From Sarcocystis neurona (lineage: Eukaryota > Apicomplexa > Conoidasida > Eucoccidiorida > Sarcocystidae): 64,000 bases of DNA. A program made the position numbers and the translations under genes. The stretch spans positions 1,654,940-1,718,939 of the forward strand of contig KL647304.1 of NCBI GenBank assembly GCA_000727475.1, in the 5' to 3' direction. The number at the start of each line of letters is the position of its first letter. Position 1 is the first letter of the stretch. The notes below the pieces were generated by a model. The model made no database searches. It saw only the letters and a program-made list of their open reading frames with translations, and had not been told where the DNA came from. This document shows positions 1 through 64,000 of this stretch, piece after piece.

Positions 1-2886
1 GCTGCACAGGCTCCACTCTCATGGAGTTCAGCTGGGGGAGTAAGAGGATGCAACCACGCCTTCTCATCACCCGTTTGCCTCCACCAGTACCATGTGTACA
101 CACTCTGCACGAGTCCTTCGTAGACGAACAGGTACTCTGTGGTGTATCGACTGAGCCGCAGACTGCGATGGTGTTGTTCAAGAGAGGAGATTCGTAGGCG
201 CATGATGATGTGGTGTCGGAGCTTACTCAGTGTTTTCTCCGCGGCCTGCCAGACCGACTCCGAAGCACGTATCCAGAGTCGCAAGGATACGAGAATAAGG
301 AAGCAACATGCAGATTCTTTCTAGAGTTAATTGATCTCCGAAGCGAGAATGATCGGGTGTCTCCCTTCGCCCGCGTTAGAACGGTGTACACGGCCATCTT
401 GCTGCCGGGGACACCGCCGCTAACCTCGTTCTTCGATATTCGAGAATATCTTGAAAAATGAGCAAGCGTCCTTATTCAGATTATATTTTTGTTAAGCACT
501 GTCCAGTCGGCGGCTACTCCAGGACTGATGTCATGCAAACGCACTTCCGCTCTGATCGCTAAGTGACGTGCCAGCGATGTGATTCAAACACGTCCCTTTT
601 CCACGCCTTTCGTACACTTTCTGCGTCGGCTGCGTCCAAATTCCCCGAGTGGGCAATGGTTCATGTTCTGCCCTCGGTTGCGGTCAAAATGCGGCGTAGT
701 TAGTACCAACCGTACAGCGAACCGCGCCAGAGGCATTTGAATGTGCATGTCACTGCTTTCGCCGTATTGACGAACCCGTCGGCTCACATGCCTCCGCACC
801 TCTTTCCTCTCAGCCGCATAACAACTCCGTTTTGGGTTTGCAGGCATAATTTCTGTCCTCCGTGCTTCTAAGAACCCATTTTCGCCCACTGCGGCAAACC
901 ATGGTTCCCGTATGTTATTTCTGTCCGAGTCCTGTTCCCAGCCATCCTCGGGGGCGTCGGAGTCTGCTCCCGACACGTTTCGCTCTTTCACTTTTTTCCT
1001 CGCATACAGCCAGTGGGGGAGCACCACCATCAGGACAGAAGTCGCTGGTGGCGAAGACAATGCAAGAAGCGTGCGGCTTATTCTGACGCACAAGAGGCTG
1101 GGTGGCGAGGTATATCTGCGCATTCCAAGCGCCGAGTCTGACAGTGAGTCCCCCACCCAAATCTCATCCAGGACAGTTGGGCAGGGATGTCCTCCATTAG
1201 GCGTGTACCCCATCGGTTGGAGTGCGTTTGATTCTTTATGCGATCTGTCTGTCCCTCCTCTTATTGAAATTCGCTTCCGGTCATTTTTCAGTGCTGCGAC
1301 AACTGCTGCTGCGTCACCTCACACCACTGCACTTTCGAATGGCTGGGAGAACCATACAAAGTCAACTCAGACTCATCGTTGCTCACACCCGGCAACATAT
1401 CTGCTGGTTTCCACCATCGTTAGCGACGATGAACGTGAGGTGCTCCTGCAGGTGGACAACAGCGCGTCTTGCGCCTGTCACGCGGATGGTGAAACTGAGT
1501 GCACACACATTCTTCCCTTAAGACAACGTCAGGGCGCGTAGGAACTTTTCCTTCCGCGCTGGCACGAACAAACATTCTATCTTCTGCGTGTTCGGGATTG
1601 TCGTCGCCTTCTTCATCTACGGGCTGGGCGACACCATTGCCTGCAAATGTCTCACTTTGTCTACCCTGTCGCTCGACAGCGTGCAGAACTGTGCGCTTGT
1701 ACGTGTGCATCTGATGAGGAAGCACCACTTTTGGAAACCATGTTCGTGAAACATGTGTACTTGAAGCGTGCAGTCAACTGCACAATCTCTATGATGGTGC
1801 AGTGCAGCTGGACACCAGCTCTGCTTCTGACATTCGACTATAAACCGACTGTGGGCGAACGCTTACCGCATCCACTGACATCATGGGTAAGATCCGGACG
1901 TCGGTCGATCTACGTTCTTGATCACTTGAGAAGGAACGAGTGCTCTGCCGTACTTTTGCGACCAGCAGAAAACTTCATCCTCTGACAAGGGTGCCCACAT
2001 CCTTTGCGAACGTCTCTACTCGAAATGTGAGCCTTGTTTCAAAGAGGGTATCAGGCTATTTCGTGTTCCGCAGAGACGAGCTAGAGACACGATGCTGAGC
2101 GAGTAAAACTCTGCTACTCTCAGCGTCAACCGGACTTTGGCGGAAATTACCCAGTTTCTGTTGAGACACTGTTGAGCGGCGAATTCATTCTCGGCTTCGA
2201 AGATCAGCTTCACGGTCGCTTCTGTATACGTTTGTTTGTTAGTTTTGAATGGTACCACAGTATTCAAAAAAGAAAAGTTGGAGACGAGGAATATGCATAT
2301 AAAGAACGTGACTCCTCAGCGGACACTGGTTGGGAGACGTTTCCGCCGCATACAAAATAGAATTTGTTTAACTCTCTCTCTTTTTACTAGAAGTTCATGC
2401 GTATGCCCCGACAGGCTCGAGGGGCTTTTACGCTGAGGAAAAATAGTATATCTTCTGGGGACTGTTCAACTTGACGTTCACAAAAGAAAACAGCTCTGGA
2501 GCATATAGTGTCCCCCTCTGCTGGCGTTGAAGATCCGTTTGACTGGCGCTACCCTGCGAATGATTGACACATCCCGCGCCAGTTCTGCACAACGTCATCT
2601 TACGGGTGAAGTCGAACAAGCCGGAGGAGCCTGCCACTGGCCTCACTTGAATAAAGTGCCATACTCAAAGTCAGCGGGTTCCTGCTCCTGATGTGACTGT
2701 ACCTGCACACCGAAGTCGTGGGTTATCAACACAGTTAATGCGCGTTGTGATTTGCATGCACAGATAAAGCGTAGAGCAGCAGCCTCCTGCTAGGTGATAT
2801 AGACCAACTGAGATACGATTTACCATCTATGTAGCGAATACTTGAAATCTTGATTTCAACAATGCCGGCAAAGTGTTCCGTCTGCA

Positions 2887-2952
2887 TCCACTTCGGAGAA
2901 AGTGGAAACGTGTTCGTGACTCCCTAGTGGTGGAATGAAACACCTCTAGGGA
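2887..2952. repeat. Two adjacent inverted repeats (hairpins)
   Basis: The first is TCCACTT (2887-2893) with AAGTGGA (2900-2906), a perfect 7-bp stem with a 6-nt loop. The second is TCCCTAGTGGTG (2921-2932) with CACCTCTAGGGA (2941-2952), pairing at 11 of 12 positions around an 8-nt loop. Their role is unknown. They do not form a tRNA cloverleaf and are not followed by a T-run terminator. Confidence 0.5.
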
Positions 2953-5900
2953 GGACGTCACACGTACCTCCGGGGAGAGTGACTGGATTCGTACTTGCGG
3001 TGGCATTCATGCCTAGAGAGGCGCTGCAGATTCGAGTTCGAACGCACTTCACGACAGTATCCTAATTCGTCTGGCGATGATTTCCGGCCGCTGTACGGGC
3101 CGCACAAGCCACCGGCGGCGTCCCTCTGACGGCTACGATTTCTACGTAGAACTGCGACGTGAATGATGTATAAAAGTGGCGCTGATATGTTCTGTGCTGC
3201 TGAGGGTGAGTGGGAGAAATATCCTGCTTTTGCGAGTCAGCCGTCGCCTAGAAGGCGCCACTGCAGCACGGACTCAAATTGCTTATGATGGACAAACTCA
3301 CACTGTGCACCGCGAAGAGTCGCGTCTTTATCTCCGTCAGCCTCTTAGCTGCCGTGAAACCAATACAAATCGTCGGTTTGTGGTGGTTCTTAAAAGGATC
3401 TGTCGTAGTGTCGTGACGCAAGCTGTGTTTAGCCAGCCGTGGGTAGAAGCCCAGGCCTCGACGGGTACCGAGGTGTCTTCCAGCGAGCTGCGTCTGTGGG
3501 AAGAAATACTGACAGTGCCATAGGGAGCGGTTCACACGACAGGCGTGCCTTGTTGAAGAAAGCAGTTTCTTCTCTTGTCGTGGGGGAAATGATCCCTGTG
3601 GTGTATTACTGTCGCAACACGCAATCACGAACGCAGTGAAGCGGCCTACGCAGCTCTTAAAAAGTGTTTCCGTCCCGGCCAAATAAACCATTCATGACCG
3701 TGTACGCGGTTGTGACAGGTAGAACATGCAGTGCCATAGAATACGAATCAGCTCATTTGTACGCTCTCCGTGTGAACGCCGCCGGCGAAGAGTTCCTCAT
3801 GCATGTACAGGGACTCAGCATCGGGGTGCGAAAAACTATCTTCACTTGTACGAAAACGAGTGAATGACGACGTCGAATGTCATCGAGTTGTACGGAAGCG
3901 TCGATCACTGCCCGCGAAGACAGCGCAAATAATGACGTGCGTTTGACGTGGCATATTTATATCTGTGGCCATGTACATCGTACAGCTATACACGTATACG
4001 GATGCTCAGACAAAATAGCCTCAGTTGACACTTTTTTGCAGGATGCAAAAGCTTATTGTATGCTGTACCCTCCCATGACTTCCGACGAGAATTATTACCG
4101 CCCCACATCCGCTTGTACATCTTCCGACCAAACGTGGCTATCTCCCCGGTAAAGCAAAGTCAGGTGTGCTCATTCGGCGCGTTCAGTGTCCAGTCGATGA
4201 ACTTGCTAGAGGAAGTACATTTCTGACTCTTTACTAGTGTTATTGGACTGGGGCGTGCGGGGCTTCTCTTAGTTGTCTGCGTCGGACAGACCATTTGCGC
4301 CACTTCCGATACCACTCCGGCACTTCGAATGGATGGTCGACTACCTCAAGCTGATGGCACCGTCAACCTGGTTCTTGGTGTCAGCACCGGCTAGAAATCC
4401 GAATCCGTGGCTACCATCACAAATGAAATAATGTTCGCATGATTCGTGCTGACAGAAACTGTTGTACACTCGCGTGGTGTCGCTTCTCCTTGTTAATGAC
4501 CTCTGCGGTGCTTATTCGCAAAAAAAAAGAAGCAAACAGATAACTGTATACTCGTGCATGTGTGCGTGGATATACAGGTATTCAGGTTTGCCGTCCTTCA
4601 CGCATAGTCAGCGTACGCTGGAGTAGGCGACACAAGGAACACGGTGAGAAGGTGAGATCTTCAGGTCAACGCTGGAGACAACACCGAATATTATCTTGCT
4701 GCACCGGTGAAAGAAGACGCGTCCGCGTGCACAGATACCTCGGACTTGTTGAAAACCCTGTCAGCCACACAGGACTGGGGCCCTCATTCACGAAGTACGT
4801 CTTCCCCTCGAGGTACCTGCGCTTTCTTGTAGAAGAATGCAACTTCCGACCGCCTACGTAAGCCGTATAAGCGGCTGGCGTAGTTTTGTACACGAATACA
4901 TACAAAACGGGATAGGTAGCTAGGGGTGAAATGGTGGAATCTAGCTTACACTACGCCGACAGCAGGCTCCTGCCAGGGGGAGAATGGCAGGTGAACGGGC
5001 ACAAAAGGTCGGCATCACTTCACACTGTCAGTCTTGTTGGCTTCCCTGAACGTTTTGCCACGTTTAGCGGGAGAACAATGGACAAGTGATTTCACGGTTC
5101 TTCCCTTTTTTGACTGTTCTCTATATTCAACAAGAATTTGTCAACAGAAAACACATTTCACGAGACGATACGGTGTTCCATTGTACACTGTCGACAACGA
5201 GTTCTTTTTTCAATTACGGCTGGCTTAACACGAATAAGTAATGCACACATCTCCTGCACTTTTTCACCTCCGCCAGGTCTACACTTCAGGGATTCTACAG
5301 AGAGGAACTTCCCAAACATGCTTGCACTTACAACTGCAGTGCGTTGTACATTACTTAAAATATACCGATATATTCTGATCTTAGTCTTGGGAAGCGTGAA
5401 CGTATGTACAAAAGACACTTGCGCAGACCACCACAAATAAAGTCTTTTTAGCGCACCCGTACAAAGAACTTTCGCAGAAACACCAGCGTGTGCATCTTTC
5501 AGGTAAATTCACGCGAACGGAGGTAGACACACAAATAGATTGAGAGACACGGAAGCCGAAAAATCGTTAAAACATCCGTCGCTTGATCAGCATTCAGGAT
5601 ATGCACAAGCGCACACCTACTTACACTGCACACGCGCGAGTAGCGAGGACCGCGCTTGAGGAGAACGCAAAAGGAAACTTATTCCATCTCCAGGAACCCG
5701 CCGGTGAGGCTGCCACTTACTACAACGCAACAGAGAATACCTCCGCATGCACTATAACGTGCACAAAGAAAAATCAATCCAGATACCCCGTGGCGAGCGT
5801 CGGAGTGGGGATGGAGAATCGACGTTGACAGGCCGAAATGAAACAGTTGTGTGACACACGTGGTACCTGCAGTACACCTCGCCGAACCTGAGCGAGTAGA

Positions 5901-6413
5901 GTGCTTCTGAAAAGCTACTTTTCCTTGAGATGTGCACTGAAAAGTTGGCAGTCGCCCAGCGCGTTCCACAAGACGACCCTGTACAAAAAAGAATCAGCGC
6001 CGCAGTACCAGCCGAATGTACATGCTCCTGAACGATTCACGGCAAATCATCCTAAGCTGGACGTCTGCAGCAATGACATCCGTCGAGACGTGACGTAGAC
6101 GTTCCCGATGACTACACGTATAGAATACCCTGTTAGCCTACAGATATACAATCTGGTAAATACTCAGCCGTGCCGGAACGAGATGCAGTGGTTGAATCAG
6201 ACAACCACGCAGATCGCTCTTGTGGCACAAGAGAAATGGACCCGTGAACGCTTGCGTTCCCGTCGCCCTTTCCTCGAGGAAACCCCACTTTCACGGGTGC
6301 ATAGATGTCTGCGTGTAGGTGTAAACTTGTACAGTGGGCGAGCGCGGGCCGACCGAAAAAGCCGCTGAACAGAATGGGCTGCTTCTCTGTATACCTCTAG
6401 TGTATACGCGGAG

Positions 6414-6625
6414 CACCTGTGTGTACATTCATCCACACAGATGAACACGTATTTACGTGTGCATTTACGTACATGTAAAGCGCCGACGCGCTCAGACGTA
6501 CAGGTGTTGGTATGCTATGCACCTGTGTCTACGTTCATCCACACAGATGAACATGTATTTACGTGTGCATTTATGTCTATGTAAAGCGCCGATGCGCTCC
6601 GACGTACAGGTGTTGCTATGCTTCA
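6414..6625. repeat. 106-bp tandem duplication built of inverted repeats
   Basis: Two copies, 6414-6519 and 6520-6625, are nearly identical by eye. Each begins CACCTGTGT and carries the reverse complement ACAGGTG near its end. Copy 2 holds a perfect inner hairpin, GTTCATC (6533-6539) with GATGAAC (6546-6552). Copy 1 has the same hairpin with its first base changed. A short palindromic stretch CACGTATTTACGTG, or a close variant, follows in both. The duplication lies in the repeat-poor segment, so it stands out from its surroundings. Confidence 0.8.
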
Positions 6626-7178
6626 TTTTTGAAGAGACCATCCTGCAAGGAAATGTCCTTTTGAAGTTCCTCTCAACGTCGAACTGCGCTCTGCGCAAAG
6701 AACGTGCTATGCTAGGGAAAACACAATCTAGTACAGGCGCCGTGCCCCTATAATGTCCAGTAGTAGCCGTGGGGTTTATGCGACACCGTGAGCGCCAGGA
6801 CCTGTGATTTGCCCATCAGATTCTCCGCCCCTTTGAATCTCGTTTTTCACCTCAGCAGCTGCATCTGCCTGGACCTTTCTCGCGCCCTAGCGTCAAAGCA
6901 TGATTTTTACATAGCATGTGTGTAAGCGAGTTCTCGTCTACACTATACCGTCAGGCGGCCGTGAGAAGACGCAGCAGCCGGTGGGTTTACTTGCCAGCCG
7001 CTGTCTACCGTACGAGCTTGTGCCATGCGTAGAGTGAGCAGGCTGCCTTGGCGACCACACTACTACGAATACTACACGCGGAGCTACAACGGATAACAAT
7101 ATTACTATGCAGGTATATGCACACAGCACGGTGGCCGATATTTCGACGTACAGTAATCAGAAGGCGTTCTACTTTGTT

Positions 7179-7364
7179 TCACAGTGTCGAATTCCTTTCG
7201 AGGTGGTGTTGCACGAGGTATTCTATCTCTCCACTTTCCCCAAAACGTACAAACCAGCATGTGCAACAGCGGCAGCGCTTCAAATTTTGCAAGGCTGCTT
7301 GTGTTCCATTAAATTTTGCTGCTAATTGCAAATACCCCCCTTCCGGAGAGACTGGTATGTACAC
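7179..7364 (-). CDS. Possible small exon downstream of the 7447-8714 exon
   Basis: A 61-codon minus-strand frame contains FNGTQAALQNLKRC and then a cysteine-rich patch, CRCCTCW. It is not low-complexity and lies just downstream, in the minus direction, of the strong donor at 7446, so it could be the next exon. No acceptor with agreeing phase was found, and no family is recognised. Confidence 0.22.
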   Translation of the reverse strand: MYIPVSPEGGYLQLAAKFNGTQAALQNLKRCRCCTCWFVRFGESGEIEYLVQHHLERNSTL

Positions 7365-7446
7365 ACAATAACATGTGTACGAAAAAAGTTCTACTGCTGT
7401 CGAGAGGGGCAGTTCCCTGCAACACTGACCACCTCAAGCACCTCAC

Positions 7447-8714
7447 CTGCCAAGAGAGATTTTCTTTGGAACAGGAATGCGATATTCTTTACTGAGTGAT
7501 TTGATTCGGCGCGAGACGCCAACATCATCCATTCCATCTCGTTGTGTGTTGCTGCAGCTGTCCAGTTTGAAAGCCTCCGACTCACTCGACGCTGGTACTG
7601 GATCGGCCGCCGCCGCGGTCCTGCCTGCCTGCGCTGCAGTACGAGTACGCGCGAGTACTCTACCGTGTGCTGGTAGTGCTGTACCAGGGGGTGATCCTGC
7701 TGTTCTTCTACCGGAGGCCACAGCCTCCTCCTCCTCTGCTGCTGCTGTTCCGAATATTTCTCGCGCCGCTACGACAGCGGGAGACGAAGATGCACCAGCA
7801 TCCCCCACTGGCGCTGCGCCTGCTGTTGCAGCCGTTAGTGTCTGCGGTGTTGCTGCGCTTGAATACGGAGGAGGTGCCGTTCTACCTGGTGCTGTCGTCG
7901 TTGCACGAGTGGCACTGGCTGCAGGAGGCGATCCTGATGCCGCTGCGCTGTTGCTGCAGCTGTTCGATTCATTGACAGCAAACATCGGAGTACCCGCCTG
8001 ACGTGAGCTCCTTGGAGCAGGCAGATGCAATGTGAGTGTTTCCCTTAAAATGTCACAACCAGACAGCGTGCTTCCAGGTAGCTGGAATTGCAACACCGCT
8101 GCATAAGTGTTGCTGCCCTTTCTCAGCAGCAGCTCTTCGCACTGACGCAGTCGGCCGCGTCCCACAGTGCTTTCCGTTGAAGTCGTGTTGCGCGTCCTCG
8201 GGGCTTCCACACAGCGACCATTACTACTACTACTACTATTACTACCGCCAACAAGGCCGTTATTGAATGTACAACGCTTCAATTGTAACAGTTCTGTCTC
8301 AGTCGCCGCAGAGTTCCCTTCTAGCACTGCAAAAGGCATCGCGTCGCTGGTGGTGCCAGCGAAACTCGTGCTGCTGGTGGTGTAACTCGTGCTGCTGCTA
8401 CTGCCCTGAGCGTTCCTGTTGGTTTTGGTGGACCGCTGTCGGCCGAGGCTCCGACTGCGAACAGCAGGTGAGGTAGAACTGGGTGCAACAGCAGCAATGG
8501 CAACATCCTCTTCGTCGTAGGCAGCACCATAACAAGCCTCTCTCTGTTCACGCGCAGTCTTCGACGCAATAAAAAAACGTAAATTGTCTTCCTCCCTTTG
8601 TGCTGTTGCTGCTCCAAAAAGCTCCCTGCGACGCGCCGTTTCTCCATACAACGAAGAAAAGCGCGTTGTTGTTGCTGACCCCCTGACTGCTGCAGCATGT
8701 TCGAGAAGCAGCAA
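7447..8714 (-). CDS. Hypothetical protein exon, Ser/Ala/Thr-rich, unrecognised
   Basis: About 420 codons are open on the minus strand. The first part is mixed in composition and charged, with the segments YGETARRRELFGAATAQREE and FFIASKTAREQREACYGAAY suggesting helix. The middle is a Ser/Thr/Ala-rich low-complexity linker. The end, RIKSLSKEYRIPVPKKISLG, is again complex and basic. Immediately after it is a textbook donor, GGCAG|GTGAGG, with the last exonic base at 7447 (phase 2), and the in-frame stop lies only inside the intron. The 5' limit is uncertain: an acceptor-like pyrimidine tract ending CTGCAG lies close to 8690. Two complex ends plus the donor make this a real exon more likely than not. 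Function is unknown. The plus-strand frames over the same bases are shadows. Confidence 0.5.
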
Positions 8715-8869
8715 CAGTGCAAAGACGGACTTGCGGTGTACCGGTAACCTTAGCCCAGCAAATCTTCTCGTAGAGAGAGCAATCCTCTTGCGTACATATA
8801 CACAAGTGCATCTCGTCTTCCCTACGAAGCTGTATCTGTCGCTACGGAGGCATGCGTAGAGCAGTTGGT

Positions 8870-9230
8870 CTCATCGTAGCTGCCTGCCTAGACAGTGGCA
8901 TACAAATAGGCGCGCGTCGGTAGGAGAGGCTGCATATGTTAGATTGAGCTAGTACTGCACATGCACGCACACACGTACGCACAAATCAAAATATTTGTAC
9001 ACACGTGTACAGGTATGCGCCCAGATGTGTAAATATCAATGTATACACGTATATTTTTACACGCGCACAAATGTACTTACACATCAGTATATACGTATTT
9101 ATATATAGGAACACGCGTACACGTACGTACACGACATTTCAGACGTGTGTATACGTATATATATATATATACAGAGACATGCGAAGACGCAGACCAACCT
9201 AGGTATGACTGCGCAGCTCCACCACCTGCG
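8870..9230. repeat. TA/TACG-rich intergenic block
   Basis: Degenerate alternating purine-pyrimidine sequence, rich in GTGTAC, TACGTA and TATATA, with a (TA)n run near 9155-9172. No gene is seen. Confidence 0.7.
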
Positions 9231-10177
9231 TAGATCCTCCGACTTACAGGGGCACAGCAAAAACTGCAGAGAATGAGCGTTTGTGTTTCCTTGCACGTGC
9301 GTCGTCTTCTCTGTAACCACGGGCACGAATGCGAACTTCTTCACAAAATACGAAGACGTGTAGATAGATGAAAAGTGTGCAGCGACCGAGCCGCTTGCAT
9401 GTGTGCCCAGTTCAGCGTGCGCGTGCACTCGCAGCTCAGAGTCGGTGAAAGAAGTGACGGCTTGTCCCGAGTAGACAGCAGCCTACTGGGAGCGGAAAAC
9501 GCAGAGAGACTGCAGGAATGCCACACCAAGTGTCGAACCAGCGACAGCAGCAGCAACAAGCGCGGCAGCAGCAAGCGCAGCAGCAGCGAAAGGAGCATCT
9601 TTCAGCCCAACAACAACAGCAGCAGTGGCGGTCGCACCAGCAGCGGCAGTGACAGCAGCAGCAGCAACCGCAACAGCAGCGAATGTAGCAGCTGCGACAG
9701 GAGAAGCAGTCCTCGAGGCGCTACGGAGCAGCCCGAGGAGTAGCACAGCCGTCTATGGAGGACGTTCGGCGAGGAGGTCAAGGAGGTGCGACAGCTGGAG
9801 CATCAAATTTCCTCCATCTGTTAAAAGAATTCTCTTGGCAGCACCCCTTGCCTTGCTGCCGCTCAAAACCGCTCTAACGCACCGTGCGTCAGAAAGAAGC
9901 CGCTGCTGCTTCCAAAAACTCTCGTTTTGTTGCTGCGCGCGCGCCTCCGAGAGGTTTCGCGCCGACACTGCAAAAAAACTTCCGTTCACCCGGTCGCCGA
10001 CCTCCGCTCTCTTCTCTCTGTCTCTTCTGCTCCTTCCACCTGGTATTTTCTCTGCGTCTCGCTCCAGCTCTCTGTGTGGGTGTCAACATGTGCAGTCCTG
10101 CTCGTGCCTTCGAGCTGACGACGGAAGTGCCGTGTTCCTCACCTCGTACACACCCACAAATATTTAGGAATACATGT
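9231..10177. other. CAG-rich block, coding state unresolved
   Basis: Imperfect (CAGCAG)n runs occupy about 9540-9700. Several overlapping open frames exist on both strands (9375-9743 and 9625-10167 plus; 9483-9746 and 9889-10317 minus), none with a distinctive motif. A minus-strand reading would fit the neighbours, but I cannot choose a frame. Confidence 0.4.
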
Positions 10178-11152
10178 CTATCTAACTCCTGAAGTGCACG
10201 TGCACACATACAGGTAGTTTTGTGCGGCTGTCGCCGACTCACTCTGCGAGTTTGAAGCAGCGACACATCGCGTGGCTGCTCGACCCTGGCACGGCGTCCT
10301 CCTGCCATTATCATCACTGCGGCGGCTGGTGGACAACTGCATGCGTTTTTCTGAGATTACTCGGGACTCTTCTGCTATCCCTGTCCGCTCGATCCACTGC
10401 TGCTGCTGCTTGAGCTGATGCTGTGCTTGCGTCGCTGCTGCCGCTCTTCCGTCAGCTTGCTGCAGCAGCACGCGCCTGACAGCAAGGGGGAGATGATTCT
10501 CTGCAGCAGCTGCCTGCACCAGAGACCCGCTGTCGCTCCACTGCAGCAGCAGCTGCTGCCCTTCTTTCCTTTCCTCCCACTGCGGAGTGCCAGCGCCCGC
10601 TGCGTCCCGCCGACGTTGAATAGCTCTCTCCTTCTCACTTCCGCTGCTGCTGGGCTGCCAGTGCTGCTGCGAGCAGCCAGCAGCACCGCATGAGGAGGAC
10701 CTACTTACACGTTCGACAGACGCGCAGACGGGGGAGGGATGTTCGGCTGCGGCTGCAGCGAAGACGGTACTCGTTAATCTGCTGCCGCCGCTATTTTCTG
10801 CAACTGACCTTCCGCAGCGGTAGGAACTTATGGTGCTGCTGCTGCTATGGCTGCTGCGCCTGCGTGTGCTGATGCTCATAAGCGAGGATGCTGGAGTCGT
10901 CCGCTGCAGCGTCACTTCCCCTAACAGAGAAAAGTCGTATTGCTTCTCGCTGCTGTTTCCTCCTGTAGCGGAGCAGCAAATCAATAATACCGTACAGTCC
11001 TGGATGAGTCTACCACCAGCACACCGGCGATGACTACTGCCAGTTGCTGCAGCTCTTCTTCGGCTGCTGCTGCTGCTGAATGATCGGCGCTGGACACGAA
11101 GCATCTTTTTCTCGCCCTTGACATGTATGATTCCTATGTTTCCCCCACACAT
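10178..11152 (-). CDS. Candidate coding segment, low-complexity, unrecognised
   Basis: A minus-strand frame of about 320 codons is rich in Ser, Gln and Ala. Some stretches are more complex, such as QYDFSLLGEVTLQRTTPASS near the start and QWIERTGIAEESRVISEKR towards the end. No splice sites were fixed, and the first and last codons of the open stretch read into TA-type repeat, so the true exon would be shorter. It lies between other minus-strand exon candidates. No family is recognised. Confidence 0.3.
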   Translation of the reverse strand: MCGGNIGIIHVKGEKKMLRVQRRSFSSSSSRRRAAATGSSHRRCAGGRLIQDCTVLLICCSATGGNSSEKQYDFSLLGEVTLQRTTPASSLMSISTRRRSSHSSSSTISSYRCGRSVAENSGGSRLTSTVFAAAAAEHPSPVCASVERVSRSSSCGAAGCSQQHWQPSSSGSEKERAIQRRRDAAGAGTPQWEERKEGQQLLLQWSDSGSLVQAAAAENHLPLAVRRVLLQQADGRAAAATQAQHQLKQQQQWIERTGIAEESRVISEKRMQLSTSRRSDDNGRRTPCQGRAATRCVAASNSQSESATAAQNYLYVCTCTSGVR

Positions 11153-11666
11153 ACGCCCAGATGTAAGTATATCTACGTCTACCTCCTACACAGGGCGTGT
11201 CTACGTGTACGTGTACGCACTCGTCCACACACCTGCAAACTTTTGTATGCATACATACTGAAAAGAAAATCCTGAAGATGCCGCTGGCAAAAGAAGCAAC
11301 ACCACCAGCTGCTGCTCCTGCTGTCGTACTGCCGCCCATAGCTCAGCGGCGAGCGAAGGCGTCGCAACACCAGGCCGGCCAGCAGCCGGAGCAGCTGCAA
11401 TAACAGCGGCGCCCAGCAGCACGCGATGTGCGGACACACAGGAGCAGCAGGACGTCGAGTGTGGCAGCGCTGCAGCAGCAGAAGCAGCAAGGGATGGCGC
11501 TGCAAAAACGCCCGCAGCCGCGCGCCCTGATATCGGCAAAGAATACCTCCTGCCCCATCTTCTTCATATTGCCAGGTCTACACATACGCACCAACAAGTC
11601 TTCTTCGCAAGAAAAGTCGGCCTCAACGGACAAGCAACTCCCTCTGCAAAAGAAGTTGTCACTTAC

Positions 11667-11880
11667 TCGCTGCTTGGAAAATCGCCGGTACGGGCTCAAG
11701 AACCTGCGGCAGCGTCCACAGCAGCGCCTCCCCGCCGTCTACGATACGGCACGCGCCCTGCAACAGCAACAGCAGCAGCAGTGGCCCCGCGTGAGACTCG
11801 CCGCGCGGTGGCTCGTACGGCAGCGCACGCGTTGAAGTCTCCGCCGCAGCAGCAGCGACTCGAAGGCCACGCGCGCCCAT
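11667..11880 (-). CDS. Candidate exon ending at a GTAAGT donor
   Basis: The minus frame contains a poly-Leu run and then the complex stretch GEALLWTLPQVLEPVPAIFQ. It stops at a consensus donor, GCGA|GTAAGT, whose first intronic base is 11666. The partner acceptor is uncertain: the nearest CAG would give an intron of only 23 nt, which I do not accept. Function is unknown. Confidence 0.3.
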
Positions 11881-11929
11881 CCCTACCTCCTACCGAAGAC
11901 GCGTACACTCACAGCCCCACATACGCGTG

Positions 11930-13290
11930 TGAACAATTTATATATATATATATATGCGTATAAATGTATGTGTGTACACACATGATTTTCATATACATAT
12001 ATACGCCTATATATATATGTGTGTCCAGGGCTGGCGGGTGCAAATATATTTCCACACACACACACACAGAGGCATGCAGCAAAGCACAACGTGATGACAC
12101 GCGACACAATACACGAACAAGACGTATACTTTTACATGTATATATATATATATGAACAGAACGTATTCGTATATATATATATATATATGAACAGAGTGTA
12201 TACGCGTGTATGTATTTCTCTACGTGAATATATAAATATACACATACATATCTATCTATCTACATATATGAACAGAGTATGTAGGCGTATATATATGTAT
12301 ATTTATGTATGGACAGAATGTCTACGTGTAAGCAAAGAGAGGAAGAGAAGAAAAACCCGATGTCTGTTGGTGTCAGCTCACGAAGACTGCTTCCCCAGGA
12401 AAGTAGAGAGAGGTCCCCATGGCCAAGCAAACAGCTGCGTCTCACGCAGAAAAAAGAGGGGCATGTAAAAACACGTATCACTCCCACATACAAATGCATA
12501 TATTTCTCCCATCCACACATATATATACACGTGGAAGCGGAGCAGACGTAAAGGCAGGTATGTCACCCGTATATATGTACACAGGAACGTATGCAGCTGC
12601 GTCTCACACAGAAAAACAAGTGTACGTAAAAACGTGTATCACCCCCATACATATGTGTAGAAATAATGTAGAGACATGTTTCTCACCCATATATATATAT
12701 AAGTAGAAACGGAGCATATGTGAAGAGAGGTATGCCAGCTGTATACACTTACGCACATAATATAGAAACGGACCATGACGATATGCACCTCTTCCACATA
12801 TATATATGTATGCAGAGCAAATACAAATAGAGCTATTCCTCCCATATATGTATTATAGACACGTATATTAACGAAGTATATGTAAAGATGTGCCTCCTTC
12901 GACAATATATATATTCACGTATACGTACAGAGCGCATATGGAAAGCTATGCGCTCTATCCACGTATATACATACAGAGGTGTACACCGCGAGCGAGAGAA
13001 GGAAACGGAGTAAATACAATAAAGTGTGTCCCCCATATATATAGATAGGTGGAGCATATGTGAGAATATGTATCCCACCCCTACACATATGTATATAAAT
13101 GAAGCGCATGTAAAAAGACGCATCCCATATATATATAGAGAGAGACACGAAGCATAGTAATACGTTTTTTACACATGTGGAGATAAAGTGGAATACGTAG
13201 ATGTACACAGCAGCCGCATGCGTATAAACCTACATATAGAAGCAGAACACTGCGATATATAACCCACACATACCTTACATTTTATGCATG
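11930..13290. repeat. TA-rich block with higher-order degenerate tandem units
   Basis: Around 12130-12320 a unit reading TATATATGAACAGAGTGTA recurs about four times, the last copy diverged to TATGGACAGAATGTCTA. From about 12425 to 13150 a looser unit of roughly 55-80 bp recurs. It consists of a (TA)n run, then a purine-rich part like AAACGGAGCATATGTG, then a CACC- or CCCC-containing part. CAGCTGCGTCTCAC occurs in two copies (about 12430 and 12595). There is no gene. Confidence 0.65.
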
Positions 13291-14520
13291 CGTATGTGTG
13301 TCCACGCGCCTGGGGACGGCGGCTACATCTCTTGGGCGCAGCACAGCACGTATCACCTTCTGTTTTACAGAGGAATTCCTTCTTCGGTGAAAGGGATAAA
13401 GAGACGGAGACGTATGAAGACGGAGACGGAATTACGAAAATGAAGATCCACACGCAAAAACAGAAGCAGACACACTCGTGCGTCTACGACCTTCCCCCAG
13501 ACCTGCACACGCGCAATAGTTCTATCGCACATATATACATGTATATGGATATATGTATAGACATGTATACATATGGATATGTATATATATTTACATATAT
13601 GTATATAGGTGTATTCCCGCGAGACGCTGTTCAATGGAGACGCAGCACGACCTTTGATGAGCAAATATATACATATGTACGTGCCTCTCTCTCTATATAT
13701 ATGAATGCCCATATATATATAAATGTTTAAAAATATAGGGGGAGGCGGGGCTGACTTGTGATGCGGCAATATCATGGTCGATGATGAGACCGCTGTGAGA
13801 GAAGGGGATCCAGACGCTGCACCCGCGCAGCAGAGGAGCGACGGAGTGACGCAGGTGCAGCTGCAGCAGCAGCCGCAGCAGCCCGGGTTGCACCTCCTTC
13901 ACCTGAAACAGCCCTGTGTCAACAGCAGGAGAAGCAGCAACAGCAGTCCCGACTCGCGCGCAGTTCTCCCCTAGGAGAGAAAGTCTCTGCGCCAACTGAC
14001 GGGCACTTCGGGAAGTTCTACTGCACTATACACTCTCGCACATATACCCATGCAGGCGCCTGCACACGGCGGCCACTGCGACGGAGGAAAAAGAAGCAGC
14101 AGCCCCATCCGAGCAAGCAGCAGCAGCAGTAAAGAAGAAGGCGAGGATCCGCCGCAGCAGCAGGATTTCGGCGAGCAGGAGTAGCAGCCGGGCTGTAGGA
14201 AAGCAGAGAAGGAGAACAGCTACAGCAGGACGAGCGGCAGAGGCCGCGGAGAGTGCGGGGGAAAGGAGCTCAAACACATGGAAAAAAAAAGAGCGGCAGC
14301 TAAGCACCGGTCCCATAGCGCTGCCAGACGCCCACCGGCATGTATTTTCACTGCTGCTGCTATCTTTCTGTCTATTCCTACACGGTCAATCTTCTGCCAA
14401 TGCGCTTCTCCTAGAAAATACGCAAGCCGCATGCTACTTTGCATGCTGCTGCTGGCTCTTTTTCTTTTTATTGCTACACGCAGAGCCTTCATCTGCTGTC
14501 TCACCGGTTCTCGTCTCTGT
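13291..14520. other. Mixed spacer with CAG-rich patch
   Basis: 13290-13500 is complex sequence without a clear gene. 13530-13730 is TA-rich. 13800-14260 is CAG-rich with open frames on both strands (13774-13974 plus, 14026-14316 minus). 14280-14520 has mixed composition. No frame is anchored by a motif. Confidence 0.4.
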
Positions 14521-14860
14521 CTTTCTCCCACCGTATACACGTATATGTATAGCCGTAGTATTTGCTATATATATATATATATTAATATGCCTCCTCTTTC
14601 CTTCTCTCTCTATATATCTATATATATAGTCGTGATATTTGCAACACATATAAATATATATATTTGTGTGGCTTCTCCCTCCCTCTCTCTCTTCGTTCTC
14701 TTTCTGTCTGTATCTACATATATCTTCCCTAAATAAAGATATATACGTATTGACGTGTAAGATGAATCTTCCGCATATATTCGACCGTAGTTTCTTCCCT
14801 GTCCACAGACAAAGACACACATATATGTATATCTATTGATACAGAAAAACACATACAGAG
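14520..14860. repeat. TA and TCTC microsatellite block
   Basis: Several (TA)n runs of about 12-20 bases alternate with CTCTCTC tracts. The minus-strand reading is the usual YIYI-type translation of TA repeats and is not a gene. Confidence 0.75.
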
Positions 14861-14923
14861 CTGCTGCTGCTTCTTCTTCTACATGAAAGAAGCAAAAAGC
14901 AAGACCCCGTGCTGCTTCCTGAC

Positions 14924-15302
14924 CTTCGACGGGCTGCAGCGGCGCCAGCTCTTGAAAATAGTAATACTGACACAGGCGCGTGAAGGAGGGACCGCGTCCC
15001 GCAGACAAGGCGAAACGCAGGCGCAAGACGTGCTGCTGCTGCTGCTCCTGCTGCTGCTTCTGGTCCGGGGTTCCCCCGGGCTGCTGCTCCTCCTCCTCCT
15101 TTTTCTCGTCGTCCTGCAGCAGCTGCTGCTTCTGACACTGTCGGTGACGCCCCTGCTGCTGCTGCTGCTGCGTTCCCTCCGGCGTCGCTGCTGTATGGGG
15201 CTGAGGAACAGCAGACGCGAGCAGCAGCTCGTTCGGTCTGCAACGCAGAAACGTGCGATGCGCCGCAGAACAAAAATTTATGCCACGCAGCAGCAACGGC
15301 AA
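14924..15302 (-). CDS. Candidate exon with poly-Gln and a complex C-terminal end
   Basis: The minus frame has Gln/Glu-rich low-complexity runs and then the complex segment SFTRLCQYYYFQELAPLQPV. It is followed by a donor-like GTCGAAG|GTCAGG with last exonic base 14924. The plus strand over the same bases also reads complex near 14883-15000 (TFDGLQRRQLLKIV), so the strand is not certain. I prefer minus because of the donor and agreement with neighbouring islands. Function is unknown. Confidence 0.33.
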
Positions 15303-15339
15303 CCTCCTGTCGAAAAGTCACTGCAAAAATCAAGGAAAT

Positions 15340-16850
15340 TACTCTCATATCTACATTCATGTGTCTCAACCCATTTTCTCTTTCTTTTACTTATCAATCT
15401 ATCAATATACGTATGCATATATCTATCTCTCTCCCTATATATATATATGGGTCTCTGTATCTATCTATTTCTCTTTCTGTCTACCGTTCTGTCTCTATCT
15501 CTCTCTATTTATATCTGCCTATCTCTTTATATATATCTCTCTCTATGTCTCTCTATCCACCTATTCGTGTCTCTCTCTCTCTGTCTACGTATATCTCTAT
15601 CTCTCTCTCCATCTAGCTATTCATGCCCCTATCTCTCCCTATATACGCATACATATATATATCTATTCATACCTCTATCTCTCCCAATATACGCGTATGT
15701 ATATATATATATATATATATCTACCTATCTCTCTNNNNNNNNNNNNNNNNNNNNNNNNNNNNNNNNNNNNNNNNNNNNNNNNNNNNNNNNNNNNNNNNNN
15801 NNNNNNNNNNNNNNNNNNNNNNNNNNNNNNNNNNNNNNNNNNNNNNNNNNNNNNNNNNNNNNNNNNNNNNNNNNNNNNNNNNNNNNNNNNNNNNNNNNNN
15901 NNNNNNNNNNNNNNNNNNNNNNNNNNNNNNNNNNNNNNNNNNNNNNNNNNNNNNNNNNNNNNNNNNNNNNNNNNNNNNNNNNNNNNNNNNNNNNNNNNNN
16001 NNNNNNNNNNNNNNNNNNNNNNNNNNNNNNNNNNNNNNNNNNNNNNNNNNNNNNNNNNNNNNNNNNNNNNNNNNNNNNNNNNNNNNNNNNNNNNNNNNNN
16101 NNNNNNNNNNNNNNNNNNNNNNNNNNNNNNNNNNNNNNNNNNNNNNNNNNNNNNNNNNNNNNNNNNNNNNNNNNNNNNNNNNNNNNNNNNNNNNNNNNNN
16201 NNNNNNNNNNNNNNNNNNNNNNNNNNNNNNNNNNNNNNNNNNNNNNNNNNNNNNNNNNNNNNNNNNNNNNNNNNNNNNNNNNNNNNNNNNNNNNNNNNNN
16301 NNNNNNNNNATATATATATATATATATATCTACCTATCTCTCTGTACCCTCCCCCCCCTTTACCTCTATTCATACCTCTATCTCTCCCTCTATACGCCTA
16401 TATATATATATATATATCTATTCATACCTCTATCTCTCCCTATATACGCCTATATATATATCTATTCATACCTCTATCTCTCCCTATATACGCATATCTA
16501 TATATATATCTACCTATCTCTCTGTACCTTTCCCCTCTTTATATACGTGTCTCGATGCATCTATGTATCTCTATCTGCCTATCTCTATGTCCATTTCTAC
16601 TTCTCTCTGTCTACCTGTATCTCCCTACCTCTATCTTCCTCTCTCTGAGTCGTCTACCCATCTATATATCTCTCTCTGTCCATATCTCTATCTGCCTATT
16701 TGTCTATTTTTCTCTCTCAAATAACTATATCGACTCCCTGTCTCTTCTTCTCTGTCTCTTTCTCTACCTGCACATACATATATATATATGCCTCTGTGTG
16801 TGCACATATATATGCATGCATGCCCACGTGTCTGTCTCGTCTTGCTGTTG
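15340..16850. repeat. TCTATC/TATA pyrimidine microsatellite flanking an assembly gap
   Basis: Long CTATCTCTC-type sequence interrupted by (TA)n. To the right of the gap a unit of about 55-60 bp recurs at roughly 16360-16510: TATTCATACCTCTATCTCTC followed by CCTATATACGC-type sequence and TA. The very long open frames through this block, and through the N run, are artefacts of stop-free repeats. Confidence 0.85.
15735..16309. other. Assembly gap (N run, 575 positions)
   Basis: Undetermined bases lie inside the TCTATC/TATA repeat. Both edges are the same (TA)n-ACCTATCTCTC-like sequence, so the gap is most likely collapsed or unsequenced repeat. Its true length is unknown. Confidence 0.98.
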
Positions 16851-17410
16851 ATTATTTGTGGTGCGTAGAGACAAAAAGCAGAGATTCAGAGATAAAAAGT
16901 GCATGTCCATAGAAACGCCGAGGGTCTTCAGCGGGTTACTTCTGCCTAGCAGCACGCAAACGTAAACAACGGCACTCCAGGATTGCCCACGTATATAAAC
17001 AGACCCAAGCACACACACATACACACACACGTGTAGACTGAAAGAGACACACACATATATATATATGTGTACATATATTTGTATATATATGTACAAAATC
17101 GTGTTATATTGCTATCCGCTCCCCTACGCAGTGATAGGTATATACATCCGTATACTCGTGTACACATATATGTATATGCGTGGATTCCCGAATTCACGTA
17201 TATGTGTATATATATACATATATGTACATACACCTGCATGTATTCGTATACATACATATATGTGTATGCATGGATTCCCGAATATATATATATATATATA
17301 TCGATGGATTCACGTATATGCGTACACATATATATATGTATATATATTTGGATATATTAGTATATATCCATATACAGCTATGTATATATTTTTGAGTGTG
17401 TATTTGTATG
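16850..17410. repeat. TA-rich block with a 90-bp repeated unit
   Basis: TGGATTCCCGAA occurs at 17181 and again at 17271, 90 bp apart, inside otherwise TA/CATA-rich DNA. A third, shortened relative (ATGGATTCACG) follows near 17305. There is no gene. Confidence 0.65.
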
Positions 17411-18780
17411 TGTGCATATGAGATGGCGAGTATCGAGTGTTTGTGAGGTGGGTGGGGTTTTATCGTCGATCGCAGGTGAAATGGCCGTGCGGGAAGTGTC
17501 GCGGTTGTTCTTGGGGCGTCGCCGGGGAATTTTCAGCGACTTTCTGCTTTTCTCCTCGGACACGCGTCTCCTCTTCTCTGTTCACTTTCTCCAGACGCTG
17601 CTGCACTTTTTGCACGGGGAGACAGACTGGGGGGAGAAAGGGAACTTTCCTCTCTCTTGCTGACGCAGAGAGAAAAACAGGAGAAAACCAGGAGTCCCCC
17701 AGACAGAGACGCGTCCACGCTAGAAGAAAGGAAAAACGTAGACGCGAGAAGAAATGCGGCAGAGGCCTCGGGGCGTGTGTGGCGAGAGCCTGCAGTGAAC
17801 TGCTCCTTGCGAGGAGAGAATCTTGGGCCGTCAGCAGAAAAAAAGAAGTGTTGCGTCGGAAGAAAATTCACAGCGAAGAACTCCCGTCCCGTCCTACGTT
17901 TCAGCGAACGCGTGGAAAACACGTAGCTGCTACAACTGCTCCACGTTGCTGGCCTGTTGAGCCGCGTCGACAGGCGTCACAGCGGCAGCAACGCGGCAGC
18001 AGGGGGAACCCCGCCGACGGGACGCATGCAAAAGGGACGTGGAGTAGGAGAAAAAGGGAAGGCAGCACTAGCTGCGGACCGCACTCGGAGACGTCTACAC
18101 TCTCCGTCGCTCGTCTTCTTGGGCAAATTGACTGCCCCAGGAGAGGTCTGTCCTTGGCCGCAGGAAGTGAGCTTCAGAGCTCACTTTTTAGCAGACGCGT
18201 CCACTCTCTTTTTCCCACCTACTTGTGAGAACGTATATGTGTGCGCGCACGAATAAATTTGCTGCTGTTCGTATTTCTCAGCGGGCGCGCATACCCCCCT
18301 CGACGCATGCGCAGGGTGCCGCCTCCCCGGCATCAGCAGGTGGGAGCTGCGTGCACGCACGTGCTGAGGTCCAGCTGCGGCATCAGGGAAAAAGGTGGAA
18401 AGTTCCTCTGCAGAGAGAGGAGGAACTTTCCTCCGCACAGAGGGAAGCCGAAGTTTCTTCGCGTTAAAAGTTGATTGCCCGTGCTCTCCCCGTTGAAGAG
18501 CTGCTGTGCGTCCGCCTTTGAGTCTCCTCCGTCTATCTCCCTGTGTATAGAAAGGAGGAAGCTTAGATCTACGTGTACAGCTACCTACCTGCGGCTGTGT
18601 CTGCATCTCTATACGTACATACTTCCACGCGAACTATCCGCCTGGTAGCAGCCGCAGAAGAGAAAAACACGTCGCAGCTGCATTTCTCTTGTTTGCGTGT
18701 GTCTGCACATGCGGGGGCCGAGTCGCGGCACGCGCACACGTTTTCCTGCGTGGAAAAAAGGTGCTTCTCGGGTGTACGTA
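17411..18780. other. GC-rich non-repetitive island, possible minus-strand exons
   Basis: There are few CAG runs. Minus frames contain complex stretches such as KSLKIPRRRPKNNRDTS (about 17520) and NAKKLRLPSVRRKVPPLS (about 18440), which may be exons of the same gene as the three small exons just upstream (18784-19323). A plus frame at 17437-18228 is also open but basic and featureless. No splice pairs were fixed. Confidence 0.35.
18397..18431. repeat. Perfect 12-bp inverted repeat
   Basis: GGAAAGTTCCTC (18397-18408) pairs exactly with GAGGAACTTTCC (18420-18431) around an 11-nt purine-rich loop. No T-run follows. The role is unknown. Confidence 0.7.
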
Positions 18781-18783
18781 CAC

Positions 18784-18911
18784 TCCAAAGGAGGAGAGCA
18801 CTGTGCGGAGGGACGTTCGAAGCAGGGCAGTCTCTTGCATTCGATCTCGCTCGACGAACACTTTTCTCTTTCCACAAACACCCAGTCCCGACGCAGAAGT
18901 GTAGACAATCT
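18784..18911 (-). CDS. Candidate small exon 3 of a minus-strand gene
   Basis: The frame reads complex, charged protein including VFVERDRMQETALLRTSLRT and ends FG directly before GTGTACGTACAC, used here as a phase-0 donor (last exonic base 18784). A CAG ends at 18912, giving a start at 18911. A purine-rich AAAG acceptor at 18868 is the alternative that would keep phase 0. It lies downstream of the two candidate exons described next. Protein family is unknown. Confidence 0.4.
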
Positions 18912-19003
18912 CTGCTTTAACGCAGCACTGCGCACCCACGGCAGAAACACGTGTCTCTCGCGGGATCGCCGCGTGTGTCTGTCTTGAGGTGGTGTACGTA
19001 CAC

Positions 19004-19150
19004 CGCAACGAGAGAGAGAAACGCGCCGAAAGAGCGTTGCGCGCAGGCGCGTCCTCCGGTCAGCCCCCGCACGCAGAGACAGACACATGAGACTTCTTCG
19101 CAGCGAAGACCAAAACAAACACTTTTCTTCCCCGTCTCTTTCTGTCTGCT
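19004..19150 (-). CDS. Candidate small exon 2 of a minus-strand gene
   Basis: 147 nt, exactly 49 codons, lie between a good acceptor (pyrimidine-rich, ending CACACGCAG) and the palindrome GTGTACGTACAC acting as donor. It is phase 0 at both ends. The peptide is basic and Cys-containing, ending QRSFGAFLSLVA. It has no homopolymer runs, unlike most coding DNA in this window. Function is unknown. Confidence 0.42.
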
Positions 19151-19233
19151 CTGCGTGTGCGAAGAAAATGGAGAAAACGAGACTGCCGTGAGACGCACCT
19201 GTTGAGGACGCGAACGCTGGGGTGTACGTACAC

Positions 19234-19323
19234 GTCAGGCAGCAGAGGCGCATTTGCAAAGACGAGTGCCACGTCCGCCTGCGCGTCGCCCTCGGCAGCT
19301 GCAGCAGTCACCGCCACGCTGCC
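19234..19323 (-). CDS. Candidate small exon 1 of a minus-strand gene
   Basis: 90 nt, exactly 30 codons, lie between an acceptor ending TTTGCGGCAG and the palindrome GTGTACGTACAC as donor, phase 0 at both ends. It contains EGDAQADVALVFANAPLLPD at its end. The phase matches that of the next two candidate exons. Function is unknown. Confidence 0.45.
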
Positions 19324-19477
19324 CTGCCGCAAAGTCGCAGAAATCGAAAGGAGATAGAAAAAGAGAAAGCACACAGGTTGACGCATTCGAAGAGGAAAAG
19401 ACCGGGCCACCGGTGCCGACAGATAAAGACGACGGAAATAGCGGGGCCGTTAACAAGGCGGAAACGAAACACACGCA

Positions 19478-19540
19478 GACAGCAAGACAGCGAGACACGG
19501 AGACAGCAAGACACGGAGACAGCAAGACACGGAGACACAT
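19478..19540. repeat. 16-bp minisatellite (AGACACGGAGACAGCA)
   Basis: About three to four copies, the outer ones degenerate. The period is not a multiple of three, so it is more likely intronic or intergenic. Confidence 0.8.
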
Positions 19541-19689
19541 GCAGACAGGGCTCGAGAGCCAAAAAAAAATGTTCGTTTCTCGTGTAGCTTCACACAATAG
19601 AAACGTCGCAGCATATCCTGCCTCACATGCACATCGATACATTTTTACAGCTGCAACTTTCGTATGCGTATATAGACGCTCGTATACTC

Positions 19690-20230
19690 ACATGCATGCA
19701 GATTGAGAGAGAGACATATATATATTTGTGCAGGCATTCATACACATAGTCGTACCAACATATTAACATATATATCCGTGTATAGAGACATGGTTACTAC
19801 TCCACCACCCATTATCTATCTATCTATTTATATAAATATTTGTATATTTATACGTATATATATATATATATATATATCTGCTCGTATACCCACACGTACG
19901 CACAGTGAGACACACATACACACACACGCGTGTCTGCGCATGCATTTATATATATATACATGTATATGTATCTTTCCCACTCTCTCTACATATATATATA
20001 TATATACGCCCACATGCGACATGTTCAGCGCACAAGAAAATGCGTCGTTGCAAGTATCACTAGCAGCCCGTGAAACTGCACGGTTGCATATACGTATATA
20101 TACATACACCACGCACACGTCTGTGCATGCATACACATATACGTACACATATACGTATATATACATATCTATACATATATGTAGATGCATATACATATAT
20201 AGACACGCATACACATATATACTACGCGCA
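19690..20230. repeat. TA/TACG-rich block
   Basis: Long (TA)n tracts at about 19855-19877 and 19990-20006, with CACACATACAC and TACGTATA stretches between. No gene is seen. Confidence 0.75.
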
Positions 20231-20813
20231 TCGTCGCAAGCAAGTGTGAGTAGCTGTCGGCGAACATACAAGCCTGGACGTACGTGTATAGACACAGAAA
20301 GACTGCGAGCTGATACGAAGAACGAAGCAGCAGGTGAACAGCAGCAGCCCGGACGCCTCATCTGCAGGGACCGCGGGACAACAGCCCCCCCGGTGGCTGC
20401 CGGCGGAAGGAGAACACCCGTGTCTCTTCTCCTGCGCAAGTTCTCGCGCGCGCGCACGCGGCAAGCAAACGAGGAAGAGATGCATGCGAGACAGCGGCGA
20501 GGAAGCTGAAAAAAACCAAACAGTTCGGACGTGGGGTGAGCACCGCCCGCAACGCGACAACCGAAGAGAAGCCGCCACAGAGAGAAGGGAAGCACACAGA
20601 GAGAAACGCCAGCAAGAGAAGACGAAGTACAGACAGACACGGAGACGGAGACGGAAGAGAGCGCGAGAAGCAGATATATATATAAAGAGAAAGACAGAGG
20701 AAAAGAAGAAGAAGCGCACAGAGACGGTGACAGCAAGACGGGGGAAAAGCAGCCTAAACGGCGAGAAGGGAAGGACACGAGAAGCAGAGAGGAGAATGAC
20801 GAAGGGGACTTAC

Positions 20814-21655
20814 CACGAAGCAAGCCTCACGAGTTTTTTGCACCGGCGCTTGCTGTCCTGTGTAGCACGTGTGAGTTGCCGTTGCTTTGTCTGCTGCTGG
20901 GGCATGCATGCTGCAGTAGAATCTCTCGCAAATTTCGAAACGGAAATTGCGAGCAAATGTCGCCTGCTGCCCCGCTTGCCCAGCAATTTCCCGGCTCTGC
21001 CCTTCCCCCCCGCCGTCGTCTCCTGACGCTTTTTGCTCTGCTGCTTCTGCTGCTGCTGCGCTTCCGCGTCTTCCTGCTGCAGAAACGTCTTGCGCGGAGG
21101 CTGCTGTTGAAGGCGGAGGAGGTGCAGCAGCAGAGTCTCTGCGCCAGAGGAGCAGACGCGCTGCTCGAGCCGCTGCTGCAGCCACCGTCGCCGCTGCTCC
21201 CAAGGCTCCTGTCCTCCCACCAGACAAGTGCTGCTGCTGTCGTTGACTGGTTCCTGCTGCTGCTGCTGTTTCGCGCCCAACAGATGCGGCAGCAGCAGCG
21301 CGCTCCGCCGGTGACAGCTGCTCTGCAGCACGCGATACAGCAGCGCCCCCCTCCATCCTCTTGCCGCTGCTGTCCTCACAGCTGCTGCTGGTGCTCGTCC
21401 GGAATGCTGGTGTTTCGCTGCTGCTGCTGCTCCTTCTCTGCCTGCACCGGTTTGCTTCGTTTCTGCTGACGGGGCTGCTGCAACTGTGTGACATCGCCCC
21501 GGCGCTGCTGCTGCTGCTCTCCCTCCCCTCGTCGCTGCTGCTGCGCCAGTGTGGTCTGTCTGTGTTGCTGTTGCCGCTGGTGCTGCTGCGCGCGGCAGGG
21601 TCGCTCCTGTTCCACAGAGGCGCACCAGCTTCTCCCACGTTGACCTTGCGGTCTT
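20814..21655 (-). CDS. Hypothetical protein exon, Ala/Ser-rich with complex C-terminal part
   Basis: The exon is bounded by an acceptor ending GGTGTATCAG (first exonic base 21655, previous phase 1) and a consensus donor, TTCGTG|GTAAGT (last exonic base 20814, phase 0). The start is complex (RKVNVGEAGAPLWNRSDP). The middle is Ser/Ala low complexity from CAG runs. The end includes FARNFRFEICERFYCSMHA and then a Thr/Ala-rich tail ending KTREACFV. Plus-strand and other minus frames over these bases are open only because of the triplet runs. No family is recognised. The upstream partner exon is not identified. Confidence 0.48.
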
Positions 21656-21719
21656 CTGATACACCCAGGCAACAGCGACACAGCAGCAGCAGGGAAGACA
21701 AAGACGCGCACTCATTGCA

Positions 21720-22420
21720 AAAGAACGGCAGCAGCAGCAGCAATAGCAGCAGCAGCAATGACAGCAGCAGGAATAGCGGCAGCGGCAGGAGTAACAGCAG
21801 CAGCAGCAGTAGCAACATCAGCAGCAGCAACGGTAGCAGGAGGAGGAAAATGAGAGAGAAAGTAACATTTGCTGTCAACGAAAGGAAGTAGGGACAGCAA
21901 CAATTAGAGCAACACGTAAAACATCACACCTGCAGGAGCCGCGCCTTGCTCCACCCGAAACCACGGAGGCGCCAGGAAGATGAGCAGCAGCAGCAGCAAA
22001 TACTGGCAGCAGCAGCAGCAGGAGAAACGAAGAGTAGCAGCAGCGGCAAGAAAGGGGAGCAGGTCGAAAAGCAAACGGGGAAACCAGCAGCGAGACGCAG
22101 CAACACAAAACGGCCAACAGCAGCACCAGCGGCAGAAAAAGGCCCGCAGCAGCAGCAGACGAAAAAGAGCAGCAGCAGCAGCAAAAGAAAGGAAACAGCA
22201 GCATTAGCCGCAGCAGAAAAAGTTAGCAGCAAGAGCAACAAACGAACAGCAGCAGCAAACAAGAAACGAACAGCACCACCAGCACCAGAGACAGCGCGCA
22301 GGAGCTGGAACAGCAAACGAACAGCAGCAGCAGCAGGAAAAAAAGCGCAGCAGCACCACAAGCAGCAGCACAGCAGCGGCAACGCTATGAAACCCAAGCA
22401 GCAGCCCAACGGTTAACTCG
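21720..22420. repeat. CAG triplet block
   Basis: Nearly continuous imperfect CAG runs, open in most frames on both strands. The plus frame 21946-22416 reads Gln/Ser/Lys/Ala-rich sequence and the minus frames read poly-Leu/Cys. No complex segment or splice site anchors either, so it is left unassigned. Confidence 0.6.
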
Positions 22421-22479
22421 TCTTTAACGAAGTCGCTACATTTCACGCGTATAAAGGCCATCTTGGACACATACGTATT

Positions 22480-23265
22480 TCTACATATACATATATATAC
22501 ATATATATACTTACATACATACGAATATACCATTATTAATCCGTACGATCACTTACATAGAAGCTTTACCGTATACAGACACACGTACGTACCTATATAT
22601 GTATATATATATATGAATACACATTGTATGTACCCCATACATACAGATATCTAAGTACACATTATATGTACCTACATGTATATATGTATATATATACATA
22701 TATATATATATATGTAAACAAACAAATCGCTATGTTCACGTATACAAGAAAGCTCTGCTGTACATACACGTGTGTGTATATCGATATAGATACCAGCCTG
22801 TGTACTCATTTATATCGAAGCTTCTACATATATATATATGTTGATAAAGATACAGGCCTAGAGACTTTTGTACATAAACGCTCTCCGGTAAAGATATATA
22901 TATGTATATATTTAGATGTTTATATACTGAGGACAATACAGGTCGCTGAGTAAAAACTCACACATAGAAGCTCCTTTATATATGTGTATATTCGTATGTG
23001 TTCCTATAAATAATACGAAACCGTATATACTCGCTCGTATATTCACGTTTATATACGTCTATCTATGTACAGACACATATCGATATATTCACACCTATAG
23101 AAGCTTTCCTGTGTACACACATACACACGTATATATATATATATACGTATATAATGGTATAAATACATACCGCTGTCCTCACGTATACAAAAGCTCTCAA
23201 ACATACATATATACATATGTAGATATATATATATATATATATGCAGATAAATAGCTAGCTAGATA
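22480..23265. repeat. TA-rich block with roughly 95-100 bp degenerate units
   Basis: Recurrent parts in order are: CACATAGAAGCTT-like, then GTATACACACACGTA-like, then a (TA)n run, then AAGATACAGGCC-like, then CTCACGTATACAAAAGCTC-like. The best copies start near 22550, 22800, 22960 and 23090. There is no gene. Confidence 0.65.
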
Positions 23266-24534
23266 TGTACACATATGGGGGTATGGATGCCTTTACAGCC
23301 ACTGCACGCATATTGATAATATCGTTTGTGGTAGTTCTCTACCGTGGAGAAGCGCGGCAGAAAATGAAACTTTTAAAAGGAGGCGAGGCGCTTCTCTACC
23401 GCTTCGTATTTGAATAAAGAAGCAGGTGAGGAGAGCAGGCAGAGCAGCAGCGGCAGCAGCAGAACAGCAGCCGCGGGGACGGGGAGAGACACAGAGACAT
23501 ATATGCAGAGGCAGAGAACAGCAGCAGCAGTTCAAAGCAGCTGCGTGCCCGGGCGCATCTGCAGCGGAAGAAGCAGCACCGGCTGCCTGCAGCAGCACAG
23601 GAGGCCGAAGAAAAAGAAGGCGAAGAAAAGAGCGCCATCCGCAGTACCGAGCAGCAGCTGCTTCTCCCTCCCCCTCTCCGGTGCCCGCGCAGCAGCAGCG
23701 GCAGAAGGCGTCTGCGACGATGGCTCGGTCTGCATGAGCGAGAGATGCTGCCGATGCTGAGGCAGCGCAACAGCAGCAGCAGCAGCCACACAAGTGACAC
23801 GTGCGGCGCAATAGCAGCTGCTTCGACTACTCGAAGGGCACGTGTGACGCTGGCAGCAAACTTACACTTCCACAGGAAGAGGAACCGTCTCCTTTCCTCG
23901 GCGCACCCATGTTGATACACACGTGTGTCGCAGAGGAATACGAACGAAAAGGAAGCAGACGTCAGCTTTTCCGCAGACAAAACTCTACACACACGTCCCC
24001 GCCAAAAAAAGTGCCTCTTCGCACATATATATATATGTGGCTACTCGTATGTAGATGTATATACGTATATACGTGTGAAGAGAGAAAAACAGAGGGAGAC
24101 AGGTAGATATTAATAGCTGCATTTCTCAAGCGTGGCAGGAAACGCAGATGCGCATGCGCCGACCAGACGGATATATGTATATGCATATATGTCTACTTTG
24201 ATACGTGTACGGGAGTCCGCTGAGAAGGTGTCTCATGCGGTGTATGTACACCCTGAGCGGCAGCGGGGCGGCAAGCGGCAGCGCTGCTGCCACGCAGTTG
24301 CTGCTGTTTGCTGCTCGCGTCGGCTCCTGCTGCTACTCTGGGTAGAGGTCTCTCCTGTCGTTGCAGAGCCAACTGCCATTTCTCTTTTCCTTCTTCCTGC
24401 TGCTGCTGCTCTTAATATCGACACCCCGGGGCTCGGGGACGTTGCTGCTGCTCGGGCACGTTGCTGCTGCCTTTTTTTCTGCTGCTGCTAGCTGCCACCG
24501 GAGCTCTGCTCCAGCTGTTTCTTGTTTTTCTCTT
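23266..24534. other. CAG/CTG-rich spacer, coding unresolved
   Basis: Triplet runs at 23430-23600 and 23690-23790 (CAG) and 24290-24520 (CTG), separated by unique sequence and a short TA stretch (24025-24080). A near-copy of the palindrome, GTGTATGTACAC, lies at 24240-24251. No frame is anchored. Confidence 0.45.
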
Positions 24535-25095
24535 CTATTGCTGCTGCTCCTCTCCTCCTGCTGCTGCTTGTCTGTCTTGCTGCTGCTTCCTCGCTGCCGC
24601 CGCTGCTGCTGGTCCGCTACGCACGCTGCCACTGCCTCCTCTCTGCTGCTGTCGTTGCCGCTGCAGCGTCTTGGCCTTCTCCTCCTTCTCTGCTGTTGCA
24701 CGTGCAGCCATCCCGCCGCTGCTGCTGCTGCTAGCATTCGTACGTTTTCTTCCCGTGCTGGCTGCGGCAGCAGCAGCACCCTCCGGCGCTATGCAGGAGG
24801 GACATGTGCGGAGAGTACATAAGTCACTTCCACCGGACGATAAAAACGGATACGTTTTCTCTCTTGCTCTTCTTCTGCAGCAGCACTGCTCTGCCTCCTG
24901 TGCAGTTGCTGCTGTTCCGGTGTCCCTTTCTCCTTCCTGTAGCTCTTCTTCTTGCGAGCACCTCTGCTGCTGTGCCGTTGCTGCTCTGGCCACTGCTACG
25001 TCTGCAGCGATACCTGCTGCCACTGGCGGAGATGCCTCTCCGCCTGCTGCTGTTGCTGCCGCCAACGCCGCGGACGCTGCTGTTGTTGCTGCCAA
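24535..25095 (-). CDS. Candidate coding segment with Cys motif, unrecognised
   Basis: The minus frame is Ala-rich, then acidic (CSQEEELQEGERDTGTAATA), then the more complex YPFLSSGGSDLCTLRTCPSC, then Gln/Ser-rich. The two close CxxxxC/CxxC-like cysteines are suggestive but not diagnostic. Plus frames over the same DNA read poly-Leu/Ala. No splice sites were fixed. Confidence 0.27.
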   Translation of the reverse strand: MAATTAASAALAAATAAGGEASPPVAAGIAADVAVARAATAQQQRCSQEEELQEGERDTGTAATAQEAEQCCCRRRAREKTYPFLSSGGSDLCTLRTCPSCIAPEGAAAAAASTGRKRTNASSSSSGGMAARATAEKEEKAKTLQRQRQQQRGGSGSVRSGPAAAAAARKQQQDRQAAAGGEEQQQ

Positions 25096-25495
25096 GATCG
25101 CGACTGCTGCTGCTGCGTCGGTTGCATCTGAAGTTGCGTAGAGGCTGCAGGGGCTATCACCTTCCTGCTGCCGCTGCTACGCTTCCTGCTGCCGCTGCTG
25201 CGCTTCTTGCTGCTACTGCTGCTGCACTTCCTGCTGCTGTTGTTGCGCTTCCTGCTGCTGCTGCTGCGCTTCCTACTGCTGCTATGCCTCCTGCTGCTGC
25301 CTTCCCTCCGCGTCGCGTCCCGCGCAGAGTTGCTATCTACTTGAGAGGTCTGCCGCTTGGCTGCGGTTGCTGCTGCTGCGCCCGTCGTCCCTGCTGTCGC
25401 GTGCAGCTCTACTTCGCCACCACATGTCACTCCTCCTTGCTGCTGGTGCCGCACGTCATTTTCTCTGCTCCCCAGCAGGGTGCTCCTGCTGCTGG
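25096..25495. repeat. CTG/CTT triplet block
   Basis: Degenerate CTGCTGCTGCGCTTC units (15-18 bp) are repeated through about 25160-25310, followed by less regular CTG-rich sequence. Coding state is unresolved. Confidence 0.6.
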
Positions 25496-25499
25496 CACA

Positions 25500-26640
25500 C
25501 CACATACAAACGTATCTACACACATCTGCACATACGTAGACACTCATATACTTACATGTATACACATACGTACGTGTCTATACATGCATATATACGTACA
25601 TACATTTACGTTATATATATGTTTATCTAAAGGAGTGAGGAGGGATGAATAATGAGATGGCAAAACGGGGGGTGGACTGTCGAATAAAACATATATATAC
25701 ATACATGTCTACATGCACGTATATATGTGTATATATGCCGACGATGGGCGACGCACACGTTTAAGATGTAGACACACGTGTCTACATGTGTCTACCTCTC
25801 TACTTTTGAAGAACAAATGTAGCCGCACAGCAGGTTCGCGGGACCCGAAATTTATACGTAGACGTTGCATGCGCGCCCGCGCGCGAGGCTATACAGTCGC
25901 TTCTAGCAAAATACAGAGACGTTTCCCTTTCCTCCTTTCCGCCCTATAGACACACGTCTATATAATGTATACGCTTCGACCACACACATATTCTATGTAT
26001 ATAGGTGTAGATACATAGAGAGAGAACGGAGCTAAAAAGATACACATATACCCTATTTTCGTCACCTATTTTTTATGCTATCTCCTTTCTCTCTTCCTCG
26101 CTCACTATATATATATATATATATATGCGTCAATCGAATACAGGTGTCTCGACGGTGTAGAGGGAATATATATATGTGTGTATAGAAAGAGAGGGAGAGC
26201 AGCTGAAAATGCATACATTTATTCACAAACGCACACCTGTCCTCTCTCTTTTCGCTCTGTCTCGCACTACATATATATATATATATATATATGCGCTTCA
26301 GCCCATAGACATCGTAAGTATATATATGTGTGTATAGAGAGAGAGACAGACAGAGAGAAAAAGTAGCTTAAAGGTACGTATATATTATATTCACACACGT
26401 AATTAAAGGTCCCTGTCTTTTTCTTTATCTCGCTCTGTCTTCCCCTCTATCCCTCTCTCTCGCACTTTATATATGTATACGTATGTATATATACACGCTC
26501 CGACCACCATACATAGATACAATATATATATTAGAGAGAGATAGAGAGTAGTAGCTAAGAAGATAGGTGTACATTATATAGTGACACACACAGATATACT
26601 TTCTTTGTCCCTTCTTCTTGCACTCTTCACATATATATAT
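25500..26640. repeat. TA block with a four-copy degenerate tandem of about 155-205 bp
   Basis: Units begin near 25965, 26125, 26288 and 26490 with a sequence like TATGCGCTTCGACC. Each then has CATA-rich sequence, a GTGTGTATAGAGAGAGA-like purine tract, an AGTAGCTAAA-like part, CACACAC, a TCTCTCTTTCTCTCGC-like pyrimidine tract, and ends in a (TA)n run that leads into the next unit. There is no gene. Confidence 0.75.
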
Positions 26641-26819
26641 GTGGAGACCACCCCGGTCTTCGACTGGATATCTTCTCAGTCTACGTAGAAGGAGGAGAAT
26701 TTCGGTGATAATACGGAGTGAGAGACAGCAAAGTCGGGAGCTTCCATACACCACATATATATATACTTTTTTCCCTTCCTTCTCCTCTCTGTGTGTGTCT
26801 GTATACACACATGTGTAGC

Positions 26820-27926
26820 TCAAGCACAAATTAAGACATGTGCCCTCTCTTTCTTCTCTGCCGTGTCTGTGCACTCGTCGTGCTGCTTCTCTGCATGCGT
26901 CAGCAGGCCAAAAAAAGGCACCTGCTGGCGTATTCGCTGCACCAGCGGCGCAAAGTCCCCAGAAAAAGGCTCCAGGGAAGATGCTTCTCGTTGCTGCAAC
27001 AAAACAACTCGCTTCTGTTGCAACGCCGCTCGCGCTTCTTCTGCTCCTGCTGCTGATCCTACTGCTGCTCCTGCTGCTGTTGCTGCTGCAGCCTGTCCTC
27101 TCGCAGCAGCGGCCTCCTCCTTTTTCTTCGAGACTTCTGCGGTTCTCTGCTGTGCTGCTGCCCCTTGCGCAGCTGCTGCCGGCGGCACCGGTGCTGCTGC
27201 TGCTGCTGCTTGCCGTGCCGCAGCTGCCGCGGCCAGGAGACTGTCCGGGAGAATAGAAGGTATATGCGCTGCAGCAAGAGTTGCGCATGCGTGGGCGAGT
27301 CTATCTGCTGCTGTCGTACTCGGCCGCCCGAACGGCAGCGCCAGCTGCAGCGCCAGCAGCAGTGCAAGCGGAACTTCTTCGGTTGTCCCGGCAGCACCAG
27401 AAACAGCAGCAGAAGCAGCCCCAGAAGCAGCTGCAGCAGCCCCGCTAGCCGAGCCGACAGCGGACTTCTCCGGCTGCTGCTCCTCTGGCACATATTGTTG
27501 TCGCTGCTGCGCACGTTGCTGCTGCTGCTGTTGCTGCTTCTTTGGTGGGGACGGCTGCTGACACTCCGGCAGCAGCAGTGTGGCCGGGGAGCGGGTCTCC
27601 GTAGCAAACCCCGAAGAATACGAAGAAGAAGAAGTAGTGGTACAGGCGCCTCTGCTGCTGCCGCGTCTGCTGCCGTCGCGTTTTGCTGCTGCGGAGGAGG
27701 ACGGAGAGAGCAGCAGCTGCGAAGAGTGGGGCGACGCAAGAGGAGCAGCAGCAACAGCAGCAGCTGCTGCAGCAGCCGGAGAGAGAGACCGCGCTCCTGC
27801 AGCAGCAGCCGCAGAAGCCCCAGCAGCGCGGGAAGCAGCACGTGGAAAGCAGTCGCTTGCTGCTACAGAAGAAAAGCGCACATACAGATCCAGCAGCTGC
27901 TCCAGCACGTGGTACGCGGCAGTTAT
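26820..27926 (-). CDS. Hypothetical protein, exon 3 of minus-strand gene (possibly last)
   Basis: It starts at an acceptor formed by a CTG run (GCTGCTGCAG, first exonic base 27926) in phase 0, matching the phase-0 donor at 30187. The first residues are complex and helical (ITAAYHVLEQLLDLYVRFSS). Then come Ala/Ser/Gln homopolymers, a second complex part (RLAHACATLAAAHIPSILPD), more Ala, and a complex end (SSLEPFSGDFAPLVQRIRQQ). The frame closes with TGA at 26820-26822 after KKERAHVLICA. Alternatively it splices at CAG|GTGCCT (last exonic base 26922, phase 0). The acceptor, phase match and three complex segments in one frame support coding. I do not recognise the family. Confidence 0.6.
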   Translation of the reverse strand: MTAAYHVLEQLLDLYVRFSSVAASDCFPRAASRAAGASAAAAAGARSLSPAAAAAAAVAAAPLASPHSSQLLLSPSSSAAAKRDGSRRGSSRGACTTTSSSSYSSGFATETRSPATLLLPECQQPSPPKKQQQQQQQRAQQRQQYVPEEQQPEKSAVGSASGAAAAASGAASAAVSGAAGTTEEVPLALLLALQLALPFGRPSTTAADRLAHACATLAAAHIPSILPDSLLAAAAAARQAAAAAAPVPPAAAAQGAAAQQRTAEVSKKKEEAAAARGQAAAATAAGAAVGSAAGAEEARAALQQKRVVLLQQREASSLEPFSGDFAPLVQRIRQQVPFFGLLTHAEKQHDECTDTAEKKERAHVLICA

Positions 27927-30186
27927 CTGCAGCAGCAACAGCAGCAGCAGCGGGAGCAGCGGCAGCAGCACAGGAGTGGCAGCAACGGCACTGGGTAACC
28001 AGGCAAGTTTTCTTCACAGTCCCGGAGGGAGGTTATCTCTCTCTCTTTTTCCCACTTTGTGCTTCTGTATCTATCATTCTCTATTTCTCTACATATGTGT
28101 ATTTACCTGCCTATGCATATATATCTCTCTCTATATATATCAGACATACACACACATATACATATATATAATACATCCCAACATTTATATGTATATTTAT
28201 CCACACACACATATCCACACATATACACCTATATACATACAGATATAGATATCATACACATACGTATATATATACATCTATATCATACATACCCACACAC
28301 ACACACACACGTATGTGTACGTATATGTATGAAACATACAGACCTACATACACACAGGCATCCATCCATCCACATACGTAGTAAACACACCCATATATAT
28401 GACACATACAAATTGTCGCATATGTCTGCATGCGCGTCGCGTATATCTGACAACATATTTTGTTTGGGTGGGCACGTGTGTGGGTGGGGGGGTGCTGCTG
28501 TCCCGCTGCGTGGGTGTGTCCCGTTTTGTCTCTGCTGCTGCTGCTGCTGTCTCCGAGTGTTTCGCTGGGTGGACGCAGCCCCTGCTGGGGTCGTTCGCTT
28601 CCGCATTTTCTTCTCCGCCGCCGTTGGGTCTGCCACACGATGGGCTGCTGTTTTTATCCTCCCTTTCTCGCTATCCGTCGACCTCCATAAATGCATGCAG
28701 AGAGACACACGGAGACGGGAAGGGACCGATTTGGAGACGCGCAACGAGACACGTACAAAACATACGGAGACACAGAGACATACACGCACACATATATAGA
28801 GAGACACATATATATCGATAAGTATACAGATGAATAGATAGGAAGATATATAGATAGATCTGTAAGTATATATATACACAGAAGATGAATATGAATATGA
28901 TATATACGTGTATCATATCATCTTGATACGTATACCGATGAATATGGAGATAGATAGACAAATAGAAAGATATATAGATAGATCTGTAAGTATTTATATA
29001 TACATAGAAGATGAGTATGATATAGAAAGATATACTGATAGACGTGTATCAATAGAGAAACAGATACATACGTAGGAGATTGATTTATATATATACATAC
29101 ATATGTAGATGTATAGAAATATATAGATATACAGAAAGAGACGTTTATAGACGTATGTATGTACAGAGAGATCGACAGACAAGCATAGGGAATTCGATAT
29201 ACAGAGAGATAGACATACAAACAGATATACACATAGTTGCATATATATATATATATAATGCATGTATGAATATAGATAGATATATACAGATATGTATATG
29301 TAAGTAATTGGATGTGCGGATGTGCAAATAGAGAAATACACAGACAGAGGCCAGTTTATGGATGTACACGTAGGTGACCGCTGTAGCAAGAGAAGCAGCA
29401 ACCGCAGCAGCAGCGACGGCACCAGCAGCGGTTGCCCCAGCAGCAACAGGAAACGCAGCGGCAGCAGCGACAGCAACAGAAGCGGCAAGAGCAGCAGCAG
29501 GAGGAGTAACAGCAGGAGAAGCAGCAGCGCCAGGATAGGCGCAGCAGCAGCACGACAGCAGATATGTGGGGAGTCACCGTAGGCGTCGCAGCATTAGCGC
29601 GAACAGCAGTCTCCCTCTTGCCAACAGCAGCAGCAGCAGCTGGCATAGGAGCAGCCAGAACACGGCTGCAACAGAATTGACAGCAGCAGCAGACCTGATA
29701 GCAGCAGCAGAACTGACACCAGCAGCAGAGCTAACAGCAGCAGCAGAACTGACAGCAGCAGCAGAACAGACAGCAGCAGCAGAACAGACAGCAGCAGCAG
29801 AACAGACAGCAGCAGCAGAACTGACAGCAGCAGCAGAACTGACAGCAGCAGCAGAGCTAAGAGCAGCAGCAGAACCGACAGCAGCGACAGCCTCTCCTCT
29901 TTTTTTTTCTCCTCCTCCTCCTCTTTGTTCGCCTCGCTCTTTTTCTCATTTATTTTTCGGAGCGGCAGTGGCAGTAGCAGGGAGAGGGAGTAGCAAGCGT
30001 CACCGCGGCAGCAGCAGCAGCTGCTGCACAAGCGACAGCAGGAGAACTGTCCCAGGAGTGTGGAAGCGCAGGTTCACCAAACACAAAAAGAAGCTGCAGC
30101 AATTTTTTCTTCCTCTCCTTTCATCTGAGGACGAGACAAAAGCAGCAGCACCTTTTGTCTTCTTTTCTCTCTCTCTTTCCTTTCAC
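27927..30186 (-). other. Inferred intron 2 of the 26.8-33.0 kb gene
   Basis: The 5' end is CAG|GTGAAA and the 3' end is CTGCTGCAG. It holds TA-rich repeats (28080-28440 and 28790-29330), a CTG patch at 28490-28560 and the 18-bp minisatellite at 29671-29884. In 28850-29060 a unit of about 130 bp containing TAGATAGATCTGTAAGTAT is present twice. Confidence 0.5.
29671..29884. repeat. 18-bp minisatellite GCAGCAGCAGAACTGACA
   Basis: About 11-12 copies with few changes, some with AACAGACA or GCTAACA in place of AACTGACA. Being a multiple of three it stays open in all frames, reading as AAAELT-like on plus and LLLLSV-like on minus. It lies within the inferred intron. Confidence 0.85.
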
Positions 30187-32079
30187 CTGAGGCAGATTAA
30201 AACTGGTCGCTTCGTAGGGATGCATGCGGCTCGAAGCCAGAGGGTCGTCGAGAGCGACAGCAGCAACGGCCACAAACACACGCTCTCTCCTGTCCTCGTT
30301 GCTGCTGCGTCCCTGTTGCCGCCTCCGCTCGTTCGTCTTCGTACACGCCTTCGGCTGCTCTGCTGCTCCTCCTCCTCCACCTGCTGCTGCTCCTGCGGCC
30401 GCTGCTGCCCCTGCTGCTGCTGCTCCTGCTGCTCCTCTTGCTTCCGCTTTACCTCCTCCTGCTGCTGCTTCCTTATCTTCCGCAGCCTGCGCCGCTGCAC
30501 CGCTGCCGCATGGTGCTGCTGCTGTTGCTGCTGGGCTTGGAGCAGCAGACGGAAACGCCAGCACCTGCGCACTGCCTTTGAAAGCTGCGGAGCCGCTGCT
30601 GCTTCTGACATCCCCCCGCACCCTCCCGGCAGGAGCAGCAGCAGCAGCGTCGGTTGCTGCTGCCGCTCCTCGCGCCTCACCTGCAGTGCCGCTGCCTGCT
30701 TCCTTCGCATGCGACGGGAAGCTCGCTCTTCTTCGCAAAAGTACAACTGGCCATAAAATAGAGAAGGCCGAGCTATTCAACGGCAGCGCAGCAGCTGCAG
30801 CAGCTGCTGTTCCTCCGTCTCTTCCTCCTCCGTCTGGAGAACCACCAGCAGCAGCACCACCAGCAGCACCAGCAGCAGCAGTATCAGCAACAGCAGCATC
30901 AGCTTCTGTTCCTCTTCCGCATGCTGCGACCACAGATGCTCTCTCGTTTGCTGCTGCTGCTGCTGCAGCCCGCCTTGCTGCTCGGGAAGCTTCACTTCCT
31001 CCTCCTTCTGCTCCTGATATGGCTGCTGCTCTCGACGCGACTTTGGCGCCGCTCGTCCCTGCTGTGCAGGCCCCACACCCCCCTGTTGCTCCTCCTGCTG
31101 ACTCGGAGACTGCAGCAGCAGCGGCAGCAGTATCGCTAGACAACGGCGGCTGCGCCACACGCAGCTGCGGCACGTCTTGGCCTGAGGCTCGAGGCGTTTC
31201 CTCTCCGCTGGCTTGCTCTTCACCCACCACACTCTCATGCCGTCTCACGTGTTGCGGCAGCAGCTGCTGCTGCTCTTGCGCCTTCTCCGGCTGTTGCGCG
31301 CGCTGTTGGAACTGCTGCTGCTGCTGCTGTGGCTGCTGCGGTATTCCGCGCACGGCCGCCTGCTGTCGACGGCCGTGCTGCAGTAGCTGCTGCTGCTGTT
31401 TCTCTTCTTCGTCTTCCTGCTGCCGCTGTACCCTTTCGCCGAACAGAGGCAACACCTGCGCAGCAGCAGAGAAGGACGAAGCAGGAGGCAGTACAAGCAT
31501 TGCTATGGGACCGCATGGCCAGCATAGCTCCACCGCATATCTCTCTGAATATTGATCGAAGTAAAATGTCTCGGCTGGTGCTGCTGCTGCTTCTGCTTCT
31601 CGCTCCACTGCTGCTCCTGCTGCTCCTCTTCCTCGATATTCTTCGCCTGCTCTGCCTCGTCCTTGCTTCAGAGCCTGCTGCAGGGCTGCAGCTGCTGTTG
31701 CAGCAGCAGGAAAAGCAGCAGCAGCAGGAGAGCGAATCCCAGCAGCTCTGCGCCTTGCTGTGTCGGGGTGGAAATCAAATACGACGTCCCCGTCTCGGGC
31801 AGCAGCAGCAGCAGCAAACGTCAAAGGTGAAGCAGAGGAAGAACGTGATGCGCTCGAATCAGCACCGGAAAAAGCAACAGCAGCATCAGCAGCAGCAGCA
31901 GGAGACGGAGAAAAAGCGGCAGGGAACGAGGACAAAGAGGGAGACCTGCGGAGGCTGCTGTGTGAGGAGAGGGAGGAGACGCGCAGATTCCACGTCTCGT
32001 CTACGGGCTCGTCCAGCAGCTGCGCTACAAAAGCTTCAAGAAGCGTCGCGTCAGACGGTAGCGGCACATACGCAGCCCC
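30187..32079 (-). CDS. Hypothetical protein, exon 2 of minus-strand gene
   Basis: 1,893 nt, 631 codons, phase 0 at both ends. The acceptor is TTGCTGCTGCAG (first base 32079) and the donor CTGCCTCAG|GTGAAA (last base 30187). Islands of complex sequence are separated by Ala, Gln, Ser and Gly homopolymers. The islands are AYVPLPSDATLLEAFVAQLL and DEPVDETWNLRV at the start, GDVVFDFHPDTARRRAAG, FYFDQYSERYAVELCWPCGP near residue 165, FSILWPVVLLRRRASFPSH near residue 430, and VFVAVAAVALDDPL with HPYEATSFNLPQ at the end. All lie in one frame, which is strong evidence of coding. The plus strand frame 30224-31555 over the same bases is a shadow (Ala/Leu/Cys). The product is not recognised. Confidence 0.68.
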
Positions 32080-32522
32080 CTGCAGCAGCAAGAGCAAGCA
32101 CAGCAGCAGCACCAACCGCGTGCAAAGCCACAGCAGCAGCGGCAGTCATCAGTGCAGCACCGGCATCCCGATCGCAAGCGGGAGAAACAGCAACAACAAT
32201 GGCAAGAGGAGCAGCACCAGCAGCAGCACCAGCAGCAGCAACGGCAGCAGCAACCGCAGAAGCAGCAACAGCAGCAGCAGTTACAGAAGCAGCAGGAGTC
32301 GCAGGAGCTGCACGACTCACCGCAAGCGCAGCAGCAGCGGCAGCAAGAGGCCTTTCCGCGGCAGGTGTCACGATGCGAGCGCCACCACCAGCAGCAGCAG
32401 GTGCAGCACTTTTGCAGGGCGCGCAGCCGCAGAAAGAGTAGCAACAAATTCAAGCAAAGCAAAGTCCTGCAGCTGCAGCAGAGAAAAGGAGAAAGGGCAG
32501 CAGCAGTGGCTCGATTTCTCAC

Positions 32523-33014
32523 CGCTATAAGTCGCCACCGGTGTTCGACTGTGGGATATCGCTGAGACAGCAGCAGCTTCACGAAGCGCCGCGACCTGTG
32601 TTTCTGCTGCGCAGCAGCTGCTGCTGCTGCTTTCTCTCCCATCCCAGTGGCACCTGCTGCAGGATAAGAAGTCGTGTGGGGTGCTGCTCTCGCAACAGAG
32701 TTCAACGGCGGCGGGCCTGCGCTGCTTGTGCTGCCGCCCGTGTTGCTGTCTGCTGTTGTTGCAGCGCAAACAGCAGCACCGCTTCCGCCCCGCCTGCGGC
32801 GCGCCGCGCTGCTGCTGCTGTCGCTCCTGCTGCTGCCTGAGGAGCTCCGTTCTCCCGCAGCAGCATCCGACGAAGCCGCAGTAGCACTAGTGTTCATAGC
32901 TCCGCCTGCTGCAGGTGCGGGAAGGGCAGCAGCGTCGCTCTTGCTGCTCGACAAGCGAAGGCCAGAAAACTCCTCTACCACCTCCAGCAGCCACCACCCA
33001 CGTATCGAACACAT
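32523..33014 (-). CDS. Hypothetical protein, exon 1 (or internal) of minus-strand gene
   Basis: The frame starts at an ATG at 33014 with CSIRGWWLLEVVEEFSGLRL. It is Ser/Ala-rich in the middle and ends with the complex FVKLLLSQRYPTVEHRWRLI before the donor ATAGCG|GTGAGA (last base 32523, phase 0). This joins in frame to the exon starting at 32079. The reading frame stays open upstream of the ATG into a CAG run, so the true 5' end may be further right. Confidence 0.55.
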
Positions 33015-35400
33015 GGTTGCTGCTGCTGCTTCTTTGTGTGCTTCTGCTGCTGCTGGTCTGCGTGCCTCTGCTGCTGCTCCGTTGGCTTCTGCTTCCGCTG
33101 CTGCTCTTATTGTTGCTGGTACTATAGCTGCTGCTTTTGCTGTTACTCAGCCAGCTGTTATTCACTGCGCTTGCTTCTGCTGCTGCTTCTCTGCTTCTGC
33201 CGGTGCGTCTGCGTCGGCTTCTGCTGCTGCTATTGCACCTGCTGCCGCTTCTGCTGTTACAGCTGCCGCTGCTGCCGCTGCTGCTGCGCCCGAGTCACTT
33301 CTGCGGTTGCTTTCGCTTCTGCTGCTGCCTCTTCTTCTTTACTGTCTTTGTGACTGCATCTGCATCTTCTCCTGAGTAGATAACTCTCCTTGCTGCTGCT
33401 GCTGCTTCGAAAGCCTTAGCAGAGTAGATCCGGTCCAGCAAAAGCGTCTAACAGCAGCAGCGGATAACAGTAGCAGCAGCCGTCCGAAGAAAAAGCAGCA
33501 GCAGCAGCGGCAAAAGAGACAGAGCTCGCGGTCGCTCGAGATTGAGCAGCGCAGGGGCAGCAAGTGGCGTCGAGACGACCAAGAAGGCTGCAGCAACAGC
33601 AGCAGCAGCAGGTCGTCGTACCCTAGCACGTGCAGGCGGAGGTGCAGCGGCAACGACGGCAGCAAGAAGCCTCGCAGGTGCCTCAACGACTGCAGCAGGA
33701 AAAGTTCCCGGCGGCACGAACGGCAGCAGCTAGCGAGACAACGTACGAGCAGCAGCGTCTTCAAACGCAGCAGCAAAAGCAGCAGCCACGCCGCCGCTAC
33801 CGCAGCAGTTCAAGATGCAGCAGAACGCGGCAGCAACCCCCTGCATCAGGCAGCTTTCACAGGAGTGTGCTGCTGAATTCTTTGGACCTCTCTCGTGTCG
33901 CAGTTGCTGAAGAAAGGCCTAAGAAGTGAGAGAGGAGGAGCGTGGGAAATCAACGATGACAGCAGCTGCGTCCATCTCTGCAGAGCAGCAGAGCAAAATG
34001 AACAGGTGCAGCGGCACCGGCACGGGGCGCTTGACAGGAGCAGCAGCAGCAGCAGCAAAGCAGCAGTGGGAAACTATCGAGCTGCAGGAACGGGGCGGGG
34101 GGCGGCAGCAGCAACTGCAGGGCAGCTGGGAGACACCCCCGCGCTTCTGCAATGCTTCTGGCCCGGTGGAAGCGTCTGATGCTGCTCACGAGGTAGACGC
34201 AGCAGCAGGTGCAGCACCTTCCACGGACTTGACACACACGCAGCAGTAGCAGCAGCGAAAGGCAACGGGATGGCCAGCAGCATACGACGGTTGGTAGTAG
34301 TGTAGGAAGAGCGAGCGCGCGGGGACGGAAGGAACAGCAGCGGCAGCAGGTGACGGTGGGCAGGAGCAGCAGCTGCTGCTGGACAGGAGACGCAGCTGCA
34401 AACGTAGAAGCAGCAACAACAGGAGAAACGGCAGCTGGGGGAGAAGCCGGACAGAAGGACTTCGTGTTCCTTGCAGCGCCCACCAAATGCCGGACACAGC
34501 GGAAGCGGCACGTCGCTAGTGCGGCTGCTTGAGCTGCTCCTGCCGCTTTGTGCTACTGCTGCTGCTGCTGTTGAGGCAGCAGCGACGCAAATTGTAGCTC
34601 CTGTTGCTTTGTTGATATTGCTGGGGCAGTACAGCTGCTGCTGCTCCTGCTGCTCCTGCTCCTATCACTGCTGTCAGTGTTGGTATCACTTGCTGCTCGG
34701 CTGCTGCCCCCAGGCTGCTGCTCTTTTGCTGCACGCGCTGCTACAGAGACATGCTGCAGCAACCCAACCTGCTCCTGTTCGAGTGAAGACTGCGTCGAGA
34801 AAGGCTCCCCTTTCTGTATGGCGGTCGATCAAGGAAGAGGAACAGAATACGAAGAGGGACTGGGAGTGGGCGGCAAAATATTCATGAAGGAAGAAATCTC
34901 GAAAAACAGCTGAAGCTGGCACTGCAGCGAACCGACAACCCCGTGGACAAGGAGGGGCGGTGCGCCTTTTGGAGAAATCGAGAAGACGCCCGCCAGGCCG
35001 TGCCCCCAGGAGCTGAAGACAGAAGTGAAAGTGTGCAGCAAAGGCTGCTGCTGGTGCTGCTGTTTGGGACTCGTGCAGCTGGTGCTGCTGTTCTCCCGCG
35101 GCGGCTGCTGCTGGATGGCGTTGCTGTCGGTGCTGCTGTTGCTGCTCTCCCCGGTGGTGCTGCTGCTGCCACTGCGTCCCTGCTGCTGGAGGCAGCAGCC
35201 TGCCGGCAGCGCTTGCTGCGGCTGCGCTACTACAGAGCTGCTGCTGCTGCAGCACCACAGAGCAGGAAGCAGCTGTTTTTCTATAATTGCTGCACGAGAG
35301 CTGCAGCGGATCAAAAGAGCCGAGCAAGAGCAGCAGCAGCAACAGCAGCACGAGCAGAAGGTCTGCTTCCTACAAATCCTCGTATCTTCCCTAGTCTTCC
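33015..35400. other. CTG/CAG-rich region, coding unresolved
   Basis: Dense CTG (33020-33350, 34500-34740, 35030-35260) and CAG (33440-33830, 34030-34240) runs. The minus frame 34686-35351 contains the complex stretch FRDFFLHEYFAAHSQSLFVF and could hold an upstream exon of the gene at 26.8-33.0 kb. Another minus frame over the same bases is equally complex (GVFSISPKGAPPLLVHGVV), so I cannot assign it. Confidence 0.4.
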
Positions 35401-36550
35401 CTCATCCATCCATACAAGCCAGTCCACCTCCTATACATACATCAGACAGCCGAGGAAATCTGTGCTTGTGTAAACACGTCCAAATATCCTTCCACATACA
35501 CGTATACATATCTGCGCCCACGTGGGTGTATATTCACGTGCGCTTACGTGTGTGAGCACACCCGTATACGCGGGTGAGTGAAGAACTCGCAGACGGTGCT
35601 GCCTTCTTTAGCAGCTGACCGATAAAGAACGGACTTTTCAAAGCGAGCAGAAAGAAATCAGCCTCGAGGCAACAACTAGTTGTCACTGCAGTCGTAGATA
35701 CGTGTGAAACAACATGTCTACATACACACACGTAGCTCCTACATACCCTTCCAAATCTATATATATATATACGTATATGTAGGCTGCGCTGCGCATCTTA
35801 CTTAATCGCAGATATCGGTGAACGTGAGTCTTTCTCATACAGGTGTATATAGTTCAGGTTGAGAGTTACAATGGTCCACCGGACTACGCAGAGAGTCAGC
35901 AACTATATGTGTATCAGAGGCAACGGACGTTCATCGCATGATTACGCCGTATGTAGGCAGCGCATTCACATACAGATCTATTGTGTGTCTCTCGAAGGCT
36001 CCATCTATTTGCATCCATATACGTATAGAAGCATCTAGCATATATATAGCTGTCAAGTTTGTGTATATTCTGTGTGTGTCTCTAGGAAGCTTCATCCATA
36101 TGCACCCATAGACGTACACATGTACACATATCTCGTATGTGTGTAGCCAGCCGTTAATCTTGTGTATATTTGGTATGCGGACAAAACTTAGACGTAGACA
36201 TACATGTCGAAAAGTGCCGATGGTGGGTATACACACACGAAGACCGCACGACATTAAGTGCCACGCCCGGCACCATATGTGCGGGTACTGTCTTTGCGCT
36301 CTACAAGTACGTACTTGTACACGAAAGTCTATCTAAGCTCCGCGTCATCAATGTCAGCGAACGTACATTACGCGTGGGTCCACGTGCACTATGCTCGTGT
36401 GTGAAGGATCTTGTGAGGCTAGACGCGTGCACAGGTAAGGAGAGTATTATTACCCTTTTGGTGGGAATATCTTCTTCATACACGAACCGAGCGACGAAGA
36501 GAGATGGACCCACGCATCTGTGTGTACGGGTACTGTTGTACGCGCGAGTA
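35401..36550. other. TA/GTGT-rich spacer with a roughly 95-bp duplication
   Basis: Mixed unique and TACG-rich sequence. At about 35965-36130 a unit of about 95 bp is present twice, recognisable by GTGTGTCTCT followed by GAAGGCTCCATC or GAAGCTTCATCC and then CATATACG or CATAGACG. No gene is seen. Confidence 0.5.
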
Positions 36551-36554
36551 CCGA

Positions 36555-36960
36555 CGGTAGAATATACGTTAACTGCTTCACAAATATGAAAATGCGCAAT
36601 GTTTTACTACACTAGTGGCACGTTTCTCCACAGCTTCACACATGAAGAAGTGTCGAGCACTATTCTCCATTATTGGCCGCCGCCTGCCTCTTCGGGCAGA
36701 AAGATGTGTGTTGCTTTCCTTGCACTGGTGGAATATCGGTTAACATAAAGGAGGATTTTTCTCTGCATTACTGGCCGCCGCCTCGGCCTTCGTACGTAAA
36801 GAAGAAAGTTGCTTTTCTTCGTAGTAGTAGAGTATCGCTTAACAGCTTCACAGATAAAGAAGTGTGTAGCTCTTCTCGCACCAGTGGCCGCCTTCCATGT
36901 CTCTTCTTCAGACACAAGGAAATGTGTAGCTTTTCTTTGCCTGACTGGCCGTCCGTCCCT
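36555..36960. repeat. Degenerate tandem repeat with GGCCGCC and GCTTCACA blocks
   Basis: GGCCGCC-like blocks start at 36675, 36773, 36886 and 36947 (spacings 98, 113 and 61). Between them recur AGAGTATCGCTTAAC-like, GCTTCACAGATAAAGAAGTG-like and GTAGCTTTTCTTTGC-like segments. It is clearly a decayed tandem array. Confidence 0.7.
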
Positions 36961-37293
36961 GCCTGACTGCGCAGATGTGCTTTCACAGCGTTGCGTATGA
37001 CTCTGACAACGGTGGTGTATTTTTGTCGTCTGTGATCGCCGCAGCAGCAGCTGCTCAACCCGCAGTCGCAATACTGCTGCTACATGTGCTAAGACTGATA
37101 CTATTGTTCTTCAGAGTTTTCAGTTTGCGAAATCCTAGGATGCTATTACTGCTGCCAAAAAGTAACTGAGTCGACATACATACTGTACAACGACAAATTC
37201 TACTGCTGCTACTACTAGTAATCACAGTAGCGCACCACCATGGACAAATCAACGAGTTCTCCATCTCTTGTGGAGTCCTGAGCCGTAGCAGTA

Positions 37294-38135
37294 CTACGGG
37301 TGATCGCAAGGGTGTTGGTTATCCTGGCTAGCGCACGGCTGCACCGAGTGTCGTACTGGACCGCTTACTAAACTTTTTACGGATTTTGAAGCCGCTTTCT
37401 CCCGATTGCAGCTCATCCCGCTGCAGCTGCTGCTCCTCCTGCTCCCCACTCCGATGCGGTCTTCACGACCACGAGGTGCTGCGTCCCACATTTCTTCTTC
37501 CTCTTCCACAGCAGTAGCAGCGTACCCTGCTGCAGCTGCTGCGGCTTCTGCTGGTGTTTTTCTTCTGCCGCCGCGCCCGTGGATTCGCATGCATTTACAG
37601 AGCTTCTTGTCACGTAGTCGTCTAACAGTGCAGCAGGAATGCCGTGAAGCAGCATGGAGAGGCGACCGCTCCTTCCAGCTCCTTTTTAAAGATGCCCCCT
37701 TCTCCCCTGCGCCCCTCCGGCGTCCTCCTACGCTTCTTCCACGTCCGAAAAGACTTTCGTGGCGGCTTCCACAAGTGACAACTCACCAGCCACCGCTAGC
37801 GACGCGTGCAGCCACACACACACACACACACAACGAATTGCGGTTCCGTCCGGCCCCCCATTGCCACTATGCCGAAAATCAAATCTCTGTCGGCGGATTC
37901 TTCCCTAACCACCTGTACACTGGCTGCCGTCCTTCTTCAGATGCAGCGAGCGTTTCTTCACAACAGCACCCCTTCCAGCACTGCTACTGCTGCGCAGCAG
38001 CAGCAAGTTGGTCGACGTGAGAGACTCCCTCGCTAGTTGATCTGCTGCGCGCGTCCGTTCGCCCGAATGCGTGGTGCTCCCCTGCGGAACCGAGTCCTTC
38101 GAAACTAGTAGATCTGTGTAATATCTGTACATCAC
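37294..38135 (-). CDS. Candidate minus-strand exons, unrecognised
   Basis: Three overlapping minus frames each hold a complex stretch. One has DSVPQGSTTHSGERTRAADQ (about 38050-38110). One has LHGIPAALLDDYVTRSSVNA (about 37590-37650). The third is acidic then basic, with EEEEEMWDAAPRGREDRIGV (about 37470-37530). Spliced exons of one gene are possible. A donor-like ACAG|GTGGTT lies near 37910. Boundaries are not fixed. Confidence 0.3.
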
Positions 38136-38254
38136 GAGGTGGCAGTTGGGTCTCTCCGTCTATCAGTGGAGGGAGACCACCACTTTTTCACCATTCTTGT
38201 ACAGAGTCGCAGGTGGGTCTTAACCGTGTGTGTGGTAGGCAGGATCTGCAGAAT

Positions 38255-38530
38255 CTGAGGGTTCTCACTTTTTGTTCGCTTGGTGTAAACCCCTCCGCTC
38301 TATCCCGCAACACGAGATTCACTTGTGTAGTGCCTCTTCCCCCTCTGTAGCTCCACGCCAACTGCGATGCACTTGCAAGGCACTTACAGCCCCCCACTTC
38401 TGGAGCGGTTTTTTTTTTTGTGTGTGGTGCCTTTTCCTCTTCGATAGCTGCACGCCAATAGCGATGCATCTGCAAAGTACTTACGCCCGCACTTCCGTGA
38501 CGTTTTTTCTGTGTGGAAAAAGAAGTAAGT
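38255..38530. repeat. 97-bp tandem repeat, two full copies plus a partial copy
   Basis: TAGCTCCACGCCAACTGCGA (38348) and its relative TAGCTGCACGCCAATAGCGA (38445) are 97 bp apart. Both are followed by GATGCA, TTGCAA or CTGCAA, CTTAC, and a poly-T/GTGTGG tract. A partial older copy precedes at about 38255-38347. Confidence 0.78.
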
Positions 38531-38648
38531 GCAAGCCTGCACCCCTGGAACTCAAGGTTGAGACATCCGCAACACTGCCGTAGTAGGACAGACATTTTTT
38601 GCCTGTTGCACACTGAAGTGTCCACCTCTAGCTCCTACACGGGTGTTT

Positions 38649-39393
38649 CTAACCCGTTGAAGATGAAGAAATCCACAGGAGTACTGTAACTGCTACTGCC
38701 GTTCTTTCCGGCGGCCGCTTCTGGTGCTGCTTCACGCCCCACCCCCGCGTATTTAGCCGTGCTGCGAAGCGCGTGTACCGCAGGGGTCCTACGGCTGCGC
38801 TCGAGCGAGCACGTGAAGATGCCCTCTCCAGATATGCGGAAGAAATCTTACTGCTTACTGTTTTGCGTTGTCCACTCCAAGGCGTGGTCGGCCTGCTTCT
38901 ACGGACGGTGCTGACTGCGTAGCGCCGCTGCTGCTGCCGTTGCTTTCCTGCAGCCGTGTGGCCGGTGCCGCTGCCTTTACTACTCCAGCAGCAACAGCTG
39001 CTGTTGTAAATCTGCGTCATTTGTCAATCCCGCTCGGGCTTTCTCGGGAGTGCTACCGCTTCGAGCCTCAAGTCTCCCTTCTGCCGCTGCAGGCGCCCTT
39101 TTTGTGCGTGGAGGGGCTCCTACTGGGTTGTCGCTCTTTTTGCTGCTGATGTGGCTGCAGCAGCATCTTCTGCAAAGGTGTCTCCGAGAACCCCACAAGT
39201 GTGAACTAAGAGTCGTTTCATCGCAGCAGCAGCAGCAAGCGGAAGCAACAGCTCGGACGAGCTCTGCTGAAAAAATTGTACCTGAGAAGTCTACAGATGC
39301 ACAGACGGCCAGAAGGGCGTAAACATCAAAGGTATTTGTATGCACAGATAGAGAGAGGGGCAGCGGCCTCGTCCACCTGCCTGAAGGCCACAT
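38649..39393 (-). CDS. Candidate minus-strand coding segment, unrecognised
   Basis: The upstream frame (38980-39393) reads a hydrophobic start, a Cys run, then KRAPAAAEGRLEARSGSTPE and GLTNDADLQQQLL. The downstream frame (38649-39020) reads RASSRARSSAAVGPLRYTRF and RPPERTAVAVTVLLWISSS. The two are in different phases, so an intron near 38950-39020 would be required; an acceptor-like GGCTGCAG lies there. It is not low-complexity for most of its length. Family is unknown. Confidence 0.35.
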
Positions 39394-40764
39394 TTTGTTT
39401 TTCTTTGTTTCCTTCCCTCTCTACAGCATAGATGTACATACATAAAAGTGCGTCGCTCTGGTACATCAGTACGTGGATGTGTAGGTAGCCCTGTGTCAGG
39501 AGGAATATTCTTGATATACATACTGATAGATCATCTGTACACCGTGAAAAGAGAGCAAGGCATGTGCAGAACAGCCTGTCTATTTTTGTGTCCCGGCGCA
39601 TTGCTCCCCCTACGTGCAAATATACCTGTGTATACGCGAGTTGCTCGTAGAGTGCTGCAAGCAAGCCACATGTGTGTATATCTCGTGCGTACGTGTATGT
39701 ATGTATGTATATAATTTTACCTGCCTGCTCAGTTAATGCATGACAGGCCTGGATGCCACTATATGTCCCTCTTTCCCGCGGCAAAACAGTATTCTTCAAA
39801 AGCACCAGAACTACTTTTCCTCGTCAGGCGATGCGTCCTGCAAATCGTGCGCCTTGTACATGAATTGCAGAAGAACGGCGTTGAGGAGGAGGTGCTGCTT
39901 TTCGTCCTACCGGTACACTCCTGCATACGTTATCGCTGCTGCGGTGATATTTCTTGGTGAAAACATCTCTGCTGCGGCTGTTGCGACTTCCGCAGCCAGT
40001 GGTGGCGTCGTTTCTGCTGTTCTATCGCTGCAGCTATAGCTGCGTCTCCCGCCACTGCTTGTCCTGCCCCTGCTTTTCTTGTCGCCGCTTCCCTGCTGCC
40101 GCCTTTCCTGCGACTCCTTTGTTGCTGCTGCTTTTCCTGCCGCTGCTTTCCCCGCGGCTGCTTCTCCTGGCCCTGCTACTCGAGCCGCCGCTTCTTCTGC
40201 AGCTGTCTCTTCTGTTACTGCTGCCGCTGCATCTGCTGCAGCTGCTTCCGCTTCTCACGCAGTGGGTGCAGCTGCTGTTTTGCTGGATGCGCCCTTGCGC
40301 CACGCAGCGCAGCGCGACTTTGCGTCCGTCTCGCTTTGCCGCAGCAGCCCATATGGCTAGTGGCCGCACTGCAGATTGCCGTTGCGACGGTAGGCAGGGG
40401 ACCCTCTTTTTTTCCCTCGGCTCTCCGCAGAGCAGCAGGACCACCAACAGACTCGCAGCAGCAGGGTTCGGCTCCGCAGCGGCCATGGCTGGGGGGTTAG
40501 TCGGAGCAGTAGACACCACCACGGGCGGAAAGGAAGAAGACGAGATGAAACAGAAGCAGCAGCGCCAGTGGCGTCTGACTTCTTTTCTGCAGCAGCAGGG
40601 CGTACACAATTCTGCAAGGCTTCACTGGGCGGTAACTGCAGACGCGTCAGCAGAAGAAGAAAGGAGATGAGTGATGAGTAGGCGACGGACGCATCTGCGG
40701 AGCAACAGAGCAGGTCAAGCAGGAGGGACACGGGCATTTTGATTTTTCCCGCGCTGCAGCAAAA
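39394..40764. other. Spacer upstream of the ABTB1-like gene
   Basis: 39394-39720 is TACATA-rich. 39740-40670 is moderately CTG-rich. Both strands have complex frames at 40380-40670: plus AMAGGLVGAVDTTTGGKEED, minus AAASLLVVLLLCGEPREKKR. A non-coding or first exon of the plus-strand gene could lie here. An in-frame stop at 40675-40677 precedes the ATG at 40765. I identify no promoter motif with confidence. Confidence 0.4.
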
Positions 40765-42021
40765 ATGCTGGCAAGTTCCGCTGCAACGACGTCTGCGGCA
40801 GGTGCACCAGCAGCACCTGTTGCGTCTACTGCTGCTGTTGCTGCTGGCCGGCCGCCGCTCCACGCTGCTGTTGCCGCTGCTGCTTCCTTCCCGCCAACTG
40901 CTCCTGTGTCTCAGGCGGCGACGCCTGCTGCTGACGTCGCTTCTACGGATCAGTCTGCTTCTTTGCCTGCCGCTGTTGCTGCGGCTGACTTCTCACCTGT
41001 GGCCGCAGCTCCTGCTGCTTTTACTTGTTCTTTGGCAGAGCGGCACTCCGGCTCTGCTGCAGTTCTTCCTGCTGCTGCTTCTACTCCTGCACCAGCTGCT
41101 GTTGCTGGTGGAAGCACAGAGATGACTTCGTCCGCGGGGGGTGCTGCAGCTGCAGAAGTTGTTGCTCAACTACGTCCTGGCACAGCAGCAGCAGCTTTCC
41201 TCTCCACAAGTTCTCCCGCGAATGGTGATGGACTGCCTGCTGCTACTTCTTCTCCTCCTGCTGCTGTTTCATCTCTGGCAGCGGCAGATTCGTCTAGGCG
41301 ACAGGCCTCAGCTGCTGCTCCACCAGTCACCGTCCGAACGTGCATCCGCCACTCTGCTGCTGCCGCGTCTGCAGCAGCTACGGCCGACGCGGGCGCTGCT
41401 GCAGCCACTGATGCGACTCTTCTGACGGTTTCTTCTCGACCTTCTGCTCCCCCTGCTGCTGCTGCTGCCGCTCCGGCCTCAGGCTTTGCTGTTGTTGCAG
41501 CAGCTAACACCAGTGCGCACGCTCTTTCTCCTCCTGACGCTGCTGTTGGTATTCTCTCTCGTGGTCGAGGCTCCTCGGCTTCCACCGACGCTCCCTCGTC
41601 TTCTCCTCTGTCTCCTTGCTCGGTCTTTGCTGTTGCAACTGCTGCACCTTCTGCTGCGTCACCGTCTGCAGCTGCTGCGGGTCTTCCTGCATCCCACCCG
41701 GCACTTGCTGGTGCTGTCGGAACCCCTGGATCGCCCTCTGCAATTGCTGCCGCTGCTGCTACTGCGCCTGCACCTGCACCTGCTGCTACCTTTGCTCCTG
41801 CAGTTGCTGCGTATGGTGCAGAGAGACGCCGCGGGGCAGAGCACTTGTCGTGGGGCCGCACTGCTGCCCCGATGGAGCGCGCAACAGCAGCGGAGGAAGT
41901 GTCGCAGCCGCAGCAGCGCTTGGTGGACCACACGAAACAGGAATTGCTGTGCACCGCATGCAAGACAGGGGATATTGCAGTTGTTCGAGCCATGCTGCAG
42001 GAAGGAGGGGTTGATATAAAT
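40765..42021 (+). CDS. ABTB1: ABTB1-like exon 1: Ala/Ser/Pro-rich N-terminus and first ankyrin repeat
   Basis: 419 codons from the ATG at 40765; the frame is closed upstream by TGA at 40675. Residues 1 to about 370 are low-complexity Ala/Ser/Pro/Thr, from CTG runs read in the GCT (Ala) frame. The last 35 or so residues form the first ankyrin repeat and end GGVDIN. The donor is AAT|GTACGT, phase 0. An acceptor-like TTTTTCCCGCGCTGCAG lies just before the ATG, so a further 5' exon cannot be excluded. Confidence 0.75.
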
Positions 42022-45000
42022 GTACGTTCTCTTTCTTTCTGCAGCAAATATATTCAGACCAAATCCTGCGTATATGACTTCCTCGGGGCTTCTGATGCTT
42101 TTGCACGACCGTCGTGCTCGTGCTCCTCCTCCTCCTTTCCCCGCTGCTGCTGCTGCGGTTCCTCCGTTTGATCTTCTTCCTGCTGCTACTCCTCCTCGGC
42201 TTCTGTGCTGTTGCAGCTGCTAACGTTATGCGGTGCTGGTGACTGCTGCGCTGTTGCTGCTGCTCCGGCAACTGTTGACGCGACTGCTGGTACTCCCCCT
42301 GCTGCTGCTGCTGTTTCTGTTGGTGAGCCCCGACGGACGACCGTCTCCTTTTGTAGCAGGAGACTGACGCTAATGCGTTTCTCCTGCTGCTACTGCGCGG
42401 GCTGCGGCTGTTGGGGGGATGCTGCTGGTGTCGCCGGCCGTTTCCCTGCTGGCCCACGCGAGCGCTTTTTCCTCGTCCTCCCCCACCTCCTCAGTCTCTT
42501 CCTGCTGCTGCGGCTGCTTGTCCTGCGCACTCCTCTTTGGCGCTGCATCTGCACCACTGGTGCTGCCCCTGCTGTTCGTCTACCCTGCTGCATCTCTTCT
42601 GTCGCTTGTGCGTTTCTGCTGCGAACGCGTCTCTGCTGCTGCTTCGTTCCTGCTGCTGCGTTTCTGCTGCTGCGAAGGTCAGTAACAGGAGGGCTGCTGC
42701 AGGCCGCAACGCCTCGACAACGGGCTGTCGCCGCTGGGTATTTTGCCCACCTAGTTCTAGGTCCCTACGCTGCTGCTCCGGTTGCTGATTGGCATGCTGC
42801 TGCAGCGCCTGCTGCTTGTAACCCTTTGCTGCTGCCGCTCCTGTGGCTGCTACGGGTCGTCGGCAGCTGCTGCTGCTGGGCAAAACACATGTCTAGGACA
42901 CGAAGAGCCGGCGCTGCCAGCCTTGCTATTCTCACCTGCGCCTTTTCTGGGCGCTGTTGCTGCTGTTTCTGTCGCCTGAGGTCCTCTGACCGCTAGTGCT
43001 GCTGTTGTGCCTGCGGCTCGACCTCAGCTACGCCGTTGCTGCAGCTGTTGCTGATGCTCCGACGGTCGCCGCTGTAGCAGCAGCAGCCGAATCTAGCCCC
43101 TAATGTTGGCGGCAGCAGCTGCGGTAGCCTAGCGTAGGAACCGGTTGCTGTTGTCGTCTGTACGCGCGCTAGCTGCTGCTGCTGTTTGCTCTTCTCCCGC
43201 GCTGCTGCAGCCGCTTCTACGGCCAACCACGCTGTACGTACTGCGTCGGATTGCCCTGTTGCTGCTATGTTTCACCCTCCCTGCTGCCTCTATACGAGGA
43301 TTGCTTTTGCTGCCGTTGCTACTCGCCGGTTCGTACGTATTCTGTTGCTGCTGGTTCAGCGTCGTCTGCGTGTTTCTATCCTCCATTCAGTCGGCGCAGT
43401 GAGTAATGCGCCGCTCGTACCTGCTCTTGGCTTTGCAGATGCTCCTGTTGCTGCCTCTCTATGTTCTGCTCGTCTTCTCGCTGCTCTTGCACCGTATACC
43501 TGCAAGGCATTTCTCAGCTGCTGCTGGTGTGCGTTGATCTGCTTCTACTGCCGTGGTGCGTTTTTGTCTGCTGCTGCTGCTGCTGTGGGTGGTGTGTGCG
43601 TATGCCGGTGCCAGTGACTTTGTGCTGCTGCTGCCGCGCTGTGTTTTCCTCTTCGCGCGGCGGGACTTTTTCTGTCGCCGTTGCTGGTGCGGCTGTGCTG
43701 CTGCGGCTGGCGGAGCTGCGGCTGCTGCGGATTGTCTGCTGCTCTGAGTGTACTGCTGCTGCTGCTGCTGCGTTGTGTGCACACACGTGCTGCTGCTGCT
43801 GCAGCTCCGAGATCGGTGGGACGCTTTCCCTCTCTATTACGCGTGCTACGGAGGACACCTGGACGTTGTGCGGCTGCTGACGGCATGCGGAGCCCGTTGC
43901 CAAGCCGGTACCTTCGACGGGGAAAGGTCAGTTTTCCTTCCGGTGGCAATTCCCTGCAGCTTTTCTTCTCTCGCTTTCTACTTCTCTCTCTTTTTCTGCT
44001 CTCTCTTTTTCTGGCTTTTCTTCTGCCGGGAAAACTTCTCTGCAGAATTCTCTCTTCCTCTCTGTTCCTCTCCCTTTTCTCTCTTCTCGTTTCTTCTCTC
44101 TTTTCTCCCGTGTCTTTGTCTTTCTCTTTTCCTGTATATCTCTGTCTCTCCGTCTCTCTTCTCTTCTTTTTCTTCCATTTTTTTTTAACTTCCGCTGGTC
44201 AACTCTGTGTCGCCCCCTTTCTCTGTGTGTCCCCGTAGTATCTCCTCCTGTCTCTGCCCCGCTCTCTCTGTGTGGCTGCTCTTCGTCTCCCCTCGCGTCT
44301 CGCCTTCCGTTTTCCTTCTCTGTCCCCATTTTCAGCCGTTTTACGTTCCTGCTGGTCTTCCTTCCGCTCGTCATCAATCTTGGTGATATTTACGTCCTTT
44401 TTCATCGGTCGCGTCTCTTGGTCGACAGATCGGTGGACTTCTCTTTGTCTGCCGCTCCTCGTCTATATCGCCCCCTCTGTTATACGAGAAGCTCCCCCTT
44501 CCTTGCTGCTTTTGCTGCTCCTGCTTCCCGCGCTCTTCCTCTCTCGCCCTTCTGGGCGCAGCTCTCTTCTCTCCCCCCCCTCCCTCTCTCTGTGTGTCCC
44601 TTCTCGGTTTTTCAACTCTTCTCTTCTTCGTCTACCACTTTGTCGCCGTCTTCTCCTTTTAATATTTGTCCTGTGTCTCGTTGCCTTTCTCGTCTGAATT
44701 CGACGACTTTCCCTCGTTCACGTTTTCCGCGCCGCCGTATCTCTCTGTCTCCGTCCCTTTTCTCAGGTGTATGTACGGCGCGCTAAACGACGAGATTCGC
44801 CGGGTGCTCCGACGCCACCGGCAGACGGTCGTTGTGAAGAGAGATCCTCTTGCTCTTTTCTTCCGCTTTCTTTTCCTTTCTTCTCCCTCTGCTGATTGCC
44901 TCCTCACCGCTACCGAAGATCTGCCGCTCTCCGCGCAGCTCTACGGCCCCTTCCTTCTTCCTTCTTCGCCTGCATCGACTTCGTCGTTCTACTCCTCATT

Positions 45001-48000
45001 ACCTGCTACGATCCGGTGTCCCACTGCGACAACTGCTGCTGCCGCTGCTGCCCCTGCTCATGCTTCTTCTGTCGACGCTACCGCTGTTGCAGCTTCTCCT
45101 GCTGCGACCGCTTCCGCTGCTGACAGTTCTGCTGCTGCTCCTAGTCGTGCTGCTGCTGCCACTGCTGCTGCTGTGGCTGCTTCGATTGCCGCTGATGCAG
45201 CCGCTGGCGATAATAACACTGGTGTCGCCCGTAGTCCTGCTGCTGCGACCGCTGCTGGCGCTGCAGTTGCTGTTGCTGCTGCGCTGTCTCCTCCTGCTGC
45301 CGCTGCTTCCTCGGCCTCGCGGACACGTTCTACTTCTTTGACGTCCATCCGCAGGGGCTCCTGTTCCGGTCTCCGCTGCTGCTGCTGCCGGAAGAGCTGC
45401 CGTGAGGGCGCAGCAACGGCAGCAGCAGAAGAAAGCGCAGCAGGCGAACAGCAAGACCAACGCCAAGAGCGATCGGCAACAACAGCGGGAGGAGCACAAG
45501 TTATGGAGGCTGCTGCAGCGGAATTCGTAGCGAGAAAAGAAGAGCTGCGAGCAGCAGCATCAGCAGCAGCAAAAGAAGCAGCGATACGAACAAAAACAGG
45601 CGAAGAACGAAGGAGAGGCACTGCAACAGCAGTACTGGCAGCAGGGAAAGAAGTCAAAGGAGAAAACGCAGCTGCAGGAGGACGGGTGAACGGAGGCGCA
45701 GCAGCAGGTGGAATAGGCGCAGGAGAAGGGAAACCAGCAGTCTCCATAGCAGCGAGACAAGAAGACGAGGATGCAAGAAAACATGCAGAGGCTGGACTGG
45801 GAGAACGGAGACTCGGAAGGAAAGCAGCAGCAGCAGGCCGCGGGAGAACAGAAGATGCAGCAGCAGAGACAGCACGAGGAGAAGCAGGCACGGGAGAAGC
45901 AGTACCCGCAGTAAGAACCGAAGAAAAAGAAGAAGCAGCAGGAGGAAAGGGGGCAGCAGCAGACGCACAAAGAACAACAGCGGCAAAAATGCAAGGTGAG
46001 GTCGCACCAGCAGTTAAATCGCTTGCGGAGCAGCAGGAACGGCGTCAGCAGCCCCGGGACAGATTCGAGAAGAAGGAGACGCAGCAGCACCAGGACAGAA
46101 AGAGAGTGCAAGTGAACGGACAGCACCAGGAGCTTCTGCCAGAAGGGAATGAGCAGCAGGAGCTGCGGCGAGAACAGAAGCAGGGGAAGCAGTGTGGGGT
46201 CCTGGCCGAGCACCAGGAGGAGAAGCAGCAGGAGGAGAAGCGTGGAGAGCAGGAGCAGCAGCCAGAGCAGGAGGAAGAGAGGGAGGAAGAAAGCCTTTAT
46301 GAGATAGACAACGAGCTGTATGTGTTGCTTGATACTGATAGTTTGTATGCGGAAAATAGCGAACATGCTGCTGTGGCGGTCGCAGCCAAAGACGGCCGTG
46401 AGCTGTTCAAACACCAAGAGGATCGACAGACGCTGCTGCCGGCAAATTATGTTGCTGCTGCTGCTGCCTCGTCGCCTTCTTTGCTGCAGCAACTGCAGCG
46501 ACGACAGCACTTCCGCCTCCAGCAGCAACAGCAGCAACAACTTTACGAGCGTCAGCAGGACCAGATCCTGGAGCAGCAGCAGCAACTGCTGCAGCAGTGG
46601 CATGCTCCGCTAACTGTACTGCCCGGGCAGCAGGAGCGGCGTTCGCAGCACCCACGTCTGCGGCAGCAGCCGTCGTTGTCTCGTGGAGTGCTGCAGCAGC
46701 AGCAGGAGATGCAGCAGCGCTCTGCTTCGCAGCAGCAGGTGGCCCAGGAGTGGACAGCAGGAACGAATACAGTAGGCAGCCGCCTGTTCGCTGTAAGACC
46801 GTGCGCGGGACATCGGAGGGCAGAAGCAGCACAGCAGCAGCAGCAGCTGCAGGAGGAGCGGGGAGGCGGCGGAGACGCAGTGTCAAGGTGTTTCGCCGGT
46901 GAGAAGTCAACTGCCCTACCTTACGATGCCAGAGACGAAAATGACTCTCCCTCTGTCCCTCTTGCCTCTCTGCTTTCTGCTATTTCAACAGGCCGAAGAG
47001 GAGCCAGCCGGACGCCTACGCGGTTCGCACAAACTTCGCGACTCCCTCCCTGCTGCTGCTGCAGCCCCGTCTTCTGCGGCTGCAGCAGCAGTCCATACCC
47101 GTTGCTATCCCAGACCGGCACGGCGAGGAGCGACAGCAGCACAAGCAGCAGCCGCAGAAGCACGGGGACGTGCAGCAACTGCAGCATATGCCACAGCGGC
47201 ATCGCAAGCCTGTCTAGCAGCAGCAGCAGTGGTCACGGCAGCAACCACGGCAGCGACAGTGGCTCTCGCAGCGCAAGAAGTCAGACTGACAGCAGCAGCA
47301 GCAGAAACAGCAGGGGCTTTGCCGAGCCCGAGGGAATCGCCGGCGCGTCTCTCAAGTGCGACCCGAGGACGTTACGGAGCAGCAGCAAGAGCAGGGGAAG
47401 GAGGACGGAGAGGATAGCCTCGCGCAGAAGGACGGCGGAGCAGCTGCAGGATCTGCTGCCGCCCCGCTGGCAGCTGCTGCCGGTTGACGGCTTGCGGTTC
47501 TCCCCCTCTGCTGTTGCTGTTGTGCACGCGCACCGCCTGGTGCTCTGCTGCCGCTCCTCGGTCTTCCGAAAGCATCTGGCGCGGCCGCATGCGCTGAACA
47601 GGAGGCTGATGAACGTCCTTGCCTTGCTGCTGCCGAGTGAGGAAGAAGAGGAACCCACCGCCACAGCAGAAACGCGTGCAGAAGCTCTGGCGGACGCGAG
47701 GAGTATTAGTAGTGGGACTTGCTTAGTTGCTGCTGCTGCTGAACCTGTTTATCCTCCAGCGACTGCTCCTGCGGATGAGGATGCTGCTGCCGGTCTTGCT
47801 GCTGCTGTAACTGCTGCAGCCGGTGCTGCTGCTCTCGATTTTCTCCCGGCTGCTTCACCAGCTGCTGCATCCGTTGCTTCGGGTGCTGCTGCTGCTGCGC
47901 TGGAGGCTGCCAGCTGCTCGGCTTCTGCTGCTGCTCGTGAAGGAGGAGCAGCTCGAGCGGCCTCCGACAGCGGCACGGCGACGCGAACGAGAAGCTGCCT

Positions 48001-51000
48001 CAGCGGCAGCAGAGACAGGGAGAACAGCAGCAGGCACGAGAGAGGAGGAGGAAGCAGCAGCAACAACACCAGCAGCGGCGTGGTCAACAGGTACAGCGTG
48101 CGGAGCAGCAGCAGTGAAGAAAGCAGGGACGGGAGCGCTGCTGTCTGGAGGGCCAGTGGCAGCGGAGAAGACAGCAGCAGAAACAGCGACGACGAGGCGG
48201 GGAGCGGATGCAGCAGCAGCAGCGGGTGCAGCAGGAGCAACAGCAGCAGCAGAGGTCACACGCAGGGGATCCCTGGCGGGCAGGATGAAGGAACGCAGGT
48301 GGTGAAGCAGCAGCACCCACCGGAGACGCGGCGCGTGCTGCAGCAGGCGCTGAGGCAGCGGCCTTACTTGCTGCAGCAGGTGTTGCGATGGGTGTACACA
48401 GACGAAATTGAGATTCTTCTGGAGGACAGCGATGCATGCGTTCTCCTTGCGGAGTCGCTTGGGTTGCAGCAGCTGAGCAGCAGACTTGCTGCAGAGAAAC
48501 GGGCGCTCGAGGAGGCAGCCCGTCCAGGCCGCAGCAGGCAATGCAGACGTAGCAGGAAGAAGAGGAGAGAGGACGGCAGCAGCAGCGGCAGCAACTCCGG
48601 GAGGAGCGGCAGCAGCGGTGGACTGAGCAGCAGCACCAGCAGCCGCAGAGCCGTCAGCAGCAGCAGCAACGCGCGCGGCAGCGGCAGCAACAGCGCAAGC
48701 AGCGACAGCAGCAGCAGACGGGAGAGCAGCGCCCGCAGCAGCGCTCACGGAGGCAGCAGCAGCAGCGGCAGGCACGACAACAGCGGGAGCAACGTCAGCG
48801 GCCTCAGCAGCGCCGCAGACAGGAGACTCAGGAGTGACGGCGCAGTCCCCGGTGGCGACAGCAGCAGCAGCAACAGCAGTGGCGCGGGGAACAGCAGCAC
48901 CAGCGTGCGTGGAGGCGCCCCCCGGGTGAACAGCAACGTAAGGAGAGCGGGGGGCAGCAGCAGCCGCAGAGAATCAAGGAAAAGTAGTGTTGCCTCGGTT
49001 CGGCCTCTTCTCGCTCTCGACCCACGTCGAGATTTCTCCTCGGAGTTAGCCGCGGACATGCGGCGGGCGGTCAGAAGCATCTTCAGGCATGCAGAGCGCG
49101 CGCAACAGCAGGCAGAACGCAGACGAAGGACAGCTGCTGCCGCAGCAGGAGCCGGAGCCCCTTCTGCAGCAACAGGACCTCCTGCCTTCTCCCCCGCGGT
49201 GGCTGCTCGAGGAGCAGCTGCAGCAGTAGCCGAGGTGGAGCAACCAGAAGTCGCAGGACGAACAGCAGCCGATGCCCCATGCCCAGCGCTATCACACGGA
49301 GAACCAGGAGCAACTTCACTAGACACAGCAGCCGCAGCAAGAGCAGCAGCAGATGCAGCAGACGCAGTAGCAGCAGCAATAACTGCAACAGGAGCATCAG
49401 GAGAAGCAGCAACAGCTGCAGCAGACGACACATCAGCAGCGGCAGTATCTGGATCAGTTGATGCACCGGCACAGAAGCGCAGCGCCGAAGAAGCAGTTGG
49501 CTACCGGCAGCTAGAGCAGCAGCAGAATAGGGGCAGCAGCAGCAGCCGCGGCAGCAGACAGGAAGTATCCCAGAACGAGTTTACTGTTGCTGCTGTACAG
49601 AATAGCAGCTGTCGCGTCCCTGTTAACACTGCTAGTACGGCGACGACTCGGATCACGTCGGTTCGCAGCAGCAGCAGCAGTTCCGTGGGGGGGCTGAGCG
49701 ATCCGACTAAAAGTAACAGGAGCGACAGGAGGAGCAGCAGCAGCCATGGTGAGACCCGAGGGAGACCGTGTGAAGCGGAGAGCGGCGGCAGGTGGGGCTC
49801 CTCTGTTCAGGCTGAAGAAGAAGAATATATCGATGTCTGCCTTGCTGCAGCAGATATCTGTTTCCTTGTTGGACCGGACCGAGTGCCCTTCCCGTGCCAT
49901 CGCTTCCTCGTAGAAAGCAGAAGTGCGTACTTCGCAACTTTGCTCGCTGCCCCTCGTCCGTCCCCGGGGGACGGGGAGGTTCACTACCGTGAGGTTGTTT
50001 TACCTCCCGCTGCCACCTCCGCCCCACCAACGCATTTTCTCGTCTCCCGGCCCCCCCCCACCCGAGCGATGGAGCAGAGAAACCCCGCCGCAGCAGCAAA
50101 GTGGGCCGCAGAAGAAGAAGCAGCACCAGCAGCAAGCTCTCGCCGGGCGTGCGGTTGCTGGTGTGATGACAGCTGCCTCTCGAGCACATCCCCGAGTTTT
50201 GCCAAGTGCAGTTCTCCAGGAAACCTCTGCATCCCAAAAGAGTGCACCCGCAGCTGCAGCAGCAGCACACAGCACCAGCAGAGCAGCAGCTGTTGTCGCT
50301 GCTGCTGCCACGGCAACAGACACAAAGGTTGCCTGTGCAGCGCGAGGAGCGACAGCAACAGCAGCTCCTCCTGCAGCAGCAGCAGCAACTGGACGAGCAG
50401 TCGCTGCAAGAGCGACAGCCAGGCGAGCACCAGCGCAGACAGCAACAGCAGCAGGTGTATCAGCAGCAGCAGCGAGACCAACAACACTGGTGCAGCCAGC
50501 AGAAGTATGGACACGCTAAGGCCTTGCTCGACACCGGGATACAGGAGAGGAATCAACGGAGTCTGGGCTGCTGTTGGCAAGCAGCCTGCTGCCCCTCCTG
50601 CTGACGGAGCCCTGCCGCTGCTGCGTCCACAGCAATTGGCGCTCGACCGGCAGCAGCACCAGGAAACGTTGTGTCCTCTTCTTCGTCAGCAGCAGATGCA
50701 GGAGCAGGGCCAGCAGCAAACGAAGCTCCAGCGGCAGCCTTCTTTCACCGAAGGAACCGCCAGTGCGGTGTCCTTGCAGGAGCTCGCGTGCAGCAACCGA
50801 CTGTCCAGCGGCAACACCCCCGGCTGGGTGGCTGGCAGCAGAAGAGGACGCAGCAGAAACAGCAGCCACGAAGGAGGCGATGGGAGAAGGAGTCGTATTC
50901 TTTTACAACACGGGCAGTGGAACTGGCCGCAGAGCCCGCCGGGCCAGGATCTTCTTGTTGCGCGGCACGTGTCGCGACACGAGCAGCAGCAGCAGGACGT

Positions 51001-54000
51001 AGACGCCTCTGCGGGACAGAGCGAGGGGCAGCAGCAGCAGCAGCGGGAGACGGCACTCCAGACAGGAATGCAGCAGCACTGGTTGTGCTGCTGCGACGCT
51101 CAAGACGCGTGGACCAGCTGCTCCTCCGTTTCGAGGAGCGGCACTCTCTCGCCTGCTACGTCTGTGGCGCTTCTCGACGCTGCTGTAGAAGAACGTTCGA
51201 TAGACTTTCAGCCTGCTGCTGCTTCTCTTTGCAGCGTGAAGCAAGTGACAACGTCCTCTTTCCCCACCTGGAGTTTTCTCGAAGAAACAGCAGCTGGTCT
51301 TCTCTGTGCTGCGGCCAAGCCGGAGCAGGGGACTATTGCTGTTTCTCCCGACTCCCGTGCGGCGGAAGATGCTACTGCTGCGCTTCCGTCGGCTGCTGCA
51401 GGTACTCAGCGGCCTCCTCCTGTTCTTCTACCCGGTACTGGCAAACTGCGAGAGATTGCTGCTGTTGCTGCGGTTCCGTCTGCTGGTCTTACTCGCGAGC
51501 GTCCTGCTGCGTGTCTCCCCTCCGGCGCTAGCAGCCCTAGGCACGTAGCCGCTGCTCCTGCTCTTCTTCCTGCTGCTTTTGCTGCTGCAGCGCTTACGGG
51601 AGCTACTTCGGCAGAAGGTTCTGCCTCCCTTTTTTCGGTAACGAAGACTCCTGAGGAATCTGCTGCCGCACGTTATTCCGCTACTGCGCCTGCTGCTGCG
51701 TCGCCCGAATTCACGCACCGTCCTCCTGCTGTCCATGAGGCACGTCCTGCTGCTTTGCCTTCTTCTTCTCTTTCTTCGGTTTCAGCTGCTGCGCCGGTGG
51801 CAGGGAACACAGAGGCTGTGTTTCCGTCTCCTGATGCTGCTCAACCCGCTGCTGCTGCTTGTAAACGTCCTGCTGCTAACGTGGATTCTGCGCGTTTTCG
51901 GCGACCCTCCAGGGCTTCTGCTATTCCTGCCGCGTTTACTGCTGCAAATATTGCCGCTGTGCCAGCTGGTGCTGCTGCTGCTGCGGCACGGGGTCCTGCG
52001 ATCACCGATGCTGCTGTGTGTGGAGAGAGCAGCCCTTTTATATATGGTGGGGCGCTTCCTGAACTTCTGCCTTCGCTACATGCGGCAGCTGGTGGTGGTC
52101 CTCCTGCTAGTTTTCAGCCTAACGCAGAAGTGGGTATTGCGACTACTGCTGCTGCTTCCGCGACGACTTGTACAGCTGCCCGTGATGCCGCTGTTGGGAC
52201 CGTTACTGCTGCTGCTAGGAACACTGCCACTGTCGCAACCGCTGAGGTTGACAGCACTCCTGTTGTTCCTCCTCCTACTGCTGCTGACACTGCTACCGCT
52301 GCTGCTGCTGCTGCTCCTGCTGGCGCTCGGGTAGTTCCGCGTGCTCACTCCTTACCTGCCGCAGCGGCAGCCGGTAGCGGGAGATTGACAGCTGCTGCTG
52401 ATGAGCCGGAGGGCGGCTCTGACAGCAACAGCAGCGCGGGGCATCCAACAGCAGCTGCTCAGCTCTGCACCGCTTCTTCGTCGTCTCCTGCAGGGCATGG
52501 AGAGGCGCGGTGTTTTCCCGAAGGGGGGACAACGAGACTGCGGCTGCTGCAGCAACCACATGAACAACCGCTGCAGCAACCTACAGAGAAGCAGCAAGCA
52601 GAACGCCACCAACCGCAGCAGAAGCAGCAGCGACAAGGACAAGCCGCTGGGGAACCTCAGGCGTCGGATGAAGCGAAGCAGCAGCAGCATTGGCAAGAAG
52701 AAGAACAAGAGCAGCAGCAGCGGCGCTTCCCGAGGCAAGAGCAGTGTCGCAGAGTCCCGCAGCATCGGACAGCAGAGCAGCCGCGACACCAGCAGCAGCA
52801 GGGAGAACTACGGCAGCACGTAGAATGGGAGGACGGGTGCCAGCCACCTTGGCTGCAGCCAGAGCAAGAGCAGCAGCAGCTGCAGCCGCTGCTGCGGGAA
52901 GGAGAGGAACGGCCACAGCAGTCAGAGCCGCAGCAGCAACAGCAACAGAATGAAGACGAAGGAAAAGAGCAGCAGGAGGAGAGTGTCCACCGGCAGCCAC
53001 AGGACACGTGGGTCGTGTCGCAGCATCAGGAACTGGAGCCCGAGCAGCAGCTTTGCTGCTGCTGCTGCAGCGCCCGCGTAGAGAACAGAGAGGAAAAGCG
53101 AGGTTTCTCTGGCGGGGAGGATAACGGCCTCTACTACGGTTCGTGGGTGGGAGTCTACGCGTTAGAGAGCACCGACGTCTGCTGCTTCGCTTTGGCGCTG
53201 GAGTACATGTACACCGAGACGCTGCTGCAAGTCCCCTCCCCTTTAACTGCGGCAGCAGCAGCACCTGCTGTGTCTCAGCAGGAAGACGAAGCAGATGCTG
53301 CTGCTGCCGCAGAGGTGCTGCTGCGTCTCATGGACTACGCACGCATGTGGCTGATGCCCGGTAGGATGCCGACCCAGCAGCAGCAGTAGCCCACTGGCTG
53401 TGCCGCTGTGTCCACTTCAGTTTAGGCGCTGCTGCTGTGCCGGGAGCGCGGTTGCTGCTCTTGCAATTACTGCGGCACAGTGATAGAGGAAGTGCTGCTG
53501 CTGCTGCTGCTCCTGCCAAAAGGTACTACTGGGGCGGTTGCTGCTTATGGCTGGTGCTCGTGACGGCTGCCACCGGTCGCTGCTGCTGCTCGTCTGCTAA
53601 CATGTCCGACAGTCGTGCCTCCCGCTGCTGCTTGCCGCCGCGTCCTGCTGCCTTCCGCAATCACAGCCGATGAGGTCATTTCTAAAAAACTACCTGGTGT
53701 TTACCGACGCGCATGCGTGCGTCTCATATATATATATATACGCAGGTCCCCACGGACATACAGAATTGATTTTCCAAACATACGTACTGCGCACGAATGG
53801 GTGACGCCACACCGGTACGTATACAGAGATACATGAAGACGTCCCCGTATATATATATATATATGTATATACGTATGTACACATATATGTGTATATGCAT
53901 ATATATATATATATATATACACGTATATCTGGCGTGCATGCATTCATATATATATATATATATCTATATACACCTAATTGTTCTTCTTGTAAATCGATAC

Positions 54001-57000
54001 ATATACGCACATGTGGACGGAGACATGGAGCCTGAAAGTGTCGGCATCTCTGTGTGGACGTACTGGAGTGGCAGAATGCCTCGCGCAGATTATTTTGGGC
54101 TGGTGATCAGCCCGTAAGGGGGGAGGACCAGGAGACCTTTGCTGAGAAAATTTAGTAGAAGGTTTCTCGAGATTTGCTGACCGAGTTGTCCCCCGTAGAC
54201 CGGCGCTGCACAGAGACAGCGCCGTGACGAGAGAGAGCGGCGCGCGTGCAGTACGGCGCCGCAGAAGGCGTCGCTGGTGCAGCAGCAGCAGGAGGGGACC
54301 GTGCGCATCAGGGACAGAGAGAGAAAGACAAGGAAGAGTAGGAGAAGAAGGCGGGAACGGTTGCCTGCGCAAGGAGGGGGAGTCAGCGTGGTAGAGGAAG
54401 GACACGATTTATAAAGCAGCACTCCAGAGGACGTAGAGGGCAGCGCTGCAGCTGTCGGCGGCTCACCCATTTCCTAGAACAACACCGCAGCAGCAGCAGG
54501 AGAGACCGCGCGGGGCGCCCAGCGCGGGGCGCTGGGGGCAGCAGGGAACCGGCGGCAGCTGCAAGCGAACAGCAGCAGCAGCAGGCAGACAGCAGCAGCA
54601 GGCGGGCAGCAGCAGCAACAGGCGGGCAGCAGCAGCAACAGGCGGGCAGTAGCAGCAACAGGCGGGCAGCAGCAGCAACAGGCGGGCAGCAGCAGGAGGC
54701 CGGCAGCGGCAGCAGGCCGGCAGCAGGTGCCCGCTCCTTCTGCGGTCGCAGATCACAGCACGTCGCTCAGTCGAAGAGAAGACGAGGAAAAGGTGTGCGC
54801 GCCGAGGCAAGCTTCTCTCTGTCGCTCTCTCATCAGAGACGCACGATAAGGAGCCGCGCGCCCGGCCTTCCTTGTTCAGCAGGGAGATGCACCTGCCTGA
54901 GAAACGAGGAGATGCCGGCGGGTGTGTGAGGCGTGCAGCAGAGATGGTGACGCGCAGTCAGATTTGTAGGCAGTTTTCGCGGGTGTAGAATTCGTCGGAA
55001 GAACATTGCAGACCACAAGCTTTCCTCACTCCAAGCTGTCTGTACTTCTTATTTTTCTGGTGTTCGCATTTCGCTTGCCGACTGGCCGGCTCTGCAGCTT
55101 CCTCACGTCCCTATCGGTGCCGGCTAGCTGTCCGCCTGGTTGCTGCTGCTCTTTTGTGGCTGCAGCTGGGCGTCGTTGCTGCTGCCGGCGCGGCGGGTGC
55201 TCCTGCGCGTTTCTGGCTGCCGGTGCGGCTACTGCCGCTTCTACTGCTGCTGCTGCCCCTGCTGCGGCTGCCACCGCTTTTGCTCCTGCGGCTGCTGCCG
55301 CTTCTGCTGCTGCTGCCCCTCCTGCTGCTGCTGCTGCCGTTCCTGTTGCTGCTGTTGCTGCAGCGTCTGCTGCAGAGCGATGAAGAGTGGTCAAGCATGC
55401 TGCTGCTGTAGTAGTGGCTATTTGGCGGTACTGCGTCTGCTGTCACTCGCTGCTCCTCACTTCTGCCTGCAGGGTTGGTGCGCGCGTGTTCGGCGGCCCT
55501 GGTGCCGCTGGTGGTGCTGTCGAACGTTTGCAGCATCTACAGCGCTGCGGAGTTACTGCGGCTGGACCGCCTGCTCTTCCGCTGCGCTGCTGTGATGGCA
55601 GAGAAGCTGGAACTACTGCTGCAGCAGCCCACGTTTCAGCAGCTGGTGCTGCAGTCCGCGCTGTCGGTCGAGAACCGCCAAGCGGTGGATTCTATCCCGG
55701 TGGTCGAAGACGTGCTGGCGGCTCTCGCAAGGCTCTACGGGGTCGAAGGCGGCCAGGCGGAGGAAGAAGAAGAGGAAGAGGAAGAGGCAGCTGCTTCCGC
55801 GCGCGAACTTGAAACTGTACGCCTGAGCGCATCATCCACGGCAGTCGCCGCACAACAGCAGCACCAGCAGCCCCGGGGCAGCAGGGCAGACCAGCAGCTG
55901 CAGGAACAGCAGCGCAAGTTGTGCCCCCCAAGAAACCGCAGCAGCACGAACACACACACGCACGCACAGCAACAGCAGCAGCAGCAGTTCAGAAGCAGCA
56001 GTGAGACGCACAGAGGAGTGACGGCGGCAGATCATACGCAGGAGCAGCCCCACGCACACAGCAGCAACAGCAGCCGCACGCACACAGCAGCAGCAATAAC
56101 GCATTCGAAGCTGCAGCAGCACACATACCGCAGCAGGAGCGGGGAATCTGAAGCAGCGGCAAGAGGAGCAGCAGGTGAAGACAGCAACAACCGCAAGAGT
56201 AGCGGCAGAGGGAGAGAAGCTGTTCAGCAGAGCACCGGTGACAGCAGCAGGAGCGGGTTAACAGGAAGCGAAGAGAAGCAGCTGCAGCAGCAAGAGAATT
56301 CGAGGAAGAGAGAAGGTGCGGAATCGGGGGGAGTAGCGGCAGCACCAGTGAAAGCAGCTTTAAGTCAGCTTCAACGCAGCCGCAGCACAAACGTCCAGAG
56401 TTCAGCAGGTGTGCCTGAGCGATTCTTTAGCAAGCTGTGAGGCGCGCTGTCTTGGAGCTGCAGACGCAGAGGCGCAGGAGCTGCACACGAGGCGCACTAT
56501 CGAAGAAAAAAGCAACAGCAGCACCCCCACGTTCAAGCAGCAGCTGCCGCAGGAGGAAGAAAGTACGACCTGCAGAAATACTGGCAAAGGGACAGCAGCG
56601 GTAGCGCGCGGGAGGGCACGAGCTGGGGAACGGGAAAATGTACGGGAGCAGTAGTAGTATCGAGCAGCAGCAGCAGCAGAATGGAAGCCGTTGCAGCAGC
56701 AGCGATGCTGAAGTAGACCTGCAGCAGCAGTCGTGAAGAAGCAGCAGCTGCAGGCGTGGTAAGGCGCACAGCAGGAGTTCGGGAGCTGCAGCAGCAGCAG
56801 AACTGAAGAGGAGGCGCAGCAGCAACGGAGAAGCAGAAGAAGAAGCAGCAGCAGCAGAGCGTCAGCAGCAGGACTGACGGGCAGCTGCGGCAGTCGTGAA
56901 GGCGGCACAAGAGCCGTGGGGAAGGAGAGCAGCAGAAAGAAGCAGCAGTGAGAGAGCTGCAGAGAACAAGCGGCAGCAGGTGTGTGCGGCCCTGCGATGC

Positions 57001-57318
57001 AGGAGGAGGACACAAGCAGCAGAACGCGGCAGCGGTGGCAGAAGAGCAAAGAAGCCAAGGGACCCTCTGGAAGACAGCAGCAACAGCAGCAGCTGGCGAA
57101 ACACCAAAGAGGCCGTACATTTCTCCGTTTCTTACTGCTTCATTTCAGCCTATCTGTTCGAGATGTATATAACTTTGCGGAAGGAAGGGAAAGGAAAACA
57201 TTTGTTTATGTCATACGTCTTCGTGCACTACTCCCGTAATTCTGCGAACGTGAACTTGCGCTCCTGCCACACAGACCTGTAATCCGGGTGTACGTACACT
57301 GCAGTTCTTCGTGATACG

Positions 57319-57349
<31 letters not shown>

Positions 57350-60300
57350 GTGTCCACGTGCAGTGCGTCGCATTCACAAGGCACGCTCCGTGGCCCCGGT
57401 GTACGTACACCGCACTTTTGACTGGTGGCCTCTCTCTGTTTATGTTTTTTTCTCTCTCTCGCTATGTGTGTGCGTTTCTCTCTTTTTCTCCGTCTTCCAC
57501 TAATTAACCCGGTGGCCTGTCACTCTCTCTGTATCTATCTGTCTTTTCCCCTGTCTCTCTTTTATTCTGGTGGCCTCTGTCTGTAACTTTTTTCTCTCTG
57601 TGTGTTCTCCCGTCTCTTTTCCTCTCTTTTATTGTGGCGGCCTCTATCTTTTTCTTTCTCGCTTTTCCTTTCTGTCTTTCCCTGCGCCTCTCTCTTTTGT
57701 CCACACGACCCCACCCTGTACAGAGACGCACACACGTCGGGCAGAGAGTCCAGAAGCACTGCTGCCGGCGGGGATGTGCCGCGCGGGCTGACTATGCGTC
57801 CGTTCTGAACAGAACCCTCTTTTTCATCGCTGCTTGGTGTGGGGGAGCTGCGTCTGCCTGAAGAAGTGTGTCGTATTCAAAGAGGGGGGCAGCAGCAAAA
57901 CCGCAGAGGCTGGCCAGGGTCTGCTGACGTGGGGGGAATGATGGCGAGACGAGACGGAGAAGTCCTGCTGCTGCTTAGCAACTGGGGGACTTGGGGGGGG
58001 GGGGGGGTTCGACGAGCATGGGGTGTGCAGCAGCAGCTCGCAAGACAGCGCTCGACAGCTGCTCCGTACCCCACACACTTTTCCTGGCGAGCGAGTGCAG
58101 CTCTTCTCTCAATACAACATACACTAGCGGTGCTTTTACCCAACCCGCGCTGCAGCAACGCCTCTTCAAGCGTCTCGCTGTGGCGCCATTCTCACGTAGA
58201 TATGTCTGGGTGAAGGAAGAGTCGCGGACGTGCGCGGCTCCGCGGCTGGTCTGCGAGGGCAGGCTTCTTCTTTCTCGGAGGCTTGTGTATGTGTAGGCAC
58301 CTGGGGAGAAGGAGACCGTTTCGAACCTCTGCGTCATGTGGCCGAGCTGTTTTCCTAAATGTTCGTATTGCTGTGTATGTAGATAAGGTAGTAAAGAGAC
58401 GATAGATGTAGATCCGTCCAATAAAGAGAGAGAGAGAAGGACGTAGGCAGTGGCATGTGGATATACATAGGCGCAGGTAGGGAAGGACAGGCAGTGACGG
58501 TTGTCGCTAGAAGCACTGGTATACTTGGACGTTGGAACTTGTGTCCGTGCGTGCAGTAGTTGCTTGGGGTTGGCAGCGCGGTCGGGGGAGGGGGGGTCGA
58601 AGAGGTGTCTCAGGGACGCAGCGGTACACTTTGTCTCGCCGTCTGCGTTTTCTTCTGGTCTGCTATTCACGCGTTTGCGTTTTGTTGCTGCTTTCGCCTG
58701 GGTCTGCTGGTGCCTGCAGTGCAAGGTGCAGCTGCAGGAACTGCCGTTTGCCGCGTGTGACGAGGAAGATCCCTTAGCAGGAGAAACGGGCGCAGCAGCA
58801 GCCGAAGCAGCGGCAGCAGGAGCCGCAGCCGGAGCACCAGGAGCCGCAGCAGCAGCTGCTGGCGCAGCAGCACAGGCGGCAGCGGCAGCGGCTTCATCGA
58901 AGCGGGCAGCACATGCCCAGCGAAGGAAGTCGCTCCGAAGAAAGAGAGAGGGAACCGGATCCGTTGGCGACCACAACAAAAGCAGCCGTCGCAGCAGCAA
59001 CAGCAGCAGCAGCGCCAGCAGCAGCAGCGCCAGCTGCAGCAGCACCAGCTGCAGCAGCACCAGCAGCAACAGCACCAGCAGCAGCAGCACCAGCAGCAGC
59101 AGCTCCAGCAGCAGCAGCACCAGCAGCAGCAGCACTAGCAGCAGCAGCACAGCAGCAGCAGCAACAGCAGCAGCAGCAACAGCAGCAGCAGCAACAGCAG
59201 CAGCAGCAACANNNNNNNNNNNNNNNNNNNNNNNNNNNNNNNNNNNNNNNNNNNNNNNNNNNNNNNNNNNNNNNNNNNNNNNNNNNNNNNNNNNNNNNNN
59301 NNNNNNNNNNNNNNNNNNNNNNNNNNNNNNNNNNNNNNNNNNNNNNNNNNNNNNNNNNNNNNNNNNNNNNNNNNNNNNNNNNNNNNNNNNNNNNNNNNNN
59401 NNNNNNNNNNNNNNNNNNNNNNNNNNNNNNNNNNNNNNNNNNNNNNNNNNNNNNNNNNNNNNNNNNNNNNNNNNNNNNNNNNNNCACCAGGAGCAGCAGC
59501 AGCAGCACCAGGAGCAGCAGCGGCAGCACCAGCTGCAGCAACATGAGCGGCGGGGGCAGCAGCAGCATGAGCAGCAGCAGCATGAGCAGCAGCAGCATCA
59601 ATAGGAGCGGCAGCACGAGCAGCAGCAGCGGCGCCAGCGGTTTCGATTCGAGTAACAGCAGCAGTTGCAGGCCTCGCTGCAGCTGCGGCAACAGCGCCAG
59701 CAGTAGCAGCAGCGGCTGCGCCAGCAGCAGTGCTGACGGGAGCAAGCCGTGCAACAGCAGCAGCAGCCCGCGCTTTCTTGTTCGTAGCTGCAGTTGCTGC
59801 AACTTCCATACCCGGCTACCAGGCAGCAGCAACGCAGAGAGCAGCAATAGCAATATATCGAAGAGGAGCTGCCAGGGGCAAGATGAAGAACAGCGGCACG
59901 GTCCTTGCAGCGGGAAAGTTGAAAGAAGTGAGACAGCAGAGAAAGGACACGCAGAAGGACCGCCGCATGCAACAACAGCGTCAGCGGCAGCCTCACAGGC
60001 TCAGGTACAACCGAGCAGCAGCTGCTGTGAATTCAACCCCGCGTCCAGCACGAGCAGCTGCTCTTGTACCCACAGCAGCAGCCGCAGTCATCGGTATATG
60101 AGCAGCAGCAGCAAACCGGATGACGCCGCCAGCAGGAGCTGTTTCACCAGCAGCAGGAAAGGGCGAAAGTGTTCCGCCTGCAACAACAGCAGCTGCAGCT
60201 GCTGCAGCAGCAGTCGCAGCACAAGTGGTGATTGCGCGGGTGCGTCCAGCAGCAGAAGTGGTAGTACTGGCACGCAAGCCTGCAGTTCCACGGCTTGGAG

Positions 60301-60655
60301 AAGCAGCCACAGCGGGTGCAAGTGCCCCAGCAGCAGCAGCGCCGATACCAACAGCAGCGGCACCGACACTGCCCACAGCAGCAGCGGCGGCGGTAGCCTT
60401 GGCGGTGTGAAAAAGGAAGTGGTACGGCGTGGGGGGAGTGCAGGACGTGGGTCAGAGAGAGCAGCAGCAGCGCGACGGCGAGCTCAGCAGCAGCAGAAGA
60501 AACTGAAGCAGCAGCGGCAACAGAAAAGACAGCACACCCAGCAGCAGCATGTCTCGCTGGTGGTGGGTCCTGACGTCCTGCTACTCCGAAATTTACACCG
60601 AGAAAAAGTAGCCCTGATGGACGCGTTCCTCGCTCAGCTAGGCCTGAATGCATGA
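40765..60655 (+). CDS. ABTB1: ABTB1/BPOZ-like ankyrin-repeat double-BTB protein, giant, multi-exon
   Basis: The predicted exons are 40765-42021, 43805-43926, 44767-53360, 55473 to about 56408, and a last exon ending at 60655. The first three junctions agree in phase (0, 2, 1), and the joined reading runs through family motifs without a break. Motifs in order are: ankyrin (LLCTACKTGDIAVVRAMLQE, then FPLYYACYGGHLDVVRLLTA); the diagnostic ARCQAGTFDGERCMYGALND; a first BTB; a second BTB (AADICFLVGPDRVPFPCHRF); MWLMPGLVRACSAALV; VDSIPVVED; and a C-terminus MDAFLAQLGLNA. This order matches ABTB1, about 480 residues in animals, reported as a BTB-type adaptor linked to ubiquitin-mediated turnover and translation factor eEF1A. 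Here the length would exceed 4,000 residues, the excess being Ala, Ser and Gln-rich insertions. Assignment as the orthologue is strong. Function in this organism is inference. Confidence 0.85.
42022..43804 (+). other. ABTB1-like intron 1
   Basis: 1,783 bp, GTACGT...CTGCTGCTGCTGCAG. It is dominated by CTG runs on the sense strand and stays open for long stretches, but with none of the family motifs. The acceptor is the end of a CTG run. Confidence 0.75.
43805..43926 (+). CDS. ABTB1: ABTB1-like exon 2: second ankyrin repeat
   Basis: 122 nt encoding LRDRWDAFPLYYACYGGHLD and on to GARCQAGTFDGE. It starts in phase 0 after a CTG-run acceptor and ends in phase 2 at GAAAG|GTCAGT. The split Arg codon is completed by the first base of the next exon, giving the continuous family signature DGERCMYGAL. 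This exon has no homopolymer, so its reading frame is unambiguous. Confidence 0.88.
43927..44766 (+). other. ABTB1-like intron 2, pyrimidine-rich
   Basis: 840 bp, GTCAGT...TTTTCTCAG. Almost entirely TCTCT/CTTTT sequence on the sense strand, with few CTG runs, unlike introns 1 and 3. Confidence 0.8.
44767..53360 (+). CDS. ABTB1: ABTB1-like exon 3: both BTB domains with giant repeat insertions
   Basis: 8,594 nt open without a stop. It begins CMYGALNDEIRRVLRRHRQ. The first BTB is in two pieces: PVDGLRFSPSAVAVVHAHRL and CCRSSVFRKHL at about 47470-47600, then LLQQVLRWVYTDEIEILLED and LLAESLGLQQLSSRLA at about 48360-48500. The second BTB is likewise split: CLAAADICFLVGPDRVPFPC and FLVESRSAYFATLL at about 49835-49960, then LALEYMYTETLLQV at about 53190-53230 and LMDYARMWLMPG at 53328-53360. 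The gaps within the two folds are about 230 and 1,070 residues. Between pieces the sequence is Ala, Ser, Gln, Glu and Arg-rich. The donor is CCCG|GTAGGA, phase 1. All pieces share one frame, so small internal introns in multiples of three cannot be excluded. Confidence 0.85.
53727..53975. repeat. TA/TACA microsatellite in intron 3
   Basis: Several (TA)n tracts of 12-20 bases with ACGTATGTACACATA stretches between. Confidence 0.8.
54601..54695. repeat. 20-bp minisatellite GGCGGGCAGCAGCAGCAACA
   Basis: Four copies at exact 20-bp spacing (54601, 54621, 54641, 54661; the third has one base changed) and a partial fifth. The period is not a multiple of three, which fits an intronic position. Confidence 0.92.
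55473..56408 (+). CDS. ABTB1: ABTB1-like exon 4: BACK-like C-terminal region
   Basis: It starts in phase 1 after TTCTGCCTGCAG. The completed Gly codon gives MWLMPGLVRACSAALV across the junction, matching the family's LPGLKRLC region. It then reads LSNVCSIYSAAELLRLDRLL and CAAVMAEKLELLLQQPTFQQ, and RQAVDSIPVVEDVLAALARL, the last matching the family's DSIPLVDD motif. From about 55755 it turns into Glu, Gln, Ser and Arg-rich low complexity. The 3' end is uncertain: CAG|GTGTGC after 56408 (phase 1) is one candidate, and CAG|GTGAAG after 56174 (also phase 1) is another. The frame is open to 56440. Confidence 0.8.
57288..57411. other. Pair of GTGTACGTACAC palindromes flanking a (CA)n run
   Basis: Exact copies lie at 57288-57299 and 57399-57410 (the latter a 14-bp palindrome with flanking G and C at 57398 and 57411), 111 bp apart. 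A (CA)n run at about 57319-57345 lies between them. On the minus strand the sequence after the first copy reads PDYRSVWQERKFTFAELRE, so a minus-strand exon is conceivable. Confidence 0.88.
57420..57660. repeat. Degenerate tandem of GGTGGCCTCTCTCTGT units
   Basis: GGTGGCC or GGCGGCC blocks occur near 57425, 57510, 57569 and 57634. Each is followed by TCTCTGT and TTTTTCTCTC tracts. It is intronic. Confidence 0.7.
58778..60655 (+). CDS. ABTB1: ABTB1-like last exon: low-complexity linker and conserved C-terminus
   Basis: The frame is open from 58778 across the N run to the TGA at 60653. Before the gap it is (APAAA)n from 15-bp units. After the gap it is Ser/Cys/Gly-rich and then basic and Gln-rich (QQQQKKLKQQRQQKRQ). 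The last residues, VVGPDVLLLRNLHREKVALM followed by DAFLAQLGLNA, match the family's final helix (LEDLLVSIGLDC type) and fix the frame and stop. The start of the exon and the frame left of the gap are not fixed, since gap length is unknown. A neighbouring frame at 58720-58910 reads complex (VQLQELPFAACDEEDPLAG) and could be the true start. Confidence 0.65.
   Translation, partial: QEKRAQQQPKQRQQEPQPEHQEPQQQLLAQQHRRQRQRLHRSGQHMPSEGSRSEEREREPDPLATTTKAAVAAATAAAAPAAAAPAAAAPAAAAPAATAPAAAAPAAAAPAAAAPAAAALAAAAQQQQQQQQQQQQQQQQQQQQXXXXXXXXXXXXXXXXXXXXXXXXXXXXXXXXXXXXXXXXXXXXXXXXXXXXXXXXXXXXXXXXXXXXXXXXXXXXXXXXXXXXXXXXXXXXTRSSSSSTRSSSGSTSCSNMSGGGSSSMSSSSMSSSSINRSGSTSSSSGASGFDSSNSSSCRPRCSCGNSASSSSSGCASSSADGSKPCNSSSSPRFLVRSCSCCNFHTRLPGSSNAESSNSNISKRSCQGQDEEQRHGPCSGKVERSETAEKGHAEGPPHATTASAAASQAQVQPSSSCCEFNPASSTSSCSCTHSSSRSHRYMSSSSKPDDAASRSCFTSSRKGRKCSACNNSSCSCCSSSRSTSGDCAGASSSRSGSTGTQACSSTAWRSSHSGCKCPSSSSADTNSSGTDTAHSSSGGGSLGGVKKEVVRRGGSAGRGSERAAAARRRAQQQQKKLKQQRQQKRQHTQQQHVSLVVGPDVLLLRNLHREKVALMDAFLAQLGLNA
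59010..59211. repeat. 15-bp (GCACCAGCAGCAGCA)n and (CAGCAGCAGCAA)n array
   Basis: About nine 15-bp units, then shorter Gln-coding units, running up to the assembly gap. The array is the likely cause of the gap. Confidence 0.88.
59212..59484. other. Assembly gap (N run, 273 positions)
   Basis: It sits inside a CAG-based array in the last ABTB1-like exon. True length and frame effect are unknown. Confidence 0.98.
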
Positions 60656-60894
60656 AGGGCAGGCTGAGCTGCTGTCACGGCGGCCGCTGTCTTCTTCAGG
60701 CGATATAAAGATTTGCACGAGTATGTCAGGAAGGCATTTCTCTGGGGCCGATGCATATCAGAATTGAGAGTGCTCCCACGTGCACGGCACGGCGGCTTTT
60801 TTTTGTGGCTGCTGCTGTTTTTTTGTGGCAGGCGACACCCCCTTTTCGCTGCAGAGACGGCCGTTGTGGTGGTACTTGCATGCGCCTGCGTCGG

Positions 60895-61205
60895 ATGCTG
60901 ACGCGTTTCTGCGTGAATCCGTGGTATACGGACATACAGAGAAAGATACATGCATGTGTCTGTTTCTGCGTGTACAGACACCTGACGCCCTGTAGAGTGT
61001 ACGTACACCTGAAGCATGTCGAACATCTTTGCGTCACATCCATAGACGTACGTCTAATACCGACACGGGGGGAACAAGAAACAACTCGCACAGAGAGATA
61101 CGTGTGTGTCCGCTTGTCCGTGTACAGAAACCTGACTCCCCCTAGAGTGTACGTACACCTGGTACACGTCAAACACTTCTTCATCACATCTCTACACGTA
61201 GGTGT
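60895..61205. repeat. 150-bp tandem duplication carrying the palindrome
   Basis: The two copies align over GAAAGATAC or GAGAGATAC, then GTGTACAG, ACCTGAC, TAGAGTGTACGTACACCTG and CATCACATC-like blocks. The palindromes are at 60997-61008 and 61147-61158, exactly 150 bp apart. It begins about 240 bp after the ABTB1-like stop. The 306-codon plus frame through it (60751-61671) is partly made of this repeat and is not called as a gene. Confidence 0.82.
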
Positions 61206-61684
61206 ACTACGGATACCTGCCGGTGCAAGAAACAACGACATTTCTTGGCGGCGCCCACATTTTTTGCCAGTGCTGCGGCTACGACGGGAGGGAGGAGAAA
61301 ATGGTCACCTTCCCTTTCACAAACGGCAAGCCGTTGTCGACCAGTTACGGGAGCAGCAGCTGCAGCAGGAGCAGCTGCAGCGCAGAGATACGCGTGGCAC
61401 GCACTCCTACTGCGTTCCGATGGACCACACGGCAGTAACGTGCTGCTGCTTCGTCTTCCCTCTTTGCCAGCAAAATTTTTTCTGGCAGAAGGAGGCTGCG
61501 AGGCTCTGCAGGGCGTCGTACGAAGTGAACGTCGCGAGGCAATGCCACGTGCATGTCAGGCAGCACTTGTGGAGAAGAGCAGTGTGGCCGATGTGTGGCG
61601 GTCTGATGCTACAGCACGAAGATACACACCCGTACAAACATAGATATTTACGCGGAGACAGGTGTCCTTGAGAGGTGTACGTAC
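61206..61684. other. Unique sequence, coding unresolved
   Basis: Several plus frames are open and complex (for example HIFCQCCGYDGREEKMVTFP at 61247-61306, and TAVTCCCFVFPLCQQNFFWQ in another frame). A minus frame is open too. There is no splice or motif anchor. Confidence 0.35.
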
Positions 61685-61850
61685 GCCGCAGCAACAGGTA
61701 GTCGATGAGGCAGACACGTGTTGCAGGCAGGCGTCGTTGGGGCAACGGGGCTGCGGCAGCGGCGTAAGTGCCTGGTTCCGCCGAGATTTGCTCCGCCGCA
61801 TCCACCAGAGTCGCAGGGACGTCCAGACTAAGTGAAGTGCACAACGTTTG
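61685..61850 (-). CDS. Candidate exon of a minus-strand gene convergent with ABTB1
   Basis: 166 nt bounded by a strong pyrimidine acceptor (TTGTCTTCTCCTGCAG, first exonic base 61850, phase 0) and GTACGT as donor (last exonic base 61685, phase 1). It reads SLSLDVPATLVDAAEQISAE, a short Ala run, and RLPATRVCLIDYLLLR. The donor region GTGTACGTACGC on plus is a near-copy of the palindrome seen elsewhere. Upstream, complex minus frames at 61960-62190 (GEWFLKEERAPAAARVSPLP) and 62139-62366 could be earlier exons. Family is not recognised. Confidence 0.45.
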
Positions 61851-62429
61851 CTGCAGGAGAAGACAACACTGCAGCTTGGCGCAGATCAGCGAGGAAACTC
61901 TACTGCAGCACAAAGACTATTGTAGATCTGCTTCCCGTGACAGATCGCTGGTGTCGTTGCTACTGCTGCTGCTGCTGCCGCAAGACAAGCAGGTAGTTGC
62001 ACGTGGAAAGAAGAAGGCCTTTCAGAAAGCAGTTGCTGCGTGAGCGCGATGAATCGGAGCTAGTAGTTGCTGCTATCGCGGAAAGTCGTCGCTGCGGCAG
62101 CGGTGATACTCTCGCTGCTGCAGGAGCTCTCTCTTCTTTCAAGAACCACTCCCCAAGTTGCCGAGTACCACTACCACAAGAGCAGCGCACGTGGCAGCAG
62201 GCTGTTGAGGCTGAACATTAATTTGCTGCGTCGGGTAGCCGGAGGTTACGCAGATGTCTGCTGCTGCGTTAGTAGCTATTGAGCGGAGTGGGTGGTGCGG
62301 GTTCGATTTCTGCGCACAGCTGCGCTGCTTCCGGCTTTGTGCTGCTGCGTGTAGTTGCTGCTGCACACACTACTTCAGGGTGATACTGCTTCAGATATTT
62401 GCTGCTCCAGATAAATGTTGCGTGAGGTG

Positions 62430-62980
62430 GGGTTCTGCTGCGAGCACTTGCTCGTCTTTATAGATGCTACTGCACGTAGTTGCTGCTACCGATACTTGCT
62501 GCTCCAGGTAGATGCTGCGTGAGGTGGCTGCTGCTGCAAATAGAGCTGCTGCGAGTACTTGCTGTACTAGGTAGATACTGCTGCAGGTAGTTGCTGCTAC
62601 CGATACTTGCTGCTCCTGCCTGAGGTGCTTGCTGCTGCGAGTGCTTACTTGTCTCGGTCGATGCTGCTGCAAGTGGTTGCTTCCACCAATACTCACTGCT
62701 ACAGGTAGAGGTCGCCTCAGGTAGCTGCTGCCAGTACTTTCTCGTCTACATAGGTACTGCTGTAGATAGTTGCTGCTACCGTTGCTTGCTGTATTAAATA
62801 GATGTTTTCTGGACTGATTGCTAGTGCGAGTACTCGCCGCTCTACGTTGGTCCTGCTACAGGCAGTTGCTGCTGCAGATAGTAGCTGCTCTAAACAGTAC
62901 GTGCTGCAGCTGCAGGTCGCTGCTGCTGCAGGTCGTTGCTGCTGCAGGTCGTTGCTGCTGCTGCTGCATACGCTGTTGCT
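62430..62980. repeat. Degenerate higher-order repeat built on CTG
   Basis: A unit of about 95-110 bp recurs four to five times. Its parts are GTTGCTGCTACCGATACTTG (62478, 62589; variants near 62672 and 62769), GCTCCAGGTAGATGCTGC-like, GTGAGGTGGCTGCTGC-like, and GCGAGTACTTGCTCGTCT-like. Stops in all frames show it is not coding. Confidence 0.75.
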
Positions 62981-64000
62981 TTAGAGCAGCAGAAAGCTTT
63001 CGCCTATATTGTAGCGATGGCTAGTGAGTCAGTAGGGTCTTGCAGCAGCCAAAAAGAACCCGTTACCGTCCTCACACAGCTGCAGTAGCAGGATCCCGTG
63101 CTCGCCCTGCAGCCGCAGGATTTACTTGAACTTCTTAAGTAGCAGCAGTAGCAGAACAGCAGCGTTCTCACTAGGCGCAGCAGCCGCAGCAGCCTTGTTT
63201 AGCTCTGCAACGTAACGGCGTGCGCCGTCGAGCAGCAGCAGGAGCATGGGCAGTAGCAGCAGCGTGAGCCGTAGCAGCCTATAACCGCACACAAGGAGGA
63301 GAGTACCAACAGTTATTCCAGGTGCAGCGGCAGCAGGAGGAGCACAAGCTGACACCGCAGCAGCGTTACCAGCCTGCGCTAACAAAAATTGCCAGGAGCA
63401 GCAGTACCGTTTGTCACCACAGCAGCAGCAGCGGTATCAACCCCACACGGGTGCACAAGGAACGGCAGCGTGTGCTGCTGCATCTGCTGTAGTCGTCTGC
63501 GACCCAGGAGCAGCCGCTTGGATTGGCAAGGCAGCAGCAGTGCAGCCTCGCGTATACAAGGCAATAGTAGCCCACAGGAGCACTGCCGCAGCAGCCTTCC
63601 GGTGTAAAGCGGTTCTCAGAGCACCAGCAGCACTCCTGTAGGGTATCTCTGCGTAGCAGCTGCTGTAGCAGTCTGCAAACATGTAGAGCCGCAGTGTGTG
63701 TTGGTATGACACCTGTGGGTTTGCAGCAGCCCTCCCCTCGTGCTACCGGCTTCAGCAGCAGCTGCAGTGTACGAAGAAAGAGCCAGTCCTGTGCCAACAC
63801 GAGCACAGGGGGCAGCAAAAGAAGCTGCATTCCGGGCAGCAGGAGGTGTTTCTCACCCGCTTTGAGTCTCGTGCAAGCACAGCGACAAAAAAAAAACAAA
63901 AGACAGGGCAGCGACTGTACAATCAGCAGTGTTACTAGCCGCAGCAGCTGCGGCAGCAGCAGCACCGTTGGTAGGACTCGAAGCCAGCAGCAACAGCAGC
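62981..64000. other. CAG/CTG-rich sequence at window edge, coding unresolved
   Basis: CAG runs from about 63130 onward, open on both strands. The minus frame 63122-63385 and the plus frame 63411-63641 are both possible. The window ends inside a CAG run. Confidence 0.4.

Follow-up and report, generated by a model that had tools for sequence, protein, structure and literature searches.

The window, the whole 64,000-nucleotide stretch of Sarcocystis neurona DNA analysed here, contains ten conserved islands, 506 residues in all, arranged in sequence across 41.9-60.65 kb, all on the forward strand, like every feature given below. When joined, they give the ABTB1-type order of ankyrin part, YGAL helix, BTB, BTB and DSIPVVED helices, as the original prediction had read it. 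Exon 1 (40765-42021) begins with an Ala-rich N-terminal extension (40765..41922), 386 residues long if the first in-frame ATG is used; the start is uncertain, with alternative Met codons at 41122, 41872 and, within island 1, 41992. Island 1 (41923..42021) is the first ankyrin part, from VDHTKQELLCTACK to GGVDIN, followed by the donor GTACGT, and the exon joins to exon 2 without a stop. Exon 2 is island 2 (43805..43926), which runs from LRDRWDAFPLYYACYGGH to FDGE(R) and ends at the phase-2 donor GTCAGT. Exon 3 (44767-53360), which also joins its neighbours without a stop, starts with island 3 (44767..44875; CMYGALNDEIRRVLRR to LFFRFLF) and carries the first and second halves of BTB1 (islands 4 and 5; 47450..47635 and 48362..48529), the inter-BTB segment DPRRDFSSELAADMRRAVRSIFRHAER (island 6; 49001..49111), the first half of BTB2 (island 7; 49814..50008; Pfam BTB positions 5-44) and its second half ending in ALEYMYTETLLQVPSP (island 8; 53138..53242). 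Island 9 is split between exon 3 (53309..53360; AEVLLRLMDYARMWLMPG to the phase-1 donor GTAGGA) and exon 4, which starts at 55473 (55473..55741; GLVRACSAAL to DSIPVVEDVLAALARLYG). Past the last conserved residue, exon 4 stays open over 55742..56437, with candidate donors at 56001, 56175, 56238, 56316, 56409 and 56437. Another open frame (58778..60550) lies upstream of island 10 (60551..60655; VSLVVGPDVLLLRNLHREKVALMDAFLAQLGLNA, then the stop codon), where candidate paired acceptors would place the start of exon 5 at 59683-60382. Of the five exons proposed earlier, exons 1-4 stand with clean borders, while the start of exon 5 is known as candidates only and its ORF contains a 273-N gap at 59212-59484.

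Identity and length of the gene

Several features characterise the locus. First, the three junctions among exons 1-4 are in phase with exact residue continuity, including the phase-2 junction FDGE-R|CMYGAL, and nine of the ten islands fall within one stop-free joined model. Second, the joined core is identical to human ABTB1 at 169 of 446 aligned residues, with an alignment score of 523, compared with a mean of 39.5 (s.d. 5.3, maximum 56) for 200 shuffles. Third, a comparison with domain profiles, which had been suggested as a check, gave Pfam matches to the joined core for Ank_2 (34.8 bits) and for BTB (64.1 bits, two stretches, as expected of the tandem BTB of ABTB1). Of the four half-domains tested one by one, three match Pfam BTB (the two of BTB1 and the first of BTB2), each below the curated cut-off; the second half of BTB2 alone gives no Pfam BTB match, and its assignment rests on alignment to the human YYMYSD. 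At the N-terminal side, an ankyrin pair is followed by FDGERCMYGAL, which fits the ABTB1 motif DGERC.YGAL, and at the C-terminal side DSIPVVED, which fits DSIP[LV]V[DE][DE], is accompanied by the short tail helix KVALMDAFLAQLGLNA; the two motifs singled out in the original prediction are therefore both present. The contiguous form of ~480 residues is absent, the 506 island residues being dispersed in ~3,740-3,970, and protein size was not treated as defining for ABTB1 orthologues. In a search of the organism's own genome, all ten returned matches were at this locus, and no second ABTB1 copy was found. Judged from sequence, these results support the locus as the ABTB1-type gene of a coccidian, orthologous to ABTB1. 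They also support the view that the gene is intact and under constraint, in line with the claim that it is under selection and not decaying.

With exon 3 unspliced and translation starting at the first ATG, the 20 frame-keeping donor/acceptor pairs found for intron 4 yield proteins of 3,736-3,969 residues, so that a total of about 3,740-3,970 residues is probable. The lower bound, counting only the islands after exon 3, is ~3,448 residues, and the upper bound, with both ORFs taken whole, is 4,271 residues, for which no splice pair was found; a start at Met 41872 would cut 369 residues from these bounds. The size of over 4,000 residues proposed at first is accordingly probably too high, and the ninefold dilution of the core becomes about 7.4-7.8-fold.

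Inserts and the open frame of exon 3

The islands of exon 3 are separated by five long inserts. Insert 1 (44876..47449; 858 residues), rich in Ala, Gln and Ser, precedes BTB1; insert 2 (47636..48361; 242 residues) interrupts BTB1 between Pfam BTB positions 42 and 64; insert 3 (48530..49000; 157 residues) is Ser-rich; insert 4 (49112..49813) has 234 residues; and insert 5 (50009..53137; 1,043 residues) lies inside BTB2. A further Ala-rich insert of 22 residues precedes the exon 3 part of island 9. The same loop is occupied in both BTB domains, after position 44 in the case of BTB2. The inserts had been described as homopolymer, and in the literal sense this is ruled out, since the 3,646 residues of exons 1-4 hold just three runs of at least seven (Q7, E9 and Q7, the last two in the exon 4 tail), with A and S runs never longer than six and L and N runs also short of seven; the exon 5 ORF has a single Q20 adjoining the N gap. 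By the HAAR definition (at least seven identical A, S, Q, L or N), just two Q7 runs qualify in exons 1-4, so that the inserts, taken together, fall outside the HAAR class. CAG-type trinucleotide repeats in the Ala, Ser and Gln phases of the coding sequence, a further mark of HAARs, are present.

All of these inserts stay in the reading frame, as had been proposed. Over 2,864 codons the exon 3 frame is free of stops, while the five alternative frames contain 71, 48, 55, 34 and 35. A model with codon-position-specific composition expects 27-59 stops, and presumed-noncoding controls showed ~0.45 to 1.2 of the model's count, so the true expectation is lower than 27-59. Insert 1 (846 residues tested) has no stop in frame; its five alternative frames carry 10-20 stops each, the two on the forward strand 12 and 20. 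Insert 5 (1,034 residues tested) likewise has none, against 8-26 in its five alternative frames, of which the two forward ones carry 12 and 26. Composition alone can thus be rejected as the cause of the open frame for the whole of exon 3 and for inserts 1 and 5; this does not extend to the 22-residue insert or inserts 2-4 singly, the latter each being too short for a significant deficit (0.1-3.4 stops expected). Repeat phases were also compared. CTG-type runs in exon 3 fall in the Leu, Cys and Ala phases 2, 5 and 24 times, against 18, 18 and 15 in the presumed-noncoding control, a bias that fades for exon 3 alone when runs less than 150 nt apart are counted once (2, 5 and 7; p = 0.26), and CAG-type runs are little biased (Gln 20, Ser 26, Ala 11; p = 0.05). 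The bias against the Leu and Cys phases suggests that the inserts are under selection as protein.

Readings of the enlarged gene

We propose, with a probability of about 0.68, that a scaffold of ~500 residues with ankyrin, BTB and BTB parts has been enlarged to a product of roughly 3,700-4,000 residues, translated whole, because in-frame and later decayed CAG/CTG expansions lengthened its loops and linkers. The trinucleotide unit would have preserved the reading frame during expansion, and the repeats would then have been degraded by point mutation. The inserts are most likely translated, as far as the letters can tell, and would be translated in full; the islands would come together in a single ankyrin/BTB/BTB fold from which the inserts project as disordered loops, and by analogy with animal ABTB1/BPOZ-2 the protein may still act as a scaffold or ubiquitin-ligase adaptor. 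Most likely, the inserts are tolerated rather than functional. The mean pLDDT from AlphaFold2 (41.6 for the Toxoplasma gondii protein with 3 sequences; 45.9 for the BTB1 piece with its insert with 2 sequences) is too low to show refolding.

A less probable reading is that some of the inserted sequence (mainly insert 5, a portion of insert 1 and the open frames of exons 4 and 5) consists of introns open by chance. The protein would then be markedly shorter, at perhaps 2,300-3,500 residues, yet still much enlarged. In-frame splice candidates do occur in inserts 1, 2 and 5. For example, the donor 45996 with acceptor 46991 encloses 332 residues of insert 1 and scores 11.1, above the gene's own donors (5.6, 8.4 and 6.2); 47637 to 47861 encloses 75 residues of insert 2; and 50161 (5.8) or 50101 (5.2) to 53070 would excise 970-990 residues from insert 5, which has 1,043. 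Using all the largest candidates (332, 75 and 990 residues) would take away up to 1,397 residues, and the candidate status of the exon 4 end and exon 5 start also leaves room for this reading. However, in-frame pairs within the five inserts number 21 on the sense and 22 on the antisense strand, donor-like sites have a similar density (9 of 335 GT dinucleotides for exon 3 and 13 of 437 on its antisense strand), and for no insert was a splice pair found at both borders. The stop-free frames of inserts 1 and 5 also speak against it, as there is no reason for an intron to remain open.

It is very improbable that the inserts are removed from RNA or protein by a non-canonical route that leaves a mature scaffold of normal size. 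The case for it comes from a PKA/PKG-like kinase (L009) of the same genome, whose activation loop is interrupted by ~2,725 residues free of stops. Such an insert is hard to square with a working kinase if translated intact, and no plausible donor or acceptor was found at its borders. Against it, donor-like sites occur within the kinase ORF (at 4530 and 5849 of L009, scoring 11.3 and 8.2), the Leu/Cys phase bias suggests selection on the inserts as protein, and Eimeria HAARs are published as transcribed and translated without harm (PMC7564333). We give a similarly slight chance to a broader form, in which this genome's inserts of hundreds to ~2,725 residues lie at set loops of adaptor and kinase domains, are removed after transcription or translation by such a route, and keep an open frame because removal is leaky. 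The kinase genes also weaken the description of the ABTB1 locus as an extreme case: seven of 138 kinase matches, in five ORFs, sit in ORFs longer than the 2,908-codon ORF of the ABTB1 locus, and L009 carries its ~2,725 residues in a single loop. Upstream in the window, nine of the 39 ORFs of at least 220 residues were compared with Pfam, and none of the nine matched (E ≤ 0.01); no tRNA turned up. That the islands belong to separate transcripts or a decaying pseudogene, as the N gap in the last ORF and the candidate borders of intron 4 would allow, is highly unlikely given the in-phase junctions, the single stop-free model for nine islands and the lack of a second copy in the own-genome search.

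Relatives and known systems

A first protein search returned four proteins from 7,993 scored candidates, of which two were taken as orthologues and two were of ankyrin type by Pfam without BTB. The orthologues are an ankyrin repeat-containing protein of T. gondii (P0005; 652 aa) and a protein of Besnoitia besnoiti (P0006; 288 aa), with 53% and 64% identity when aligned to the islands; by BLASTP, P0005 has 43% identity over 62% of the query and P0006 60% over 29%. In contrast to the present gene, their inserts are far shorter, although the BTB1 loop of P0005 is longer by ~76 residues, and in both proteins a long linker precedes PDVLL.R. Missing from the P0005 model are the YGAL piece and BTB2's first half, probably through a gene-model fault. 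Long relatives were found neither for region 920-1800 of P0001 (E ≤ 0.001, among the 7,974 candidates sharing most words) nor for region 1686-1776 of P0009 (1,079 candidates), and these negatives are weak because word sampling and length limits apply. An IMG/VR scan gave 40 pattern matches and none was confirmed; literature searches for ABTB1 in Apicomplexa and for Eimeria low-complexity insertions in kinase domains gave no match.

Animal ABTB1/BPOZ-2 is an ankyrin-BTB-BTB protein of 478 residues. The protein described here shares with it the ankyrin part, DGERC.YGAL, two BTB domains, GL.R.C...L and DSIP.V.D in the same order, but with exon 3 unspliced it is 7-8 times longer and carries inserts in the linkers and in both BTB domains. 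BPOZ-2 is linked to eEF1A1 ubiquitylation, going by a title cited in PMC4768134.

If translated whole, such genes would be natural experiments on how much unstructured chain can be carried in one loop of a folded domain, at a scale of ~1,040 residues for a BTB domain and ~2,725 for the activation loop of a PKA/PKG-like kinase. They may also be fragmented or lost by gene finders and orthology pipelines. A further close system is that of the Eimeria HAARs, which amount to 28,483 runs of at least seven in E. tenella and affect 30% of proteins in E. falciformis. With these the inserts share a CAG/CTG trinucleotide origin, the residues Ala, Ser and Gln and a location within conserved genes (PMC9131526, PMC4287421). 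Unlike HAARs, the inserts are long, mixed and degenerate. If they are translated whole, this also suggests that repeat-derived sequence can decay beyond homopolymer yet stay in frame, where run-based HAAR counts would miss it. The ABTB1 gene looks like an extreme instance of a known habit of such genomes: conserved genes littered with CAG repeats are already published for Eimeria, and the size and degenerate make-up of the inserts are the newer part.

Identity and gene model of the ABTB1 locus

The original prediction of an ABTB1 orthologue in the window was borne out by both alignment and domain content. When the ten conserved islands were joined and aligned to human ABTB1, the score was 523, with 169 of 446 aligned residues identical, compared with a mean of 39.5 (s.d. 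5.3) and a maximum of 56 in 200 shuffles. The islands were chosen partly by eye against this human sequence, and the margin over the shuffles is far beyond what such a choice could give. On the joined islands, Pfam detected ankyrin repeats and two stretches of BTB (64.1 bits), and the human protein has the same domains. The nearest proteins among those found by protein search were those of the coccidians T. gondii and Besnoitia besnoiti, and the T. gondii ankyrin repeat-containing protein (P0005) was aligned with a score of 782 and 211 of 390 residues identical. In a search of the own genome, all ten returned matches lay at this locus. By orthology, the predicted role would be that of a scaffold like ABTB1/BPOZ-2, which was reportedly found by Koiwai et al. 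in 2008 (cited in PMC4768134) to promote eEF1A1 ubiquitylation. Our literature search for ABTB1 in Apicomplexa found no paper.

On the plus strand, exon 1 (40765-42021) ends in DIN, followed by the donor GTACGT; exon 2 (43805-43926) extends from LRDRWD as far as FDGE and two further bases; exon 3 (44767-53360) completes the R codon with its first base, goes on with CMYGAL and closes on MPG at phase 1; and exon 4, which starts at 55473, carries on with GLVRAC, so that the residues are continuous across all three joins. The last open frame (58778-60655, plus strand) holds 273 Ns, and the last island ends in a stop at 60655. At 58991-59484, a GCA/CAG tract of more than 200 bases leads into this gap, and the long repeat seems to have broken the assembly there. 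Exons 1-3 and the entire exon 4 open frame give 3,646 residues without a stop. The protein total is about 3,448 residues if only the islands are counted after exon 3, 3,736 to 3,969 with the 20 frame-keeping donor/acceptor pairs found for intron 4 at the thresholds used, and 4,271 if both the exon 4 and last open frames are whole, which no pair supports. Thus, the predicted length of over 4,000 residues is possible but is not the best estimate. The first ATG gives a 386-residue Ala-rich lead ahead of island 1, and with an alternative start Met at 41872 every total falls by 369.

The window corresponds to C17:1654940-1718939 in a putatively Eimeria-like genome, which comprises 74 contigs and 122,989,501 bases; published Eimeria genomes are about 50-52 Mb (PMC9131526, PMC12102361). 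The window contains 74 CAG plus CTG per kb and a single telomere-like heptamer (AAACCCT/AGGGTTT) in 64 kb. ABTB1 is the sole gene recognised by the tests made, as Pfam matched none of the nine ORFs tested among the 39 of at least 220 residues at 1-40500, and no tRNA was found in that interval. On either side of a 575-N gap at 15735-16309 are tandem units of 44-52 bp that include TA-rich tracts.

Reading of the exon 3 inserts

Across 2,864 codons the exon 3 frame is free of stops, against 71 and 48 in the two alternative forward frames; the reverse-strand frames hold 55, 34 and 35. Codon-position-specific models at local composition expected 27 to 59 stops; because stop counts in presumed-noncoding controls are about 0.45 to 1.2 times those of the model, the true expectation is lower, yet far from zero. 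The deficit is clear for the tested stretches of 846 and 1,034 residues (inserts 1 and 5; expected 8-17 and 9-23) and singly not significant for those of 231, 154, 229 and 19 residues.

Repeat phase was counted for runs of at least three CTG-type units. In the Leu, Cys and Ala phases, there were 2, 5 and 24 runs in exon 3, 13, 4 and 56 in the longest ORFs of eight kinase loci, and 18, 18 and 15 in the presumed-noncoding control. The scarcity of Leu-phase runs points to selection at the protein level, since one-step stops cannot arise from this phase. When clustered runs were merged within 60 nt, exon 3 gave 2, 5 and 14 (p = 0.004), and within 150 nt 2, 5 and 7 (p = 0.26). The kinase ORFs stayed skewed after merging (12, 4 and 27; p = 7e-5), although they were picked as long open frames, a choice which may itself disfavour the Cys phase. 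CAG-type runs in exon 3 were only slightly uneven among the phases (Gln 20, Ser 26, Ala 11; p = 0.05).

It is possible that exon 3 is partly spliced. Among candidate splices with a donor score of at least 5.0 and a pyrimidine fraction of at least 0.69, the largest would shorten insert 1 by 332 residues (donor 45996, score 11.1), insert 2 by 75, and insert 5, which has 1,043, by 970-990 (50161 or 50101 to 53070). Use of all three would leave a protein of about 2,340-2,570 residues. However, in-frame pairs within inserts 1-5 are no more frequent than by chance, as 21 were found in sense (5, 1, 0, 0 and 15) and 22 in antisense (10, 1, 0, 0 and 11). In addition, the splice-site scan of exon 3 found no pair placed at both borders of any insert.

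Kinases with similar inserts

A kinase-family search of the same genome gave at least 138 matches (134 of 297 candidates scored), 12 of which lie in nine open frames of at least 2,000 codons. Seven matches lie in five ORFs above the 2,908 codons of ABTB1 exon 3 (4,011, 3,721, 3,398, 2,920 and 2,913). Of the eight stretches fetched, those of the 3,721 and 2,913 ORFs include 552 and 275 Ns, which are read as open and may inflate these two lengths. A hand count gave nine cases in which two kinase pieces, neither with an inner stop, fall in the same ORF (judged by contig, strand and ORF length), 78 to 2,732 residues apart.

A more striking example than ABTB1 is the PKA/PKG-like kinase exon (L009:504-9263, within C2:8346600-8356500). 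Within one ORF of 2,920 codons, YRDLKPENILL..DFGFAKQL is followed by about 2,725 residues in the activation loop and then TYTICGTPEYLPPEV; the insert has no stop in frame, while the two remaining forward frames have 51 and 74. Its joined flanks match PKG/PKA chains (best 6.2e-28, 70 of 71 residues, among the best 60 of 1,582). The splice-site scan found no plausible donor or acceptor at the insert borders, and two donor-like sites scoring at least 7 lie in its interior. Other in-frame gaps are of about 460 residues (HRDMKPDN to DFGLAR) and 270 residues (DFGLAR to LSPEI) in a kinase at C2:3992000-4001900, and about 330 residues (DFGLCC to GTLQYMAPEV) in one at C14:2055500-2065400.

Composition, placement and comparison with known repeats

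The inserts had been described as homopolymer, which does not hold: the only runs of at least seven in 3,646 residues are Q7, E9 and Q7, the E9 and second Q7 sitting in the candidate coding tail of exon 4, and runs of A or S reach six at most. A Q20 adjoins the N gap in the exon 5 ORF. Codons are mixed for Ala (GCT 191, GCA 140, GCG 70, GCC 60), Ser (AGC 191, TCN 126, AGT 29) and Gln (CAG 162, CAA 36), as expected of old trinucleotide repeats since mutated.

The residues between islands number 858, 242, 157, 234, 1,043 and 22. The break in the first BTB domain falls between Pfam positions 42 and 64, that in the second after 44; in the known BTB fold this is the loop that follows the third strand and precedes the helix with L.YLYT. 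The second half of BTB2, which has no Pfam match alone, was placed by alignment to human ABTB1. Since the T. gondii protein carries about 76 extra residues in the BTB1 loop, and both it and that of Besnoitia a long linker ahead of PDVLL.R, the sites that tolerate insertion seem to predate this lineage, and what has grown in it is the length. Mean pLDDT was low in the predicted structures of both the T. gondii protein (41.6) and the BTB1 piece with its insert (45.9).

Runs of seven or more identical residues (HAARs) are known from Eimeria, with 28,483 in E. tenella (PMC9131526) and in 30% of proteins of E. falciformis (PMC4287421), and a review describes them as translated and apparently harmless (PMC7564333). 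The ABTB1 gene belongs to the same kind of phenomenon. Compared with the published HAARs, however, it has almost no runs of the published definition, and its insertions are larger and lie inside domains.
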